Assembly (NCBI GenBank): GCA_022821645.1
Contig: JAJEDE010000015.1
Span: 124,001-188,000 of the forward strand
Direction of reading: 5' to 3'
Length of the DNA: 64,000 nucleotides
Origin: Chloroflexota bacterium
GTDB lineage: Bacteria > Chloroflexota > UBA11872
The translations under genes were made by a program, and so were the position numbers. Shown in pieces: positions 1-64,000 of the stretch. Within the stretch, counting starts at the first letter, position 1, and each line of letters starts with the position of its first letter. Below the pieces are notes generated by a model. It made no database searches. It was not told the DNA's origin and saw only the letters and a list, made by a program, of their open reading frames with translations.

Positions 1-1095
1 CGCCGTGCCTACCTGCTCGACTACTTCGGCGAGGCCTACGACCAGGCGTCCTGCGGGGGCTGCGATATCTGTCTCGGCGAACGCGAGGAGTTTGACGCCA
101 CCGAAATCGCCCAGAAAATCCTCTCGGCCGTCATCCGCACCGGCGAACGTTTCGGCGCCGACCACGTAATCCAGGTTCTGCGCGGCGGTCGCGGGCGTCG
201 GCTGCGGGAAGCGGGACACGACCGCCTGTCGGTGCACGGCATCGCCCGCGACCAGGGGCGGATTGAACTGCACGACATTGTGAGCCTGCTGGAAGACGCG
301 GGGCTGGTCGGACGAAGCGCCGATCGCTACCGGTCCCTCGCCGTGACCCCAAACGGCCGCGACTTCCTGCGCCGGCGCGAGCCGCTGACGCTCTCCCGCG
401 TCAAGCCGCCGGAGGACGACGCTTCCCAACCGCCGCCTGGGCTCGATCGCCTGGATTTCGACCGTGGCTTATTCGACCACCTGCGCGACCTGCGGTGGCG
501 GCTGGCGCAGGCCCGGAACGTTCCGCCCTACGTGATCTTCGGCGACCAGTCGCTGCAGGAGATGGCGCACTACCTGCCGCAGAGCCGGGCGAGCTTTTCA
601 AACATCTCCGGCGTCGGGCGCGTGAAGCTCAACGAATTCGCCGACGAATTCCTGCGCGTTATTCGCGACTACGCCGAACCCCGAGGCCTGGCGGAACGGC
701 CCAAGACACCGGCTCGGACCAGGCCTGACCGTGCGATTCGACGCCGGGGTTCGACCTACCGCCAAACGCTGGATCTCTTGCACAGCGGTCTCTCCATCTC
801 GGAGGTCAGCCGGCGGCGCGAGCTCACCGAGGGCACGATCATGTCTCACCTTGAACGCTTGATCGCCGCCGGCGAAACGCTGCCGCTCGAGCGCGAGCTG
901 CCGCCCCCGGAGCGACTCTCTCGCATTGAGCAGGCGTTTGCCGACGCGGGCTCCTGGAACCTCGCGCCGGTCCGGGAGCGCCTCGGCGACGACTTCTCCT
1001 ACGAAGAGCTGCGGCTCGTGCGCGCCTGGCTGGACCAGCAAGGCCGAATGAAAGGCGAGGGCGCGGACGGGAACGCCCGGCAGCCGCCGGCCTGA
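1..1095 (+). CDS. recQ: ATP-dependent DNA helicase RecQ, C-terminal part (5' end outside window)
   Basis: The open frame runs in from the left edge, so the helicase core is missing and 364 residues are visible. They start in the zinc-binding region, where a CGGCDIC cluster (residues 18-24) supplies three of the expected four cysteines. A winged-helix RQC region follows, then an HRDC domain at about residues 153-225. The last part, about 245-340, looks like the helix-turn-helix domain found at the C-terminus of many RecQ proteins. RecQ unwinds DNA 3' to 5' and acts in recombination repair and fork restart. The domain order is the normal one for the family. A GC-rich hairpin lies just after the stop. 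The identification is firm although the ATPase motifs cannot be seen. Confidence 0.9.
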   Translation, partial: RRAYLLDYFGEAYDQASCGGCDICLGEREEFDATEIAQKILSAVIRTGERFGADHVIQVLRGGRGRRLREAGHDRLSVHGIARDQGRIELHDIVSLLEDAGLVGRSADRYRSLAVTPNGRDFLRRREPLTLSRVKPPEDDASQPPPGLDRLDFDRGLFDHLRDLRWRLAQARNVPPYVIFGDQSLQEMAHYLPQSRASFSNISGVGRVKLNEFADEFLRVIRDYAEPRGLAERPKTPARTRPDRAIRRRGSTYRQTLDLLHSGLSISEVSRRRELTEGTIMSHLERLIAAGETLPLERELPPPERLSRIEQAFADAGSWNLAPVRERLGDDFSYEELRLVRAWLDQQGRMKGEGADGNARQPPA

Positions 1096-1124
1096 CGCAC
1101 AGCCTCGGCCATTCGTGCGAAGCT

Positions 1125-1148
1125 CGGGGCGGCCATCCCGCCGCCCCG
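1125..1148. terminator. Hairpin downstream of recQ
   Basis: A perfect 8-bp GC-only stem (1125-1132 with 1141-1148) with an 8-nt loop lies 30 bases after the recQ stop and 12 bases before the next start codon. No T-run follows it, so it is at best an imperfect intrinsic terminator. The bases just before it (1109-1122) recur at 59782-59795 before another hairpin. Confidence 0.4.
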
Positions 1149-1160
1149 GTTGACAACGCG

Positions 1161-2015
1161 ATGACAGAACTGCTGGAAGACGAATTCGGCGACATCATCG
1201 GCAAGGCCCGATTTGGGCTTGACCTCTCGGCGGACGAGGTCGCCCTGCAGGTCGGGATCTCGACCGACGACCTCGAGGTACTGGAAGACTGCGTACGCAG
1301 CCCAACCGATGCCGAGAGCGACGCGCTGGCGGCGGTTCTGAACCTTCACCCGGAGCGCTTGCTGGCCGTGGCCCGCGACGCCTACGTGCCCAATCCGGTA
1401 CCGCTGGACCATGGCGGCGTGCGCATCCGCGTCATTCCCTATCCGCCCATGCGCGTCTATCAGTACGTGGTCGGGGATGTTGAATCCGGGCAGGCCGTCA
1501 TTGTCGATCCCGGCGCGATCCCGGACCAGATTCTGGGCGCGCTGGCCGACGACCAATGGACGGCGGCCGCGATCCTGGTAACCCACGCGGACGCCGATCA
1601 CATCGACGCCCTTCCGGCGATACACGAGGCACTCAACGTCCCCATTTGGGTCCATCCGAACGAACAACCCCGGATGCCCGCGCTCAAAGGGGCGGATATT
1701 CGCAACTACGACCACGGGCAGCGGTTCCAGGCGGGACCGTTCGAGGTCGAGGCCCGCCGGACGCCGGGGCATGCCCCGGGGCATTCCTCGCTGGTGCTGC
1801 GCGACCTGGTGCTCGTAGGCGACGCCGTGTTCGCCGGCTCCCTGGGACGAACCTCGCTGGGGCCTGCCCACTACGCCGAGCACCTGGCCGCCGTTCGCTC
1901 GCAGATTCTCACGTTGCCGGCGACCACGCGCCTTTTTGCCGGTCACGGCCCGCCCACAACGGTCGGCGAGGAGCTGGCGAACAACCCGTTTTTTGGGGGC
2001 GTGAGCAGCGAATAG
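1161..2015 (+). CDS. Metallo-beta-lactamase-fold hydrolase with N-terminal HTH
   Basis: This 284-residue protein has two parts. Residues 1-75 look like a helix-turn-helix domain of the XRE/Cro type. From about residue 85 it has a metallo-beta-lactamase fold of the glyoxalase II-like group. The metal motif near residue 141 reads THADADHID, so the usual HxHxDH is HxDxDH, a variant also common in ComEC proteins. Later ligands are a His in TPGHAPGHSS (about 204-213), the Asp of GDAVF (about 221) and the His of AGHGP (about 261). It should be a soluble Zn- or Fe-dependent hydrolase of an unknown thioester or phosphoester. The ATG at 1161 opens the HTH domain. Substrate unknown. Confidence 0.8.
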   Translation: MTELLEDEFGDIIGKARFGLDLSADEVALQVGISTDDLEVLEDCVRSPTDAESDALAAVLNLHPERLLAVARDAYVPNPVPLDHGGVRIRVIPYPPMRVYQYVVGDVESGQAVIVDPGAIPDQILGALADDQWTAAAILVTHADADHIDALPAIHEALNVPIWVHPNEQPRMPALKGADIRNYDHGQRFQAGPFEVEARRTPGHAPGHSSLVLRDLVLVGDAVFAGSLGRTSLGPAHYAEHLAAVRSQILTLPATTRLFAGHGPPTTVGEELANNPFFGGVSSE

Positions 2016-2088
2016 CCGAAGTTCCCCTTAATAGGCGAGAATAGGGGGCGCGCTCCAGCGACGGTATGTCTGCGACCACGAACCTCTC

Positions 2089-2892
2089 ATGTTCGCTTTT
2101 GACATTTCAACCCGATTCGCAGGTTCTACCCTGCTCTTCCGATCGCTGTCGTTGGACGACGCCCTGGCGGCGTTGGCACAGACCGAACTGACGTACGTGG
2201 ACCTCTGGGCCACGCCGGGGGTGCTTGAGCACGTGAATCCCCTGAGCGATTCCCCGGACGAGGTGAAGGCGCGCGTGGAGGACCACGACCTCCGGCCCTC
2301 CTCAATCTCGGCTTACGCCACCTTCGGAAACGACCTGGTCGCGCGGCTGGAGTTCGCGGCGGCTATTGGCGCTCCGCTGGTGATCGGAACCGCGCCGGAG
2401 CGAGACTACGAACGCCGTGAGGCCGCGGACGACGTCCGGGCGCTGGGTCGCGCCGCGCAGGACCTGGGTGTGACCCTGGCCCTGGCCAACCAGATTGGGA
2501 CTTGGCTTGACGAGCCGTCCGAAATCGCCAGCTTCCTTGACGACGTTGGGCATCCACGCGTGCAACTCAGCCTCACCCCACCGCACGCGCGGTTGGCCAG
2601 TACCACCCTGCGCGCCGTGGCCGACGCCGCCGATGGCCGCGTGGGCCATACCTGCCTGTGGAGCGTCAGCCCCTCCATGCGCGACGCGGACAACCTGGGG
2701 CCGGCGGAAGACCAGGCGCCGGGCCAGGGAACGGTCGATTTCCGCGCGCTGACGTCCATGCTCGACGAGCGCAACTACTTCGGCATGTTCACGTTCATTT
2801 GGGGCAGCACCGAGGATGTGCCTGCCCACGAAACCGTGGCAGCGATCAGCGCCGCTCGCGCGCATGTGCTGGACGTTTCCACGCCATCCTGA
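2089..2892 (+). CDS. Sugar phosphate isomerase/epimerase-like TIM-barrel protein
   Basis: This 267-residue protein has the length and pattern of the xylose isomerase-like TIM-barrel family: alternating beta strands and helices, acidic residues at strand ends (YVDLWATPG, about residues 43-51), and a late segment with a FTFIWGS strand. Family members usually bind a divalent metal and isomerise or epimerise sugars or inositols; the substrate cannot be read here. The ATG at 2089 opens with a beta strand typical of the family (FAFDISTRF). It lies upstream of the oxidase operon on the same strand, with about 160 bases between, and has no obvious functional tie to it. A second, diverged TIM-barrel gene lies at 47308-48210. 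Confidence 0.7.
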   Translation: MFAFDISTRFAGSTLLFRSLSLDDALAALAQTELTYVDLWATPGVLEHVNPLSDSPDEVKARVEDHDLRPSSISAYATFGNDLVARLEFAAAIGAPLVIGTAPERDYERREAADDVRALGRAAQDLGVTLALANQIGTWLDEPSEIASFLDDVGHPRVQLSLTPPHARLASTTLRAVADAADGRVGHTCLWSVSPSMRDADNLGPAEDQAPGQGTVDFRALTSMLDERNYFGMFTFIWGSTEDVPAHETVAAISAARAHVLDVSTPS

Positions 2893-3052
2893 CGGTCGCT
2901 CGACGTGCCTCACGACACAAGGGCCGGTTGCCCCCTCGTGCTACGCTTGCCGCCGCTCACGAGATTGTGAAACGGTGCACAAAGCCCGGCGAAGCGTGAC
3001 TCGCGCAGACAGGGACGAGTGCCGTCCCATTCAAGGGCGACGCAGTACACCA

Positions 3053-4057
3053 TTGACTCGTAACCGCCGCATCTACGCCGCGCTCCTGGTTCCCGCCTTG
3101 GCCTTGGCGGTGGCCGCCTGTGGCGTAACTCCCCAGACCACCCTCGAACCCACCACCGAAGCGGCCCGCACCGCCCGCGACCTGCTGCTGTTCGTCTTCT
3201 GGGCAATGGTGGTCACCTTCGTGCTGGTGGAAGGCGCCCTGCTCTACATCCTCATCCGCTTCCGGCGGCGCAGCGGCGACGGCATCCCGCCCCAGACCCA
3301 CGGCAACACGCCGCTCGAGATCGGCTGGACCATCGCCCCGGCCATCCTGGTCGTAATAATCGTGGTCCTCACCGTTCCCGCGATCTTTTCCAACGCCCGC
3401 GCCGCCAGCCCGGACGCCCTCAAGGTTCGTGCCATCGGCCACCAGTGGTGGTTCGAGTTTCAGTACCCCGACATCGGGGTGGTGACCGCCAACGAACTGC
3501 ACCTGCCCGTCGGCCGCGACGTGGAGATTCAGCTTGAAAGCAACGACGTGCTGCACAGCTTCTGGGTCCCCAGCCTGCGCGGAAAGCTGGACATGGTGCC
3601 GGGCCGCCAGAACAAATTCACCATCAAGCCCGAGGTCACCGGCACCTTCCCGGGCCAGTGCGCCGAGTTCTGCGGAACCGCCCACGCGCTCATGAAGTTC
3701 TATGTGGTCGTGGAGACGCAGGCCGAGTTCACCGCCTGGGCGGAGACCCAACGCGCCGAGCGCGTTCCACCCGCAAGTGATCTGGCCAGGCAAGGCGAAG
3801 AGACGCTGACCCTTGGCGGCTGCGTGGCCTGCCACACCATTCGCGGCACCGATTCGGCGGGCGTCCTGGGGCCGGACCTGACGCACATGGGCAGCCGCAA
3901 ACACATTGCGGCCGGAATCCTGGAAAACACGCCCGAGAACATGCGCGCCTGGCTCAGCGATCCACAGGGCGTCAAGCCCGGCAACACCATGGTGATTCCC
4001 GAATTGACCACCGAGCAACTCGACGCGCTGGTGGCCTATATGCAGGGCCTAAAATAG
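3053..4057 (+). CDS. coxB: Cytochrome c oxidase subunit II with fused C-terminal cytochrome c (caa3 type)
   Basis: Subunit II accepts electrons and passes them through a binuclear CuA centre to subunit I. The TTG at 3053 is chosen because it gives a lipoprotein signal peptide ending in the lipobox AVAAC; the frame is open further upstream but that stretch is not subunit II-like. Two membrane helices follow. The CuA site is intact: DVLHSFW (His near residue 168) and CAEFCGTAHALM (about 203-214). A class I cytochrome c domain is fused after it, with CVACH (about 257-261) and a Met ligand in NTMVIP (about 312). This makes it a caa3-type subunit II of 334 residues. It is the first gene of a five-gene oxidase cluster. 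Confidence 0.93.
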   Translation: MTRNRRIYAALLVPALALAVAACGVTPQTTLEPTTEAARTARDLLLFVFWAMVVTFVLVEGALLYILIRFRRRSGDGIPPQTHGNTPLEIGWTIAPAILVVIIVVLTVPAIFSNARAASPDALKVRAIGHQWWFEFQYPDIGVVTANELHLPVGRDVEIQLESNDVLHSFWVPSLRGKLDMVPGRQNKFTIKPEVTGTFPGQCAEFCGTAHALMKFYVVVETQAEFTAWAETQRAERVPPASDLARQGEETLTLGGCVACHTIRGTDSAGVLGPDLTHMGSRKHIAAGILENTPENMRAWLSDPQGVKPGNTMVIPELTTEQLDALVAYMQGLK

Positions 4058-4105
4058 GCATGCGCGTGCGACGCGGCGCACAGACGCCGAACGGAGGGTG
4101 ACCGG

Positions 4106-5938
4106 ATGGCGACGGTAACGGCAACCGCCCCTGACACCCGCACGTTTGCTGGCACGGCCTGGAGCTGGATCACCACGGTCGACCACAAGCGCATCGCCGT
4201 GCTCTACCTGGTCACCTCGCTCGCCTTCTTCATGCTCGGCGGGCTCGAAGCCCTGCTCATGCGCCTGCAGCTGGCCACGCCGGAGGCCGATGTCGTCTCG
4301 GCGGAACGGTTCACCGAACTGTTCACCATGCACGGCACCACCATGGTCTTCCTGGCGCTCATGCCGCTCAGCGCGGCCTTCTTCAACCTGCTCGTGCCGC
4401 TGATGATCGGCGCGCGCGACGTGGCCTTCCCGCGCCTGAACGCCCTGAGCTACTGGATCTACCTCTTCGGCGGCATCTTCATGAACATCAGCTTCGTGGC
4501 CGGCGGCGCGCCCAACGCCGGCTGGTTCGGTTACGCGCCGCTCACCGACACGGCCTTTGAAGCCACCCACGCCATCGACTTCTGGGCCTTCGGCCTCCAG
4601 ATCCTGGGCGTCTCCTCCATCCTGGCCTCGATCAACTTCATCGTCACCATCATCAACATGCGCGCGCCGGGCATGACCCTGAACCGGATGCCCATGTTCG
4701 TATGGATGAGCATGATCACGGCCTTCCTGATCATCTTCGCCTTCCCCGCCATCACCATCGGCCTCGTCTTGTTGATCTTCGACCGCTACATCGAAACCAG
4801 CTTCTTCATTCCCGAAGGCGGCGGCGACCCCGTGCTCTGGCAGCACCTGTTCTGGGTCTTCGGCCACCCCGAGGTCTACATCCTCATCCTGCCGGCCATG
4901 GGCATCGTCTCCGAGATCCTCCCCACCTACTCGCGCAAGCCCCTCTTCGGCTACGCCGTGGTGGCCTATTCCGGCGCGGCCATCGCCCTGGTCGGCTTCG
5001 GCGTCTGGACGCACCACATGTTCACGGTCGGCCTGGGCCCCATCGCCGACACCGCCTTCGCCATCTCCACCATGGCCATTGCCGTGCCCACAGGTGTGAA
5101 GATATTCAACTGGATCGCCACGCTCTACGGCGGCTCCATCAGCTTTAAATCGCCTATGTTGTTCGCCGTGGGCATGGTCTCCATGTTCATCATCGGCGGG
5201 CTCAGCGGCGTCATGCTCGGGTCGCCGCCCATCGACTCACAGGTGCAGGACACCTACTTCGTGGTCGCCCACCTGCACTACGTGCTGTTCGGCGGCACCG
5301 TGTTTGGCTTGTTCGGGGGCATCTACCACTGGTTCCCCAAGTTCACCGGACGCTTCATGCACGACGGCTGGGGCAAGGTGCACTGGCTGCTGATGCTTGT
5401 CGGCTTCAACCTGACCTTCCTGCCGCAGCACATGCTCGGTATCGACGGCATGCCCCGCCGCGTCCACACCTACGCCGCCGAGATGGGCTTTGATCTCTGG
5501 AACATGATGTCCACGGTCGGCTCCCTCATGATCGGGCTGTCGTTCCTGATCTTCACGATCAATGCCCTGCGCTCGATCCGCCACGGCGAACCGTCCGGCA
5601 GCGACCCCTGGGACGGCGGCACGCTCGAGTGGACGATTCCCTCGCCGCCGCCCGTCTACAACTTCGCTGAGATTCCGGTCGTCGATAGCCGTTACCCGGC
5701 CTGGGACATCAAGCGCGGCGGCGGTCACACCGGCGCCGTGGCCACGGCCCCCGAGGCGGACGCCGAAGCCGATGAGCCGGACATTCACATGCCCAACCCG
5801 TCCTACTGGCCGATCGTGATGGCCGCCGGCATGGTCCTCGCCGCCTGCGGCCTGATCTTCCACCAGGCCTTCATCCTGCTGGGCGCGATGCTCTTCGTTA
5901 TCTCGCTCCTGGGCTGGATCGAGGAACCGGCCGCATGA
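4106..5938 (+). CDS. ctaD: Cytochrome c oxidase subunit I
   Basis: This is the catalytic heme-copper subunit that reduces oxygen and pumps protons. The 610-residue product shows all key ligands: a low-spin heme His in TMHGTTM, the CuB His with its cross-linked Tyr in GHPEVY, the His pair in WTHHMF, and the two His of VAHLHYV. The Tyr in GHPEVY and the surrounding residues indicate an A-type oxidase. After the usual twelve helices come a soluble linker and about two further hydrophobic helices (from about residue 565), an extension seen in some caa3 oxidases. A strong ribosome binding site (GGAGGGTG) precedes the ATG at 4106. The end overlaps ctaE by 4 bases, so translation is probably coupled. 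Confidence 0.95.
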   Translation: MATVTATAPDTRTFAGTAWSWITTVDHKRIAVLYLVTSLAFFMLGGLEALLMRLQLATPEADVVSAERFTELFTMHGTTMVFLALMPLSAAFFNLLVPLMIGARDVAFPRLNALSYWIYLFGGIFMNISFVAGGAPNAGWFGYAPLTDTAFEATHAIDFWAFGLQILGVSSILASINFIVTIINMRAPGMTLNRMPMFVWMSMITAFLIIFAFPAITIGLVLLIFDRYIETSFFIPEGGGDPVLWQHLFWVFGHPEVYILILPAMGIVSEILPTYSRKPLFGYAVVAYSGAAIALVGFGVWTHHMFTVGLGPIADTAFAISTMAIAVPTGVKIFNWIATLYGGSISFKSPMLFAVGMVSMFIIGGLSGVMLGSPPIDSQVQDTYFVVAHLHYVLFGGTVFGLFGGIYHWFPKFTGRFMHDGWGKVHWLLMLVGFNLTFLPQHMLGIDGMPRRVHTYAAEMGFDLWNMMSTVGSLMIGLSFLIFTINALRSIRHGEPSGSDPWDGGTLEWTIPSPPPVYNFAEIPVVDSRYPAWDIKRGGGHTGAVATAPEADAEADEPDIHMPNPSYWPIVMAAGMVLAACGLIFHQAFILLGAMLFVISLLGWIEEPAA

Positions 5939-6531
5939 CCGCGGACGCCCACGCCCACCACGAGGAGCACCACTCCTCCACCGGCCTCGACAACCGCAAG
6001 CTCGGCATGTGGGCCTTCCTGGGCTCCGAGACGATGTTCTTCGGCAGCCTGATCCTGGTCATGCTGATCAACAAGCACAACACGCTCGGCGGACCGGGTC
6101 AGGAAGTGCTGGACCTGGTCCTGACCTCGTTCACCACCTTCGTGCTGCTGACCAGCAGTCTCGCCATGGTGCTGTCATTGGCCGCCTTCCGGAACGGGTC
6201 ACTGCTCTGGGGCCGCATCTGGCTCGGCATGGTCATGCTGATGGGTCTGATCTTCCTCGGCGGGCAGGTCTACGAGTTCACCGAGTTCGTGACCCACAAG
6301 CACCTCACCCCCTCCACCAACCTCTTCGGCGCCTCCTTCTACACCTTGGTCGGCTTCCACGGCGCGCACGTGGCCATTGGGGTTCTCTGGCTCGGCACCG
6401 CCTTGGCCTATACGTTTCGCGGCCGCTTTCAGCCCGGCATGGACATGTGGGGCATCGAGCTGGTCGGGTTGTACTGGCACTTTGTGGACCTGGTCTGGGT
6501 CGCGATCTTCACCCTGATCTACCTGATCTGA
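5935..6531 (+). CDS. ctaE: Cytochrome c oxidase subunit III
   Basis: This 198-residue polytopic protein has about five membrane helices, as in bacterial subunit III proteins of caa3 oxidases. Family patterns seen include LGMWAFLGSETMFFG near the N-terminus (about residues 21-35), YEFTEF (about 111-116), and a GFHGAHVAIG helix (about 142-151) followed by YWHFVDLVWV near the C-terminus. Subunit III stabilises the catalytic core and helps proton uptake. The N-terminus is rich in histidine. The ATG overlaps the ctaD stop by 4 bases and its own stop overlaps the next start, so the genes form a tight translationally coupled operon. Confidence 0.93.
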   Translation: MTADAHAHHEEHHSSTGLDNRKLGMWAFLGSETMFFGSLILVMLINKHNTLGGPGQEVLDLVLTSFTTFVLLTSSLAMVLSLAAFRNGSLLWGRIWLGMVMLMGLIFLGGQVYEFTEFVTHKHLTPSTNLFGASFYTLVGFHGAHVAIGVLWLGTALAYTFRGRFQPGMDMWGIELVGLYWHFVDLVWVAIFTLIYLI

Positions 6532-6881
6532 TGAGCGACACGCACGCCGCGCACGGAGATCACGGCGGAGACATGGCGCACGACGCCGAGCATCGCCACG
6601 GCTACGCCAAATACCTCGTCGTCGGCGTCATCCTCACGGTCATAACCATCGTCGAAATCATGATCCCCAGCATTCCCGCCGTCGCCGAGGCCTTCACCCG
6701 CCCTGGCGTCGTCGCCTCGCTGCTGATCCTCTCGTTCGCCAAGGGCGCGGGCGTGGTCGCCTACTACATGCACCTGCGCGACGACAACCGCCTGTTCACC
6801 GCGCTGTTCATGTTCCCTTTCTCCATCGCCTCCATGATCGTGCTGATCCTCTTCCTCTTCTTCTCCCTCTCGGGCGGCTAG
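6531..6881 (+). CDS. ctaF: Cytochrome c oxidase subunit IV-like small membrane protein
   Basis: This 116-residue protein has a His-rich N-terminal tail (about 25 residues) and three hydrophobic helices, the layout of prokaryotic cytochrome oxidase subunit IV. The middle segment AKGAGVVAYYMHLRDD (about residues 67-82) carries the YYMHL pattern typical of this family. It is thought to assist assembly or stability of the oxidase. The ATG shares one base with the ctaE stop. The gene symbol follows the position in comparable cta operons and is less certain than the family call. Confidence 0.85.
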   Translation: MSDTHAAHGDHGGDMAHDAEHRHGYAKYLVVGVILTVITIVEIMIPSIPAVAEAFTRPGVVASLLILSFAKGAGVVAYYMHLRDDNRLFTALFMFPFSIASMIVLILFLFFSLSGG

Positions 6882-6969
6882 GCTGGAAGGTAGGAGCTAG
6901 CGCACGCTGCCGATCCCTGGCAGGCGCGGCGTTGCTATCGGCCAACACGGCGGGTGAGGAGGCGTTGAC

Positions 6970-7761
6970 GTGACCTTCTACCTCATCCCTGAAATCACGC
7001 TCGGCGTGGTCGTGCTGGTCGGCGCCTACGCCTACGCGGTCAGTCCCTGGAACCCCGACCGGCCCGGCCGAGTCGACCCTTGGCGCATGGCCCTCTTCGT
7101 GACCGGAGCCGCCATCTTCTTCGCGGCCCTGCATCCGCCCGTCGACACCCTCAGCGCCGAGTTCTTCAGCATCCACATGATCCAGCACCTGATGGTGACC
7201 TTCATGGCGCCGCCGCTGCTGCTGCTGGGCATCCCGGCCTGGATGGTGACGCCGCTACTGCGTCGACCGACCGTTCGAGCCGCCTTCCGCTGGATCACCC
7301 AGCCGCTGGTCGCCGGACTCCTCGGCGTCGCCGTGTTCTGGGGCTGGCACCTGCCGACGCTTTACGAGGGTGCGTTGAACGACCGGATCATTCACGACGC
7401 GGCGCACGTAACCATGGTCGGCTCCGCGCTGCTGATGTGGTGGCCGGTGGTCAGCCGCGTACCGGCTGCCCCCGCGGCCAGCGTGCCCATCCAGATGTTC
7501 TACCTGTTTCTGCTGACCCTACCCTCGGGTCTGCTGAGTTCCCTCTTCGTCTTTGCCGGGGAACCGCTCTACCCGGCCTACCTGCTGGCCGCCGATCCCG
7601 GCGGACTATCGGCCCTGGAGGACCAGCGAATCGGTGGCCTGATCATGAAGCTCGGCGGCACCGCCCTGCTCTGGACCGTCATCACCGTCAAGTTCTTCCG
7701 CTGGATGTCGCAGACGCCGGGCGAACGCGAACTGCTGGGTCGCGCCCCAAGAGGCGGCTAG
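6970..7761 (+). CDS. ctaG: Cytochrome c oxidase assembly factor CtaG (caa3-type)
   Basis: This 263-residue protein has about seven hydrophobic helices and matches the caa3_CtaG family of copper-delivery assembly factors, which help form the metal centres of caa3 oxidases. Conserved His residues lie in IHMIQHLMVTFMAPPLLLLG (about residues 68-87), FWGWHLP (about 124-130) and IHDAAHVTM (about 141-149). A GTG start at 6970 is preceded by GAGGAGG with good spacing. It is separated from the subunit IV gene by 88 bases but is on the same strand and is most likely in the operon. Its end overlaps the end of the convergent lipoprotein gene by 4 bases. Confidence 0.9.
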   Translation: MTFYLIPEITLGVVVLVGAYAYAVSPWNPDRPGRVDPWRMALFVTGAAIFFAALHPPVDTLSAEFFSIHMIQHLMVTFMAPPLLLLGIPAWMVTPLLRRPTVRAAFRWITQPLVAGLLGVAVFWGWHLPTLYEGALNDRIIHDAAHVTMVGSALLMWWPVVSRVPAAPAASVPIQMFYLFLLTLPSGLLSSLFVFAGEPLYPAYLLAADPGGLSALEDQRIGGLIMKLGGTALLWTVITVKFFRWMSQTPGERELLGRAPRGG

Positions 7762-8198
7762 CTGCCGGTCCCCGCCACGATGCTGGCCCGCGCCCCGCGC
7801 ACCGCATGCCCCGGCGTGGGATCCAGCGCCTCGTACGTGCCGGGCTCAATGTCGGCTTCCAGGTAACCCGTCTGTCCCGGCCCGATCCGCGGTGAGTTGA
7901 GAACGCCACCGGGAAGTCGAACTTCCAGGCTGTGGGTGTAGACGCCAATGTTCGTAATCGCAAACCGAACTCGCGGAGCGCTCGTACGGATTACGGACGG
8001 CAGAATCGCGAAATCCGCTATCTGAACCGCCAACTCCTCGCAGGTCGGCGGCGTGCAGGTCGTTTGCAGCGCCGTCACCGGGTCCGGCGTGGGGTTCTCG
8101 ATCACGGTCTGCATGGCGCCAACTTCACAGGCGGCCAGCACGACGACAGCGGCCACCAGCGCGACCAGCCGCAGGGCATGGGCTCGGACTCGGGACAT
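7758..8198 (-). CDS. Cupredoxin-like lipoprotein
   Basis: The 146-residue product starts with a lipoprotein signal peptide ending in LAAC (Cys near residue 23). The mature part has a cupredoxin-like beta pattern: FAITNIGVYTHSLEV (about 78-92) resembles the strand carrying the first His ligand of blue copper proteins, and a late GPGQTG turn precedes GTYEALDPTPGHA. However, the Cys that normally ligates type 1 copper in this late strand is absent, so copper binding may be lost or different. The ATG at 8198 is chosen over one 13 codons upstream because it gives a compact signal peptide. It converges on the oxidase operon and could be a copper or assembly accessory protein; that role is inference. 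Confidence 0.6.
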   Translation of the reverse strand: MSRVRAHALRLVALVAAVVVLAACEVGAMQTVIENPTPDPVTALQTTCTPPTCEELAVQIADFAILPSVIRTSAPRVRFAITNIGVYTHSLEVRLPGGVLNSPRIGPGQTGYLEADIEPGTYEALDPTPGHAVRGARASIVAGTGS

Positions 8199-8353
8199 GC
8201 GGGAACAGCGATCCGTGGGGAATCGGGATTGATTCAAAGCTTAGGGAAGCCCCCCACCACGCCGCAACACAATTGAAAGCGGCTGCCCGTGGCTAACCTC
8301 TGCCAGCCGCGCCTTGAACCTGCACCCTTGTTCGAGCGACGAGCGGTGCCCCC

Positions 8354-8548
8354 TCAGGTCCACAGCCGATCGACGGCCACCAGCATGACGCCCAGGGCCG
8401 TGAGACCTACGATCAGTCGAAACGTGAAACGCGTTTCGAACGCGTACAAGTCGGCCTTCGTCAAGAGGTCGCGGAATGCCCAATCAGACTCGCGACGCAA
8501 CTCGCGTCGCAGGTCTTCCAGGGTCAACGGCCCGCTGTCCGCGGCCAT
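8354..8548 (-). CDS. Small membrane protein with coiled-coil-like N-terminus
   Basis: The 64-residue product has a charged helical N-terminal half (LRRELRRE, then TKADLYAFETRFTFRLIVGL) and one C-terminal hydrophobic helix. The KADL..ETR..RLIVGL pattern occurs in many short, single-pass hypothetical proteins of bacteria. The ATG at 8548 is preceded by GGAG with 8-base spacing and is preferred over an upstream ATG at 8596. Function unknown. It lies alone between the cupredoxin-like gene and the sigma factor gene. Confidence 0.55.
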   Translation of the reverse strand: MAADSGPLTLEDLRRELRRESDWAFRDLLTKADLYAFETRFTFRLIVGLTALGVMLVAVDRLWT

Positions 8549-8988
8549 TACACCAGCTCCATGCCCGCCCAGAGACCGCCCCATCACTTCAGCCATGGTA
8601 GCTGCCGTCGCCGTTCACAGTCGCATCCGACTGGCGCGGAGTCTCCCAGCCTCGTCGCGAACGAACGTTCCCTGCAACCGAGCCAACATATCGGCGTATA
8701 CTTGGGTAAGCGGTGACTTGCGCACCGCTGGGTCGGACGATGCGACGCGCGGGCGTTTTCGGCACAAGCGCCTACCGCTTCGACAGGCGAACCATCCCTG
8801 TCCTCTTTCCAAACGCAGCCGCGCGACATCAGGCCGTCGGGAAACGCGCACGCCCGCGCGGCGGGTCGTCGTGTCTCCTGAGCGGTGGATATCCGGCGGG
8901 GTTGAGGGTTAGATTCAGGGAGCGCCGGGCACCCAACACGCCGCAAGCGCGTCGGGAATTGCCGTAGCAGGGGGATGGTGAATGATCC
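8549..8988. other. Intergenic region upstream of the sigma factor gene
   Basis: This 440-base stretch separates two divergent genes and should hold the sigma factor promoter. I see no convincing protein-coding frame. A TATACT hexamer at 8697-8702 could be a -10 element, but no good -35 is placed at the right distance. An AGGGGG ribosome binding site lies near 8969-8974, ahead of the GTG at 8989. Confidence 0.4.
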
Positions 8989-10104
8989 GTGGCGGTTGAA
9001 GTCGCACTACATCTGAACGAGGAAACGCTCGAAAACGCCCTGGCCGAACTCGTGGCCCTGGGCTCGGACCCGGGCTATCTCAACAAGTCTGAACTCAAGA
9101 AGGTCCTGCCCGACGAGACCCACATCACGAAGGAAGTCGAAACCTGGTTCCGCATGCAGCTGGCCGAGGAAGAGATCGAGCTGCGCGACGAAGAACCGGA
9201 AGACACCGAAGGTAACGACGCCTCCAAGGTCACCACCATCCAGTCGCGACGGGAACGCGACCTGGAGCTCGAGTCCGCCAGCCAGGACACCGTTCGCAGC
9301 TACCTCAACGAGATTGGCCGCATCTCGCTGCTCACCGCCAAGGAAGAGGTCGACCTGGCGCAGCGCATTGAGCGGGGCGACGAGTCCGCCCGCGAACATC
9401 TCATCACGGCCAACCTGCGCCTGGTGGTGAGCGTGGCCAAGAAGTACACCGGCCACGGCATCCCGCTGTTGGACCTGGTGCAGGAGGGCAACGCCGGTCT
9501 GATGCGCGCGGCCGAGAAGTTCGACTGGCGGCGCGGCTACAAGTTCAGCACCTACGCCACCTGGTGGATCCGCCAGGCCGTGACGCGCGCCATCGCCGAG
9601 CAGAGCCGCACCATTCGGCTGCCGGTCCACGTCCACGAGAAGCTCACCAAGTCCTACCGCGTGCAGCGCGACTTGCAGTTGCGCCTGGGCCGCGAGCCGA
9701 CCGACGACGAGATCGCCCACGAGATGGAAATGAGCGAGGAGCAGATCGGCGAGCTTAAGCTGGCCGCCCGCCTGCCCATCTCGCTCGAAACGCCCATCGG
9801 CGAGGACGGCGACACCGAAATCGGGCACCTCATCCCCGATGACGACGCCGTGGAACCGGTCGAAGCCGCCACCTCCCAGATGCTCTCTGAGCACCTGGAA
9901 GGCGTCCTGGAGATGCTGGACCCGCGCGAGCAGAAGATCCTGCGCATGCGCCACGGGTTGGACGACGACACGCCCCGCACCCTGGACCAGGTCGGCCAGG
10001 AATTCGGCCTGACCCGTGAACGCATTCGCCAGATCGAGTCACAGGCCCTCCGACGTCTCCGTCACCCCCGCCTCGCCCGCAAGCTCAAGGACTTCCTCAC
10101 CTAG
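8989..10104 (+). CDS. rpoD: Principal RNA polymerase sigma factor (RpoD/SigA)
   Basis: This 371-residue protein is a group 1 sigma-70 factor that directs RNA polymerase to housekeeping promoters. After an acidic N-terminal region (about 1-95) come region 1.2 ([17 protein letters not shown], from about 98), region 2 ([11 protein letters not shown] near 143, then [17 protein letters not shown] near 188), region 3 and region 4 with [21 protein letters not shown] (helix-turn-helix, about 332-352). The long non-conserved insert of proteobacterial RpoD is absent, as usual outside that phylum. The GTG start has an AGGGGG site upstream. It is monocistronic and ends at a strong hairpin shared with groEL. 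Confidence 0.92.
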
Positions 10105-10133
10105 CCCCCAGCGGGCTTACCCGTCTGACGCAA

Positions 10134-10166
10134 CAAGCCCCGCCGGCCACTGGCCGGCGGGGCTTG
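10134..10166. terminator. Bidirectional terminator between rpoD and groEL
   Basis: A perfect 15-bp inverted repeat (10134-10148 with 10152-10166) around a 3-base loop lies between the convergent stops of the sigma factor gene and groEL. The stem is nearly all GC. There is only a short imperfect T-rich stretch on either side, but the position and perfection of the stem argue for termination from both directions. Confidence 0.85.
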
Positions 10167-10189
10167 AGAGTTTCCTGGTGGGGTGCGGG

Positions 10190-12176
<1,987 letters not shown>

Positions 12177-15104
12177 TCAGGCAGGCTGCCAACCGCGCGC
12201 GACATCGTAGACCTGATAGGACACAGTCCCGCTCTCCGCGACCCCAATTCGCAGCACCGGAACAATGAACGCCGGCTCCTGCACCCCCTGATCCACCCAA
12301 CGGTTCAGGCGCAACGCCAGCATCCATACTCCAAGGGGCGTTGTCTGGAGCGTGAAGCTCTTAGACGCCAGAATCCAGCGCTGCCGCGTCGCCAGCATCC
12401 AGGCGCTGGATTCGGGTACCCGTTGCGATGCCTGCACGGTCGTGAACCCGCCCTCCGCCCCGCGCACCGCCAGGCTCGAATCCCGCGCATCGAACGTGTA
12501 GGTGTGGGTCGTGGTTTCGGCCCCCGCCGCCGCCTGGCCGGCGAACCACTGTTCGATCACGGGTCGACCGTCAAGTCGCAGTTCCGGAATTGCCCATGGC
12601 GACGAGTCAGCCGGCACTAAAACCCAGTCCTGCCCCATCCAATCCAGCGGTGGGCGCACGTCCAGCCTGGCCGTAAACGTCAGCCGCGCGGCCATGGCGT
12701 GAACGTCGGTCAATTCGACGCTCACTGGCGACGGCGCGGCAGCTGCCACCGCCGCGCCAGACGGCGGCGGCGCGTAGACGGCGACTCCTCCCGGCACGTT
12801 CCGCCACACTTCGCGCCAGCCCGAAGGTGGGTACTGCCACGCATCGTGCAACCGCGGCAGCGCCACCATGTCGGGCGTCTGCGCGCCCGGCGGCGCCACC
12901 ACCCAGGGCGCGGGCGTCCGCAGTATGTGCAGCGGCTCCTCGTTCACGGTGCCCGCAAGTCGAGTGTGGGAAAGCGCCGACGCTACGCGCAGCAGGCGCA
13001 CTTGGTTCTCCCTTGCGCGCTGAGGTGGAAGGAAGACAAGCGTCGATGGCGATACAGCCCGCAGCGCCTCGAATGAGTTCGGACTGGGGGCCGTCTGGAG
13101 CGCCAGGAAGGCCGGCTGGATTCGGTACAGCGCCTCATCCCCGTCACGCACCAGCGGGTCAAAGTAGTTGGGGTCCGCCAGCCAATGCCGCGCCCGCGCC
13201 GGCAACTTCGCCTCCCATGCGGCTGTCGCATACACATACGCCAGGCCCAGCCGGCGGAACGCCGACGGCTCCAGGTAGTAGCGGGCATCCAGGTATTCCG
13301 GGCCCCAGTGCTGTGAGACCTGGCGGAGACCGTCAAATCCCCAATTGTCCGGGCGGCCGGTGACCAAACGAACTGGGGCGGACTCAGCCAGACTCGCCGA
13401 GGTGTCCAGCACCCGCGCGTCTGCGGCTGTGTGGGCCCGGATATATGCCGCCACGCGGCGAGACATTTGCGGCATTACCTGCCGATGCAGCGCCGCCGAG
13501 TCATCCTGGGCCCGTGCCGCCTCCCAACCCCAGCCGGCGTTGGCCAGCTGGACGCCGTGGCCGAGTGCGATACCCAGGCTCCGAGCGGGTGCCGCCGCTG
13601 TGGGCCAGACCAGCAGGCCTACCAGCAGTCCGACGACCGCATACCGCCAGCGTTTCGACTCCAGGCGGACCAGCTGCGCGCTCAGCGCCAGCAGCAGCGC
13701 CACCAGCGCCAGGTTGCGCGCGTGACCCGCCAGGCGGTCGACGTCATACGGCCGTGGTGGGTATTCGAGCGCCACCCAGGCCACGGCCAAGAGGCCGGAA
13801 CCGACTACCAGCGCCAACACCAGCCGATCGCGCCACGCCAGGGCCGCAGCGGCAATCGCAACGGCCACCGGCCCCAGGCGCAGTAACCCAAAGCCGCCGG
13901 GGCGCGCCTCAACGCCGCCGAGTGCCAGCCACGAGCCTGCGTTGAGGCCGGCGGTCCAGGTCAGGCCTGACGATCCTGCGCCGCCCCCCACGATTCCCGA
14001 AAGCGCCCCTCCACCAAACAGCAGCAGCACGCCCGCCACCGCCAGACCCGCGCCCGACGGCCACGCTGACGCCAGCATTGCGCTGCCGTCGTGGCGCACG
14101 TGGACGAGTCGCCAGGCCGCAAGGCCCGCCCAGAGCACCACCACCACCGGCGCCAACGTCGTCACCAGAAGGCCCAGGAAACCGACCAGCCCCGCCAGCG
14201 TCAGCGATCCCGGAAGCGTCACGCGCGTCGCTCGCGCCGCGTGCGCCAGAACGACCACCGCAATCGCATAGCCCAGGGCAAACGCCGGTGTCACCACATC
14301 CGGCAGCGATCCCAGGAAACTCCCGGAAGGCTCGAGCGGTGCCCAGTAAGTCTCGGCCAGGGAGGCGCGCAGACCTGCGGCCGGCGGCCCGGTTGGCAGC
14401 GGGAGCCGCAACACGCCCATGACGTTGCCGGCGTCGTTCCAAATGAACGTTTGCCGGCCGTAGCTGAGGAGAAGCGGCGCCAGCGCCAGCGTGGTCAGCC
14501 ACGAGCCGCGCTGGCGTAGGGCCGCTGCGACCACCAGCGCGAAACTCACCCAGGCGTAGACGCTCAGCAACTCCCAGCCGAAGGCCAGGTCCGGACCCCA
14601 CGGAGGGACCAGCAGGCCCACCAGCAGATTGGCGCCGTAGTGGTAGACCCCCGTGGCCTCCGGGTGCGAAGGCAGCGCCACCGGAAACCCACCGGCCCGA
14701 ACGGAGGCAGCCATTCCGAGGTCGTTGTATGGATTCGCAGTCCCGATGAGTTGCCGGCTGGCCAGAGCCACCCACCCCAGGACCAGGATGACGCCGGCAA
14801 ACCCGGCCACCGTTCGCGCCGGCACACGCACGCAATCGGGCGACCGCCAGGCCAGCCCGGCGCCCAGCATCAACGTCGCGCCCCAGCCCACCGCCGCGGC
14901 CGCCAGCCCTGGCGCCGCGTACATCACAAAATTGACGATGATTCCCCAGAGCGCCGGACCCACCACCAGCCCCTGCGCTAGGGCTGACAGGTCGTCGTCC
15001 TGCCGCAGCGCCACCCGCACCACCACGTATCCGAACGCGGCCAATGCCGCCAGCTCCAACGCCAGTGCCAACAGCCCCGGCAGCACCGCCGGATCAACTA
15101 TCAC
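12177..15104 (-). CDS. Large polytopic membrane protein, GT-C-like (paralogue 1 of 3)
   Basis: This 975-residue protein has about thirteen hydrophobic segments in its first 520 residues, followed by a large, mostly soluble C-terminal region. Near residue 130-170 it has an Asp-containing NDLGMAASVRAGGFP segment and then HPEATGVYHYGANLL. An acidic residue in the first long loop followed by a YHY-type motif recalls GT-C glycosyltransferase-like membrane enzymes that use lipid-linked sugars; this is inference. The C-terminal half includes TGRPDNWGF and LGLAYVYAT. The GTG at 15104 is preferred over a TTG at 15140 because it has a GGGAG site and aligns with the paralogues. It is the last of three tandem genes reading leftwards. 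Confidence 0.75.
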   Translation of the reverse strand: MIVDPAVLPGLLALALELAALAAFGYVVVRVALRQDDDLSALAQGLVVGPALWGIIVNFVMYAAPGLAAAAVGWGATLMLGAGLAWRSPDCVRVPARTVAGFAGVILVLGWVALASRQLIGTANPYNDLGMAASVRAGGFPVALPSHPEATGVYHYGANLLVGLLVPPWGPDLAFGWELLSVYAWVSFALVVAAALRQRGSWLTTLALAPLLLSYGRQTFIWNDAGNVMGVLRLPLPTGPPAAGLRASLAETYWAPLEPSGSFLGSLPDVVTPAFALGYAIAVVVLAHAARATRVTLPGSLTLAGLVGFLGLLVTTLAPVVVVLWAGLAAWRLVHVRHDGSAMLASAWPSGAGLAVAGVLLLFGGGALSGIVGGGAGSSGLTWTAGLNAGSWLALGGVEARPGGFGLLRLGPVAVAIAAAALAWRDRLVLALVVGSGLLAVAWVALEYPPRPYDVDRLAGHARNLALVALLLALSAQLVRLESKRWRYAVVGLLVGLLVWPTAAAPARSLGIALGHGVQLANAGWGWEAARAQDDSAALHRQVMPQMSRRVAAYIRAHTAADARVLDTSASLAESAPVRLVTGRPDNWGFDGLRQVSQHWGPEYLDARYYLEPSAFRRLGLAYVYATAAWEAKLPARARHWLADPNYFDPLVRDGDEALYRIQPAFLALQTAPSPNSFEALRAVSPSTLVFLPPQRARENQVRLLRVASALSHTRLAGTVNEEPLHILRTPAPWVVAPPGAQTPDMVALPRLHDAWQYPPSGWREVWRNVPGGVAVYAPPPSGAAVAAAAPSPVSVELTDVHAMAARLTFTARLDVRPPLDWMGQDWVLVPADSSPWAIPELRLDGRPVIEQWFAGQAAAGAETTTHTYTFDARDSSLAVRGAEGGFTTVQASQRVPESSAWMLATRQRWILASKSFTLQTTPLGVWMLALRLNRWVDQGVQEPAFIVPVLRIGVAESGTVSYQVYDVARGWQPA

Positions 15105-15166
15105 GTCCAACGCTCCCAGGCGCTCGTTGCCCGTGGGCAATGCATGCTCATCGCCCCACGGAAAGC

Positions 15167-18013
15167 CTAGAGTGGACGCCAGCCGCGAGTGGCCTCGTAG
15201 ACCTGATACGACGCCGTTCGGTCGGGCGAGACTTCAACTCGCAGCACCGGGGCAATGACCACCGCGTCCTGTATTCCCTGGTCGCCCGGGCGCGTCAGCC
15301 GCAACGCCAGCATCCAGGCGCCCGACCCCGGCGTCTGCGTCGACGACCTCACCGCGGTGAAGACGCCGTCCGTCCCGCGCACCGCCAGGCTGGCTGCGAG
15401 TGGATCAAACACATAGGTGTGCGTCGTCGATTCGGCGCCTGCCGCTGCCTGCCCCGCGAACCATTGCGCGATCAGGGGTCGGCCGTCCTGTCGCAGAGCC
15501 GGAATGCCCCACGGTGACACGCCGCTGGGCACAAGTACCCAGTCCTGACCCGTCCACTCCTGGCCTTTACGGGCCTCCAGCGTGGCCGTGAAGGTCAGCC
15601 GCGTCTCGTCAGCCTGTACGTTGGCCAGCCCGACATGGATCGTCGGCGGCGCGGAATCCGGCAGGGGCTCGCCGGCCACTGGCGGCGCGTAGACCGCGAT
15701 CCCGCCGGGTGGATTGCGCCACACCTCGCGCCAGTCCGCCGGCGGAAACTGCCACGCGCCGTGCAACAGCGGCAGCGCCACCAATTCCGGAACCCGCGCA
15801 CCCAGGGGCTCCACCACCCAGGGCGCGGGCGTCCGGAGATGCAGCTCTGTCGGGTGAATGGCTCCCACCAGCCGCGCGTTGGGCAGCACCGACGCCACGC
15901 GCAGCATGCGTGCCCGAGTCCTCCAGTCAGCTTGCGAGCGCGGCGAGAGATACACCACGGTCTCTGGCGCCACGACAGCCCGCAACGCCTCGAACGAGTC
16001 CGGATGCGGCGCGGCCTCAAGCGCCGGAAAGGCCGGCTGGACTCGGTACAGCGCCTCATGCCCGTCACGCACCAGCAGGTTGAAGTAGCTGGGGTTCGCC
16101 AGCCAGTCCCGCGACCGCTCCGGTAACTCCGCCACCCACGCGTCTGTCGCGTACACATACGCCAGCCCTAACCGCCGGAACGCCGCGGGCTCCAGGTAAG
16201 AGCCGGCATCCAGGTATTCCGGACCCGAGTCCACGATGAGCTGGGTGACGCCGACGAAGCCCTGGTTGGTCGGACGGCCGGTGTTGAGGAGAACGGCCAG
16301 CTCCTTCGACGTGTCCAGCACGTGGGCGTCCACATCGGTCTGGTCCCGGATATAGGCGGCGACGCGGCCGGACATCGCCGGAATCCGATATCGACGCGGC
16401 CTCGTCTCGTCCTGCGCTCTCGTTGCCGCCCATCCCCCGTCGGCGTTGGCCAGCTCCACGCCCTGCCCCAGCGCGCCGCCAAGACTGCGCGCGGGCGCCG
16501 CCACCGTGGGCCAGACCACCAGGCCCACCAGCAGCCCGACGGCCGCATACCGCCAGCGGCGCGACTCCAGGCGGACCAGCTGCCCGCTCAGCGCCAGCAG
16601 CAGCGCCACCAGCGCCAGGTTGCGCGCGTGCCCCGCCAGTCGATCCACGTCCTCAGGCCGCGGTGGGTAGTCGAGCGCAAGCCAGGCAAGCGCCAGCAAA
16701 ACGGCGCCGGTTGCCAGCGCCAGCACCAGGCGATCACGCCAGGCCAGCGCCGCCGCAACCATCGCAACTGCCAACGGTCCCAGGCGAAGCAGCCCAATGC
16801 CGCCCTCGCGTGCCTCAACGCCGCCCAGTGCCGACCAGTGCGTCGCGTTCAGTCCGCCGGTCCAGGTCAGGCCCGACGATCCCGCACCGCCACCCACCAG
16901 GCCCGAGAGCGCTCCGCCGCCAAACTGAAGCAGCACGCCCGCCGCCGCCAGACCCACGCCCGACGGCCACGCTGCCGCCGGCAGCGCGCCGCCCGCGCGG
17001 CGCACATGGACGAGTCGCCAGACCGCCAGGCCCGCCCAGAGCACCAGGACCACCGGCGCCAGCGTCGTCACCAACAAGCCCAGGAAACCCACCAGCCCCG
17101 CCAGCGTCAGGCTGCCGAGCCAACGCGTGCGGTTGGCGCGCGCGGCCTGCCCCAGGGTCACGACGGCTGTGGCGTAGCCAAGCGGAAACCCCAGGTTCCA
17201 TACATCAGGGAGTGATCCCAACCGACTTCCGATGGGCTCCACCGGCGCCCAATAGATGTCGGCCAGGGTCGCGCGCAGGCCCGCGGCCGGCACGCCGACT
17301 GGAACCGGGATCGACAGGATCCCCGCCACCTTGTCCAGGTCGTGCCAGAGAAACGTATGCACGCCAAAGCCCAGCAGCATTGGGGCAAGCGTCAGCACGA
17401 TCAACCACGATCCGCGCCGGCGCAGGGCCGTGCCCACCACCAGCGCAAAGCTCACCCAGGCGTACACGCCCAGCAGCTCCCAGACGAACGCCAGGTCGGG
17501 TCCTGCCGGTGGTGTCAGCAAACCCGCCAGCAGGCTGGCGCCGTAGTGATAGCTCGCCGTGGCCTCTGGGTGCCAGGAGAGCGCCACTGGAAACCCGCCG
17601 GCCCGGATGGAAGCCGCGATCCCAAGACTTGTATGAAGATCGGCAACAACCCCCAGGAGCTGCCGGCTGGCCAGGGCCACCCACCCGAGGACCAGGAGGA
17701 CGCCGGCAAACCCGGCCACCGTCCGCGCCGGCACACGCAGGCAACCCGGCGACCGCCAGGCCAGCCCGGCGCCCAGCATCAAGGTGATGCCCCAGCCCAC
17801 CGCCGCGCCCGCCAGCCCCGGCACGGCGTACATGACAAAGTTGACGACGAGGCCCCACAGCGCCGGGCCCACCACCAGCCCCTGCGCCAGCGCCGACAGA
17901 TCGTCGTCCTGCCGCAGCGCCACCCGCGCCACGACGTATCCAAATGCGGCCAACACCCCCAGTTCCGCCGCTAGCAGCAACAACCCCGGCAGCACCGCCG
18001 TATCGACGATCAC
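15167..18013 (-). CDS. Large polytopic membrane protein, GT-C-like (paralogue 2 of 3)
   Basis: This 948-residue product is a close paralogue of its two neighbours along the whole length: the same N-terminal VLPGLLLLAAELG helix, RQDDDLSALAQGLVVGPALW (about residues 38-57), HPEATASYHYGASLL (about 151-165), and the C-terminal LGLAYVYATDAWVAELPE stretch. It should sit in the cytoplasmic membrane with about thirteen helices and a large external domain. The GTG start overlaps the stop of paralogue 3 by 4 bases, so the two are probably translated from one mRNA. Function unknown; a glycosyltransferase-like role in envelope polymer assembly is possible. Confidence 0.75.
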   Translation of the reverse strand: MIVDTAVLPGLLLLAAELGVLAAFGYVVARVALRQDDDLSALAQGLVVGPALWGLVVNFVMYAVPGLAGAAVGWGITLMLGAGLAWRSPGCLRVPARTVAGFAGVLLVLGWVALASRQLLGVVADLHTSLGIAASIRAGGFPVALSWHPEATASYHYGASLLAGLLTPPAGPDLAFVWELLGVYAWVSFALVVGTALRRRGSWLIVLTLAPMLLGFGVHTFLWHDLDKVAGILSIPVPVGVPAAGLRATLADIYWAPVEPIGSRLGSLPDVWNLGFPLGYATAVVTLGQAARANRTRWLGSLTLAGLVGFLGLLVTTLAPVVLVLWAGLAVWRLVHVRRAGGALPAAAWPSGVGLAAAGVLLQFGGGALSGLVGGGAGSSGLTWTGGLNATHWSALGGVEAREGGIGLLRLGPLAVAMVAAALAWRDRLVLALATGAVLLALAWLALDYPPRPEDVDRLAGHARNLALVALLLALSGQLVRLESRRWRYAAVGLLVGLVVWPTVAAPARSLGGALGQGVELANADGGWAATRAQDETRPRRYRIPAMSGRVAAYIRDQTDVDAHVLDTSKELAVLLNTGRPTNQGFVGVTQLIVDSGPEYLDAGSYLEPAAFRRLGLAYVYATDAWVAELPERSRDWLANPSYFNLLVRDGHEALYRVQPAFPALEAAPHPDSFEALRAVVAPETVVYLSPRSQADWRTRARMLRVASVLPNARLVGAIHPTELHLRTPAPWVVEPLGARVPELVALPLLHGAWQFPPADWREVWRNPPGGIAVYAPPVAGEPLPDSAPPTIHVGLANVQADETRLTFTATLEARKGQEWTGQDWVLVPSGVSPWGIPALRQDGRPLIAQWFAGQAAAGAESTTHTYVFDPLAASLAVRGTDGVFTAVRSSTQTPGSGAWMLALRLTRPGDQGIQDAVVIAPVLRVEVSPDRTASYQVYEATRGWRPL

Positions 18014-20925
18014 GCTCGCGGCCCCACCGTCTGCGGGACTGGCGTTCCGGCCAGCGTGAAATCGTGCACGGCGCCATCAGCGGTCGTGAGCGCCTGCCAG
18101 CCGCTGGCCGTGTCGTAGACCTGATACGACACCGCCCCGGAAGCCGAAACGTCGACCCGCAGCACCGGGGCAATGACCACCGCGTCCTCTATTCCCTGGT
18201 CGCCCCGGTGCGTCAGCCGCAACGCCAGCATCCAGGCGCCCGGCTTGGGCGTTCGTGTCGACGCCTCCACGGTCGAATAGGCGCCGTCTGCCCCCCGAAC
18301 CCCCAGGGTTGACGCCAGGGCGTCAAACACGTACGTGTGCGTCGTCGTCACGGCCCCGGCCGCCGCCTGGCCCGCGAACCATTGCGAGATCAGGGGGCGT
18401 CCGTTCCTGCGCACGGCTGGGATACCCAGGGGTGAGGGGTCAATGGGCGCCAGCACCCAGTCCTGCCCCGACCACTGCGGCGCCGCGGACGCCTCAAGCG
18501 TGGCGGTGAAGTGCAGGCGCGTTTCCTCGGCGCGAACATCGGCCAGCCGGACGTTTACCGGCGCCGGCGCCACATCGGCCGGCGGCGTATTGGCGGTGAG
18601 TGGCTTGTAAACGGCAACTCGACTGGGCGGATGGCGCCAGACCTCGCGCCATCGCGCCGGCGGATACAGCCACGCCTTGGGCAACAGCGGCTGGGCCACG
18701 AACTCGGGCATGTGCGCGCCCAGCGGCGCTACGGGCCAGGGCGCGGACGTCCGCAGGGCCAGGTGCTCGGGATTGACCGCTCCCACCAGCCGCGCGCGTG
18801 ACAGCGTCGAGGCGAGGCCTAGCATGCTCGGTTGGTTTCCCGAGTCGCGCTGCGGAACCAGGTACACCACCGCGCCCGGCGGCACGACGGTCCGCAGCGC
18901 TTCGAACGAGTCGGGATGCGGCGCCGACCTCAGCGCCAGGAAGGCGGGGCGAACGCGGTACAGGGCCTCTGAGCCGTCGCGCGCCAGGAGTTCGAAGAGA
19001 CCGGGGTCGGCTAGCCAGCCTCGTGCTTGCTCCGGCAATTCGGCAACCCAGGTGTCTGGGGCGTAGACGTACGCTAGGCCCAGCCGCCGGAAAGCGCCCG
19101 GTTCCAGGTAGTACCTGGCATCCAGGTACTCGGGCCCCGGACGCCAGCTGAGCTGAATGACGTCGGCAAACCCCTTGTTGTTCGGGCGGCCGGTGTTGAG
19201 GAGGACGGCAAGGTCCCAGGAGGGATCAAGCACGCGCGCGTCTGCGGAGGTGTGGGCCCGGATGGCGGTGGCAACCCCGTCGGACAGAGTTGGCATGCGC
19301 TGTCGAAGCTGCTCCTCCGTCGCGTCCTGCGCCCGGTCCGCCCGGTCGGCGTTGGCCAGTTGCACGCCGTGGCCGACCGCGCCGACCAGGCTGCGGACAG
19401 GCGCGCCGACCGTGGGCCAGACCACGAGGCCGATCAGCAGGGTTACGGCCGTATAACGCCAGCGCACGCCCGGCAAGCCGGCAAGGCGCTGGCCGAGCGC
19501 CAGCAGCAGCGCCACTAGCGCCAGGTTGCGGGCGTGACCCGCCAGCCGGTCGACATCAAAGGGTCGCGGCGGATAGTCGAGCGCCAGCCAGGCCAGCGCG
19601 AACAGCCCCGACCCGGCCGCCAACGCCAGCACCAGGCGGTCGCGACGCGCGAAAACCACGGCCGCGCCGGCGACCGCCAGCGGGCCCAGGACGAGCAATC
19701 CGACACCGCCCTGGCGTGCCTTCACGCCGCCCAGCGCCGCCCAGTGGCTGGCGTCGAGACCGGCGGTCCAGGTCAGGCCCGACGATCCGGCCCCGCTCCC
19801 CACGACCCCGGACAGCGCCCCGCCGCCAAACAGCAGCAGCAGGCCGGCCGCCGCCAGCCCCGCGGCCGACCGTAGCGCCGGCCCCGGCATCGCGCCGCCC
19901 GCGCGGCGGACCTGGAGCAGCCGCAGCGCCTCCAGACCCACCCAGACCAGAACGACGACCGGCGTCAGCGTGGTCACCAGCAGACCCAGGAATCCGACCA
20001 GGCCGGCCAGCGTCAGGCTGCCGAGCCAGGTGGCGCGGTCATGGCGCGCGGCCTGCGCCAGGATCACGAATGCTGTCGCGTAGCCCAGGAGGAACTGGGG
20101 CTTCCAGATATCCGGAAGCGATCCCAGGTCAGTGCCCACAGGTTCCACCGCTGCCCAGTAAATGTCGGCCAGGGCCGCCCGCAGACCCGCGGCCGGCACA
20201 CCGACCGGCATCGGGATCGACAAGATCCCCGCCACCTTGTCGGGGTCAATCCAGAAGTAGGTCGTCAGGCCGTAGCCCAGCAGCAACGGGGCCAGAATCA
20301 GCGCGACTAAGGAGGATCCGCGCCTCCGCATGGCCGTGCCTGCCACCAGGGCAAAGCTCACCCAGGCGTACGCGCCCAGCAACTCCCAGGTAAACGCCAG
20401 GTCTGGCCCGTGCGGCGGCATCAGCAACCCGGCCAGAAGGCTGGCGCCGTGGTGATACGACGCCGTCGCCTCCGGATGCCAGGGCAGCGACACCGGAAAT
20501 CCGCCTGCCCGGATGGAGGCCGCCAGTCCCAGACTGGCATGTATGTCAGTAGCCGGTAACAGCTGCCGGCTGGCGAGGGCGACCCACCCGAGCACCAGGA
20601 CGACGCCAATAAACCCGGCCACCGTCCGCGCCGGCACGCGCAGGCAACCCGGTGACCGCCAGGCCAGCCCGGCGCCCAGCATCAAGGTGACGCCCCAGCC
20701 CACCGCCGCGCCCGCCATCCCCGGCACCGCAAACATCACGAAGTTGACGACGATCCCCCACAGCGCCGGGCCCACCACCAGCCCCTGCGCCAGCGCCGAC
20801 AGATCGTCGTCCTGCCGCAGCGCCACGCGCACAACGATGTAGCCCACCGCCGCCAGCGCGGCCAGCTCCGCCGCCAGCAGCAACAGCCCCGGCAGAACCG
20901 CCGGATCGATGATCACCCGTCCCAT
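18010..20925 (-). CDS. Large polytopic membrane protein, GT-C-like (paralogue 3 of 3)
   Basis: This 971-residue protein is the first gene of the triplet in transcription order. It shares with the others the DDDLSALAQGL loop, the ASLGLAASIRAGGFP segment with nearby Leu-Pro-rich helix, HPEATASYHHGASLL (the YHY motif is YHH here) and the C-terminal LDARYYLEPGAFRRLGLAYVYA block. It is slightly longer at its C-terminus, with about 15 extra residues after the GWQ end of the other copies. ATG at 20925 follows a GGGG-containing site. Identity among the three is high enough to show recent tandem duplication. Function not known. Confidence 0.75.
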   Translation of the reverse strand: MGRVIIDPAVLPGLLLLAAELAALAAVGYIVVRVALRQDDDLSALAQGLVVGPALWGIVVNFVMFAVPGMAGAAVGWGVTLMLGAGLAWRSPGCLRVPARTVAGFIGVVLVLGWVALASRQLLPATDIHASLGLAASIRAGGFPVSLPWHPEATASYHHGASLLAGLLMPPHGPDLAFTWELLGAYAWVSFALVAGTAMRRRGSSLVALILAPLLLGYGLTTYFWIDPDKVAGILSIPMPVGVPAAGLRAALADIYWAAVEPVGTDLGSLPDIWKPQFLLGYATAFVILAQAARHDRATWLGSLTLAGLVGFLGLLVTTLTPVVVLVWVGLEALRLLQVRRAGGAMPGPALRSAAGLAAAGLLLLFGGGALSGVVGSGAGSSGLTWTAGLDASHWAALGGVKARQGGVGLLVLGPLAVAGAAVVFARRDRLVLALAAGSGLFALAWLALDYPPRPFDVDRLAGHARNLALVALLLALGQRLAGLPGVRWRYTAVTLLIGLVVWPTVGAPVRSLVGAVGHGVQLANADRADRAQDATEEQLRQRMPTLSDGVATAIRAHTSADARVLDPSWDLAVLLNTGRPNNKGFADVIQLSWRPGPEYLDARYYLEPGAFRRLGLAYVYAPDTWVAELPEQARGWLADPGLFELLARDGSEALYRVRPAFLALRSAPHPDSFEALRTVVPPGAVVYLVPQRDSGNQPSMLGLASTLSRARLVGAVNPEHLALRTSAPWPVAPLGAHMPEFVAQPLLPKAWLYPPARWREVWRHPPSRVAVYKPLTANTPPADVAPAPVNVRLADVRAEETRLHFTATLEASAAPQWSGQDWVLAPIDPSPLGIPAVRRNGRPLISQWFAGQAAAGAVTTTHTYVFDALASTLGVRGADGAYSTVEASTRTPKPGAWMLALRLTHRGDQGIEDAVVIAPVLRVDVSASGAVSYQVYDTASGWQALTTADGAVHDFTLAGTPVPQTVGPRA

Positions 20926-21371
20926 CCCCGCATCTGCGTCACTGACGGGCAGGAAAGGCCGAGAGTCTGAGTCGCAACAGTTGCCTGGAAGTCGCGTCGC
21001 AGGTCGACTGGCTTCGGCAAAGAGGCTGTCAGGAGCGCCGTCCCCATCTGCTCGGCTTCGTCAAGGCTACGAGAGTAGCGTCGCACCCGTGTGGCGCTGG
21101 TGAGTCATCCCAACACGTCGCACCGCTTGGATGCGCGGCACAAATGCGTCCGGTGTAGCTGGTCGTCACAACGTCCACCCGCTGGCGACTGGTCGGTACG
21201 CAGTCGAGCCCATTCGTCCGCGACGGCCAGGAGCACAGGGCTTCTCCGCCGACGGAACGCAGGCGGCGCTCGTTGATCGAAGGCGGGTGTATCGGCGAAC
21301 CGTCTACTCTCGCGAGAGTTCCGTTGGACGTCCTTGGGTCCAAAAACCCTCTCGGCCACGCTTCAGCCGGA
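20926..21371. other. Intergenic region upstream of the membrane protein triplet
   Basis: About 446 bases without a convincing gene. It lies upstream of the three-gene membrane protein operon and downstream of a small minus-strand gene, so it probably holds the operon promoter. Short open frames here have no family features. No tRNA or strong hairpin was recognised. Confidence 0.35.
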
Positions 21372-21647
21372 CTAGCGGCCCTTCCAGTACGGGTTCGGGG
21401 ACCAGTAGCGGCGGTTCTTGATGCCCAGGGCGAAGGTGGCCTCGGTGCTGAACCGGATCGATGACGTTAGCCGCGTCAGCGCGTCCTCACGCGTCGCCGC
21501 GCCCATCGCCCGATAGTCGCGGCCATCGATGACGGCGTTGGCGTTCCAACCCGACATGCCTTCCCAGACGCTGACCTCGACTTCAATGTCGTCAAACTCG
21601 ATGTAGGTGACCTCGCGGTCGTCGCTCGTAGGCGGGTCGGATGACAC
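21372..21647 (-). CDS. Small hypothetical protein
   Basis: A 91-residue protein reading from a GTG at 21647. The open frame continues upstream, but that part is antisense to moeA and looks like a shadow. The chosen part has protein-like composition: a strand-rich start (EVTYIEFDDIEVEVSVWEG), the turn MSGWNANAVIDGRDYRAMG, and a helix ATREDALTRLTSSIRF, as in small soluble domains that tolerate an alpha/beta fold. The C-terminus is aromatic and basic. I do not recognise the family. It stands alone, divergent from moeA. Confidence 0.45.
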   Translation of the reverse strand: MSSDPPTSDDREVTYIEFDDIEVEVSVWEGMSGWNANAVIDGRDYRAMGAATREDALTRLTSSIRFSTEATFALGIKNRRYWSPNPYWKGR

Positions 21648-21761
21648 GGCAGTCCAGACGGTGGCGAAACGGTTCGCGATTATACGGGTGCGCCGGCATG
21701 GACCGGTGACCGCATCGAGCGTGACAATGCAGCCAGGCCGCTTCCCGCCCGCACCCGCCGC

Positions 21762-23000
21762 ATGACCACGGACATCTTCTTCCAGATCGTGACGCCGGAC
21801 GAGGCGATGACTCGCCTGTTTGACCTCCTGCCCACCGACCCTCAAACCGAGCGCGTCGGGCTGCACGACGCCCTGGGCCGCATCATCGCCGCGCCGATCA
21901 TTTCGCCCGAAGACAGCCCGGCGTTTGCCCGCTCGGCCATGGACGGCTACGCCGTCCGCGCCGCCGACACCTACGGGGCATCCGAAGGATTGCCCGCGTT
22001 TCTCACCGTGGACGGCGAGGTGCCAATGGGCGCAGCCGCGGAGCGGCCCCTGCAGCCCGGTACCGCCCAACTCATCCACACCGGCGGCATGCTGCCTCCC
22101 AGGGCCGACGCCGTGGTGATGGTGGAGTACACCCAGCCGGTCGACCAGACCTCCGTCGAGGTTCTGCGCCCGGCGGCTCCCGGCCAGCACGTCATCCAGG
22201 CCGGCGAGGACCTGGCCGCTGGCGACGAACTGCTGCCCGCCGGACACCAACTGCGCGCGCAAGACCTGGGCGCGCTGGCCGCCCTCGGCATCACGGAAAT
22301 CGACGCGGCAGTGCGCCCCGTAGTCGGCGTGCTTTCATCGGGCGACGAAGTCGTGCCCGCGAGCACCCAGCCGGCGCCCGGCCAGGTTCGCGACGTCAAC
22401 GCGATCACGCTATCTGCCCTTGCCCGCCAGGCCGGCGCCGAGGTCCGCGAGTTCGGCGTTGCGCCCGACGTGCGGGCGGAACTGGAACGGCGGACCCGTC
22501 AGGCCCTGAACACCTGCGATCTCGTAGTCATTTCGGCCGGCAGTTCCGTCAGCACGCGCGACATGACCGCCGACGTGATCGGCAGCTTGGGCCAGCCCGG
22601 TCTGCTGGCCCACGGCATCGCCGTCAAGCCCGGTAAGCCCACCATCGTCGCCCTGGTCGATGGCAAGCCCGTGTTTGGCCTGCCCGGCAACCCCGTGTCG
22701 GCAATGGTGGTGTTTGGGCTGGTGGTCGCACCCACGATTCGCCGGCTGCTCGGACTGAAACTCAACGAGGAACCGCCGCAGCGTCCGGCCCGTCTGACCC
22801 GTAGTCTCGCCTCGCAGTCGGGTCGCATTGATTTTGTCCCGGCGGTACTTCAGCGGCGCCACGGCGAATGGTGGGCGGATCCGGTGCTTGGCCCGTCCAA
22901 CCTGATCGCCACCCTTGTGCGCGCCTCGGGTCTCATACGGATTCCGCTGGACGCCGGCGGACTGGCGGAAGGCGCCTGGGTTGATGTCGAAACCTTCTAG
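21762..23000 (+). CDS. moeA: Molybdopterin molybdenumtransferase MoeA
   Basis: MoeA inserts molybdate into adenylylated molybdopterin, the last step of molybdenum cofactor synthesis. The 412-residue product has the standard layout: N-terminal domain with SAMDGYAVRAAD (about residues 64-75), a central domain with IHTGGMLPPRADAVVMVEY (about 105-123), GEDLAAGDELLPAG, then the MoCF-binding domain with LSSGDEVV (about 192-199), DVNAI, SAGSSVSTRD (about 258-267) and GLPGNPVSAMV (about 306-316). All motifs appear intact. The ATG at 21762 has no strong ribosome binding site. The stop overlaps the start of a second moeA-type gene by 17 bases. Confidence 0.93.
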   Translation: MTTDIFFQIVTPDEAMTRLFDLLPTDPQTERVGLHDALGRIIAAPIISPEDSPAFARSAMDGYAVRAADTYGASEGLPAFLTVDGEVPMGAAAERPLQPGTAQLIHTGGMLPPRADAVVMVEYTQPVDQTSVEVLRPAAPGQHVIQAGEDLAAGDELLPAGHQLRAQDLGALAALGITEIDAAVRPVVGVLSSGDEVVPASTQPAPGQVRDVNAITLSALARQAGAEVREFGVAPDVRAELERRTRQALNTCDLVVISAGSSVSTRDMTADVIGSLGQPGLLAHGIAVKPGKPTIVALVDGKPVFGLPGNPVSAMVVFGLVVAPTIRRLLGLKLNEEPPQRPARLTRSLASQSGRIDFVPAVLQRRHGEWWADPVLGPSNLIATLVRASGLIRIPLDAGGLAEGAWVDVETF

Positions 23001-24939
23001 CTTCGACCAGCGCGCCGTCTACCTTTACGACGTGCCCCTGGCCACGGCACGCGAACGAATGGCGCAGGCCTTGGCCGAACTCCCCGACTGGCCGCCCCGC
23101 AGAACGCTCCGCCTGCCCCTGGACCAGGCCCTCGGCCACGTCACCGCCGCGCCCGTCTGGGCCGCCCTCTCCAGCCCGCACTTTCCCGCCGCCGCCATGG
23201 ACGGCGTGGCGGTGTCTGCGGACAGCACCGTAGGCGCAGCCGAGACCTCGCCGCGGCGACTCCAGCTGGACGCCGAAGCCGTCTGGATCGACACCGGCGA
23301 CGTTATGCCGCCCAACACCGACGCCGTGATCATGATCGAGGACATCCACGACCGCGGCGACGGCTCGATCGAAATCACGGCAGCCGCCGCCCCCTGGCAG
23401 CACGTCCGGCCGATGGGCGAGGACATCGTGGCCTCGGAGTTGGTACTCCCCCAGGGCCGCCGCCTGGAACCCCGCGACCTCGGCGCCCTGGCCGCCGCCG
23501 GGCACGCTGAGGTAGAGGTTGTCGCGCCGCCCCGCGTGGCCGTGATTCCCACCGGCAGCGAACTCATTCCCGTCGGCCGGAACCCTCGGCCCGGCGAACT
23601 GATCGAGTTCAACGGCCTCATGCTCGGCGCCCTGGCCGAAACCTGGGGCGCCACGGCGCAGCGCGGCGACATCGTCGCCGATGAATTCCACGCCATCCGC
23701 GCCGCCACCGAGGCCGCGCTCAAATCCGCCGACATCGTCGTCATCAACGCCGGCTCGTCCGCCGGCCGTGAGGACTACAGTGCCCGCGTCGTCGCCGATC
23801 TGGGCCGAGTCTTCGTCCACGGCGTCGCCGTTCGACCCGGGCATCCCGTCGTCCTCGGCGTGGCCCGCGGCAAGCCCGTCCTTGGCATCCCCGGCTACCC
23901 GGTCTCCGCCGCCCTCACCTTCGAGCTCTTCGTCCGTCCTCTGATCGAGGAGTGCCTGGGCCGCCCGTCCCCGCAGCGCCGCACCGTCAAGGCCGTCACC
24001 CCCCGCCAGCTCGTCTCCCACGCCGGCGACGACGAATTCATCCGCGTGCGCGTCGGACGCGTCGGCGAACGCATCGTCGCCGCCCCACTGGAACGGGCCG
24101 CCGGCGTCATCATGTCGCTGGTCCGGGCCGATGGCCTGGTCACGGTCCCCCGCTTCTCCGAAGGCATCGCGGCCGGCTCCGATGTGGAGGTCGAGCTGCT
24201 GGGCGAAGCCGAAGGCATCGAGCACACCGCCGTCGCCATCGGCAGCCACGACCCCGCCCTCGACCTGCTGGCCAGCGAGCTCTCCCGCCGCTCGCCGCCC
24301 ATGCGGCTGGCCTCCACCAACGCGGGCAGCTACGGCGGGCTGGTCGCCCTGCGCCGCGGCGAGGCCCACTTGGCCGGCTGCCACCTGCTGGACCCGGCCA
24401 CTGGCGTCTACAACGAGACCGATGTGCGGCGCGTGCTACCCGGCCGCGCCGTCACCCTGGTCCACTTCGCCCAACGGGAACAGGGCTTGATTGTTCCAAG
24501 CGGAAACCCCAGGAACCTCCGAACGCTGCGCGATCTGGCTCTCCCCGGCATCCGCTTCGTCAACCGCCAGCGCGGCGCCGGCACCCGCATGCTGCTTGAC
24601 CACCTGCTGGACACCGAGGGCATCGACCGCGCCGCAATCGAGGGCTACGACCGCGAGCAATACACCCACCTGGCCGTGTCCGCTGACGTGGACAGCGGCA
24701 TGGCCGACGCTGCCCTGGGCATCCGCGCCGCCGCCCGCGCCCTTGGCACCGACTTCATCCCCGTGGGAATGGAGCAATACGACCTCGTCATGCCCAACGA
24801 GCACCTGGCACACCCGCCCGTCGCCGCCTTGCTCGACATCCTCCGCGATCCAACCTTCGCCGAAGCCGTACGAGCCATGGGCGGCTACGACACCTCACGC
24901 ATGGGCGAAGTCATGGCCGACTTCGGCGAAGATCGCTAG
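22984..24939 (+). CDS. MoeA-like protein fused to a periplasmic-binding-protein-like domain
   Basis: The 651-residue product begins with a full MoeA module: AAMDGVAVSAD (about residues 71-81), WIDTGDVMPPNTDAVIMIED (about 103-122), PTGSELIP (about 190), NAGSSAGRED (about 255) and GIPGYPVSAAL (about 300). From about residue 420 it carries a type 2 periplasmic-binding-protein-like domain of the kind fused to MoeA or ModE-like proteins, with STNAGSYGG (about 439), GCHLLDP and NRQRGAGTRMLLD (about 525-537). Such fusions are known in archaea and some bacteria, where the extra domain may sense molybdate or tungstate. ATG at 22984 overlaps moeA. Two MoeA copies may serve different metals; that is inference. 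Confidence 0.85.
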   Translation: MSKPSSFDQRAVYLYDVPLATARERMAQALAELPDWPPRRTLRLPLDQALGHVTAAPVWAALSSPHFPAAAMDGVAVSADSTVGAAETSPRRLQLDAEAVWIDTGDVMPPNTDAVIMIEDIHDRGDGSIEITAAAAPWQHVRPMGEDIVASELVLPQGRRLEPRDLGALAAAGHAEVEVVAPPRVAVIPTGSELIPVGRNPRPGELIEFNGLMLGALAETWGATAQRGDIVADEFHAIRAATEAALKSADIVVINAGSSAGREDYSARVVADLGRVFVHGVAVRPGHPVVLGVARGKPVLGIPGYPVSAALTFELFVRPLIEECLGRPSPQRRTVKAVTPRQLVSHAGDDEFIRVRVGRVGERIVAAPLERAAGVIMSLVRADGLVTVPRFSEGIAAGSDVEVELLGEAEGIEHTAVAIGSHDPALDLLASELSRRSPPMRLASTNAGSYGGLVALRRGEAHLAGCHLLDPATGVYNETDVRRVLPGRAVTLVHFAQREQGLIVPSGNPRNLRTLRDLALPGIRFVNRQRGAGTRMLLDHLLDTEGIDRAAIEGYDREQYTHLAVSADVDSGMADAALGIRAAARALGTDFIPVGMEQYDLVMPNEHLAHPPVAALLDILRDPTFAEAVRAMGGYDTSRMGEVMADFGEDR

Positions 24940-24945
24940 CGCCCG

Positions 24946-25389
24946 ATGGCCCTGCCAGATCCCCAGGTCGCACACCCCGCCGAGCTACCCTCGGCCGCCA
25001 CCGAACGCGCCGCCAGCCGTCGAGGTCTGGGCCTGCTGACGGTCACGGCAACCGTCGCCGCCCTGGTCTTCAGCATCATGCTGGCGGGCACGCGAGCGCT
25101 GCCCGAGTCGGCCCCGACTTCCACGACGACGCTCGGCATGTCGCCCGCTACCGAAGCGGAGGGAAGTGTCGCCGTGAACACGCTCTCGGTGGACGACCTG
25201 GCCGCCTGGCTACCGGGAATCGGCCCCGTCTACGCCGCCCGGATCGTGCATACCCGCACGTTCTTCGGCCCGCTACGAACCGCCGACGACCTCCGAGCGC
25301 TCGGCATTCCCGACGCCACCATCGAGCGTGTCCTGCCGCTGATTAGCTTCCGAGTTCAGGGTCGTCCGGGGCTCGGGTCCAACGCATGA
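24946..25389 (+). CDS. ComEA-like helix-hairpin-helix protein
   Basis: This 147-residue protein has one N-terminal hydrophobic helix (about residues 29-51) and a C-terminal helix-hairpin-helix domain: VNTLSVDDLAAWLPGIGPVY (about 76-95), then RTADDLRALGIPDATIERVL. That is the layout of ComEA, the membrane-anchored DNA receptor of natural transformation, although the classic sequence NINTA is VNTLS here. Placement just upstream of comEC supports the call. The ATG lies 6 bases after the preceding stop. The last 47 bases overlap the end of a convergent membrane protein gene. Confidence 0.75.
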   Translation: MALPDPQVAHPAELPSAATERAASRRGLGLLTVTATVAALVFSIMLAGTRALPESAPTSTTTLGMSPATEAEGSVAVNTLSVDDLAAWLPGIGPVYAARIVHTRTFFGPLRTADDLRALGIPDATIERVLPLISFRVQGRPGLGSNA

Positions 25390-25699
25390 CGAGCAGCGCC
25401 ACCACCAGCACCACCACCTCGGTCACGACGGGCAGCACCGGACCAACCTCACGGGCCCATGCGATCACGCTGATCGTGATGGCGACGAAGAAGAGCCAGA
25501 ACACCCGGCGCAGGTTGCGTCGCAATGTCGGCGTCAGTCGCCGCCCGCGAAGCGCCAGCAACGCCATCGTGCCAACCAGAACACCTTCCACGATGATCGG
25601 CGCCGGTCCCGACTGCAGCGACCACACGAAGACGATCAGCGTGATGAAGAAGATTGAGAACATCGCGGCGAACAGTGCGCGTATCTGGCGGCGATCCAT
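25343..25699 (-). CDS. Small four-helix membrane protein
   Basis: The 118-residue product is mostly hydrophobic with about four membrane helices: one at residues 9-27, one at 34-50, one near 64-82 and one near 87-105, joined by short basic loops (RGRRLTPTLRRNLRR). The ATG at 25699 begins MDRRQIRALFAAMF. It is encoded opposite to the competence genes, overlapping the end of the ComEA-like gene by 47 bases. The hydrophobic pattern is clear enough to believe the frame, but the family is not recognised. It could take part in envelope function; no specific role can be read. Confidence 0.6.
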   Translation of the reverse strand: MDRRQIRALFAAMFSIFFITLIVFVWSLQSGPAPIIVEGVLVGTMALLALRGRRLTPTLRRNLRRVFWLFFVAITISVIAWAREVGPVLPVVTEVVVLVVALLVMRWTRAPDDPELGS

Positions 25700-25798
25700 A
25701 GGTTTTTTCGGCGCAGAGGCTGGCGTGGAGAATCATACGGGGCGGGGCTGGGGCCAGGCGCCCTGATCGCCGGCGCCAGCGGCGCATTTCTCGCTGGC

Positions 25799-27964
25799 GT
25801 GACCGCAACCGCCTGGTGGGGCGCGACCCCGGGCTGGCTGACCGCAGTCCTGGCGGTGGCGATTCTTGCGGCGAGCGCGGCTCGCCCGAAACGCCTGGCC
25901 GTCCTGCTCATCCCGGCCGCCCTCGCCCTGGGCCTGGCCCGCGCCGCTCACCACCAGCAGGCGCAGGCGCCCCTGGTTAGTGCGCCGGACGGCGTCGAAC
26001 TCCGCCTCGAAGGCGTAGTCGTCGACGAACATCCCGGCGCCCGCCGAACGCTCCAGGTCCAGCGCGCCTCACATCCTGACGCGGAAGCCGTGTCGGCGGC
26101 CGGCCGCGTGGAATTCTTCGCCCCCGGCGGCGCGGCCCCGGCGGGTGCCCACGTCGCCGTAACCGGCGCGTTCGAACCCTCCGAGCCACGCGGCTCGCCG
26201 CAGCTTCGAAGCACAGACGAGACCTTCGCCGGACGCATCGACACCCAACTCGTCCGCATCCTCTCGCCGCCGCCCGATGCCAACCCACCCTGGCTCACCC
26301 GCCTGCGCGATCACATCGACCGCAGCGTGCGCGGCGTTCTTCCCGAACCCCACGGCGCCCTGCTATCCGCCATCCTGGTCGGCAAGCGCTCCAGCCTGCC
26401 CGACGACCTGCGCGCCGACTTCCTGGCCTCCGGCTTGATCCACGTCGTCGCGATCTCCGGCTTCAACATCACGCTCGTCGCCCTGGCCGTCCGCCGTCTG
26501 GCCGGCTGGCTCATCGGCCGCTACAGCGTCCTGCTGGCCATGCTCGCCCTGCCCCTTTATGCCGCCCTGGCCGGCGGCGAACCCAGCGTCGTGCGCGCCA
26601 CCCTGATGGGCGAACTGATCCTGCTGGCCTGGCTGCTCGGCCGCGACACCGACGCCCTGGTCGCTCTGGCCGTGGCGGCGCTCGCCATCGTTCTCGTCGA
26701 CCCGTCGGCCCTGGCCGACGTCGGCTTTCAGCTCTCCTTCGCCGGCACGCTCGGCCTTGTCGTCATCGCGCCGGGTGTGTCGGAGTGGCTCACAGCCCGT
26801 GCCCGCCTGCCGCGGCTTGCCGCCGAACCGCTGGCGGTCACCGCCACCGCCAGCCTGATGGTCACGCCGATCATCGCCCACACCTTCGAACGCCTGCAGC
26901 TGGCAGCCATCCCGGCCAACCTGCTGGCCCTGGCCGCGCCGGTCTGGATCATGCTCACCGGCGCGCCCGTCGCCATCTGGGCGGCCGCCGGCTGGCCGTT
27001 CGGCGAGGTGCTCGCCTGGGCCGCCTGGGTTCCGCTGGAATACCTGGTCCAGGCCGCCCGCCTGGCCGCCGAATTGCCCGGCGCCTCAATCCCAATCCCC
27101 GGCTTCAGCCTGGGACACGCCGCGGCCGTCTACGCGGCCATCACTGTGCTGGTCGTGCTCGGCGGACGCCAGCCCTGGCGAATCCCACAGGTCCGGACTC
27201 GGCGCATCAGATCCCTCGCCCTTGGGCTGGGCCTCGCCGCGTTCGCGCTGCCGCCCCTCCTGGCCCTGGTCGTCGCGCCGCGTCTGTTCCACGACCTGGC
27301 AACCCGGCTCACCGTTGACTTCGCCGGCGCCGCACCCACCGTCTACGCCCGCCACGTCGACTCCAGCGTCGTGGTCGCCGGTGACCGCCTGCGGCCGCAT
27401 GTGCTCGACGCCGCATTGCCCGCCTGGGACCCGACCGTCGACCTGCTGGCCATGCCGCGCGGCGACGGCCGAGCCAGCGCAACGGCCCTGGGCTTGCTGT
27501 CCGAGCGTCCGGTAGCGCTCGCGGCGGCGCCGAAGCTGCACGGCCTGGGGCCGGCCCTCGTCTCGCAGGACGGCTCCCGCCGCGCACGGGTCGACGCAAG
27601 CGGCAATGCGTCCAGCGGCGGCCTGACGGTCGAACTGCTGCACGACGAATCCGGTGCCTGGACGAGACTCTCCACCACAAACCTCACGACCCTGGTAGCC
27701 CCATCGGGTGCCGCTCGCCCACCCCCGGGCGAATCAGCAGACGTACTTGTCCTCACGCGGCGCACCACCCTCCGACCCGCCGACGTCAGTTCTCTTGGCG
27801 TAGCCGGAATCCGCCTGCTGATGGTCCCCCATCCCACTCGCGCCCGGACCGCGGCCGTCGCCCTCAGCCCCGAAGGAGACCCAGGCATTCGCGAGGTCGT
27901 CTCCGGCGCCGTCGTGCTCATCCGAGCGGACTCCGGCGAAATCGAGGTCCGCCAACCGAGTTGA
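25799..27964 (+). CDS. comEC: ComEC/Rec2-family competence protein
   Basis: ComEC forms the inner-membrane channel for DNA uptake. The 721-residue product has two N-terminal helices, an OB-like soluble region (about 60-170), and the Competence core with LVGKRSSLPDDLRADFLASGLIHV then AISGFNITLV (about 195-230), a hallmark of the family, followed by about eight more helices. The C-terminal domain (about 495-721) has the position of the metallo-beta-lactamase domain but its metal motif is missing: where HxDxDH is expected I read LLAMPRGDGRAS. The GTG at 25799 is uncertain; the frame is open and ComEC-like for about 20 codons upstream (to about 25739). Confidence 0.88.
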   Translation: MTATAWWGATPGWLTAVLAVAILAASAARPKRLAVLLIPAALALGLARAAHHQQAQAPLVSAPDGVELRLEGVVVDEHPGARRTLQVQRASHPDAEAVSAAGRVEFFAPGGAAPAGAHVAVTGAFEPSEPRGSPQLRSTDETFAGRIDTQLVRILSPPPDANPPWLTRLRDHIDRSVRGVLPEPHGALLSAILVGKRSSLPDDLRADFLASGLIHVVAISGFNITLVALAVRRLAGWLIGRYSVLLAMLALPLYAALAGGEPSVVRATLMGELILLAWLLGRDTDALVALAVAALAIVLVDPSALADVGFQLSFAGTLGLVVIAPGVSEWLTARARLPRLAAEPLAVTATASLMVTPIIAHTFERLQLAAIPANLLALAAPVWIMLTGAPVAIWAAAGWPFGEVLAWAAWVPLEYLVQAARLAAELPGASIPIPGFSLGHAAAVYAAITVLVVLGGRQPWRIPQVRTRRIRSLALGLGLAAFALPPLLALVVAPRLFHDLATRLTVDFAGAAPTVYARHVDSSVVVAGDRLRPHVLDAALPAWDPTVDLLAMPRGDGRASATALGLLSERPVALAAAPKLHGLGPALVSQDGSRRARVDASGNASSGGLTVELLHDESGAWTRLSTTNLTTLVAPSGAARPPPGESADVLVLTRRTTLRPADVSSLGVAGIRLLMVPHPTRARTAAVALSPEGDPGIREVVSGAVVLIRADSGEIEVRQPS

Positions 27965-28017
27965 AACCTCTCGCGGGGTACGATCCTTCGCGGTTCGGCC
28001 ACGATTGGGGCATATCA

Positions 28018-28815
28018 GTGCATACAGCGGTTGTCGGCGGCGGGGCCATGGGTGCGGCCATCCTGCGCGGCCTGATCGCCCGCGGCGGGCTCGAGCCGGC
28101 TGACCTGACGGTGGCGGAAGTCGTCGCTGAACGGCGCGCCGCGCTCGCCGAGGACTACGGCATCGGCGTTACCGCCGAAGCGGACGACGCCGTCTCGGGC
28201 GCGGGCCTCGTCATCCTGGCCGTCAAACCCCAGAACTTCCAGGATCTCGCCCCCACGCTCCGCCCGGCCCTGGACGACTCCGCGTTCGTCATCTCCATCA
28301 TGGCCGGCGTCACGCTCGAGACACTGCGCACCGGCCTGGGGACCGACCGCGTGGTCCGCGTCATGCCCAACATCGCGGCCCAGGTCGGTCGCGGAGCCTC
28401 GGTCTGGACCGCCGACCGCGGCGTCACCTCGGCCGACCGCAACCGCACGCGTGCAGTGCTCGGCGCGCTGGGCATGGAAGTTGAAATCGAGGACGAGTCG
28501 CTGATCGACGTCGCCACCGCCGTCCACGGCAGCGGTCCCGCCTACGTTTACCTCCTCGCCGAAGCCTGGATTGACGCCGCCGCTGCCCAGGGCCTCGACC
28601 GCGACATGGCCACGGAACTGGTTCGCGAGACCATCGCCGGCTCGGCGGCGCTCTGGCAGGCCACCCGCAGCCATCCGGCCGCCCTGCGCGAAGCCGTCAC
28701 CTCGCCCGGCGGAACCACGGCCGCCGCCCTCGAGGCCCTGGACAACTTCGACTTCCCGGCCGCCATGCGCGCCGCCATCGACGCGGCGACCCGAAGGGCG
28801 AAAGAACTGGCCTAG
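28018..28815 (+). CDS. proC: Pyrroline-5-carboxylate reductase
   Basis: ProC reduces 1-pyrroline-5-carboxylate to proline with NAD(P)H. The 265-residue protein starts with the Rossmann motif HTAVVGGGAMGAAIL when the GTG at 28018 is used; GGGG lies 7 bases upstream of it. An upstream TTG at 27961 would add 19 unlike residues. Family motifs follow: VILAVKPQ (about residues 64-71), VRVMPNIAAQVGRGAS (about 115-130), and the C-terminal HGSGPAYVYLLAEAWIDAA (about 166-184) and SPGGTTAAAL. Complete and typical. It follows comEC after 53 bases on the same strand. Confidence 0.93.
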   Translation: MHTAVVGGGAMGAAILRGLIARGGLEPADLTVAEVVAERRAALAEDYGIGVTAEADDAVSGAGLVILAVKPQNFQDLAPTLRPALDDSAFVISIMAGVTLETLRTGLGTDRVVRVMPNIAAQVGRGASVWTADRGVTSADRNRTRAVLGALGMEVEIEDESLIDVATAVHGSGPAYVYLLAEAWIDAAAAQGLDRDMATELVRETIAGSAALWQATRSHPAALREAVTSPGGTTAAALEALDNFDFPAAMRAAIDAATRRAKELA

Positions 28816-28873
28816 ACGCGACGGCGCCTGCCTCTGCTAGCGTGCGCTCGAACTCAACCGGAGACCCAGCCCC

Positions 28874-29560
28874 ATGGCCGCCACGCTCACCGACGCCCAA
28901 CTCGACGAACTCAGAACCTTCGACTCCGCCACCATCGCCAACGCCATTGAGCCCTTCAAGGTTCGCGACCAAACGCTCGGCTACGTCGGCTCCAACGTGC
29001 GCGCGCTGTTTCCCGGCAAGGAAGAACCGATGGTCGGCTACGCCGTCACCGCCAAGGGCGACAGCACCACCTACGCCCGTCGACGCGACCCCGCCCTGCA
29101 ATTCGGGCTCTGGGAAGCCATGGACGCATCCCCCAGGCCGTCCGTCGTGGTCATCCAGGACTCCGGCAACAACCCGTCCAAGTCCTGCCACTGCGGCGAC
29201 GTGATGGGCACGCTGATCCGGGCCCTGGGCGGAATCGGCCTGGTGACCGACGGCGGCGTTCGCGACCTGCCCGAAGTTGAAGCGCTTGGTCTTCACTACT
29301 TCGCGCGCGGACCTGTGGTGGCCCACGGCACGGCCGTCATCTACGACGCCGGCGAACCCGTGGTAATCGACGGTGTGCCCATTAAGACCGGCGACCTGCT
29401 GCATGGCGACGTGAACGGACTGGTCACGATCCCTGCGGAAATCGCCGGGGAGGTGGCCGACGCCGCCCGCGAGGTCATCGCCGACGAAACCCGGCGCAAG
29501 GCCTACGCCGACTCGCCGGAGTTCACGATCCAGGGCTACCGCAAGCTGCTCGGCTTGTAG
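28874..29560 (+). CDS. RraA-family / HMG aldolase-like protein
   Basis: The 228-residue product belongs to the RraA-like family, which includes class II 4-hydroxy-4-methyl-2-oxoglutarate aldolases and oxaloacetate decarboxylases. The signature GGIGLVTDGGVRD (about residues 116-128) carries the conserved Asp and Arg that bind metal and substrate, and GDVMGTLIRAL lies just before it. True regulators of RNase E (RraA sensu stricto) are shorter; at this length and with the intact Asp/Arg an enzyme role in carboxylate breakdown is more likely. ATG at 28874. It follows proC after about 60 bases. Confidence 0.85.
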   Translation: MAATLTDAQLDELRTFDSATIANAIEPFKVRDQTLGYVGSNVRALFPGKEEPMVGYAVTAKGDSTTYARRRDPALQFGLWEAMDASPRPSVVVIQDSGNNPSKSCHCGDVMGTLIRALGGIGLVTDGGVRDLPEVEALGLHYFARGPVVAHGTAVIYDAGEPVVIDGVPIKTGDLLHGDVNGLVTIPAEIAGEVADAAREVIADETRRKAYADSPEFTIQGYRKLLGL

Positions 29561-29646
29561 CGCCGCGGCACCTCAGCCGTGGCGCCCGCTGACAGCCGCA
29601 AGGCACGGGCGCTGGCCGAGGCGTGGGCTCCGGCCGGCTGTTAGTC

Positions 29647-30774
29647 ATGCGAGTCGCCGTGGACGCCGTGGCCGCCGGCTCCGGTCTGCTGCCCGGCGCC
29701 GGCCCCCTGCGCCACACCACGGTCAACCTCGTAACTGCGCTGGCCGACTTGGCGCCTCGCTCAACCTGGCACGTCTTCTGCCCCGCCTTTGCCGTGCTCG
29801 ACGAACTCTCCGGTCGCCCCAATGTCCCGATCCATCCGCTTCGCGCCGCCGTCCGCAATCGCCCCATCCGGATCCTCTATCAGCAGACCGCCTACGCCCA
29901 CGCCCTCCGTCGCGTCCGCCCAGACGTCACCCTGCACACCGTCAACATCGCGCCAGTCGCAGGTCCGCGGCCCCACGTCGTTATGCTCCGTTCCCTGCAG
30001 TGCTTCACCCACCCACACCAGTTCCACTGGCTGCGACGCCGCTACTTGCAGTCCGCGATCCGTCGCTCGCTGCTCGGCGCCGACCTCGTGGTCGCCGGAT
30101 CCTCAGCTTCCGCCGCCGCCGCGACTCGCTTGCTTGACCTGGATCCGACCCGCCTCCGCGTCATCCCCCACGGCTTGGCCCCGGACATCGCCAGCGCCCT
30201 CGACAAGCCGCTACCGGAACGCCAGACGCAACGTCCGTACCTGCTCGCCGTCTCCACCCTCTACGGCCACAAGAACTATCCACGCCTCTTGCAAGCCTTC
30301 GCCTCGATCCGCCGACGCAACGCGATTCCGCACGAACTGCACATCGCCGGCGCCGACGCCGATCTCACCGCCGCCGACCTGCGTCGCATGGCCGAGGATC
30401 TGGGCGTAGGCGACGCCGTCAAGCTCCTCGGCCCGGTCCCCCACGACCGCATCGGTCCCTTGTACCAACAGGCGGACGCCCTGGTCTACGTCTCCCTCGC
30501 CGAAACCTTCGGCCACCCGCCCCTCGAAGCCATGGCCTGCGGCTGCCCCGTCATCGCCTCCAACACGACCTCCCTGCCCGAAATCACCGGCGACGCGGCC
30601 GAGTTGGTCGACCCGACCGATGTGCAGGCCATCGCCTCAGCCATCGAACGCGTCGTCACGCAACCGCGCCGCCGCGCCGCCCTGGTAGCTCGCGGCAGGC
30701 AGCGTGCTCGTGATTTCACCTGGGCCCGCACCGCCGAACGACTGCTGGCGGTCCTCGAAGAGGTCGCCCGGTAG
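29647..30774 (+). CDS. Glycosyltransferase family 4 protein
   Basis: The 375-residue protein has the GT-B fold of GT4 enzymes. The N-terminal domain starts RVAVDAVAAGSGLLPGAGPL, a typical acceptor-side loop. The C-terminal domain has STLYGHKNYPRLLQAF (about residues 203-218) and the nucleotide-sugar site ETFGHPPLEAMACGCPVIAS (about 286-305), with the paired acidic residues of retaining GT4 enzymes, followed by LPEITGDAAELVDP. It probably adds a sugar, often mannose in this subgroup, to an envelope glycan. ATG at 29647 is preferred over an upstream GTG. No other glycan genes adjoin. Confidence 0.88.
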   Translation: MRVAVDAVAAGSGLLPGAGPLRHTTVNLVTALADLAPRSTWHVFCPAFAVLDELSGRPNVPIHPLRAAVRNRPIRILYQQTAYAHALRRVRPDVTLHTVNIAPVAGPRPHVVMLRSLQCFTHPHQFHWLRRRYLQSAIRRSLLGADLVVAGSSASAAAATRLLDLDPTRLRVIPHGLAPDIASALDKPLPERQTQRPYLLAVSTLYGHKNYPRLLQAFASIRRRNAIPHELHIAGADADLTAADLRRMAEDLGVGDAVKLLGPVPHDRIGPLYQQADALVYVSLAETFGHPPLEAMACGCPVIASNTTSLPEITGDAAELVDPTDVQAIASAIERVVTQPRRRAALVARGRQRARDFTWARTAERLLAVLEEVAR

Positions 30775-30783
30775 CCAGCGTCG

Positions 30784-31617
30784 TTAACCTCCCGAGCAAC
30801 CCCGCCGCTCAAGCTCCCCGGCCATCCGCATCGCCGCCTCAACCCGGTTCGGACCCTTCTTGTTGTAGAAGATCACGTAGCTGGCCGTCTCCGGCCCGTG
30901 CCGCGCCACAACCAGGTCCCCCAGTTCGCCGATCTCCGAGTCCGTGTAGACGTGCCCCGCCCGCAGCGCCCGGCGCTCGCGAGCCGAGACCTCGCCGGCA
31001 TCGTCACGTCCCATGAAGCGGTAGTAGGCAACGTTCGGCGCCGTCAGTTCTCGCACGGGTTCGGGCAGCCCGGCAGCCGCCGCCCGAGGCTCGTCGGAAA
31101 TCACCATGGCCAGGCCAAGCGCCCGCAGCAGCTCCGGCGTTTCGACACGACGTTCACCCTCCAGCCAGCTCGCGTGCCGGAATTCAATCGCAACCGGATC
31201 GTCACCCAATCCATCCCGCAATGCGGCCAGGTGCTCGTACGTCTCGGGTCGCGGGCGAACATTCGCGCCCAACTGCACCAGGAACCCGCCAAACTTCCCG
31301 GCCTCCCGCAGCGGCTGCACGCCTTCGTACTGGTTCTTGATGTACTCGGCGGCGAGCCGCGAATCCCGCGGCCGGTTCGCCACCGCCCGGTGCGCCTTCA
31401 CGAGGAACCTGAACGCCTCCGGCGTCTGCTGGGCCCACTGCGCGTAGACCGACGGTTCGATTCGCCGGTAGAAGCTGGCGTTCACTTCCACCACCCGCAG
31501 CCGCGACGCGTAGTACGCCAACCGCTCCCCCGCCTTCGTCCCCCGCGGATAGAACCCCGTGTGGTCCGACCAATTGGCCGTACCAACCCAAACGCGACCG
31601 GCGCCAGGCTCAGACAT
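30784..31617 (-). CDS. DUF72-family protein (YecE-like)
   Basis: The 277-residue protein matches DUF72, a TIM-barrel-like family of unknown activity. Seen motifs are GTANWSDH (about residues 12-19), FYPRGTKAGERLAYYASRLRVVEVNASFYR (split over about 22-51), FLVKAHRAV (about 71-79), KFGGFLVQLG (about 107-116) and VAIEFRHASW (about 142-151), then YYRFMGRDD near 203. Length and motif order are normal. It converges on the glycosyltransferase gene with a 9-base gap. Function cannot be stated. Confidence 0.88.
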   Translation of the reverse strand: MSEPGAGRVWVGTANWSDHTGFYPRGTKAGERLAYYASRLRVVEVNASFYRRIEPSVYAQWAQQTPEAFRFLVKAHRAVANRPRDSRLAAEYIKNQYEGVQPLREAGKFGGFLVQLGANVRPRPETYEHLAALRDGLGDDPVAIEFRHASWLEGERRVETPELLRALGLAMVISDEPRAAAAGLPEPVRELTAPNVAYYRFMGRDDAGEVSARERRALRAGHVYTDSEIGELGDLVVARHGPETASYVIFYNKKGPNRVEAAMRMAGELERRGCSGG

Positions 31618-31952
31618 CAGCGGGACTGTCTCCTCGGAGCGGCGTCACACGCCGCGCGTGCTCATGGGAAACCGCGCGGAGGAGTTTCCGACGGCGCGTC
31701 GGAGGAACGGCCGCCAGCCTTCGCCACCGGCCGTGGCGGCAGGGGGATGCCCACGGCCCTCAACAGCGCGTCCGGCTCTCGGCCGTCCGCGCGCGGCAAA
31801 GCCTTGGCGAGCGGGTTATTGGGGGTAACGCGCCGCCGGAACCTCCCTCACACGGTCCACTCACTGTACCGTACAAAAAGCGAACGTCAAGCCAGAACTC
31901 CGCCTCGGTCTCGCCGTTGCTACGATGCGGCACCAGCTTCAAGGTGAACCCC
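31618..31952. other. Intergenic region between divergent genes
   Basis: About 335 bases between the DUF72 gene and the epimerase gene, both starting outward. It must hold both promoters. A short palindrome TGTACCGTACA at 31865-31875 lies in a locally AT-richer part and could be an operator; this is a weak guess. No coding frame with family features was seen. Confidence 0.35.
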
Positions 31953-32819
31953 ATGGCCCGTCCCAAGGTTCTCGTCACCGGCGCCGCCGGCTACGTGGCG
32001 GCCCAGATGCTGCCCACCCTCCGCGAACGCTACGACTGCACCCTCATCGACGTCACCACCACCGACCGCAACGGCGGCGAGGTCCCCGGCGTCCAGGTCC
32101 GGAGCATGTTGGACGACCGCGAGACCCTGCGCCCCCTCTTCACCGGCTGCGATGCGGTCATCCACCTGGCCTTCATTCGCCACACCGAGGACGTCCGCGA
32201 GCACTTCGAAGGCGAGATGGAGAACATCCGCATGGCCTACAACGTCTTCCGGCTGTCGCTGGAAGAAAGCGTGCGCCGCGTCGTGATGGCCAGCTCAAAC
32301 CACGCCGCCGACTTCTACGAACACCTGCTGCGCAGCCGCGAGATGGACATGCTGCAAGCCACCAATGACATCCGTCCGCTCTCCGACAACTACTACGGCT
32401 GGGCCAAGGAGTCCTACGAGCACATGGGCTTCGTCTTTGCCACCGGCACGCTGGGCCGCAAGCTCCAGAACGTCCACATCCGCATCGGCGCCCCGCGCCA
32501 GCTCGACCCAACCGAACTGTCGGGCGACATCCAGGGCTATTCCGTCCGCCGCAACCTGGGCGCCTACATCAGCCCTCGCGACTTGACCCAGCTCTTCGTC
32601 AAGTCCATCGAAACCGAGAACATCGACAACGAGTGGGGCGTCCCCTGGCAGGTCTTCTACGGCATTTCCGACAACACCCGCTCCTTCTGGGGTCTTGAGA
32701 ACGCTCGCCGCGTGATCGGCTACGCGCCGGAGGATGATTCCGAGGTGACCTGGGCGCGCGAAGTGCACGACAACCTCACGTCCAAGGGCGTGGTCGGACG
32801 CGTCGGCCACGCGCCATGA
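31953..32819 (+). CDS. NAD-dependent epimerase/dehydratase (SDR) family protein
   Basis: The 288-residue product is an extended short-chain dehydrogenase. The nucleotide-binding motif is TGAAGYVA (about residues 9-16), and the catalytic Tyr and Lys are in YYGWAKESYE (about 147-156). A segment IHLAFIRHTEDVREHFEGE (about 70-88) replaces the canonical DxVxHLAA strand. Such enzymes act on nucleotide sugars or uronates. ATG at 31953 with AAGGTG upstream; an earlier ATG at 31917 has no support. The stop overlaps the start of the creatininase-family gene (ATGA), so the pair is probably co-translated and may share a catabolic pathway. Confidence 0.85.
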   Translation: MARPKVLVTGAAGYVAAQMLPTLRERYDCTLIDVTTTDRNGGEVPGVQVRSMLDDRETLRPLFTGCDAVIHLAFIRHTEDVREHFEGEMENIRMAYNVFRLSLEESVRRVVMASSNHAADFYEHLLRSREMDMLQATNDIRPLSDNYYGWAKESYEHMGFVFATGTLGRKLQNVHIRIGAPRQLDPTELSGDIQGYSVRRNLGAYISPRDLTQLFVKSIETENIDNEWGVPWQVFYGISDNTRSFWGLENARRVIGYAPEDDSEVTWAREVHDNLTSKGVVGRVGHAP

Positions 32820-33760
32820 GCATGGACCCGCCCGTGGAACGCCGCTGGGAACGCTGCCGTCCCCAGCAGATCTGGGACGCCCTCGCCGAGTTCCCCTGCG
32901 TCTATGTGCCGTCCGGACCTCTGGAATGGCACGGCCGCCAGAACCCGGTCGGCCTCGACGCCGTCAAGTCCGAGGCCATCTGCCGCCGCGCCGCCGAACG
33001 CACCGGCGGGCTGATCTATCCCACCGTCTTTCTCGGGGCCTGGGAGGTCCCGTGGCCGCTGGGCATGCCCGCGGCTCCCGACCTGATCCAGTCCAACACC
33101 CAGACCATCCTCGACTACTTGGCCCGCAACGGCGCAAAGGTCGTCATCTGGCTGGGCGGTCACGGCGGCAGCGAGGACTACCTGGCCTATCGCCGCGCCG
33201 CGCTAAACGCCATGCGGCAGTCCGACCTTCTGGTCCTCGCCGCCGTTGACGCACACCTTCTGAGCGACTTCGAGAAACCAATGGACCACGCGGCCGCCAT
33301 CGAGACCTCCGTCATGATGTACCTCGAACCCGAAACCGTGGACCTAACCGCCCTCGATCCGGCCCCCGACAAGTGGCCCGAAGGCGTTGGCGGCGACGAC
33401 CCGCGCACCCACGCCAGCCACGAAAAAGGCCGGCACTACGCCGAGACCCTGATCGACCGCATCACCGATGCCGCCCGTCGCCTCGTGGCGCTGGACGACC
33501 CCGTCGAGCGCCGCAAACACCGCCAGTGCGTCGCGCAACAGGTGACCCTGGACGACATGGTCGTGTACTGGCGCGCCTACCTGGCCTCGGCCGATTCGCC
33601 CGGCAAGACACCGGACGAGTCCTGGAACGAGCACCTCGAGGCATTCCGCGTGGGCGATTACGACCGTGCCCTGCAGGCCGGCGGCAAGTCGATCGAAGCC
33701 GCGCGCCAAGCCACCGCCGGCCGCCGCCCTGCCGGTCGTGAAGGCGAACGCTACGTCTGA
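32816..33760 (+). CDS. Creatininase-family metal amidohydrolase
   Basis: The 314-residue protein matches the creatininase/FAPy-deformylase-like family, which binds two divalent metals and hydrolyses cyclic or formyl amides. The first ligand motif is PLEWHGRQNPVGLDAV (about residues 35-50): the Glu, His and Asp are present, but the GPHLP of the family is GRQNP here. GGHGGSED (about 114-121) carries another ligand, and IETSVMMY follows. The C-terminus has about 60 extra residues after the core. It overlaps the upstream SDR gene by 4 bases, an arrangement that suggests a joint role. Substrate unknown. Confidence 0.83.
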   Translation: MSMDPPVERRWERCRPQQIWDALAEFPCVYVPSGPLEWHGRQNPVGLDAVKSEAICRRAAERTGGLIYPTVFLGAWEVPWPLGMPAAPDLIQSNTQTILDYLARNGAKVVIWLGGHGGSEDYLAYRRAALNAMRQSDLLVLAAVDAHLLSDFEKPMDHAAAIETSVMMYLEPETVDLTALDPAPDKWPEGVGGDDPRTHASHEKGRHYAETLIDRITDAARRLVALDDPVERRKHRQCVAQQVTLDDMVVYWRAYLASADSPGKTPDESWNEHLEAFRVGDYDRALQAGGKSIEAARQATAGRRPAGREGERYV

Positions 33761-33895
33761 TATCCCCACAGGCGGGTCCGGTCGAATAAGATAGGGTCGC
33801 CCAAAAGAGGCGATACCGCACCGACCCAAACATCCCGGCCCGCTCTAGCCGCGCGCCGCACTGTCGACACCGACCAAGGGAGCCACACGACCGCC

Positions 33896-35494
<1,599 letters not shown>

Positions 35495-35610
35495 ACGGGG
35501 CAGGCCTGCGCCCGGCAGAAGCCCCAACGCGGCGACGGGATGAGTCGTTGGTTTGAGTGATTCGCGGTGCGTCTGTCTTCGGTCAACCCGTCGCCAGGCA
35601 GCGCTCGCGC

Positions 35611-36630
35611 TCACCCTGCGTCCAGGACGACTCCGGACAGGACGCTCACGAGCCACCCGCTATGGGCCAAACCTCGGTCCAGGTTGAAGTCGAACCCCGC
35701 CGCAATGGCGGGTGCGGCCGGGAAGTCACTCCTGGAGCCTACGACTTCCGGAATTATGGTCTCGATCAGGGCCAGGGCAGTCACGCCGACGCCCAGCACC
35801 CCGGTTACCAGACCGGTGGTGAGCAGCTTCCGGCCGCGGTCCAGGGTGTGCCATCCCCGGTGGAGGAACAGGATCCCGTAGATCAAGCAGAGCCCGCCCA
35901 CCGCAAATACGCCATACGCGTTAATGTTCATCGGCAGATCCTGAAGGGTCGGAGGATCCAGACCGTCGCGACCGCTCACGATGACCAGTGCGACCACGCT
36001 GAAGCCCACCAGTCCCGAGAGCGTTAGACCAAAGAGGATCAGCGAGCCCACTGTCCGGCCGGGACTCAACCCGAGCGCTTGGCGAACGGCCACGAAAGTT
36101 GCGACCAGCACCCAGACCTCGGTCCCTGCCTCAACGCTCCAGACGAGCGTCCGTACCAGCGACGACGGGAGCACCTCAGCGCCGAAGACTGGCAGGATGA
36201 CTTCCACCAAAGCGAAGGTCGCTAGACGGAACACCGCCGGCGTCTGCGCAAAGGCCAGGGCTCGCGCAAGCGCCCAGAAACTGCACGCCTGGCTGGTCGG
36301 CGCCGCGAGGAGCGTACCGATGGTCCACAGGCCGAGAGTCCAGGCCAGCCACGCGCACACGTGGGCGACTGCGTTGAGTCCAATACTCGGGATTGCGAAC
36401 GGCGCAACCACGCCGCCGACAATGGCCGTGGCTTCGGACTCTGCGGTTTGCAACGTGTGGATGGAGAGCGTGCCCCAGGAGAGACTGGAGGCAACAGCCG
36501 TGATCAGGATGATGACCACCGCCTGCCGTGTGCTACCGCTGGCGGCCGCGACCTCGCGGTACAGAGCCGGGTCTAGCCGCAGGGCGCGGACGAATCGGGT
36601 ACCAAGACCGTCGCGACCGCCGCTATCCAC
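35611..36630 (-). CDS. Yip1-like membrane protein, array member A
   Basis: This 339-residue protein has an N-terminal tail with FVRALRLDPALYREVAAASG (about residues 13-32) and about six hydrophobic helices. The segment FWALARALAFAQTP (about 117-130) matches the ARxLAFAQ[TA]P pattern shared by the array and resembles the RVLxYAxAP helix of Yip1-domain proteins. It ends with the shared motif GFDFNL (about 312-317). It is longer than the other members, with an extra loop and helix near 225-285. A GTG at 36630 is the start. Function unknown; Yip1-like proteins in bacteria are uncharacterised integral membrane proteins. Confidence 0.75.
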   Translation of the reverse strand: MDSGGRDGLGTRFVRALRLDPALYREVAAASGSTRQAVVIILITAVASSLSWGTLSIHTLQTAESEATAIVGGVVAPFAIPSIGLNAVAHVCAWLAWTLGLWTIGTLLAAPTSQACSFWALARALAFAQTPAVFRLATFALVEVILPVFGAEVLPSSLVRTLVWSVEAGTEVWVLVATFVAVRQALGLSPGRTVGSLILFGLTLSGLVGFSVVALVIVSGRDGLDPPTLQDLPMNINAYGVFAVGGLCLIYGILFLHRGWHTLDRGRKLLTTGLVTGVLGVGVTALALIETIIPEVVGSRSDFPAAPAIAAGFDFNLDRGLAHSGWLVSVLSGVVLDAG

Positions 36631-36695
36631 GAAAGTCCACGTCCTTCTCGTGCAATCCGTCGATCATCGACCCGTCGCCGGCTAGCAGACGAACG

Positions 36696-37574
36696 TCAAG
36701 GTGAGCCGGCGAGCATGTCGACGGTGCGGTAGAACGACATAAGGTTCAGACGAAAATTAAGATTAAAGTCAAGGCCAAAGGCGGCAGATTGTGCGCCGCT
36801 GGACACAACCGACGGTGGAGCCGTGCCGCCGGACTCGGGTGCGTTTGGTGCCGACCACCACCACCATGCGGAATCGAGAAAGGCAGGCTCGGTGCCAATC
36901 GCCACGGCGATCACGGTCACGAGGACCAACACGAAACCCAGCGCTAGCGCGACAAAGGCGCCCACAGTGATGAGCGCACCCAGAGCCCGGCCGCTGCTCA
37001 GCCCCAGTACTTCGCGAACGGCCTGATAAGTTCCGATGAGCACCAGGACGAGGAACGCTGACCGAGCAATATCTGCAAAGAGGCCGAGAAGGATTCCTAT
37101 GCCCACGAGCCCTGCGGGTGCCAGAAATAGCCAACCCACAACGGCGAGGACGGCGACCAGCCCACCGACAATGGCCGGCGTCTGCGCAAACGCGAGTGCC
37201 CGGGCGACCTGTCGGAGACCCGGTGACTGGCCACCCGCCGCGGTCCAGCGCTTGCCGATCGCCCACAGACCAGTGGCCCAGATTGGCCAGGCGGCTATGT
37301 GGGCGATGATGATGGATCCGGCCAGACCAGTCGCTACGTCCTTAACGACCCCTCGGCTCTCGTGGACGTCTGACCAACCAAACCAGGTATTCGTCCAGTA
37401 GGTGGCGATCGACGTTCCATGGAATAGCCCCGTGCTCACGGCCGCAAGCAGCAGCACCAACGCCGCCTGCCAGGTGCTGCCGCCGGGGGCCGACACTTCT
37501 CGGTAAATCGTCGGGTCCAGGCGCAGGGCGCGGAGCATTTGACCGCCAAGAGAGCTGGTTGCCCGTGCGTTCAT
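36696..37574 (-). CDS. Yip1-like membrane protein, array member B
   Basis: This 292-residue member starts MLRALRLDPTIYREVSAPGGSTWQ at about residue 13 onward and has about six membrane helices. The family helix is LRQVARALAFAQTP (about 121-134), followed later by AVREVLGLSSGRALGALI (about 185-202) and the C-terminal LDFNLNF (about 269-275). ATG at 37574. It is divergent from the lactonase-like gene, with about 157 bases between starts, and reads towards member A after a 65-base gap, so A and B may be one operon. Confidence 0.75.
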   Translation of the reverse strand: MNARATSSLGGQMLRALRLDPTIYREVSAPGGSTWQAALVLLLAAVSTGLFHGTSIATYWTNTWFGWSDVHESRGVVKDVATGLAGSIIIAHIAAWPIWATGLWAIGKRWTAAGGQSPGLRQVARALAFAQTPAIVGGLVAVLAVVGWLFLAPAGLVGIGILLGLFADIARSAFLVLVLIGTYQAVREVLGLSSGRALGALITVGAFVALALGFVLVLVTVIAVAIGTEPAFLDSAWWWWSAPNAPESGGTAPPSVVSSGAQSAAFGLDFNLNFRLNLMSFYRTVDMLAGSP

Positions 37575-37731
37575 CGCGTCTTCTCGCGGCTTCCGGCGCA
37601 GACTCGGCGCGAGTATCGCACCCGGAGTCAGATCGGCTGCCTACCGGGAAGCCGTCTTTCGGCCGCATGTTTGACAAGTCGTCGCGGTTTGATTCCAATA
37701 CCGAGGCCGGAGTTCTATCGGCGGCGCCCCT

Positions 37732-38793
37732 ATGTCCAACCAGTACCTGGCCTTCATCGGCACCTACACCACCGGTGCCAGCGAAGGCATTTACACCTAT
37801 CGGTTCGATGCGGGTACCGGCGCGCTCGAGCGCCTGAGCGTTATCGGCGGCATTTCCAATCCGTCGTGGGTGGAGGTCTCGCCGTCAGGCCGGAATCTCT
37901 ACGCCGTCGGTGAGGAATCGCATGGCGTCATCAAGGCCTACGCCATCGACCCTTCCACCGGCGCCCTGACCTACCTGAACGAGCAACTCACGGGCGGCGA
38001 GGTTCCCTGCCACATCAGCGTGGATCCCACGGAGTCGTATGCGCTATTGGCCAACTACGGCAGCGGCAGCGTGGCCATGCTGCCGATCCAGGCGGACGGA
38101 AGCCTGGCTCCGCTGACCGGTTTCGTTCAGCACCAGGGATCCAGCATCCACCCCGTGCGTCAGACCGGGCCGCACGCCCACTCGATCATTCTGGACGCCG
38201 ACAACGGCCGCGCCTTCGCCCCCGACCTCGGCATCGACAAGCTCCTCGTCTATGACCTCGATCTGGACAACGGCACGCTGGCGCCCCACCACGTCCCCTG
38301 GGTCCGCACCCCGGCCGGTGCCGGACCACGGCACTTCGACATCCACCCCAACGGCCAATACGCCTACCTCATCAACGAACTTGCGTCCTCCATCACCGTC
38401 CTGCGCTATTACGCGGACCTGGGCGTGTTCGGCGAAATCGAGACCGTCAGCACCCTGCCCGACGACTTCGACGGCGAGACCACCTGCGCCGACATCCACG
38501 TCGCGCCCTCGGGCAAGTTCGTCTACGGCTCCAACCGCGGCCACGACAGCATCGCCATGTTCGCCATCGACCAGGCCACCGGCCGCCTCACCAGCCTCGG
38601 CCATGAGTCCACCCAGGGCCAAACCCCCCGCAACTTCGCCATCGACCCCTCCGGCACCTGGCTCCTCGCCGCCAACCAGGACACCAGCACCATCGTCACC
38701 TTCCGCATCGACTCCCAAACCGGACACCTCCACCCCACCGGCCAGGTAACCAACATCCCCAACCCCGTCTGCATCAAGCTCCTGCCGGTCTGA
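37732..38793 (+). CDS. Lactonase-like seven-bladed beta-propeller protein (YbhE/Pgl family)
   Basis: The 353-residue product belongs to the lactonase family related to 6-phosphogluconolactonase YbhE. Repeating blade motifs are seen: NPSWVEVSPSGRNLYAVGE (about residues 43-61), CHISVDPTESYALLANYGSGS (about 93-113), HSIILDADNGRAFAPDLGID (about 148-167), GPRHFDIHPNGQYAYLINE (about 196-214), TCADIHVAPSGKFVYGSNRG (about 250-269) and RNFAIDPSGTWLLAANQD (about 300-317). It could hydrolyse a sugar lactone; in this context, without pentose phosphate genes, that is unproven. Two decayed copies of its 3' end follow further along the array. Confidence 0.88.
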   Translation: MSNQYLAFIGTYTTGASEGIYTYRFDAGTGALERLSVIGGISNPSWVEVSPSGRNLYAVGEESHGVIKAYAIDPSTGALTYLNEQLTGGEVPCHISVDPTESYALLANYGSGSVAMLPIQADGSLAPLTGFVQHQGSSIHPVRQTGPHAHSIILDADNGRAFAPDLGIDKLLVYDLDLDNGTLAPHHVPWVRTPAGAGPRHFDIHPNGQYAYLINELASSITVLRYYADLGVFGEIETVSTLPDDFDGETTCADIHVAPSGKFVYGSNRGHDSIAMFAIDQATGRLTSLGHESTQGQTPRNFAIDPSGTWLLAANQDTSTIVTFRIDSQTGHLHPTGQVTNIPNPVCIKLLPV

Positions 38794-38979
38794 ACATCGC
38801 AAGGATCGGTCGGATTGGCGTCTATGTTCGAGATGCGCGGCTTATTGACCCGTTCTTCAACTCGCTGACCGTTGGCGGGTAGAACAGGCTCGGACTAGAC
38901 CTCGGTCTGACATACAGGCGCTGAGCACAGCCCTGACTCGTAGATGCAGCACCCGGCCGAGAAAGACACGGAGGGGTTG

Positions 38980-39912
38980 CTACGACCCACCAGCGAAAAC
39001 CCGCATGAAGCCGTCGATGAGTCCAAGGTTGAAGTCGAAACTAAGGGCTACGGGCAAGGCATGCTCAATCGAAAAGGTGGCCAGGGGTCCGGATCCGCCG
39101 ATTCCAAGGAATGAACCACTTGAAAGCGCCGGATTGAACGTCCAAGGTGGCGAAGGGACGGCGAGCGCAATCGCCGTTGCCAAAACACCCAGGAGCACGG
39201 CGACGGCGACACCGGCGGCCAGCATCGCGCCAAGCGTTCGGCCATTGCTCAGGCCCAGCGACTCGCGAACGGCAAGATAGGTCCCGATCAGCACCCACCC
39301 GGCGATTAACGACCGGAAGCCGGAGTCGAGTGACGGCGGAAGTTGCCAGGCCACAAAACCCCAGCGTGCGATATCGGTCGCAGGATCGGTGGCCAGGCCG
39401 ATGATCGGTACGAAGGCGCGAACGAAAACCGGCGTGAGAATGAGAAACAGGCCCGGCGCCTGCGCAAACGCAAGGCTGCGTGCGACTGACCCGAACCGTG
39501 GCGTCTGACCGCCGGCTGACACCAGACGCCCGCCAATGATCCACAGCGCCGCGGCCCACACGGGCCAGGCTGCCAGGTGCACGGCGGCGTGTAGCGCGGC
39601 GATGGGCAGCGTTTCGTCCACAAACGTGTACCACAGGAGGAGCTCGGTTCGACGTTCAAATGGCGCGACTCTCAACATGGAGAGCAAGGTCCGGCCGCTT
39701 TCGCCAAGACCCGCGCCGACCGCCGCAAGCATCACGATGAGCACCGCCTGCCGCGTGCTGGCGCCGGGTGCCGATACCTCGCGGTAGAGGTCTGAATCCA
39801 GGCTCAGAGCGCGAATCGTTCGACGAAGAAAACCGCCGCCGCTTCGTGTCTGCACGGTCGGCTCCGCTCGGTGCCGGGAGTCCTCCCCAGCGGGGTGATC
39901 GGTGTTATCCAC
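38980..39912 (-). CDS. Yip1-like membrane protein, array member C
   Basis: This 310-residue member has a 30-residue polar head, then TIRALSLDSDLYREVSAPGA (about 32-51), about six helices, the family pattern SVARSLAFAQAP, VRESLGLSNGRTLGAML and the ending SFDFNLGL. Shared with F but no other member are ALWIIGGRL and the late IPSPP-like/FLGxGGxGP segments (here VPSPPW and FLGIGGSGP), so C and F are sister copies. A GTG at 39912 overlaps the end of D by 8 bases; a TTG at 39918 would give 14, matching the F/G overlap. Probably co-transcribed with D. Confidence 0.75.
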   Translation of the reverse strand: MDNTDHPAGEDSRHRAEPTVQTRSGGGFLRRTIRALSLDSDLYREVSAPGASTRQAVLIVMLAAVGAGLGESGRTLLSMLRVAPFERRTELLLWYTFVDETLPIAALHAAVHLAAWPVWAAALWIIGGRLVSAGGQTPRFGSVARSLAFAQAPGLFLILTPVFVRAFVPIIGLATDPATDIARWGFVAWQLPPSLDSGFRSLIAGWVLIGTYLAVRESLGLSNGRTLGAMLAAGVAVAVLLGVLATAIALAVPSPPWTFNPALSSGSFLGIGGSGPLATFSIEHALPVALSFDFNLGLIDGFMRVFAGGS

Positions 39913-40696
39913 TGACAAATGGAATGAGACGGAACAGATAGCCCATCACCGCGCTGCCGAAGTCAAGGCCCAGATTGAAGTCAGACCCCGACGCAACGTC
40001 AAAGCCGGAGGGAGTCCCACGCCAATAGGCGGTTGCGTAGTCGAGGTTCCCGCCGCGAGCTACCGAGGTGACCGCGGCCCCCACCAGCACCGCGACGATG
40101 CCGGCTCCAACGCCGGCGCCGCACAAGGTGACCAGGGTGCGGCCGTTGCGTAGTCCCAAGACCTCGCGCGTAGCCAGAAAGGTCCCTATGAGGACCCAGA
40201 CGGCGACCACGCTCCAAACACTGGAGGCCAGCAGCCCCAAAGGTGCTTCGCCCACGCCGTCGGGGTCGACGCGTCCGAGCCAAAAGGCTCCCGCCATGAT
40301 CGGAATCACGACCACAGACGCGACGGGCGTCTGCGCGAATGCCAGGACACGGGCGACAGCCCGAAATCCCGGCGCCCGGTCGGATCGGGTCATGCGCCGA
40401 CCAATGGCCCAGACTCCGGCCGCCCACACCGGCCAGGCCATTACCTGCGCAACGGCGCTAAACAGGACCATGACGTCTACCTCGGCCATCGGCGAGTCCA
40501 TGCCCACGAGCGCTGGTTCGTTCCGTTCAATGAAATGAAATGTCCTGGCGCCCCATGCAATTCCTGAAGCTGCGGAAGTGAGGACAACAATCAGTACGGC
40601 TTGATAAGTACTGTTATCTGCGGTGGCGACTTCCCGATACAGCGTCGGATCCAGCCTCAGGGCCCGATACAGCCTGCTGATGAAGCTGTCCTCCAT
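39905..40696 (-). CDS. Yip1-like membrane protein, array member D
   Basis: The 263-residue product starts MEDSFISRLYRALRLDPTLYR and has about five or six helices. The family helix is AVARVLAFAQTP (about 107-118). GAFWLGRVDPDGVGEAPLGL (about 132-151) is nearly identical in G and absent from the others, which makes D and G sister copies. It ends with SDFNLGLDFGSAVMGYL. ATG at 40696. Its stop is inside the start of C. Note that the bases upstream (near 40730-40745) resemble those upstream of member E, so D and E may share a promoter element. Confidence 0.75.
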   Translation of the reverse strand: MEDSFISRLYRALRLDPTLYREVATADNSTYQAVLIVVLTSAASGIAWGARTFHFIERNEPALVGMDSPMAEVDVMVLFSAVAQVMAWPVWAAGVWAIGRRMTRSDRAPGFRAVARVLAFAQTPVASVVVIPIMAGAFWLGRVDPDGVGEAPLGLLASSVWSVVAVWVLIGTFLATREVLGLRNGRTLVTLCGAGVGAGIVAVLVGAAVTSVARGGNLDYATAYWRGTPSGFDVASGSDFNLGLDFGSAVMGYLFRLIPFVSG

Positions 40697-40831
40697 CGCC
40701 CGTCTGCCTCGCTCCCGCGCCGCCTCTGCCGGTCAGTCTGTCACGCGCGGACCTCCGATGCCGCGTTGCCTCACCGATCCTCTGGACCCCGCCAACGAAG
40801 TTGAATTTGATCGATTCGCTCCGGGCGCTAA

Positions 40832-41023
40832 TCGGACGGCCACGACAGCCTCGCCAATTTCGCCATCAACTCCTCCGGCGCCTGGCTCCTCGCCGCCAAC
40901 CAGGACACCAGCACCGTCGTCACCTTCCGCATCCACCCCCAAACCGGCCACCTCCACCCCACCGGCCAGGTAACCAACATCCCCAACCCCGTCTGCATCA
41001 AGCTCCTGCCGGTCCAGTCGTAG
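40832..41023 (+). pseudogene. Remnant of the lactonase-like gene, 3' end with a 75-base deletion
   Basis: In one frame this reads SDGHDSLANFAINSSGAWLL and on to IKLLPVQS and a stop. Bases 40856-41014 match 38632-38790 of the intact gene at 151 of 159 positions by my count. Just upstream, 40838-40855 match 38539-38556. The 75 bases between (38557-38631) are missing; in the intact gene this stretch is bounded by the direct repeat TTCGCCATCGACC at 38560 and 38635, so slippage or recombination explains the loss. A stop codon precedes the fragment and no start is present, so it is not a gene. Confidence 0.85.
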
Positions 41024-41135
41024 TTGATCCGCGCATCGCTGGCACCATCGACGGCGCATTGGTTCGCCTTGAGGCTGTTGAAGGGCGGATTGGACCGGGC
41101 TATCCCGGGATGCGCTGAATCCGAGGTCTTCTTCG

Positions 41136-41978
41136 CTACGGGATGATTGCAGGCGCGAGCGGCGCGACGAATTCCATCACCAGGCTGCTGAGGCCCAGGC
41201 CAAGGTTGAACTCGAACCCTTGCGCGGCTGGGATCCCGAATCCGTAGGCAAACAGCCAGGGGCCGGCCCAGACATCTCTATCGGGCCAGTCAGGGTAGAG
41301 GTCAAATACCGTCGCCACGATCTTGGAAACAAGAATGATCGCGACAGTGGCCATCCCCAGCAGCACCGCATTGGCAACTCCCGCAGCGAAGATCGTGCCC
41401 AGGGTTCGTCCGGTGCTCAGCCCCAAAATCTGACGCACAACAAGAAACGTCCCAACCAGCACCCAGGCCGACAGCAGCGTCCGCACCGTGCCCGCCAGCA
41501 GCAACACGTTTGCCGTCCGTGACCCAATCCTCAGGGGCTCAGGGTCCGCCGGTAAGACCCACTGGAGCATGAGCAACAGCGGGACCAAGACGCCCAACGC
41601 GCCCGGCGCCTGTGCGAACGCGATAGCGCGGGCCGTCTGGCCGAAATCCCGCGCCTCGCAATCGCTCGTCGCCAGCCACTTACCGGCCAGCCGGATCAGG
41701 CCCGCCCAAAGCGGCCAGGCCAACAGATGCACAATCGCCACGAAAACCGCGTAGAACACGAACCGCAGCAGGTCCCCCTCAAACGTCGTGTCCCGTCCAG
41801 TTCCCCAGGCCAATGGCAACGTCGAGACCGCGCCCAGGGCGGCGCCGGTTCCCAGCGCCGCGAGCGCCACCACAGCCGCGGCGTGACGAGTGCTGGCGCC
41901 GGGGGCCGCGACTTCGCGCCAGAGCGTCGCGTCCAGCCGCAGGGCCCGCAGCATCCGGCCGATCAGACCATGGCTCAT
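41136..41978 (-). CDS. Yip1-like membrane protein, array member E
   Basis: This 280-residue member stands alone rather than in a pair. It starts MSHGLIGRMLRALRLDATLW (Tyr of LYREV is Trp here), has about six helices, the family segment QTARAIAFAQAPGALGVLVP (about 109-128), ILGLSTGRTLGTIFAAG (about 187-203) and the end FEFNLGLGLSSLVM, where Asp of the C-terminal motif is Glu. ATG at 41978. The next gene to the right is the plus-strand nuclease, and a partner Yip gene may have been lost or replaced there. Confidence 0.75.
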   Translation of the reverse strand: MSHGLIGRMLRALRLDATLWREVAAPGASTRHAAAVVALAALGTGAALGAVSTLPLAWGTGRDTTFEGDLLRFVFYAVFVAIVHLLAWPLWAGLIRLAGKWLATSDCEARDFGQTARAIAFAQAPGALGVLVPLLLMLQWVLPADPEPLRIGSRTANVLLLAGTVRTLLSAWVLVGTFLVVRQILGLSTGRTLGTIFAAGVANAVLLGMATVAIILVSKIVATVFDLYPDWPDRDVWAGPWLFAYGFGIPAAQGFEFNLGLGLSSLVMEFVAPLAPAIIP

Positions 41979-42229
41979 CGCCGCCGCTTCCCCCTCAGCG
42001 CGCAGCTTCTAGCGATCAGTCTGTCATGCGAAACCGTGCGCGGCCCGCATTTGAGTGGCTTCGCGCCGAGAACCGGCTCGGCGACCGCAGCGGTTCCGTC
42101 TCGAATCGAGCGGGCGGCGGGGACAGTGCTCCCTGGTGAGACCGTTGCGTTACCCTCCGTCACTCCCTCGAAGTCGGGAATCCAGGCACCGGACCTCCTG
42201 ATCCGAAACGAGTTACGCAGAGGCTTCCA

Positions 42230-43246
42230 ATGGACGAAGTGAAGATCTGGGCGCTCGATGGTGACTCGAAAGTCACGCCCTTGGTGTCCAGGGACCAGAC
42301 GGATACGGAGTCCTTGCTGGAGGAGACGCTTGTCAGGAACCCCGACCTGCTGATTCCGGGACTGAGGCTCGTCGGCCGACAGACGCCGACCGACGGCGGG
42401 CCGCTCGATCTGCTCGGAGTGGATGAGGACGGCCGGCTGGTCGTGTTCGAGTTGAAGCGCGGGACGCTATCGCGGGACGCCGTTGCGCAGATCATCGACT
42501 ACGCCTCCGACCTGGACGCCAAGACCGACGTTGCATTGGCCGAACACATCGCCGCCAACTCCGGCGTGGGCGGCATCGATCGCATAGAGGACTTCGAAGA
42601 GTGGTATGGCGAGAACACCGACGGCCAGGGCCTCGACTCCCTCAGGCCGCTGCGCCTGTTCCTGATCGGCTTGGGAGCCGACGAAAGGACCGAGCGGATG
42701 GTGCGATTCCTCGCCGCCAACACCGGCATGGATATCTCCTTGCTGACGTTCCACGGCTTTGCCTACGACGGCAAGACGTTGCTTGCCAGGCAGGTGGAAG
42801 TGGAGCCCGGCCCTCCCCCTCGAAGGAGACCGAACGCGGAGGAGAGAAGAGAGCGGCTAAAGAAAAAGATAGAAGACTCCGGCATGTCCGAGACCTTCAG
42901 CGCCGTGGAGCGCATGTTCGAAACGAATTGGCCCGGATTCAGCACAAACCCGACGAGCTTGGGGCTAAGTATTAGATTCAAGAACCGGTCATTTGCACGC
43001 ATCGATCCATGGAAGGGGCACGTGACGATAGTCTTCTTCGGCCGCGCAAAGACACTCTGCCTGGACGAGTTCAGGCAGCTGGTACAGGAAATCCGATACG
43101 AGACATACCCGAGGAATCGAGACCCGTTGGATCCCAGAGCCGAGCTCAAGTTCCCATTCACCGCCGACGAATGGAAGCAACACAAGGACCGCCTGTCCGC
43201 GCTAACGTCGGCGGTATACGAAGCCTGGAATAACAGCGGCCAATAG
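42230..43246 (+). CDS. NucS-like PD-(D/E)XK nuclease-domain protein
   Basis: The 338-residue protein has an N-terminal nuclease domain of the DUF91/NucS type. Likely active-site residues are Asp60 in GGPLDLLG, Glu74 and Lys76 in VFELKRG, and Gln87 in AQIIDYASD. The C-terminal half (about 200-338) is predicted soluble with a KFPFTADEWKQHKDRL end and could be a DNA- or partner-binding domain. NucS itself acts in mismatch repair or on branched DNA; this protein is only a relative. The gene uses more ATA, AGA, AGG and AAA codons than its neighbours, which suggests transfer. It sits alone inside the Yip array. Confidence 0.75.
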   Translation: MDEVKIWALDGDSKVTPLVSRDQTDTESLLEETLVRNPDLLIPGLRLVGRQTPTDGGPLDLLGVDEDGRLVVFELKRGTLSRDAVAQIIDYASDLDAKTDVALAEHIAANSGVGGIDRIEDFEEWYGENTDGQGLDSLRPLRLFLIGLGADERTERMVRFLAANTGMDISLLTFHGFAYDGKTLLARQVEVEPGPPPRRRPNAEERRERLKKKIEDSGMSETFSAVERMFETNWPGFSTNPTSLGLSIRFKNRSFARIDPWKGHVTIVFFGRAKTLCLDEFRQLVQEIRYETYPRNRDPLDPRAELKFPFTADEWKQHKDRLSALTSAVYEAWNNSGQ

Positions 43247-43273
43247 CAGGCTGCGGACCTGGGGCCCGGCAAG

Positions 43274-43353
43274 CCAAACCGGCCACCGTCAACCCCACCG
43301 GCCCTCAAACCCAAACCCCCAACCCCGTCTGCATAAAACTCCTGCCGGGTTAG
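43274..43353 (+). pseudogene. Second, shorter remnant of the lactonase-like gene 3' end
   Basis: This 80-base piece reads AKPATVNPTGPQTQTPNPVC then IKLLPG and a stop in the lactonase frame. It aligns with the last 80 bases of the intact gene (38714-38793) at roughly four fifths of positions and ends at an equivalent stop codon. It is more diverged than the remnant at 40832-41023, so it is probably the older copy. It starts about 28 bases after the nuclease stop and lies at the same place relative to F/G as the intact gene does relative to C/D. Confidence 0.75.
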
Positions 43354-43474
43354 GGAGGTCCTGCACCAAGCCGGACGCATACAACGCTGCATGCGTGCGC
43401 ACCGGATGGATACACGCGCACTTTCGGCGCGCGCTCCATAGCCCCGCGCGCAGTGGTTTCGCCTGTGGAAGCGC

Positions 43475-44446
43475 CTAAGGGAAATACCTGAAGGAGAATG
43501 GGTTATGGACGGAGACTATGAAGGCGTCAACGAGTCCGAGATTGAAGTCAAGCCCAGCGGTAATCCCCAGCGGGGGCTGCACCGCGAGAATCACCACCGG
43601 CCCTTCGCCTCCGACCCCAAGGAAGTCGCCACGGTCATACTCCGGTCCAAACTCAAAGGGTGGTGAGGGGATAGCTAGGAAAGCTGTGGTCGCAAGGACT
43701 CCCAATAGAATCGATATTGCTACGCCGGCAAGTACGAGTGCGCCCAGGGCGCGAAAGTTGCTCAGCCCAAGCGTTTCGCGCAGGGCCAGAAAGGTTCCAA
43801 TCAGAACCCAGGCCGAAACCAGCGTCCGACCGCCGAACTCAAGCGTCCGCAATTGAGACATGTCAAGGATTATCGGGCTGCCGGGTTCGGATCCGGAGGC
43901 CGCGGCAAACCAGACGATCGGGACGGCGATTCGGATAAGCATCGGACTGAGAAGCAGAAAAACAGCCGGCGCCTGGGCGTAGGCAAGAGCACGTGCGACT
44001 GACCAGTACCCGGCGGACTGGTCGTTTGACGACGCCAAGCGCCCACCGATGATCCACAGGGCGGAGGCCCACACGAGCCAGGCGACTAGGTGAGGGACGG
44101 CGCTGAGGACGGCTATCGGGACCGCTTCGCGCCAAAATAAGGTCAAGACATATCCTGTCCACTCCTCCAGATCTCGCAGCACAAACGTGTCGAGCAGGAC
44201 CCGGGCGCTTCCACCCAGGCCAGCGCCTACAGCAGCGAGTAGCACCACTAGCGTCGCCAGTCGACTGCTGGCTCCTGGCGTCGCCACCTCGCGGTACAGG
44301 GCAGGTTCCAGCCGCAGGGCGCGAACAATCCGACCGATAAAGCTGCTGCCCGGTCGTGCGTTCGTGGCACTCCTCGCCCAACTCAGGACGCGAGATCCAA
44401 TTGCGCGTTTGCCACCGCCTGCGTGGCGGGCGCTAGAGCCAGCCAT
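43475..44446 (-). CDS. Yip1-like membrane protein, array member F
   Basis: This 323-residue member has a 35-residue basic head, then IVRALRLEPALYREVATPGA (about 39-58), about six helices, the family segment SVARALAYAQAPAVFLLLSP, LRETLGLSNFRALGALV and the end LDFNLGLVDAF. Shared with C only are ALWIIGGRLAS and a late IPSPPFEF/FLGVGGEGP stretch. ATG at 44446, overlapping the stop of G by 14 bases. Together with G it forms the second copy of the C/D pair. Confidence 0.75.
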   Translation of the reverse strand: MAGSSARHAGGGKRAIGSRVLSWARSATNARPGSSFIGRIVRALRLEPALYREVATPGASSRLATLVVLLAAVGAGLGGSARVLLDTFVLRDLEEWTGYVLTLFWREAVPIAVLSAVPHLVAWLVWASALWIIGGRLASSNDQSAGYWSVARALAYAQAPAVFLLLSPMLIRIAVPIVWFAAASGSEPGSPIILDMSQLRTLEFGGRTLVSAWVLIGTFLALRETLGLSNFRALGALVLAGVAISILLGVLATTAFLAIPSPPFEFGPEYDRGDFLGVGGEGPVVILAVQPPLGITAGLDFNLGLVDAFIVSVHNPFSFRYFP

Positions 44447-45305
44447 GCGACGCTAAACGGAGGAGATAGGCCATCACTGCGCTGCCGAAGCCGAGACCAA
44501 GATCGAAGTCAAAGCCGTACGCAACGTCGAATCCGGAGGGGATGCCGCGCTTATAAGCCGTGTCGGCGAGGCCCCAGCCGGGAGAGATCGCTGCCACGGC
44601 TGCACCCAGCAGTAACGCGACGCTAGCAGCTCCAGCGCCGGCAGCTACCAGAGCGCCCAGCGTCCGTCCATAACTCAGATCCAAGACCTCGCGCGTGGCT
44701 AGAAAAGTTCCTATGAGAACCCAGACGGCGACCGCGCTCCAAGCGCTGGAGGCCAGGAGCCCCAGTGGCGCTTCGCCTCCTCCGTCAGGATCGACACGTC
44801 CGAGCCAAAATGCCCCCGTCATGACGGGGATCATGACCAACAGAATCCCGGGCGCCTGCGCGAAGGCCAACACCCGGGCCACGGTCCGGAATCCCGGCGC
44901 TCGACCGGGGGAGGCTATGCGACCACCGACGGCCCAGACTCCGAAGGCCCACAGCGGCCAGGCGACCACATGAGCAATCGCGCGCAGCGCGGTCTGAAGG
45001 CTGAATTCGGCCATCGGCACATCCAAATGCAGAAGCGCCGGTTCGTAGCTGCTGATGAGGTGGAAACCGTGAGCGCCCCACGCGATGCCCGAAGTCGCTG
45101 CCGTCAGCACAACCACCAGGACCGCCTGCCACGTACTGGCGCCCGGTGCCGCCACCTCGCGGTAGAGACTGGGATCCAGCTGCAGGGCCCGACCGACCCG
45201 CCGAGTCAGACCGCCTGGCGCCGTGGCCTCGCGGTACAAAACAGCGCCCAGCGGAATCGCGTGCGCCGCACGCTCAACACGCCCACCGCCCTGGCTCCTT
45301 GCCAT
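44433..45305 (-). CDS. Yip1-like membrane protein, array member G
   Basis: This 290-residue member is the sister of D, with GAFWLGRVDPDGGGEAPLGL and the end FDFDLGLGFGSAVMAYLLRL. Its head is unusual: it carries a second, partial copy of the family motif, GAVLYREATAPGGLTRRVG, just before the regular RALQLDPSLYREVAAPGAST. The family helix is TVARVLAFAQAPGILLVMIP. The ATG at 45305 follows GAGGGTGG with good spacing and is preferred over a GTG at 45332. It is the first gene of the F/G pair in transcription order. Confidence 0.75.
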   Translation of the reverse strand: MARSQGGGRVERAAHAIPLGAVLYREATAPGGLTRRVGRALQLDPSLYREVAAPGASTWQAVLVVVLTAATSGIAWGAHGFHLISSYEPALLHLDVPMAEFSLQTALRAIAHVVAWPLWAFGVWAVGGRIASPGRAPGFRTVARVLAFAQAPGILLVMIPVMTGAFWLGRVDPDGGGEAPLGLLASSAWSAVAVWVLIGTFLATREVLDLSYGRTLGALVAAGAGAASVALLLGAAVAAISPGWGLADTAYKRGIPSGFDVAYGFDFDLGLGFGSAVMAYLLRLASHGWL

Positions 45306-45349
45306 CGGAGATCCACCCTCTCCGTTGGTCACGCGATTAACGTAGGCGC

Positions 45350-46273
45350 TTACGTCGCCTCGCCCAGCCTCCGCGCCTGCTCAACGATGTTCACGCCCAC
45401 CGTCTCACTCCAGGCGTCGATCAGGCGCGCGAACAATTCGCCGGGGTGGCCGGTGCCGACCTGGGTGCCGTTGACGCGGGTGACGGGTAGCAGGCAGTAG
45501 GGCGTGCTGCTGAGGAAGGCCTCGTCGGCGGTGAAGACGTCGTAGAGGGTCAGGTCGGCTTCGCGGACCTCTACGCCCAGGTCCAGGCTGAGATCGCGGA
45601 CGGTCGAGAGGCTCACGCCGGCCAGGCCGGTACCGGTGCGCGGGGTCAGGATTGCGCCGTCGGACACCACCATGAAATTCGCGCCGGTGGCCTCGGCAAT
45701 GCGGCCCTCCGTGTCCAGCAGCAGCGTGAAGGCGCCGGGCGCCAGGGCGTTGACTTCCTGTTCCGCCAGCGCCAGGAACATGCGGCTGCGCGTCTTCATC
45801 CGCGGGTCCTGCGTGGAGATGTTGACCTGGCGGATCGAGGGCGTCACGCAGTGCGCGCCTTCCTCGTAGGCGCGGTACCAGTACTTGAAACCAAGCTCGT
45901 GCGTCCAGACCAGCACCGACGGCCCGGCGTCGCCGCGCCCCACGCCCGGGAACTGCGGGTGCGAGCCGCGGGTGATGTTGTGGAAGATCCAGGTGTCGCT
46001 GCCCTCAGGCAGGTCCGGGCGGTTGCGCTCCACCACCTCCAGCGTGACCTCGGTCAACTCCTCGGAAGTCAGGCCCGGGTCCAGGCGGCAGTAGTCCAGC
46101 GAGCGGTAGAGCCGGTCGATGTGCTCCTTCAGCTTAAAGGGCTTGCCGCCAAACGTGCGCGTGGCCTCGTAGACGATCTCGCCGTAGATGATCGCCAGGT
46201 CGTTCGGCCAGTAGCGGGCCTCTTCCAGCGGAACAATCTCACCGTTCGAATAGGCCCAGGCGCTCGCGCTCAT
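45350..46273 (-). CDS. Class IV PLP-dependent aminotransferase (branched-chain type)
   Basis: The 307-residue product has fold type IV of pyridoxal phosphate enzymes, the group of branched-chain and D-amino acid aminotransferases. It begins WAYSNGEIVPLEEARYWPND (about residues 6-25) and contains FNxTRGxxP-like HNITRGSHP (about 98-106). The catalytic Lys is probably in DPRMKTRSR (about 160-168). The phosphate and cofactor region reads EATGANFMVV (about 197-206), followed by TPRTGTGLAGVSL, and a late DEAFLSSTPYCLLPV. A member of the IlvE-like group is likely, but the substrate cannot be fixed. ATG at 46273, downstream of the palindrome at 46334-46353. Confidence 0.85.
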   Translation of the reverse strand: MSASAWAYSNGEIVPLEEARYWPNDLAIIYGEIVYEATRTFGGKPFKLKEHIDRLYRSLDYCRLDPGLTSEELTEVTLEVVERNRPDLPEGSDTWIFHNITRGSHPQFPGVGRGDAGPSVLVWTHELGFKYWYRAYEEGAHCVTPSIRQVNISTQDPRMKTRSRMFLALAEQEVNALAPGAFTLLLDTEGRIAEATGANFMVVSDGAILTPRTGTGLAGVSLSTVRDLSLDLGVEVREADLTLYDVFTADEAFLSSTPYCLLPVTRVNGTQVGTGHPGELFARLIDAWSETVGVNIVEQARRLGEAT

Positions 46274-46333
46274 ATCAAGAAATCCCTACCGGCGACTCGC
46301 GCGAGGGAGCCTAGCACCGGCTTCCTGGCGCCC

Positions 46334-46353
46334 AATGTTTCACGTGAAACATT
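46334..46353. promoter_or_regulatory. parS centromere-like site (ParB binding palindrome)
   Basis: A perfect 20-bp palindrome whose central 16 bases (46336-46351) are TGTTTCACGTGAAACA, the canonical parS core bound by ParB/Spo0J. It lies in the 93-base gap between the GNAT gene and the aminotransferase gene. Sites of this sequence usually cluster near the chromosome replication origin and load ParB for segregation. No parA or parB gene is present in the window. Confidence 0.88.
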
Positions 46354-46366
46354 TGGGGATAGGCGA

Positions 46367-47311
46367 CTAGGACAGCGGCTTGCGCAGGCGCCAGAACACG
46401 GCGTTGATGGTTGCGTTCACGGTGCGGGCGTAGAAGGCGTACGGTCCCGCGCCGTAAATCACCCCGATGTCCACGCCCCGCGCGCGCAGGTCGGCCAGGG
46501 CTCGCTTCAACAGCACTGTGCCCACGCCCAGCTGTCGGACTTCGGGCGAGACCCCCATTGGACCCAGGCGCTCGGGTGCGGCCACGTCGGTCACCGCGAA
46601 TCCGCAGAACTCGCCGTCCTTCTCGGCCATCCACAGGGTGGGCGGGTCCAGCTTCAGGCCGGAAGTCGCCAGGTAGGCCCAGCGCCGTCCGACCGGGGCC
46701 GTGGCCAGGGCGCTGGGGTACTCGAACTCGCGCGCCACGTAGTCCCATGCCTTCTGGTAGTCGTCCATCGTCACCCGCCGCACCCGCAGGCCGTGGTCTC
46801 GTTCCAGTTCCTCTTCCTTCTCGCCGGTGTCCAGAGGCGTGGTGCGCAGGTCCACGTCCATGTCCATGCCGTCGCCCGCACGCTCGTAGCCCCGCGCCTC
46901 CAGGAAGCACAGCGCCTCGGTGTAGCGCAGGTCCAGGCCCTGCATGAAGCGGTTGTTGCCCGCGATGATCGCCACCGACTCGCCGGCCCCCAGGCCGGTC
47001 AGCCGGTCCTCGATGTGGTCGAACAACCGGGTCGCGATGCCCTGTCGGCGCAGGTCGCTCGCGACCGCAAAGAGCTTGACCCCGCCGACCGTCTGCAATT
47101 CCTCGCTCGGCGGCGCCCCGCAGGCCAGCCCGACCAGGCGGTCGCTGTGCCAAACCGTCGGGTTCAGGTCGGGATCGAAGTCCGGATCGTCGAGGATGCG
47201 GTCCTGCAGAATGGCTTCAGAAAACGGCAGGAAGGCAATCTCGCGCTGGCACAACGCCGCCGCCTCGGGCAGATCCGCGGCGCCCAACGGCCGCAGCTCC
47301 AGATCCGTCAC
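46367..47311 (-). CDS. Double GNAT-domain acetyltransferase-like protein
   Basis: The 314-residue protein contains two GNAT-type domains. The N-terminal one spans about residues 1-150, with the acetyl-CoA motif RRQGIATRLFDHIEDR (about 88-103). The second spans about 175-314 with RQLGVGTVLLKRALADLRAR (about 262-281). Between them is a DYQKAWDYVAREFEYP segment. Tandem GNAT proteins acetylate small molecules or proteins; the substrate is not known. The ATG overlaps the stop of the TIM-barrel gene to its right by 4 bases, so both are probably one transcript. Confidence 0.85.
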   Translation of the reverse strand: MTDLELRPLGAADLPEAAALCQREIAFLPFSEAILQDRILDDPDFDPDLNPTVWHSDRLVGLACGAPPSEELQTVGGVKLFAVASDLRRQGIATRLFDHIEDRLTGLGAGESVAIIAGNNRFMQGLDLRYTEALCFLEARGYERAGDGMDMDVDLRTTPLDTGEKEEELERDHGLRVRRVTMDDYQKAWDYVAREFEYPSALATAPVGRRWAYLATSGLKLDPPTLWMAEKDGEFCGFAVTDVAAPERLGPMGVSPEVRQLGVGTVLLKRALADLRARGVDIGVIYGAGPYAFYARTVNATINAVFWRLRKPLS

Positions 47312-48210
47312 AGCGCCTCAATCCAGCGGCTCAGCGTCTCGAGCTCACGCTCGGCTAGCGTACGCCCCGTCGGCACGCCGGGCCCGACTTCCGACTCCAC
47401 GATCAAGTGTCCCGCGTAGCCACGCCGCTTCAGTTCCCTCAGGATCGACGGCCAGGGCACATGCCCCTCACCCAGCGCCCGCTTCGCAAACCAGCCGGGT
47501 CCTATTCGGCGGCGCGGCGGCTCCATGCGCTCGATCCAGGTGCCGATGTGATCGAGATAGAGGCGAAACGGGTAGGCGCCCAACTCGGTGGAGCCGACGA
47601 TGGAGTGATCCTTGACGTGCACGTGCAGCAGCCGGTCCCACACCGCCCCCACGCAGCGAGGCCCGAACGGCGTCGGCGTCTGCATCAGGTTGGCCGGATC
47701 GAGGATTAGTCCCACGGAAGGTCGATCGACCTCGTCCAGCAGCCGGTTGGCGCCGTCCGCCGATTCGGCCAGCGAGCCGTGGTGCATTTCGATCGCCACC
47801 ATCACCCCCAGGTCGGCCGCCGCGTCGGCGCACCAGCGCAGGTGGCGCGCCGCCCGCGCCCAGTGCTCCGGCTCCGCTTCCGGCGCCGCCACCCACCCCG
47901 GCCAGATCCGCACGCTGCGAGCCCCCAGCACGGCGGCCCATCTGAGGAAACGGTGCGCGATCTGCCTCTCGGCCAGCGCATCCGCCTCATCCAGCAGCCC
48001 AAAGTTGCCGGCATGGGAGGCAATGTTCGCGATTTCCAGCCCCTCGAAGAGTTCTCCCAAGAGATCAAGCCGCGCGGCATCCGCATCGGGCGGCAACTGG
48101 TGACGCGTGCCGCGCAGCTCCAAGCTGGCGTAGCCGATCTCCCGCGCCGCGGCGGCGAACTCGGCGGCAGGCGCGTGGTCAAACAGCAGCCCCGACAAGG
48201 CCAGCCGCAT
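47308..48210 (-). CDS. Sugar phosphate isomerase/epimerase-like TIM-barrel protein
   Basis: The 300-residue product matches the xylose isomerase-like TIM barrel family. Likely metal ligands are the Glu of VAIEMHHGS (about residues 148-156), the Asp of LILDPANL (about 179-186), the His of HVHVKDHS (about 203-210) and the Glu of LIVESEVG near 277. Ile-rich strands alternate with helices as expected. The ATG at 48210 follows GGAGGGATGGC, a strong start, so the upstream ATG at 48249 is rejected. It probably isomerises a sugar or cyclitol. The stop overlaps the GNAT gene by 4 bases. Confidence 0.83.
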   Translation of the reverse strand: MRLALSGLLFDHAPAAEFAAAAREIGYASLELRGTRHQLPPDADAARLDLLGELFEGLEIANIASHAGNFGLLDEADALAERQIAHRFLRWAAVLGARSVRIWPGWVAAPEAEPEHWARAARHLRWCADAAADLGVMVAIEMHHGSLAESADGANRLLDEVDRPSVGLILDPANLMQTPTPFGPRCVGAVWDRLLHVHVKDHSIVGSTELGAYPFRLYLDHIGTWIERMEPPRRRIGPGWFAKRALGEGHVPWPSILRELKRRGYAGHLIVESEVGPGVPTGRTLAERELETLSRWIEAL

Positions 48211-48298
48211 GCCATCCCTCCGTTTCCCGCGGCCAATCTCCAGCCGCACCGTACGTCACCTCGGGGTTTTCGTGTCCTGGCCCGCGGTGGCGCTTACG

Positions 48299-49111
48299 AT
48301 GCAGGGAGATGATCTCCAACCCCAACCCAACGTGCAGCGCCGCCTGAGACGCCGGACGGTGCTGGCCGCCGGCCTGGCGCTTGGCGCCGGCGCCCTGGCC
48401 GCCTGCGCCGACCCGCCCGCCCTGCCGCCGCTGCCATTCGCGGACTCGGATCGCGGCAACGTGACCTATCGAACCGCCGACGGCATCCAGGTCGTCGCCA
48501 CCTTCACGCCGCCCGAAACCCCACCGCCCTGGCCCGCGGCCGTCCTGATGCATCAGTACCAGGGCACGCGCGCCCAGTGGGACGAGATGACGCCACACCT
48601 GTTGGCCGCCGGCCTGGCGGTGCTGGCGCCCGACGCGCGAGCCCACGGCGAGAGCCTGCGGCACGTCCGCGCCGACGGCGGCTACGACATCGAAACGGAC
48701 AGGGCCAACACCCTGGACGGCTGGCCGACCGACGTGGCCGCCGCCGTTGAATGGCTGGCCGCTCGCCCGGATATCGACTCAGACCACATCGGCGTCGGCG
48801 GCGCCAGCGTTGGAGCCAACACGGCCTGGATCGCATCCTCGGTGGTGCCCGCCGTTCGACGGGCGGTGGCCGTAAGCGGGCGCTTCGAACCCGGCCGCCT
48901 GCTGATGGGCGAGGACATCCCCAACTTCCAGCCCCGCGGCGTCCTCTTCCAGTCAAACCGCGAAGAATCCCTCCAGTCGCAAGCCCTCTACAGCCGCACC
49001 GCCGAACCCCGCCAGGTCGCCGTCTACGACACCCCCGGCCACGGCATCAAACTCCTCGAACACCCCGACCCCCGCCGCGACTTCATCGCCTGGCTGGCCG
49101 ACGGGCTCTAG
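48299..49111 (+). CDS. Lipoprotein alpha/beta hydrolase, likely Tat-exported
   Basis: The 270-residue protein starts with an RRLRRRTVLAAG signal ending in a GALAAC lipobox (Cys36); the basic head with paired Arg fits Tat export. The mature part is a dienelactone hydrolase-like alpha/beta fold: AVLMHQYQGTRAQWDEM (about residues 81-97), APDARAHGES, the nucleophile elbow GGASVGANTA (Ser near 166), and the catalytic His in TPGHGIKLLEH (about 245-255). The acid residue is not identified with certainty. It should hydrolyse esters outside the cytoplasmic membrane. ATG at 48299; divergent from the TIM-barrel gene with 88 bases between. Confidence 0.78.
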   Translation: MQGDDLQPQPNVQRRLRRRTVLAAGLALGAGALAACADPPALPPLPFADSDRGNVTYRTADGIQVVATFTPPETPPPWPAAVLMHQYQGTRAQWDEMTPHLLAAGLAVLAPDARAHGESLRHVRADGGYDIETDRANTLDGWPTDVAAAVEWLAARPDIDSDHIGVGGASVGANTAWIASSVVPAVRRAVAVSGRFEPGRLLMGEDIPNFQPRGVLFQSNREESLQSQALYSRTAEPRQVAVYDTPGHGIKLLEHPDPRRDFIAWLADGL

Positions 49112-49194
49112 CTGTCTGAAGTCCTGGGCGGCCAGCGGTCAAGCCGCAGACCCTAGACTGATTGCCGAGCCTTCGAGTTCGGAGTGGCGCGCCA

Positions 49195-50358
49195 GTGTCC
49201 GCCTGGCTTCGGTCTAGAGTTACAGGAGCGGCGCTGGGCCGGTCGCGACTGGTCCATTGGTGTGCGGCGCTGTTGGTCGTTTCCGTGGGACTTAGTGCGT
49301 GCGCCGACGGCGCAAGGCCAGTTCAGTCGCGTACGCCCGGCTCGTGTTCCATGAGTCCCGAGAACGAGCGGACGGTTCGGGAGGCCTGGACGAACCCTGC
49401 GTTCTGGCGCGCTGCGACGGTCGCCCAGGTGCATGCCGCCTTGGACTGTGGCTCAGACATCCAGGCAACGGATGATCTGGGATTGACACCATTGCATCTT
49501 GCGGCGGCGTATAGCCAGGATCCAGCACTCATCAGAGCGCTGTTGGCCGAGGGCGCACACGTTGAGGCCCGGGACCACGACGGCGGTACTGCGTTGCACC
49601 AGGCGGCAATTTCGGGTCACGAGTCGGTCGCCAACGCCCTGCTCAATAACGGCGCCGACGTCAACGCCCGAGAGAATTTCGGCAAGACTGCGCTGCATCT
49701 CGCCTCGGCCCACAACCCTTCCCCGGGCACGATTGCGTCATTGCTGGAACGCGGCGCTGACATTGAGGCCAGGGACGAGTACGGCTTTACCCCGCTGCAC
49801 TACGCCGCAGGCTATGACAATCGCGTCTCGATCACCGTCTTGCTGGAACACGGCGCCGAGATTGAGGCGAAGGGCGACTCGAGACTTTCGCCCCTACATG
49901 TGGCGGTACGCGACGGCGGATCCGCCGCTGTAGAAGCTCTCCTTGAACAAGGTTCGGAGTCCAACGAGGCGGACAGCCTTGGCGTCACCCCGCTGCATAG
50001 GGCGGCAGCGCGTAGGAATCCAACCATCGTTTCATTACTGCTGGACTACGGCGCCGAGATTGAAGCAAGAAACGTCCAGGGAGAAACGCCTTTGCACGTA
50101 GCGGCGCGTCAGGCCGCCGTGCTTGTCGTCAAGATTCTGCTGAGCCACGGCGCCGACATTGAGTCGAAGGACGATTACGGCAATACTCCGCTTGAAGCGG
50201 CAGCCTTCGGAGGCGACCGCGACACAATGTCGGTTCTGCTGGACCGCGGCGCTGTTGTCGGCGATCTCTACTGGAGCGAACCAACGCTGCGCCAGGTAGT
50301 TGATGAGCTGAGGCCCGACGCCAGGCCAGCGGCTCCCGCCGCATCCGGCGGGACATAG
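49195..50358 (+). CDS. Ankyrin-repeat lipoprotein 1
   Basis: The 387-residue product has a basic head, a hydrophobic helix and a VGLSAC lipobox (Cys36). After a NPAFWRAATVAQVHAALDCG segment come about nine ankyrin repeats of 33-34 residues with clear GxTPLHxAA and LLxxGAxxxAx cores, e.g. DLGLTPLHLAAAYS and EYGFTPLHYAAGYD. The end carries GDRDTMSVLLDRGAVVGDLYW, then a degenerate tail. A surface-anchored or periplasmic-side protein-binding scaffold is likely. The GTG at 49195 follows GGAG and is preferred over a TTG at 49162. A paralogue follows immediately. Confidence 0.85.
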   Translation: MSAWLRSRVTGAALGRSRLVHWCAALLVVSVGLSACADGARPVQSRTPGSCSMSPENERTVREAWTNPAFWRAATVAQVHAALDCGSDIQATDDLGLTPLHLAAAYSQDPALIRALLAEGAHVEARDHDGGTALHQAAISGHESVANALLNNGADVNARENFGKTALHLASAHNPSPGTIASLLERGADIEARDEYGFTPLHYAAGYDNRVSITVLLEHGAEIEAKGDSRLSPLHVAVRDGGSAAVEALLEQGSESNEADSLGVTPLHRAAARRNPTIVSLLLDYGAEIEARNVQGETPLHVAARQAAVLVVKILLSHGADIESKDDYGNTPLEAAAFGGDRDTMSVLLDRGAVVGDLYWSEPTLRQVVDELRPDARPAAPAASGGT

Positions 50359-50377
50359 GCCGACCGTCGAGCGGCCA

Positions 50378-51811
50378 GTGGGAAGCCTAGGACAGCGGCA
50401 GCGGAAGGTCTGCGCGACGCTGCGATGGAGACTAACGCCGCCCGGCCAACTGCTTCTCCTTGGTCTGCTGGCCGTCATGCCGACGGCCTGCGATGGAGCG
50501 TCAACCCCAGAGCCGGCGCCTGCCCAGACTGCAATATCGGCGGCAGCGCCAACCCAGGCAGCGACTCGAACGGCCAGGCCCTCGCCTTCACCAGTTTCAA
50601 CCCCGGAACCGCGTTTGGAGGCCGAAGCAACGCCTTCGACGGCGGCAGCCGCGACCCCGGAAGCCGCGGCGCGTCAGGAGTCCACAGCCGAAGCATGCGC
50701 CGAGCCAGTGGACGAGTCTCGCTGGCTGAGCAAGGCGTTCTGGGTCGCGGCGACTGCAGCCGTCGTGCACGCCGCGTTGGACTGCGGCGCGAGCGTCAGC
50801 GCGACGGACGGCAATGGCTTTACGCCGCTGCATCTGGCGGCGGCGTTTAGCTCGGAGCCTGCTGTCATCGTTGCCTTGATTGAGGCGGGCGCTGACGCTT
50901 TGGCGCAGTCCGGCAGCGGGTTTACTCCGCTCCATGTGGCAGCGGTGAAAAGTCCCGAACCGGAAGTCCTGGCTGTCCTGCTTGATTTTGGCGTTGATCC
51001 CAACGTGCGAAACGACAGGGACTGGACGCCCGCGCACGCGTGGGCGGTCCTTGGCACGCAGCCGGAATCGCTCAAATTGCTGGTGGCGCGCGGCGCTGAC
51101 CTGGAAGCACTGGACGACCAAGGCTTGACCCCGCTGCTGGCCGCCGCCGCCGGCAGCGAGATTCCAGAGAGGGTTGACGAACTGCTGGTTCTCGGGGCCG
51201 ACCTGCAGGCGCGCAGCAATTTCGGCTTTACCGCTTTGCACTGGGCAGCGGCCTCCAACCCCAACCCGGGGATGGTCGAGCTCCTGTTGGAACGCGGCGC
51301 CAACCTGGAAGCGCTGGCCGACAATGGATTAACGGCTCTGCACTGGGGAGTCTCGTTCAACAACGAGCCGTCCGTAGTCGCCGTACTCCTGGACCATGGC
51401 GCAAATCTGGAAGCGCAGGCCGTCTTGAGTGCGACACCGCTGCACTCGGCGGTGGCCTTCGACGCTGATCCGGCTTTGATCCAACTGCTGATCGACCGCG
51501 GCGCGAACCTCGAAGCCCAGATCGTTGGCGGTGGGACGGCTCTGCACCTTGCGGCCTCGGGAGAAGATCCGGCTCTCGCAAGCCTCCTGATCGATGCCGG
51601 CGCCAACCTGGAAGCACGGGCCGACGATGGTTTGACGCCCTTACATTGGGCGGCGGATGCCGGAATCCCAGCCACTGTCACCCTCCTGCTGGGCTATGGC
51701 GCCAATGCCGAAGCGAAAGACAACGACGGCGCCACGCCGCTTGACCTGGCGGAAGCCGCCAACAATCAGGCCACCGCTCGCGTGCTGCGGGACCATGCGG
51801 CGCAGAACTAG
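50378..51811 (+). CDS. Ankyrin-repeat lipoprotein 2
   Basis: The 477-residue product has a signal peptide ending in VMPTAC (Cys38), then a low-complexity Pro/Ala/Thr/Ser linker (about 40-110), then KAFWVAATAAVVHAALDCGA, which matches the same segment of lipoprotein 1. About ten ankyrin repeats follow (GFTPLHLAAAFS, NGLTALHWGVSF, GGTALHLAA, DGLTPLHWAA). It ends after a final repeat without the GDLYW tail of lipoprotein 1. A GTG at 50378 is used; the ribosome binding site is weak. The gene starts 20 bases after the first, so they are likely one transcript. Confidence 0.85.
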   Translation: MGSLGQRQRKVCATLRWRLTPPGQLLLLGLLAVMPTACDGASTPEPAPAQTAISAAAPTQAATRTARPSPSPVSTPEPRLEAEATPSTAAAATPEAAARQESTAEACAEPVDESRWLSKAFWVAATAAVVHAALDCGASVSATDGNGFTPLHLAAAFSSEPAVIVALIEAGADALAQSGSGFTPLHVAAVKSPEPEVLAVLLDFGVDPNVRNDRDWTPAHAWAVLGTQPESLKLLVARGADLEALDDQGLTPLLAAAAGSEIPERVDELLVLGADLQARSNFGFTALHWAAASNPNPGMVELLLERGANLEALADNGLTALHWGVSFNNEPSVVAVLLDHGANLEAQAVLSATPLHSAVAFDADPALIQLLIDRGANLEAQIVGGGTALHLAASGEDPALASLLIDAGANLEARADDGLTPLHWAADAGIPATVTLLLGYGANAEAKDNDGATPLDLAEAANNQATARVLRDHAAQN

Positions 51812-51814
51812 GCC

Positions 51815-52181
51815 GGGCGCCGCTCATCTGGCGGCGAGCGCCGGTGGTGATCCAGGCATCGTTGCCATGCTGCTTGAGCACGGGGTCGACGTTGAGTCCA
51901 GGGACCAATTCGGCAACACCGCGATGAACGTAGCAGCCGGTGAAGGGAATGCTGCTGCCGTCGAGATCCTGCTTGACTACGGAGCCGACATTGAATCCGG
52001 GGCCAGATTCCAGAATCCACCGCTTCAGTCGGCAGCGCGTCACGGCGACCGAGCCACGATGTCCTTACTGCTGGACCGAGGCGCAAACGTCGGCGATCTC
52101 TACTGGACCGAAGCGAGCCTGCGCCTGCTTATTGACGAGCGAAGGTCAGGCTCAACGGCAACAACGGCTGCCGGTTCCTAG
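51815..52181 (+). pseudogene. 5'-truncated ankyrin-repeat gene fragment
   Basis: Directly after ankyrin lipoprotein 2, in a different frame, a stretch without its own start encodes about 120 residues: GAAHLAASAGGDPGIVAMLL, two more repeats, then GDRATMSLLLDRGANVGDLYW. That last block matches the C-terminus of lipoprotein 1 (GDRDTMSVLLDRGAVVGDLYW), including the following LRxxxDE. It is therefore the 3' part of a third ankyrin gene that lost its 5' end, or a displaced original end of lipoprotein 2. No in-frame start with a ribosome binding site was found. Confidence 0.75.
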
Positions 52182-52242
52182 CGCCTCTACCTCACGGGCA
52201 CGCGGTAGCCAAGCCGGCCAGTCGATGTCGGCGGACTAAGGC

Positions 52243-54873
52243 TTAGCCGCAGTCGCTGTAGCCGCAGGACACGCATTTCATGCAGCCCTCGGCGTAGTGC
52301 AGCTGGCTGCCGCCGCAGGAGGGGCAGGCGCCCACGAATCCCTGGTCGCGCGCGGCGCCCTCAACGTAGGTCTCGGCCGCCGGCGCCGAACCGCTGCCGA
52401 ACTTCGGCGCGCTCTGGGGAGGCGCCGTCGCGACCGTCGCGGCCGGCTGTTCGGCCGGGTCGGGCGTGTACGTGCCTTCGCCCTGCAGGTCCACCATTGG
52501 GACGAAATCACCGTTCTCGACATGGATCCGCTTGGCCATCGCCTGCGCAATCCCGTCGCCGCACGAAAGCACGCGTTCGGGGCCGAACCCGGCGGGCCGG
52601 TGGCAGGTGATCCCGCGCAGGGTCTTCTGCACCTCTTCGACCGGCACGCCCGAGCGCAGCGCCAGCGATGCCAGCCGGCCAATGGCCTCGGTTTGCGCGG
52701 CCGCGCAGCCGCCGGCCTTGCCAAGGGTCGCGAAGGTCTCGAACGGCAGCCCCCGCTCGTCGTCATTGATCGTGACGAACAGCGGACCGCAACCGGTTCG
52801 GATACGGGTTGTCGTGCCGTGAATCTGGTCGGGCCGCTCGCGTTCCACGGCGGCGACGATCGGCAGCGGCGTGCGGTCGGCGTGCTCGTCCGAGGCGCCA
52901 TTGGTTGCCGGTGTCGGCGTCAGCTTGGGCGCATGGCCGTTGCTGTGGCCATTGACCGGGGTGGCCGCCACAGGCACGGGAACCTCTTCAGCGGGCGCCG
53001 GTGCCTCTTCCGCAGGCGCCTCGGCCTCGGCCACTTGCGGCTCGTCGGACTCGTCGCGGCGCGTCTTGTCGCCCGAGTCGCTGGTGGTCAGCACCTGGAA
53101 GTCGCGGCTGCCGTCGCGGTAGACGGTCACGCCCTTGCAACCCAGTTCATAGGCCCGCCAGTAGCCGCGTTCCACGTCCTCGCGGGTGGCTTCGTGCGGG
53201 AAGTTGATCGTCTTGGACACCGCGTTTTCGGTGTGGGCCTGGAAGGCGCTCTGGATGCGGATGTGCCACTCGGGCGACACGTCGTGAGCCGTCACGAAGA
53301 TGCGGCGGGCCGACTCGGGCACGCCCTCCAGCACCTGCAGGGCGTCTGCCGGCGTCTCGTCGGTGATCCGCAGGCTGCCGTGATTGGCCTCGATGGCGTC
53401 CACCAACTCTTCGCTGAAGAATCCGCGGCGGCGCGCGTACGTCTCGAAAATCGGGTTCACGTAGCGCAGCGTGGTGGCGGCGTTGTCGTCGCTGTCGCGC
53501 ATCACGTTCTTCCAGAAGATCAGCGCAAAGAGCGGTTCAATGCCGCTGGAGGCGTCGGCGATCATGCTGATCGTGCCGGTCGGCGCAATGGTGGTGACCG
53601 TGGCGTTGCGCCGCTCGCCGTGGCCCTTTCGGTCCCAGGCCGAGTTGATGAAATTGGGGAACGCGCCGCGCGCGGCCGCCAGTTCCTCGGAGGCGCGCCG
53701 GCCTTCGTCGTTGATGAACTGCATCACGTCGCTGGCCAGCGCCTCGGCTTCGGGGCTGTCGTAGGGCAGGCCCAGGTGGAACAGCACGTCGGCCCAGCCC
53801 ATCACGCCCAGCCCAACCCGCCGGTTGCCGTGCTTGACGATGGCGTCGATTTCCTCCAGCGGGAAGTTGGAGGCTTCGACCATGTCGTCCAGGAACCGGA
53901 CGGACAGGTGCACGTCGCGCCGCAGGGCGCGCCAGTCAATGCGCGTACGGTCCTCGGTGAGGTGCCAGTTGAGATTCAGGCTGCCGAGCACGCAGGCCTC
54001 GTAGGGCAGCAGCGGCTGCTCGCCGCAGGGGTTGGTGGTGTCCTGCGGCGCAACGTCCGGCGTGGGGTTGGTTCGCTCCAGCCGGTCCAGGAAGATCATG
54101 CCCGGTTCGCCGTTGAGCCAGGCGCCGTCGACCAGGCGCTCCCAGACGTCTCGGGCTCGCAGCCGCTCGGTCACCTCTTCAGTGCGGGGGTTGACCAGGT
54201 CATAGTCGGTGTCGTCGCGCACGGCCTGCATGAAGGCGTCGGTGATGCCGACGGAGATGTTGAAGTTGGCGATGCGGCCGTCCTCGGTCTTGCATTCGAT
54301 GAAGTCGAGGATGTCCGGGTGATCGACGTTGAGAATGCCCATGTTGGCGCCGCGGCGGGTGCCGCCCTGCTTAATCTCGCCGCAGGAGTAGTCGATCATC
54401 GACATGAAGCTGATCGGCCCGCTGGCCACGCCGCCGGAGCTGCGCACAAAGTCGCCGCGCGGGCGGATGCGGGAGAAGTTGAACCCGGTGCCGCCGCCGC
54501 TCTGGTGAATGATGGCCGCGTGCATGTCGGTGGTCTTGATGCTGAGCAGGTCGTCGTCGATGGGCAGCACAAAGCAGGCCGCCATCTGCGCGTAGCCCTG
54601 GGGCTTGCCCGCGTTCATCAGGCAGGGGCTGTTGGGCACGAAGCGCAGCCCGCGCAGCAGGTCGTACATGGAGTCCACGATCTCGTCGTGGCCCTCGGCG
54701 TCCACCCAGCCCCGCTCGCGCTCGACGTCGACAACGCCGCGCACCACGCGGTCAAAGAACTCGTCCGTGTCTTCAATGGGGTGGTCGATGCGGTCCTTCA
54801 GGAAGTAGCGCTTGCGCAGCACGGCCAGCGCGTTATCCGAGAGGTCCGGATACGTTGCGCCGTGGCTATGCAT
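52243..54873 (-). CDS. nrdJ: Vitamin B12-dependent ribonucleotide reductase, class II
   Basis: The 876-residue product reduces ribonucleotides to deoxyribonucleotides with adenosylcobalamin, needing no oxygen. Motifs include [13 protein letters not shown] (about residues 69-81), [32 protein letters not shown] (about 120-135), the active-site [20 protein letters not shown] (about 289-308) and [11 protein letters not shown] (about 434-444). A low-complexity linker (about 600-700) leads to a TSCPxxxR-like redox region and a Cys-rich end [20 protein letters not shown]. There is no N-terminal ATP-cone domain. The ATG at 54873 overlaps the end of a small upstream gene by 8 bases. Confidence 0.95.
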
Positions 54874-55207
54874 AACGCGTCTTTGATGGGACCGAGAATC
54901 GGTAACTCGGTCGCCACCCTCCCCACGTGGCGGAAGGGATCTCCACCAGAGACCCATCCTCGGTATTACCGCGCTCCAGTTCAGTACGAATTTGTCCCAA
55001 TCCTTCGCTTACCAGCGCCTCGTGGGCGCCCCAGGTGCTGGCCGAGTCCTGCGGGAATGCCACGCCCATCGAAAACTCCGTTTCCGCATGCCGCAAGCCG
55101 AAAATCACCAGGTCATACGCTCCGGTGGAGGGGATGATCTCCGCGAAATCGATAGCGAACTGCCGACCGTCGCGCGTCCGATGCAGTTCGCCGAGCAGTC
55201 TGATCAC
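54866..55207 (-). CDS. Small hypothetical protein upstream of nrdJ
   Basis: A 113-residue protein from a GTG at 55207 (MIRLLGELHRTRDGRQFAID). The open frame continues upstream but that part lacks protein-like features. The product is acidic-neutral with a strand-rich middle (EIIPSTGAYDLVIFGLRHAETEFSMG) and ends [14 protein letters not shown] do not recognise the family. Its end overlaps the nrdJ start by 8 bases in another frame, which suggests that the two are co-transcribed and that the small protein could regulate or assist the reductase; that is inference. Confidence 0.5.
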   Translation of the reverse strand: MIRLLGELHRTRDGRQFAIDFAEIIPSTGAYDLVIFGLRHAETEFSMGVAFPQDSASTWGAHEALVSEGLGQIRTELERGNTEDGSLVEIPSATWGGWRPSYRFSVPSKTRYA

Positions 55208-55298
55208 CGCCGCGCTCCTAATCTGAGTGCACGTCCCCACCCGTGCGTCACGGCATCGTGAATGAGGCGATCCGTTGCCTCTAAGCTGCGACCCGAGC

Positions 55299-55546
55299 TG
55301 TGGATCAGCCAGGGGCGCATACCACATATAGGTGGGGAGGAATCTTTGCATCCCATATGCTGGGTGTCAACCTGACTTATCAACACTCCGGCAGCGTCGG
55401 CTGTCCACAGTCCCACCTGACTAGGCTTGGGGACATTCCAGGGCTCGTCACTCCGTCCGTCCCTTCAAGTGGGGTCGGGAGGACGATGTTCCGCGCGGTG
55501 ATCGAAGCCACGGACAGGCGCACAGGTTGTCCACCGCTCGTCCACA
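55299..55546. promoter_or_regulatory. Gap with several DnaA-box-like 9-mers
   Basis: The 368-base gap 55208-55575 has no gene. It holds five 9-mers close to the DnaA box TTATCCACA: TGATCCACA (minus strand, 55299-55307), TTATCAACA (55377-55385), CTGTCCACA (55401-55409), TTGTCCACC (55527-55535) and TCGTCCACA (55538-55546), each with one or two mismatches to TTATCCACA or to the high-GC form TTGTCCACA. The stretch 55310-55390 is locally AT-richer than the coding DNA. It could be an origin-associated or DnaA-regulated region, or simply the nrdJ promoter with chance matches. Confidence 0.35.
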
Positions 55547-55575
55547 CGCCGGACGAGCGTCCGGGAAACGGATCG

Positions 55576-56226
55576 TCAGCCGGCGGCGGTCTGGAGTTCG
55601 GCGATGCGGCTGTCGCGGCCGACCACGATCAGCATGTCACCCTCGATCACGCGCTCGGACAGGCCGGGGGTGACGATCAACTCGTTGCCGCGCTTGATCA
55701 CCAGCACGTTCACGCCAAACCGGGCGGCCAGGTTCAGGTTGGCCAGCGACTGCCCGGCGAATGGGGTGCCGTCGATCTCGGTAATGCCCAGGTGCGGCAG
55801 CAGTTCCAGGTAGTCCAGCATGCCGGGCGTTGAGACGCTCTGGGCCAGGCGCAACGCCATGTCGCGCTCGGGGAATACCACGCGGTCCGCGCCAACCCGT
55901 TCCAGGATCAGGCGGTGCACCTCGCTGGAGGCCTTGGCGAAGACTCGCGGCACGCCCAGGTTCTTCAGGTGCGTGGTGATCAGGACACTGGCCTCCACTT
56001 CGGCCATGGCCACGATGGCGAGATCGACATCCGTGGCGCCAACTTCGCGTAGCACCGCCTCGTTGGTGGCGTCGCCCACGACCGCCTGATCCACGACGTC
56101 AGTGGCCATTTGGACGGCCTGCTCGGATGTGTCGAGCACAACCACTTCGTGCCCGGTCTCCGCCAGGGTGCGGGCCAGGCTGCTTCCGAACCGTCCCAGT
56201 CCGGTTACCAGGATCTGCATGGGCAC
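55576..56226 (-). CDS. Potassium uptake regulatory protein TrkA/KtrA-type
   Basis: The 216-residue product has the RCK layout of KtrA: an NAD-binding Rossmann half with GLGRFGSSLA (about residues 9-18), VVLD (about 29-32) and VVGDATNEAVLREVG (about 48-62), and a C-terminal TrkA_C half from about residue 135. Such subunits form rings below TrkH/KtrB and gate potassium flow by nucleotide binding. The 10-base gap to the TrkH gene and shared direction support a functional pair. A GTG at 56226 or an ATG at 56220 may be the start. Confidence 0.9.
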   Translation of the reverse strand: MPMQILVTGLGRFGSSLARTLAETGHEVVVLDTSEQAVQMATDVVDQAVVGDATNEAVLREVGATDVDLAIVAMAEVEASVLITTHLKNLGVPRVFAKASSEVHRLILERVGADRVVFPERDMALRLAQSVSTPGMLDYLELLPHLGITEIDGTPFAGQSLANLNLAARFGVNVLVIKRGNELIVTPGLSERVIEGDMLIVVGRDSRIAELQTAAG

Positions 56227-56235
56227 GGTCGGCGG

Positions 56236-57684
56236 CTAACCGACCTTGATGGCCTCCTCCGGGTAGCGGACCAGCGGTTGATGCTCGCGCGTGACGAGCG
56301 CCTGGGCAAGCGTCAGGGCTCCCAGGCGGCCGACGAACATGGTTCCGATCAGCACGAGTTTAGAAGCCACGGTCAGATCGGCCGTAATGCCGGTGGAATA
56401 GCCGACGACGGCAAAGGCGCTCACGGCCTCGAACAGCAGGTTTGACAGCACTGTTTCGGAGCCGCGCTCGGCGATGGACATGAGCACGGTGGCCAGGAGC
56501 ACCGCGACGCCGGACAGCCCAACGACCGCCAGCGCGCGCATGACCGAGTGCTGGGCGATGCGCCGCCCGAAGGCCTCCGGAAAACGGCGACCGCGAATGT
56601 GCGAAACCATCGCGATAAAGAGCACGCTGAAGGTGTTGACGGTTATCCCGCCAGTGACCGCGGCCGAGGCGCCGCCGATGAACATCAGGACGATGAGGAC
56701 GATCAGCGTGTCGGTGTGGAGACGGCCCATATCGATGGTCGAGAAGCCGGTCGTGCGCCAGACCGCGTGATTGAGCGCGGCGTTCGACCGCAGGCCAAGG
56801 TCGTCCTCGGGCACCGCGCCGCCGAAATCCGGCGAAAGCACCAGCAGCAGCAGGAATCCCGCGATCAAGAGGGCCGGCATGGCCGTCAGGACGATGCGGG
56901 ACTCAAGCCCCAGGCGCCGCCACAGTCGCCGGCGCAGCACGTCGAAGATCACCATGAACCCGATGGCGCCAATGATCGCCAGCGCCGCCAGGATGCCCAC
57001 CGTGGTCGGATCGTCGACCAGCCGCGCGAAGCTGGTGGAGCCGGGCTCGATGTCGAACCCCGCGTTGGTGAAGGCCGAGACGGCGTGAAAGATCGACCAC
57101 CAGTGCGGATTGTCTACGGCTGAGTCGCCGCGGACCCGCAGAAACAGCAGCACCGCCCCCACGCCTTGCAGGAACAGCGTGAAGATGGCGATGCGCCAGA
57201 ACAGCCCCTTCAGGCCGCCGGGTTCGCCGCGACCGATGTGCTGGCCGAACATCAGGCGTTCCCGGGTGGACGTGCGCCGGCCGGCCAGCGAGAAGATGAC
57301 GATGGCGCCCACGATGAAGCCCAGGGCGCCGACCTGGATCAGCCCCAGGATCACGATCTGCCCGAACAGCGACCAATGGTCATGGGTCGAGACGACCGTC
57401 AACCCGGTCACGCAGACAGCGGACGTTGCGGTGAACAGGGCGACCAGCAGGTCCGGCTCCTGGCCGTCGGCCAGCGACAGCGGCAGCGCCAGCAGCACGG
57501 TGCCCAGGAAAATCAGGCTGGCGAAGGCGACGATGAGGATGAGACCCGGCCGGAAAGGGCCGCGGCGCGCCAGGGTGGTGTCTACCTCCAGGCTCATGGC
57601 CACCCGCCGCGGCACGCGAACCACGCGGTCGCCGGCGCCCAGCGGATGCGGTGCGCCGTGGTGGCGGCGCGGTCCCGGCGGCAT
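56236..57684 (-). CDS. Potassium uptake transporter TrkH/KtrB family
   Basis: The 482-residue membrane protein has the four pore-loop repeats of the Trk/Ktr/HKT superfamily: TSAVCVTGLTVV (about residues 87-98), SAFTNAGFD (about 204-212), WRTTGFSTID (about 322-331) and VVGYSTGIT (about 430-438), each with the Gly that forms the selectivity filter. It carries about ten membrane helices. The ATG at 57684 has a GGAGG site at good spacing and is supported over an internal ATG 29 codons in. It forms an operon with the TrkA-type gene downstream. Confidence 0.92.
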   Translation of the reverse strand: MPPGPRRHHGAPHPLGAGDRVVRVPRRVAMSLEVDTTLARRGPFRPGLILIVAFASLIFLGTVLLALPLSLADGQEPDLLVALFTATSAVCVTGLTVVSTHDHWSLFGQIVILGLIQVGALGFIVGAIVIFSLAGRRTSTRERLMFGQHIGRGEPGGLKGLFWRIAIFTLFLQGVGAVLLFLRVRGDSAVDNPHWWSIFHAVSAFTNAGFDIEPGSTSFARLVDDPTTVGILAALAIIGAIGFMVIFDVLRRRLWRRLGLESRIVLTAMPALLIAGFLLLLVLSPDFGGAVPEDDLGLRSNAALNHAVWRTTGFSTIDMGRLHTDTLIVLIVLMFIGGASAAVTGGITVNTFSVLFIAMVSHIRGRRFPEAFGRRIAQHSVMRALAVVGLSGVAVLLATVLMSIAERGSETVLSNLLFEAVSAFAVVGYSTGITADLTVASKLVLIGTMFVGRLGALTLAQALVTREHQPLVRYPEEAIKVG

Positions 57685-57846
57685 CAGACGCCTCCAGCCC
57701 GTGCTCGCTCAACCACGGAGCGAGCCCCGGCGCGATCCAGTTGCGTCAACCGGCACCACATCACAGCCGGGCAGTGTAGACCCGCGTTGACGCCGGGGCG
57801 GCGCGGCCCCTAGGCTTCGGCGGCCCGCCGCCGGATCCGAAGCCGT

Positions 57847-58878
57847 ATGCCTGAGCCATCCCCCGTACGCGTTGCCATGATCGGTGTGGGCGGTATCGCC
57901 TCCATGCACCTGGCCAACCTGTGGAGCATGCCGGAAGCCGACGTGGTGGCGCTGGCGGACATTGATCTCGCGCGGATTCCGGACACGCTGCGCCTGGCCG
58001 CCGCCAGGATGTCGCCGCCGGTCGAGCTGCCCACCATCGAGTCCTTCGACGACACCGGCCGGATGCTGGCGGCCGTTGCGCCTGACGCGGTGTTCATTTC
58101 GCTGCCGCCGTTCGCGCATGGCGAGGTCGAGTACCAGTGCATTGAGGCCGGCGTGCCGATGATGGTGCAGAAGCCGGTTGGTCTGGACATGCCCACGGTG
58201 CGGGGAATCGAGCGCGCCATCGCCGATCGCGGTCTGATCACGGCGGTCGGCTACCAGACGCGCTACAGCCAGGCGGCGGACACGGCGCGTGAGTTGCTGG
58301 CGGACCGATCGGTGGGCATGGCCATCGGCACCTACCTGGGCGGCATGCCCCGCACCGCCTGGTGGCGGGTGCAGGCGCAGTCGGGCGGGCAGGTGGTTGA
58401 GCAGGCGACCCACATCGTGGACCTGCAGCGCTACCTGGTGGGCGAGATCGAGAGCATCCACACCGCCGCCGCGACGCGATTGATGACCGACGTGCCCAAT
58501 CTGGACATCGCTGACGTCTCGGCGGCAACGTTCCAGTTCGCCAACGGGGCCGTCGGCACGCTGCTGAACACCTGTGGCCTGAACGATGTGCCCGTGGAGC
58601 CCTGGGACCATGGGGTGACCATCGTGGCGCGCGATCTGTCCATGTGGGTCTGGCATGAAGGCGGCCGGATCGCGCGGCCGGGCGAGGTACGCGAATTCAC
58701 GAACAGCGCCGACGCCAAGTACCTCTTGGATGAGGCGTTCGTGCGGGCGGTGCAATCAGGCGACGCTTCGAACATTCGCTCGACCTATGCCGACGCCGTA
58801 CTCACCCTGCGCGCGACGCTGGCGATCGAAGAGTCCGCGCGCTCCGGCTCACCCGTGCGTCCCGCCGACCTGGGCTAG
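57847..58878 (+). CDS. Gfo/Idh/MocA-family oxidoreductase
   Basis: The 343-residue protein has an N-terminal Rossmann domain with IGVGGIASMHLAN (about residues 13-25) and the family motif around VQKPVGLDMP (about 107-116), with Lys in the catalytic place although Gln replaces the common Glu. A GYQTRYS strand follows (about 137-143). The C-terminal half has HIVDLQRYLVGEI (about 188-200), as in members that oxidise sugars or inositols with NAD(P). Substrate unknown. ATG at 57847, divergent from the potassium transporter genes. Confidence 0.87.
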   Translation: MPEPSPVRVAMIGVGGIASMHLANLWSMPEADVVALADIDLARIPDTLRLAAARMSPPVELPTIESFDDTGRMLAAVAPDAVFISLPPFAHGEVEYQCIEAGVPMMVQKPVGLDMPTVRGIERAIADRGLITAVGYQTRYSQAADTARELLADRSVGMAIGTYLGGMPRTAWWRVQAQSGGQVVEQATHIVDLQRYLVGEIESIHTAAATRLMTDVPNLDIADVSAATFQFANGAVGTLLNTCGLNDVPVEPWDHGVTIVARDLSMWVWHEGGRIARPGEVREFTNSADAKYLLDEAFVRAVQSGDASNIRSTYADAVLTLRATLAIEESARSGSPVRPADLG

Positions 58879-58913
58879 AGGTCGCGTTCGGCCAAACGCT
58901 CTCCGGTCTTCGC

Positions 58914-59753
58914 CTACTCGTAGGCGAAGTTGGCCCGCACGGTGGCCCGGATACGCAACTCGCCGGCTTCCACCGGGACCGCGGCCGCGGCGGGCGCGGC
59001 TGCCATCGGCCGTGCCATGGCGAACTCGCTGCGCGCCACCGGCACGTAGATGCTGTCTTCCTGCAGCGAGATCAGGCCACGCACGCTGCCGCGCAGCGCG
59101 TCGGCCACCGCGCGCGCCTTGTCGGCGGCGTCCAGCGTGGCCAGCCGCAGGGCTTCGGCCTTGGCCGGGCCGTCGTCCTGCAGGGTGAAGCTGATCGAGC
59201 GCACGCTGTTGGCGCCCGCGCTCAGCGCCGCGTCCAGCACCCGGGACGTCAGCTCGATCTTGTCGATCGTGACGGTGACCGTATTCGCTGACCGATAGCC
59301 GACGGGATCGGCCGACACGGTGCGTTGTTCGGGCGCGGCGGGCGGGAAGACGGGCGACAGGCTGAGGCCGGTGGTCTGGATCAGGATTTCGCTCTCGTTC
59401 GAACTGACGTCGCGAATGGCTTCGATGAGCTTTTCGGCTGTGGAGTTCGCTTCGTCGGCCGCTTCGGCGGCAGTCTCGGCCGAAGCCTCGACGCCCAGCG
59501 TGACGATGGCGCGGTCGGGTGGCACCACCACTTCGCCCTCGCCGATGACGTGTAGACCGAAGGGTCGCTCGCCTGGCGGGATCAGCGTCGCGGCGCCGCC
59601 CACGTCCACTGAGATTGGTTCCACGGAGACGTTCGGGTCGCCGGCCTGGAACTGCCGCAGGGCGAGGAAGCCGATGACGATAAAGACCGCGACGATCGCG
59701 AAGATCGTCAGCAGCTGCGCCTGCCAGGGGGCGCGCCGGTATAAAGCGAACAT
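58914..59753 (-). CDS. SIMPL-domain (DUF541) protein, membrane-anchored
   Basis: The 279-residue product has one N-terminal membrane helix (about residues 13-33) and an external SIMPL/DUF541 domain. Seen are HVIGEGEVVVPPDRAIVTLGVE (about 68-89), a helix AAEAADEANSTAEKLIEAI, ILIQTTGLSLSPVF (about 123-136), NTVTVTIDKIE and a C-terminal ELRIRATVRANFAYE. Proteins of this family form ring-like periplasmic or external assemblies of uncertain role, some linked to oxidative stress. It is downstream of superoxide dismutase on the same strand, separated by a terminator-like hairpin. Confidence 0.85.
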   Translation of the reverse strand: MFALYRRAPWQAQLLTIFAIVAVFIVIGFLALRQFQAGDPNVSVEPISVDVGGAATLIPPGERPFGLHVIGEGEVVVPPDRAIVTLGVEASAETAAEAADEANSTAEKLIEAIRDVSSNESEILIQTTGLSLSPVFPPAAPEQRTVSADPVGYRSANTVTVTIDKIELTSRVLDAALSAGANSVRSISFTLQDDGPAKAEALRLATLDAADKARAVADALRGSVRGLISLQEDSIYVPVARSEFAMARPMAAAPAAAAVPVEAGELRIRATVRANFAYE

Positions 59754-59789
59754 GCGTCAATCCTAGCCCGTTTGACCTAGACCATTCGT

Positions 59790-59831
59790 GCGAAGAGCCG
59801 ACGGCTCACAACCGGGCCGCCGGCTCTTCGC
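59790..59831 (-). terminator. Terminator downstream of superoxide dismutase
   Basis: A 16-bp inverted repeat with one mismatch (59790-59805 with 59816-59831) and a 10-base loop lies 15 bases after the sod stop, before the SIMPL gene start. GC-rich stem; no long T-run on the minus strand, so termination is likely but not certain. Confidence 0.65.
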
Positions 59832-59846
59832 AACGCTGGGGTCGGT

Positions 59847-60452
<606 letters not shown>

Positions 60453-60600
60453 GTTGCAGGTCCTTTGCTAGCGTCGGCGCCGCCGACAATCCGGCGGGTC
60501 GAGGGCTTGAATCAATCCTAGCCCGTTGCGCGAGACTGCTAAAGCGTCGACCGGATCAAAACGGGCCGGGATTCCACGCCGGCCACCATATAATCGGTGG

Positions 60601-60620
60601 CGCCCGCGTTCGCGCGGGCG
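60601..60620. terminator. Hairpin upstream of tRNA-Leu
   Basis: A perfect 8-bp GC stem (60601-60608 with 60613-60620) with a TTCG tetraloop lies between the divergent sod and tRNA transcripts, about 35 bases before the tRNA. UUCG loops are unusually stable. No U-run follows. It could limit transcription or be part of a leader. Confidence 0.4.
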
Positions 60621-60655
60621 ATTGTCTGTCCGTTCTGTCCGTTCGAGCACTCCAG

Positions 60656-60740
60656 GGGGAAGTGTCGGAACTGGTAGACGAGCGTGACTTAGGATCACGT
60701 GGAGAATTTCTCCGTGAGAGTTCGAGTCTCTCCTTCCCCA
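60656..60740 (+). tRNA. tRNA-Leu (anticodon TAG)
   Basis: An 85-base class II tRNA. The acceptor stem pairs GGGGAAG (60656-60662) with CTTCCCC (60733-60739), with A as discriminator at 60740. The anticodon stem is CGTGA/TCACG around the loop CTTAGGA (60688-60694), so the anticodon is TAG at 60690-60692. A long variable arm GGAGA..TCTCC follows, typical of tRNA-Leu, and the T arm is GAGAG TTCGAGT CTCTC. The 3' CCA is not encoded. It lies 43 bases before trigger factor. Confidence 0.95.
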
Positions 60741-60783
60741 CCCGCCTTGCGATCGGCCGGTGGATTCCGCCCAGGGGATAGGT

Positions 60784-62166
60784 ATGCCCGCGACCGCTGA
60801 GAAGCTTGAAGGCAGCCGCGTTCGGCTCGCGGTCGAAGTGCCGCCTGAGGATCTGCAGAAGGAATACGGACGGGCCATTCAACGTGTCGGTCGCCGGGTC
60901 AAGATTCCCGGCTTCCGCCCCGGCAAGGCGCCGCGCCGCCTCGTCGAGAACGCCGCCGGTGTCGGCGCGGTGATGCAGGACCTGCTGGAAGCGGTGGTGC
61001 CGCGGGCCTATACGTCCGCGCTGGACGAGACGGGCGTGAACCCGATCGACCAGCCGGAACTGGACGTGCCGGACCTTCCGACGCTGGACGCGCCGTTCCT
61101 GTTCTCGGCCGAGGTCGCCGTCGCTCCGACCGTCGAGCTGGGCGACATGGACGACGTGTCGCTGGAAGTTGCGGTCGACGAGGTGACCGAGGACGAGATC
61201 GAGGCCGAGGTCGAGCAGGTGCGCACGACGCAGGCCGCCTGGGAGCCGGTGGAGCGTCCCGCCGTTGCCGACGACATGGTGCAGACGCGCATTCAGATTG
61301 TGGGCCAGGGGATCGAGCCCGAGGACCCACAGCCCTACAACGTGCTGGTCGGCAATAACGGCTTTCCCGTGGGGTTCGATGGCGCCGTGACCGGCACGGT
61401 CGCCGGTGACCAGGTGTCGTACGACGCCCAGATCCCGCCAAACGACCCGAACGAGGCGCTGCGCGGCAAGGACGTGACGTTCGAGATCCAGGTCGACGGC
61501 GTCAGCGAGCGGCAGTTGCCGGACCTGGACGACGAGTTCGCGCGTAGCGTGGGCCCCTTCGAGAACCTGGAGGGGATGCGCGAGCGCATTTCCAGCTCGC
61601 TGCGTGAGCGCAAGACGCACGAAGCCCGGCAGGAACTGGAAGAGCAGGCCGTGCAAATCCTGGTGGATCGCGCCACCTTTGAGATCGCCGACGTGCTGAT
61701 TGAACGCGAAAGCGCGCAGGTTGTGAACGAACGCACGGACGCGCTGGTGCGTCAGGGCGTTCCCGTGGACACGTATCTCGCCATGAGCGAACAAACGCGG
61801 GACGACTGGGATCAGGAAGCGCGGAACGAAGCGGTTCGCCGCATTCACCGGGGCCTGGCGCTGGATGCTTACGCGGACGCGCATGACATCACCGCCATGG
61901 TCGAGGAAATGCAGGCCGAGGTTGACCGCGTGGCCGAGTACTACCCGCAGGAACGACGGAACCTGATTCGCACCAACCTGATGCGCGACGAAGCGCGCCA
62001 GCGCGTGGCGACGACCGTTCGCTCTCGAAAAGCCCTGCAGGCGCTCGTTGCCGCCGTTAGCGACGGCGCAGTTGCGCTGCACGACCAGGACTACGACGAC
62101 GAGCCCCCGCCAGAGCTGGCAGCCGCCGCCGAGACGGAGGATGACCCCGACGCCGAGCAGGCTTAA
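60784..62166 (+). CDS. tig: Trigger factor (ribosome-associated chaperone/prolyl isomerase)
   Basis: The 460-residue protein binds the ribosome exit site and folds nascent chains. The ribosome-binding tail region has KIPGFRPGKAPRRLVE (about residues 39-54), the signature of the family. A peptidyl-prolyl isomerase domain follows at about 150-235 (NNGFPVGFDGAVTGTVAGD), then the helical C-terminal domain with repeated Asp/Glu-rich stretches at the very end. ATG at 60784 after AGGGGATAGG is preferred over a GTG at 60760. It begins the tig-clpP-clpX cluster, a common arrangement. Confidence 0.93.
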   Translation: MPATAEKLEGSRVRLAVEVPPEDLQKEYGRAIQRVGRRVKIPGFRPGKAPRRLVENAAGVGAVMQDLLEAVVPRAYTSALDETGVNPIDQPELDVPDLPTLDAPFLFSAEVAVAPTVELGDMDDVSLEVAVDEVTEDEIEAEVEQVRTTQAAWEPVERPAVADDMVQTRIQIVGQGIEPEDPQPYNVLVGNNGFPVGFDGAVTGTVAGDQVSYDAQIPPNDPNEALRGKDVTFEIQVDGVSERQLPDLDDEFARSVGPFENLEGMRERISSSLRERKTHEARQELEEQAVQILVDRATFEIADVLIERESAQVVNERTDALVRQGVPVDTYLAMSEQTRDDWDQEARNEAVRRIHRGLALDAYADAHDITAMVEEMQAEVDRVAEYYPQERRNLIRTNLMRDEARQRVATTVRSRKALQALVAAVSDGAVALHDQDYDDEPPPELAAAAETEDDPDAEQA

Positions 62167-62193
62167 CGCCAACGGCAGGGAAAGGACTTTCGC

Positions 62194-62820
62194 ATGGGCA
62201 TTCTTGTCCCGTACGTAATCGAGCAGACCGACCGCGGCGAACGCGGGATGGACATTTACTCGCGCCTGCTGCGCGACCGGATCATCTTCCTGGGCACGCC
62301 CATCGATGACGCCGTGGCGAATACGGTCATCGCGCAACTGCTGCTGCTGACCAGCGAGGACGCCGAAGCCGACATTTACATGTACATCAACTCGCCGGGC
62401 GGCAGTGTGAGCGCCGGGCTGGCCATCTTCGACACGATGCAGTACGTGCCGAACGACGTGGCCACGACCTGCGTGGGTCTGGCCGCCAGCATGGGCAGCG
62501 TGATCCTGGCCGGTGGAGCTAACGGCAAACGGGCGGCGCTGCCGCACAGCACGGTGCTGTTGCACCAACCGTCGCAGGGGTTTGAAGGCTTCGTGCAGGC
62601 CGCCGACCTGCAGATTCGAGCCCGCGAGATCGGCAAGGTCCGCGACCGCATCGAACAGATCTTCGTGGACGCCACCGGTCAGCCGAAAGACCGCATCCAC
62701 GCAGACTCGGACCGCGACTTTTACCTCACGGCGGAAGAGGCCAAGGAGTACGGGCTGATTGACCAGATCGTGACGCCGCGCTCGGCGAGCGTGGGCCAGG
62801 ACAGCAACGGCTCGGACTAG
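62194..62820 (+). CDS. clpP: ATP-dependent Clp protease proteolytic subunit
   Basis: The 208-residue product is the serine protease chamber that works with ClpX. Catalytic residues are intact: Ser in GLAASMGSVILAGG (about residues 95-108), His in STVLLHQPSQG (about 119-129), and Asp in HADSDRDFYLTAEEAKEYGL (about 169-188). The N-terminal part (LLRDRIIFLGTPIDD) forms the axial region. ATG at 62194 follows AAAGGA at good spacing. It starts 27 bases after the tig stop, so both are probably in one operon. Confidence 0.96.
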   Translation: MGILVPYVIEQTDRGERGMDIYSRLLRDRIIFLGTPIDDAVANTVIAQLLLLTSEDAEADIYMYINSPGGSVSAGLAIFDTMQYVPNDVATTCVGLAASMGSVILAGGANGKRAALPHSTVLLHQPSQGFEGFVQAADLQIRAREIGKVRDRIEQIFVDATGQPKDRIHADSDRDFYLTAEEAKEYGLIDQIVTPRSASVGQDSNGSD

Positions 62821-62874
62821 GCGACATGCCCCGACCTCGGTACCCTGCCGGGACCTCTGTCCCTCGGAGCCGAC

Positions 62875-64000
62875 ATGGCGCGTAGTCGCTCCAACCGCGC
62901 GAGCTACCGCTGCTCGTTCTGCGGCAAGACGCAGGACCAGGTCCGCCGCCTGATCTCAGGCTCGGCCGGCGTCTACATCTGCAACGAGTGCGTCAACCTG
63001 TGCCGGGACATCATCGACGAAGAGCAGACGCAAGCTCCCAGTCCGCACGCCATGGCAGGTCGAATCCCCACGCCGGAACGCCTGTTCGAACTGCTCAGCG
63101 AGTACGTGATCGGCCAGGACCGGGCCAAGAAGGTCGTCTCGGTGGCTGTCTACAACCACTACAAGCGCGTGGCGGCCGGCGCCTCCGACGACGAATTTGA
63201 GCTGCACAAGAGCAACATCCTGCTGCTGGGGCCCACCGGCGTGGGCAAGAGCGAGATCGCCCGAACCCTGGCCCGCATTCTCAACGTGCCGTTCTGCATC
63301 GCCGACGCCACCGCCCTTACCGAGGCCGGCTACGTGGGCGAGGACGTGGAGAACATCCTGCTGCGCCTGCTGCAGGCCGCCGACTTCAACGTCCCGCGCG
63401 CCCAGACCGGCATCATCTTCATCGACGAGATCGACAAGGTCTCCCGCAAGGCCGACAACCCCTCGATCACACGCGATGTCTCAGGCGAAGGCGTGCAGCA
63501 GGCGCTGCTGAAGATCATCGAAGGCGCCCAGGTCAACGTGCCACCCCAGGGTGGCCGCAAGCACCCGCACCAGGACTTCATCCAGATGGATACCCGCGAC
63601 ATCCTGTTCGTCTGCGGGGGCGCGTTTGAGGGATTGGACCGCATCATCTCCCGGCGCATCGGCCAGGCGGCCGGCGTGGGCTTCGGCAAGCGCGCCCACG
63701 GCGAGAAGGCCGAGAGCGTGATGCACGAAGTCGCGTCCGACGACCTGCTGAAATACGGACTGATCCCCGAGTTCGTCGGCCGCCTGCCGGTGGTCGCCGC
63801 CCTGGACGAATTGGACGTTGAAGCGCTGGTCCGAATCATCTGCGAACCCAAGAACGCGCTGCTGCGCCAGTTCCAGAAGCTGTTCGAAATGGACGGCGTG
63901 GAACTGGAAATCACCGACGATGGCCTGGAGGCCATCGCCCGCCGCTCCCAGGAAACCAACACCGGCGCCCGCGGCCTCCGCACCACCCTGGAAGACCTGC
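62875..64000 (+). CDS. clpX: ATP-dependent Clp protease ATP-binding subunit ClpX (3' end outside window)
   Basis: About 375 residues are visible. The N-terminal zinc-binding domain shows CSFCGKTQ (about residues 13-20) and CNECVNLC (about 36-43). The AAA+ module has [14 protein letters not shown] (Walker A, about 113-126), the pore-loop GYVG (about 147-150), IIFIDEIDK (Walker B, about 178-186) and a VGFGKR ClpP-contact loop (about 262-267). ClpX unfolds tagged proteins for ClpP. The ATG at 62875 lies 54 bases after clpP. The C-terminus runs off the right edge. Confidence 0.95.

Follow-up and report, generated by a model that had tools for sequence, protein, structure and literature searches.

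Footprints of a repeated unit in a seven-gene array of Yip1-like membrane proteins from a Chloroflexota bacterium

Eukaryotic YIPF proteins are five-helix proteins that form alpha/beta complexes, such as Yip1p-Yif1p, as pairs drawn from two subfamilies (PMC6682643). For the prokaryotic members, this 2019 review states that no function had been reported (PMC6682643). In bacteria, YknW of Bacillus YknWXYZ and the Yip1 proteins of bacteriocin clusters are described, in the accessible portions of the reports, as members of operons for toxic-peptide protection or transport (PMC4887032, PMC4338810, PMC11580447, PMC8534725, PMC10707071). According to these portions, YknW and several bacteriocin-cluster genes lie alongside ABC transporter genes, whereas the open reading frames (ORFs) scanned beside the array analyzed here include none recognised as coding for a toxin, a transporter or a peptide. 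Gene sets that differ between close relatives, as they do at this array, are also a property of variable effector-immunity arrays, for example at T6SS loci; here, in contrast, no toxin gene was recognised and the membrane proteins belong to one family. The accessible parts of the literature on Yip1 with Chloroflexi describe no such arrays. Very little is known of what Yip1 proteins do in prokaryotes, and the co-inherited, variable and lineage-tailed pairs at this locus make testable both the question of heteromers and that of what selects for new pairs.

The window is a stretch of 64,000 nucleotides (contig JAJEDE010000015.1 of a Chloroflexota bacterium, forward-strand positions 124,001 to 188,000), in which seven minus-strand Yip1-like ORFs, A to G, occupy positions 35611-45332. 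These genes were present where a preliminary description had placed them; its end point, 45305, is an internal ATG of G, nine codons inside a GTG at 45332, and both starts are possible. A genome-wide profile built from A-G found seven places in the 3.55 Mb genome, every one at the array, while a wider profile split A into two pieces and gave eight matches for the same seven genes. The features of the region are as follows.

33896..35494, plus strand: PEPCK gene, one border of the region; adjoins the Yip1-like gene in the sister genus
35611..36630, minus strand: A, Yip1-like, C-terminal part longer; on a long branch with no firm place in the tree
36696..37574, minus strand: B, Yip1-like; PF04893 at 34.2 bits; on a long branch that falls with the T1 type of relatives (92/88)
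37732..38793, plus strand: lactonase gene (PF10282), intact and convergent with C; the tail remnants derive from its 3' end
38980..39918, minus strand: C, C-type; AlphaFold pLDDT 79.9, pTM 0.77
39905..40696, minus strand: D, D-type; AlphaFold pLDDT 84.2, pTM 0.82
40764..40838, minus strand: aminotransferase 3' tail, a decayed remnant upstream of D (63% identity, 75 columns)
40837..41014, plus strand: lactonase 3' tail remnant of 160 bp at 95% and a further piece of 34 bp, fused to the aminotransferase tail
41136..41978, minus strand: E, single Yip1-like gene; PF04893 at 29.9 bits; orthologues in genomes G010 and G006
42230..43246, plus strand: NucS_C-domain nuclease gene within the array; matches PADLOC candidate family PDC-S11
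43274..43348, plus strand: second lactonase 3' tail remnant (75 bp, 84%); no aminotransferase tail found alongside
43475..44446, minus strand: F, C-type; in the tree with C and the C orthologues
44433..45332, minus strand: G, D-type; in the tree with D and the D orthologues
45350..46273, minus strand: aminotransferase-like gene (AT), upstream, named by reading; donor of the other tail
52243..54957, minus strand: ribonucleotide reductase gene; in the sister genus, adjoins the Yip1-like gene on the side away from PEPCK

With the GTG start, G is separated from the aminotransferase stop by 17 bases. The array is interrupted, since the lactonase and NucS_C nuclease genes sit inside it. Identified neighbours among the ORFs scanned were PEPCK, lactonase and NucS_C and, by reading, the aminotransferase and an acetyltransferase. 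None of A-G matched NCBIfam, and C, D and E, the three of seven scanned, matched no family of the PADLOC defence models. An assembly or binning artefact of metagenome genomes was considered, as the window's genome carries 7.13% contamination, the named relatives are MAGs, and one broken copy and a number of partial loci occur in G006. However, a single 250-kb contig contains the whole array, flanked by the same genes as in relatives, and the junction breakpoint described below is common to four genomes, so that such an origin is highly improbable.

Membership in the Yip1 family, as first proposed, is supported. The PF04893 cut-off (clan CL0112; 28.6 bits) was passed by B and E, two of the seven, and 31 of 58 aligned relatives matched at E<=0.001. 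For A, C, D, F and G no match at E<=1 was obtained; they align with B and E as a single family, in which 31 columns are invariant across the seven. The shared motifs of the preliminary description are present. The C-terminal [DE]F[ND]L occurs in all seven proteins, but the stricter form, with a following xL, xF or xI, is missing from A (DFNLDR). Both ends had been placed outside the Yip1 domain, which holds only for the C-terminal part: about 75 residues extend past the profile match in B and E, whereas the match of B begins at Y24 of YREV, and the N-terminal motif is therefore inside the domain. Moreover, YREV is ordinary for the family, a YxEV-like motif being present in 24 of the 25 relatives from beyond the genus, while the DFNLxL tail occurs in 34 of 53 genus members and in none of 25 others. 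The AlphaFold models of C and D predict five long helices ahead of the tail, putatively membrane helices; these would be common to Pfam Yip1 and the array, whereas the C-terminal part beyond the profile is extra. A search of PDB structures with the two models gave no match at E<=0.001, and sequence comparison yielded no convincing structural relative (best E 0.17).

It can be observed from the tree that F groups with C and the C orthologues (98/98) and G with D and the D orthologues (98/97), in agreement with the sister pairs originally proposed; the program issued long-branch warnings, A and F being among those named. Three fragments of <150 aa were left out, and relatives' starts were set by rule, a few A2/A3 alignment rows opening at a non-start codon. 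With starts as listed, D/C and G/F overlap by 14 bases each, bearing out the similar small overlaps noted earlier, and the C-D and F-G DNA is collinear over 1262 columns at 68% identity. A D-type gene is followed by a C-type gene for 9/9 D-type genes of main-site loci, with locus orders and type labels compiled by hand. For these nine adjacent pairs, the C-type and D-type trees have 5/6 splits in common with a Mantel r of 0.95, and only 3 of 20000 shuffles were as good in each test. The pair thus moves as a unit, its D-type and C-type genes being inherited together. The array thus likewise has two adjacent subfamilies evolving in step, as in the YIPF alpha/beta complexes, although its pairing is read from genes only, that is, from adjacency and congruent trees. 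A strict two-subunit rule fails in two genomes, since E is unpaired in the window's genome (G000) and its usual partner type is unpaired in G007.

Close single-copy orthologues, which the preliminary description had regarded as contrary to its reading, were found for C and D (one each in G001, G005 and G007, 88-91%) and for E (two, 81-82%, in G010 and G006); no comparably close orthologue was found for A, B, F or G. The split of C/D from F/G therefore predates these species. For C and D, dN/dS is 0.17-0.33, compared with 0.04-0.08 for AT and 0.02-0.05 for PEPCK, indicating that they are kept but evolve fast. Positive selection was considered and set aside, as pairwise dN/dS is <=0.60. The same ceiling suits a lineage-specific expansion of the ordinary kind, in which small membrane transporters or membrane-stress proteins multiply under relaxed constraint and neither pairing nor exchange has a special function. 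However, all seven genes in the window keep open frames and the tested orthologues are constrained, and unit turnover is seen in two genera; we regard this expansion as a real but lesser possibility. It competes on function and is compatible with either account of origin discussed below.

The edges of the repeated unit are visible, which is a new finding of the present study. At five junctions in four genomes (G000, G001, G005 twice, G007), the AT 3' tail is fused to the lactonase 3' tail, with one breakpoint and one internal 75-bp deletion in common; the window's second junction retained only the lactonase tail in the fused-flank comparison. The repeated unit starts with the last 78 bp of AT, continues with D and C and ends with the roughly 180 bp that remain of the final 255 bp of the lactonase gene; it is ~2.3 kb long in G005. 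These fused tails of both neighbouring genes demonstrate the block duplication previously suggested, and provide a clean example of neighbouring-gene 3' ends marking the edges of a moving block. The sequence past the lactonase stop is common to orthologous cassettes only. The possibility that E was imported with its own lactonase tail was dropped, as the G000 spacer matches neither that of G010 nor that of G006.

The ages of tails and pairs were then compared. Junction tails have JC distances of 0.05-0.27 (one 0.52), from local alignments that lean towards high identity, versus four-fold JC of 0.58-2.01 between pairs within one array; the gap is small for D-type genes 7539 and 9762 of G005 (0.58 versus 0.12 for the tails). 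The pairs thus look older than the adjoining tails, so that amplification alone, as the preliminary description had it, does not explain the array, and its interpretation as a whole is partly supported. An exchange of older cassettes by way of the flanks, or tail conversion, is a better fit than plain duplication and divergence. It should be noted that gene conversion, with the intact genes as donors, could also keep the tails young, as might constraint on them. Plain tandem duplication with divergence, in which such conversion held the remnants similar, would account for the single breakpoint of the five junctions and for sister pairs in collinear order. At window junction 1, the AT tail (0.52) is near the expectation for old age while the lactonase tail is at 0.05, as if only the latter had been refreshed, and the nearest relative of the G001 junction lactonase tail is G001's own gene (87.2%). 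However, 5/6 lactonase and 5/5 aminotransferase tails are nearer another genome's gene than their own, the junction 1 lactonase tail being 96.3% identical to G001 and 95.0% to its own lactonase. Recent conversion from the own genome's genes, closest in only 1/6 lactonase and 0/5 aminotransferase tails, is accordingly not favoured. Furthermore, congeners differ in slot contents and the two copies in G014 are not sisters, so that duplication with conversion is rather unlikely.

A variable cassette locus of Yip1-like membrane proteins is, on balance, the probable and best explanation of the whole. The ancestral state would have been one Yip1-like gene between ribonucleotide reductase and PEPCK. 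The two tails may serve as homology arms, between which unequal crossing-over would alter the number of slots, while recombination with DNA of other strains would bring divergent pairs into a slot by swapping; no exchange event was observed directly among the genomes compared. More tentatively, C-type and D-type proteins might form a membrane hetero-oligomer by analogy with the eukaryotic alpha/beta YIPF proteins, the genus-specific C-terminal tail might lie on the outer face, and variable agents from outside, membrane-active peptides for example, might drive the turnover. In functional terms, the proteins may make up a membrane complex of two subunits, which would perhaps serve to tolerate membrane-active agents. 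In a bolder and doubtful version, the locus would be polymorphic and encode receptors or immunity proteins of the Yip1 type, made of two subunits and corresponding in bacteria to the alpha/beta YIPF pairs. Strains would exchange the ready-made pairs by homologous recombination through the 3' ends of adjacent housekeeping genes, and the proteins would let a cell in a dense community tolerate its neighbours or be recognised by them.

Comparison among relatives bears on the cassette model directly. The slot adjoining the aminotransferase underwent 6 changes among 11 genomes with 4 states, 7 being the maximum possible, on a weak tree. The preliminary description had raised the question of whether these genes always occur as arrays, and they do not: 3/13 genus genomes have no match (one of the three only 76% complete), and outside the genus there are 1-3 matches per genome with a match, in a survey scoring at most 17 candidates per genome, with a further 94 genomes without a match. 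In the sister genus, the Yip1-like gene lies between ribonucleotide reductase and PEPCK in 6/6 genomes, and both genes also border the array region in the window's genome. Moreover, the sister genus carries a similar footprint with PEPCK tails, as the tandem repeat of G014 takes in a PEPCK tail of 176 bp at 85%. Beyond this reductase and PEPCK, no common partner was recognised by Pfam among the relatives' scanned neighbours (20 proteins, 16 outside-genus neighbours), a result that agrees with the ordinary expansion considered above. Peptide-permease-like genes neighbour the relative in one locus (L100).

The window lies within a 250-kb contig (C24) of its genome, G000. Reading of the open reading frames, together with alignment, showed genes A to G, all seven on the minus strand, to code for homologous membrane proteins, and when the genome was searched with a profile built from the seven, A-G themselves were the sole matches. 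Yip1 was above the Pfam cut-off in B and E, and the scan of the other five proteins (A, C, D, F, and G) gave no Yip1 match at E ≤ 1; among aligned relatives, 31 of 58 matched Yip1 at E ≤ 0.001. AlphaFold models of D (pLDDT 84.2, pTM 0.82) and C (pLDDT 79.9, pTM 0.77) each begin with two short helices at the N-terminus, followed by five long ones and a less certain tail, and neither returned a Foldseek match in the PDB at E ≤ 0.001. The preliminary description had placed both conserved ends outside the Yip1 domain, which was borne out at the C-terminus only. The Yip1 match in B begins at the tyrosine of YREV, so this motif falls within the Yip1 profile; a YxEV-like motif is shared by 44 of 53 members of the genus and by 24 of 25 relatives from elsewhere. 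In B the match stops at residue 213 of 292, and in E at 206 of 280. Past that end lies the C-terminal motif ([DE]F[ND]L, then one residue of any kind, then L, F, or I), which was observed in 34 of 53 genus members and none of the 25 proteins outside.

Across the loci at the main site, the region of the array, all nine D-type genes (the type of D and G) stand directly before a C-type gene (the type of C and F). When trees were built from the nine C-type and the nine D-type proteins separately, they had five of six splits in common, the sole differing split being weakly supported on either side (62 and 45), and this agreement was equalled in 3 of 20000 shuffles. As such congruence is explicable by linkage alone, it shows joint travel of the C-type/D-type pair and not protein binding. 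The predicted grouping of C with F and D with G was recovered in a tree of 78 proteins, where C and its three orthologues are joined by F (98/98) and D and its three orthologues by G (98/97), with a program warning of long branches meeting that includes F with C and its kin; the position of A was unresolved. A strict pair rule is disfavoured by two cases: in G000, E has no partner, and in the congener G007 the type that usually accompanies E occurs by itself.

Remnants (tails) of the 3' ends of the lactonase gene and of the upstream aminotransferase gene are fused at junctions within the array.

Features amid genes A-G (window coordinates)
37732-38793, plus strand, intact lactonase gene
40855-41014, copy of the lactonase 3' end, 95% identity by DNA comparison
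42230-43246, plus strand, NucS_C-domain nuclease gene, matching PADLOC candidate PDC-S11
43274-43348, copy of the lactonase 3' end, 84% identity by DNA comparison

In the congener G005, where junctions are spaced 2.3 kb apart, every junction additionally carries the final 78 bp of the aminotransferase gene; at window junction 2 (43274-43348) the lactonase tail is alone, and no aminotransferase tail was found there. Alignment of five junctions from four genomes revealed a common fusion point and an identical loss of 75 bp of lactonase, flanked by two copies of a 13-bp repeat. These shared features point to a single origin, the repeated unit probably having been made once by joining inside both neighbouring genes and copied later. 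One junction in G006 has different breakpoints.

At four-fold sites, the pairs of a single array are separated by JC 0.58-2.01, and intact genes compared across the four species by 0.16-0.28. Tails differ from the intact genes of their own genome by JC 0.05-0.27, with the exception of the aminotransferase tail at window junction 1 (0.52). The comparison of tail and pair ages is rough, since the tail values come from local alignments to a gene under constraint and count every site, so that at equal age a tail should show roughly half the divergence of a pair. In G005, one D-type pair exceeds its tails only about two-fold. On balance, the slots that hold the pairs seem similar in age to the species, and the pairs themselves seem older; we read this as exchange of older pairs into the slots via the tails. 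The main alternative is that the tails were kept young by gene conversion. Five of six lactonase tails and all five aminotransferase tails resemble the gene of some other genome more than that of their own, which argues against recent conversion only.

A separate instance comes from the sister genus: a Yip1-like gene lies between ribonucleotide reductase and PEPCK in six of six of its genomes, and the same two genes border the main-site region of the window. One of these genomes, G014, carries a tandem repeat (L013, 343-1230 versus 1369-2321, 69% identity), the first copy of which begins within the reductase 3' end and extends into a 176 bp PEPCK tail (85%). In G016, a 125 bp copy of the PEPCK tail (95%) adjoins the single Yip1-like gene; self-comparison of the remaining four loci gave no comparable self-repeat. 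The two G014 copies are not sisters in the 78-protein tree, grouping with genes of G017 (100/99) and G013 (99/90).

The family is present in 27 of 41 genomes of the class, by the same count from two profile searches. When the phylum was sampled evenly, the genus included, 37 of 151 genomes had it, and those among them outside the genus have 1-3 matches each. Within the genus, 10 of 13 genomes have 3-10 matches each, some being pieces of a single gene; the congeners G002, G003 (just 76% complete), and G004 gave zero matches to the family profile. Between aminotransferase and lactonase, G004 has, in place of the family, the NucS gene and another gene whose product looks secreted. Five congeners (G005, G001, G007, G006, and G009; L057-L061) carry a second site, whose three Yip1-like genes belong to the types T1, T2, and T3; this site gave no match in G000.

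Orthologues of C and D have dN/dS of 0.17-0.33. The corresponding values are 0.09-0.20 in the lactonase, 0.04-0.08 in the aminotransferase, and 0.02-0.05 in PEPCK; the highest value of this analysis, 0.60, comes from a pair with dS 0.011. By these ratios the C and D genes are retained yet fast-evolving. A limited literature search on bacterial Yip1 yielded, among the matches listed, no paper describing Yip1 arrays, and prokaryotic members are stated to have had no reported function as of 2019 (PMC6682643). YknW is reported as a Yip1 protein of a Bacillus pump that protects against SDP toxin (PMC4887032, PMC4338810), and bacteriocin clusters are reported to contain Yip1 genes (PMC11580447, PMC8534725, PMC10707071). 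Based on these papers and the turnover of the locus, the array might serve in tolerance of membrane-active agents, a guess that we consider rather doubtful, and it stays a guess because the open reading frames scanned beside the array included no recognisable gene for a transporter or a peptide. That tolerance, exchange, and pairing all hold together is a little less probable again.

The NucS_C gene occurs at varying positions of the main-site locus in G000, G004, G006, G007, and G012. Between PEPCK and lactonase, the place of A and B in the window, G004 (L093:12019-13805) and G001 (L049:2367-4153) have ATPase and DUF4276 genes; those of G004 match PADLOC HEC-01A/B, and the G001 pair was named by reading alone. 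Two adjoining putative ankyrin-repeat proteins with lipoprotein-like starts, recognised by reading, are encoded at window 49162-50358 and 50378-51811, and similar ankyrin-repeat proteins are found in G004 at L093:1361-3983.
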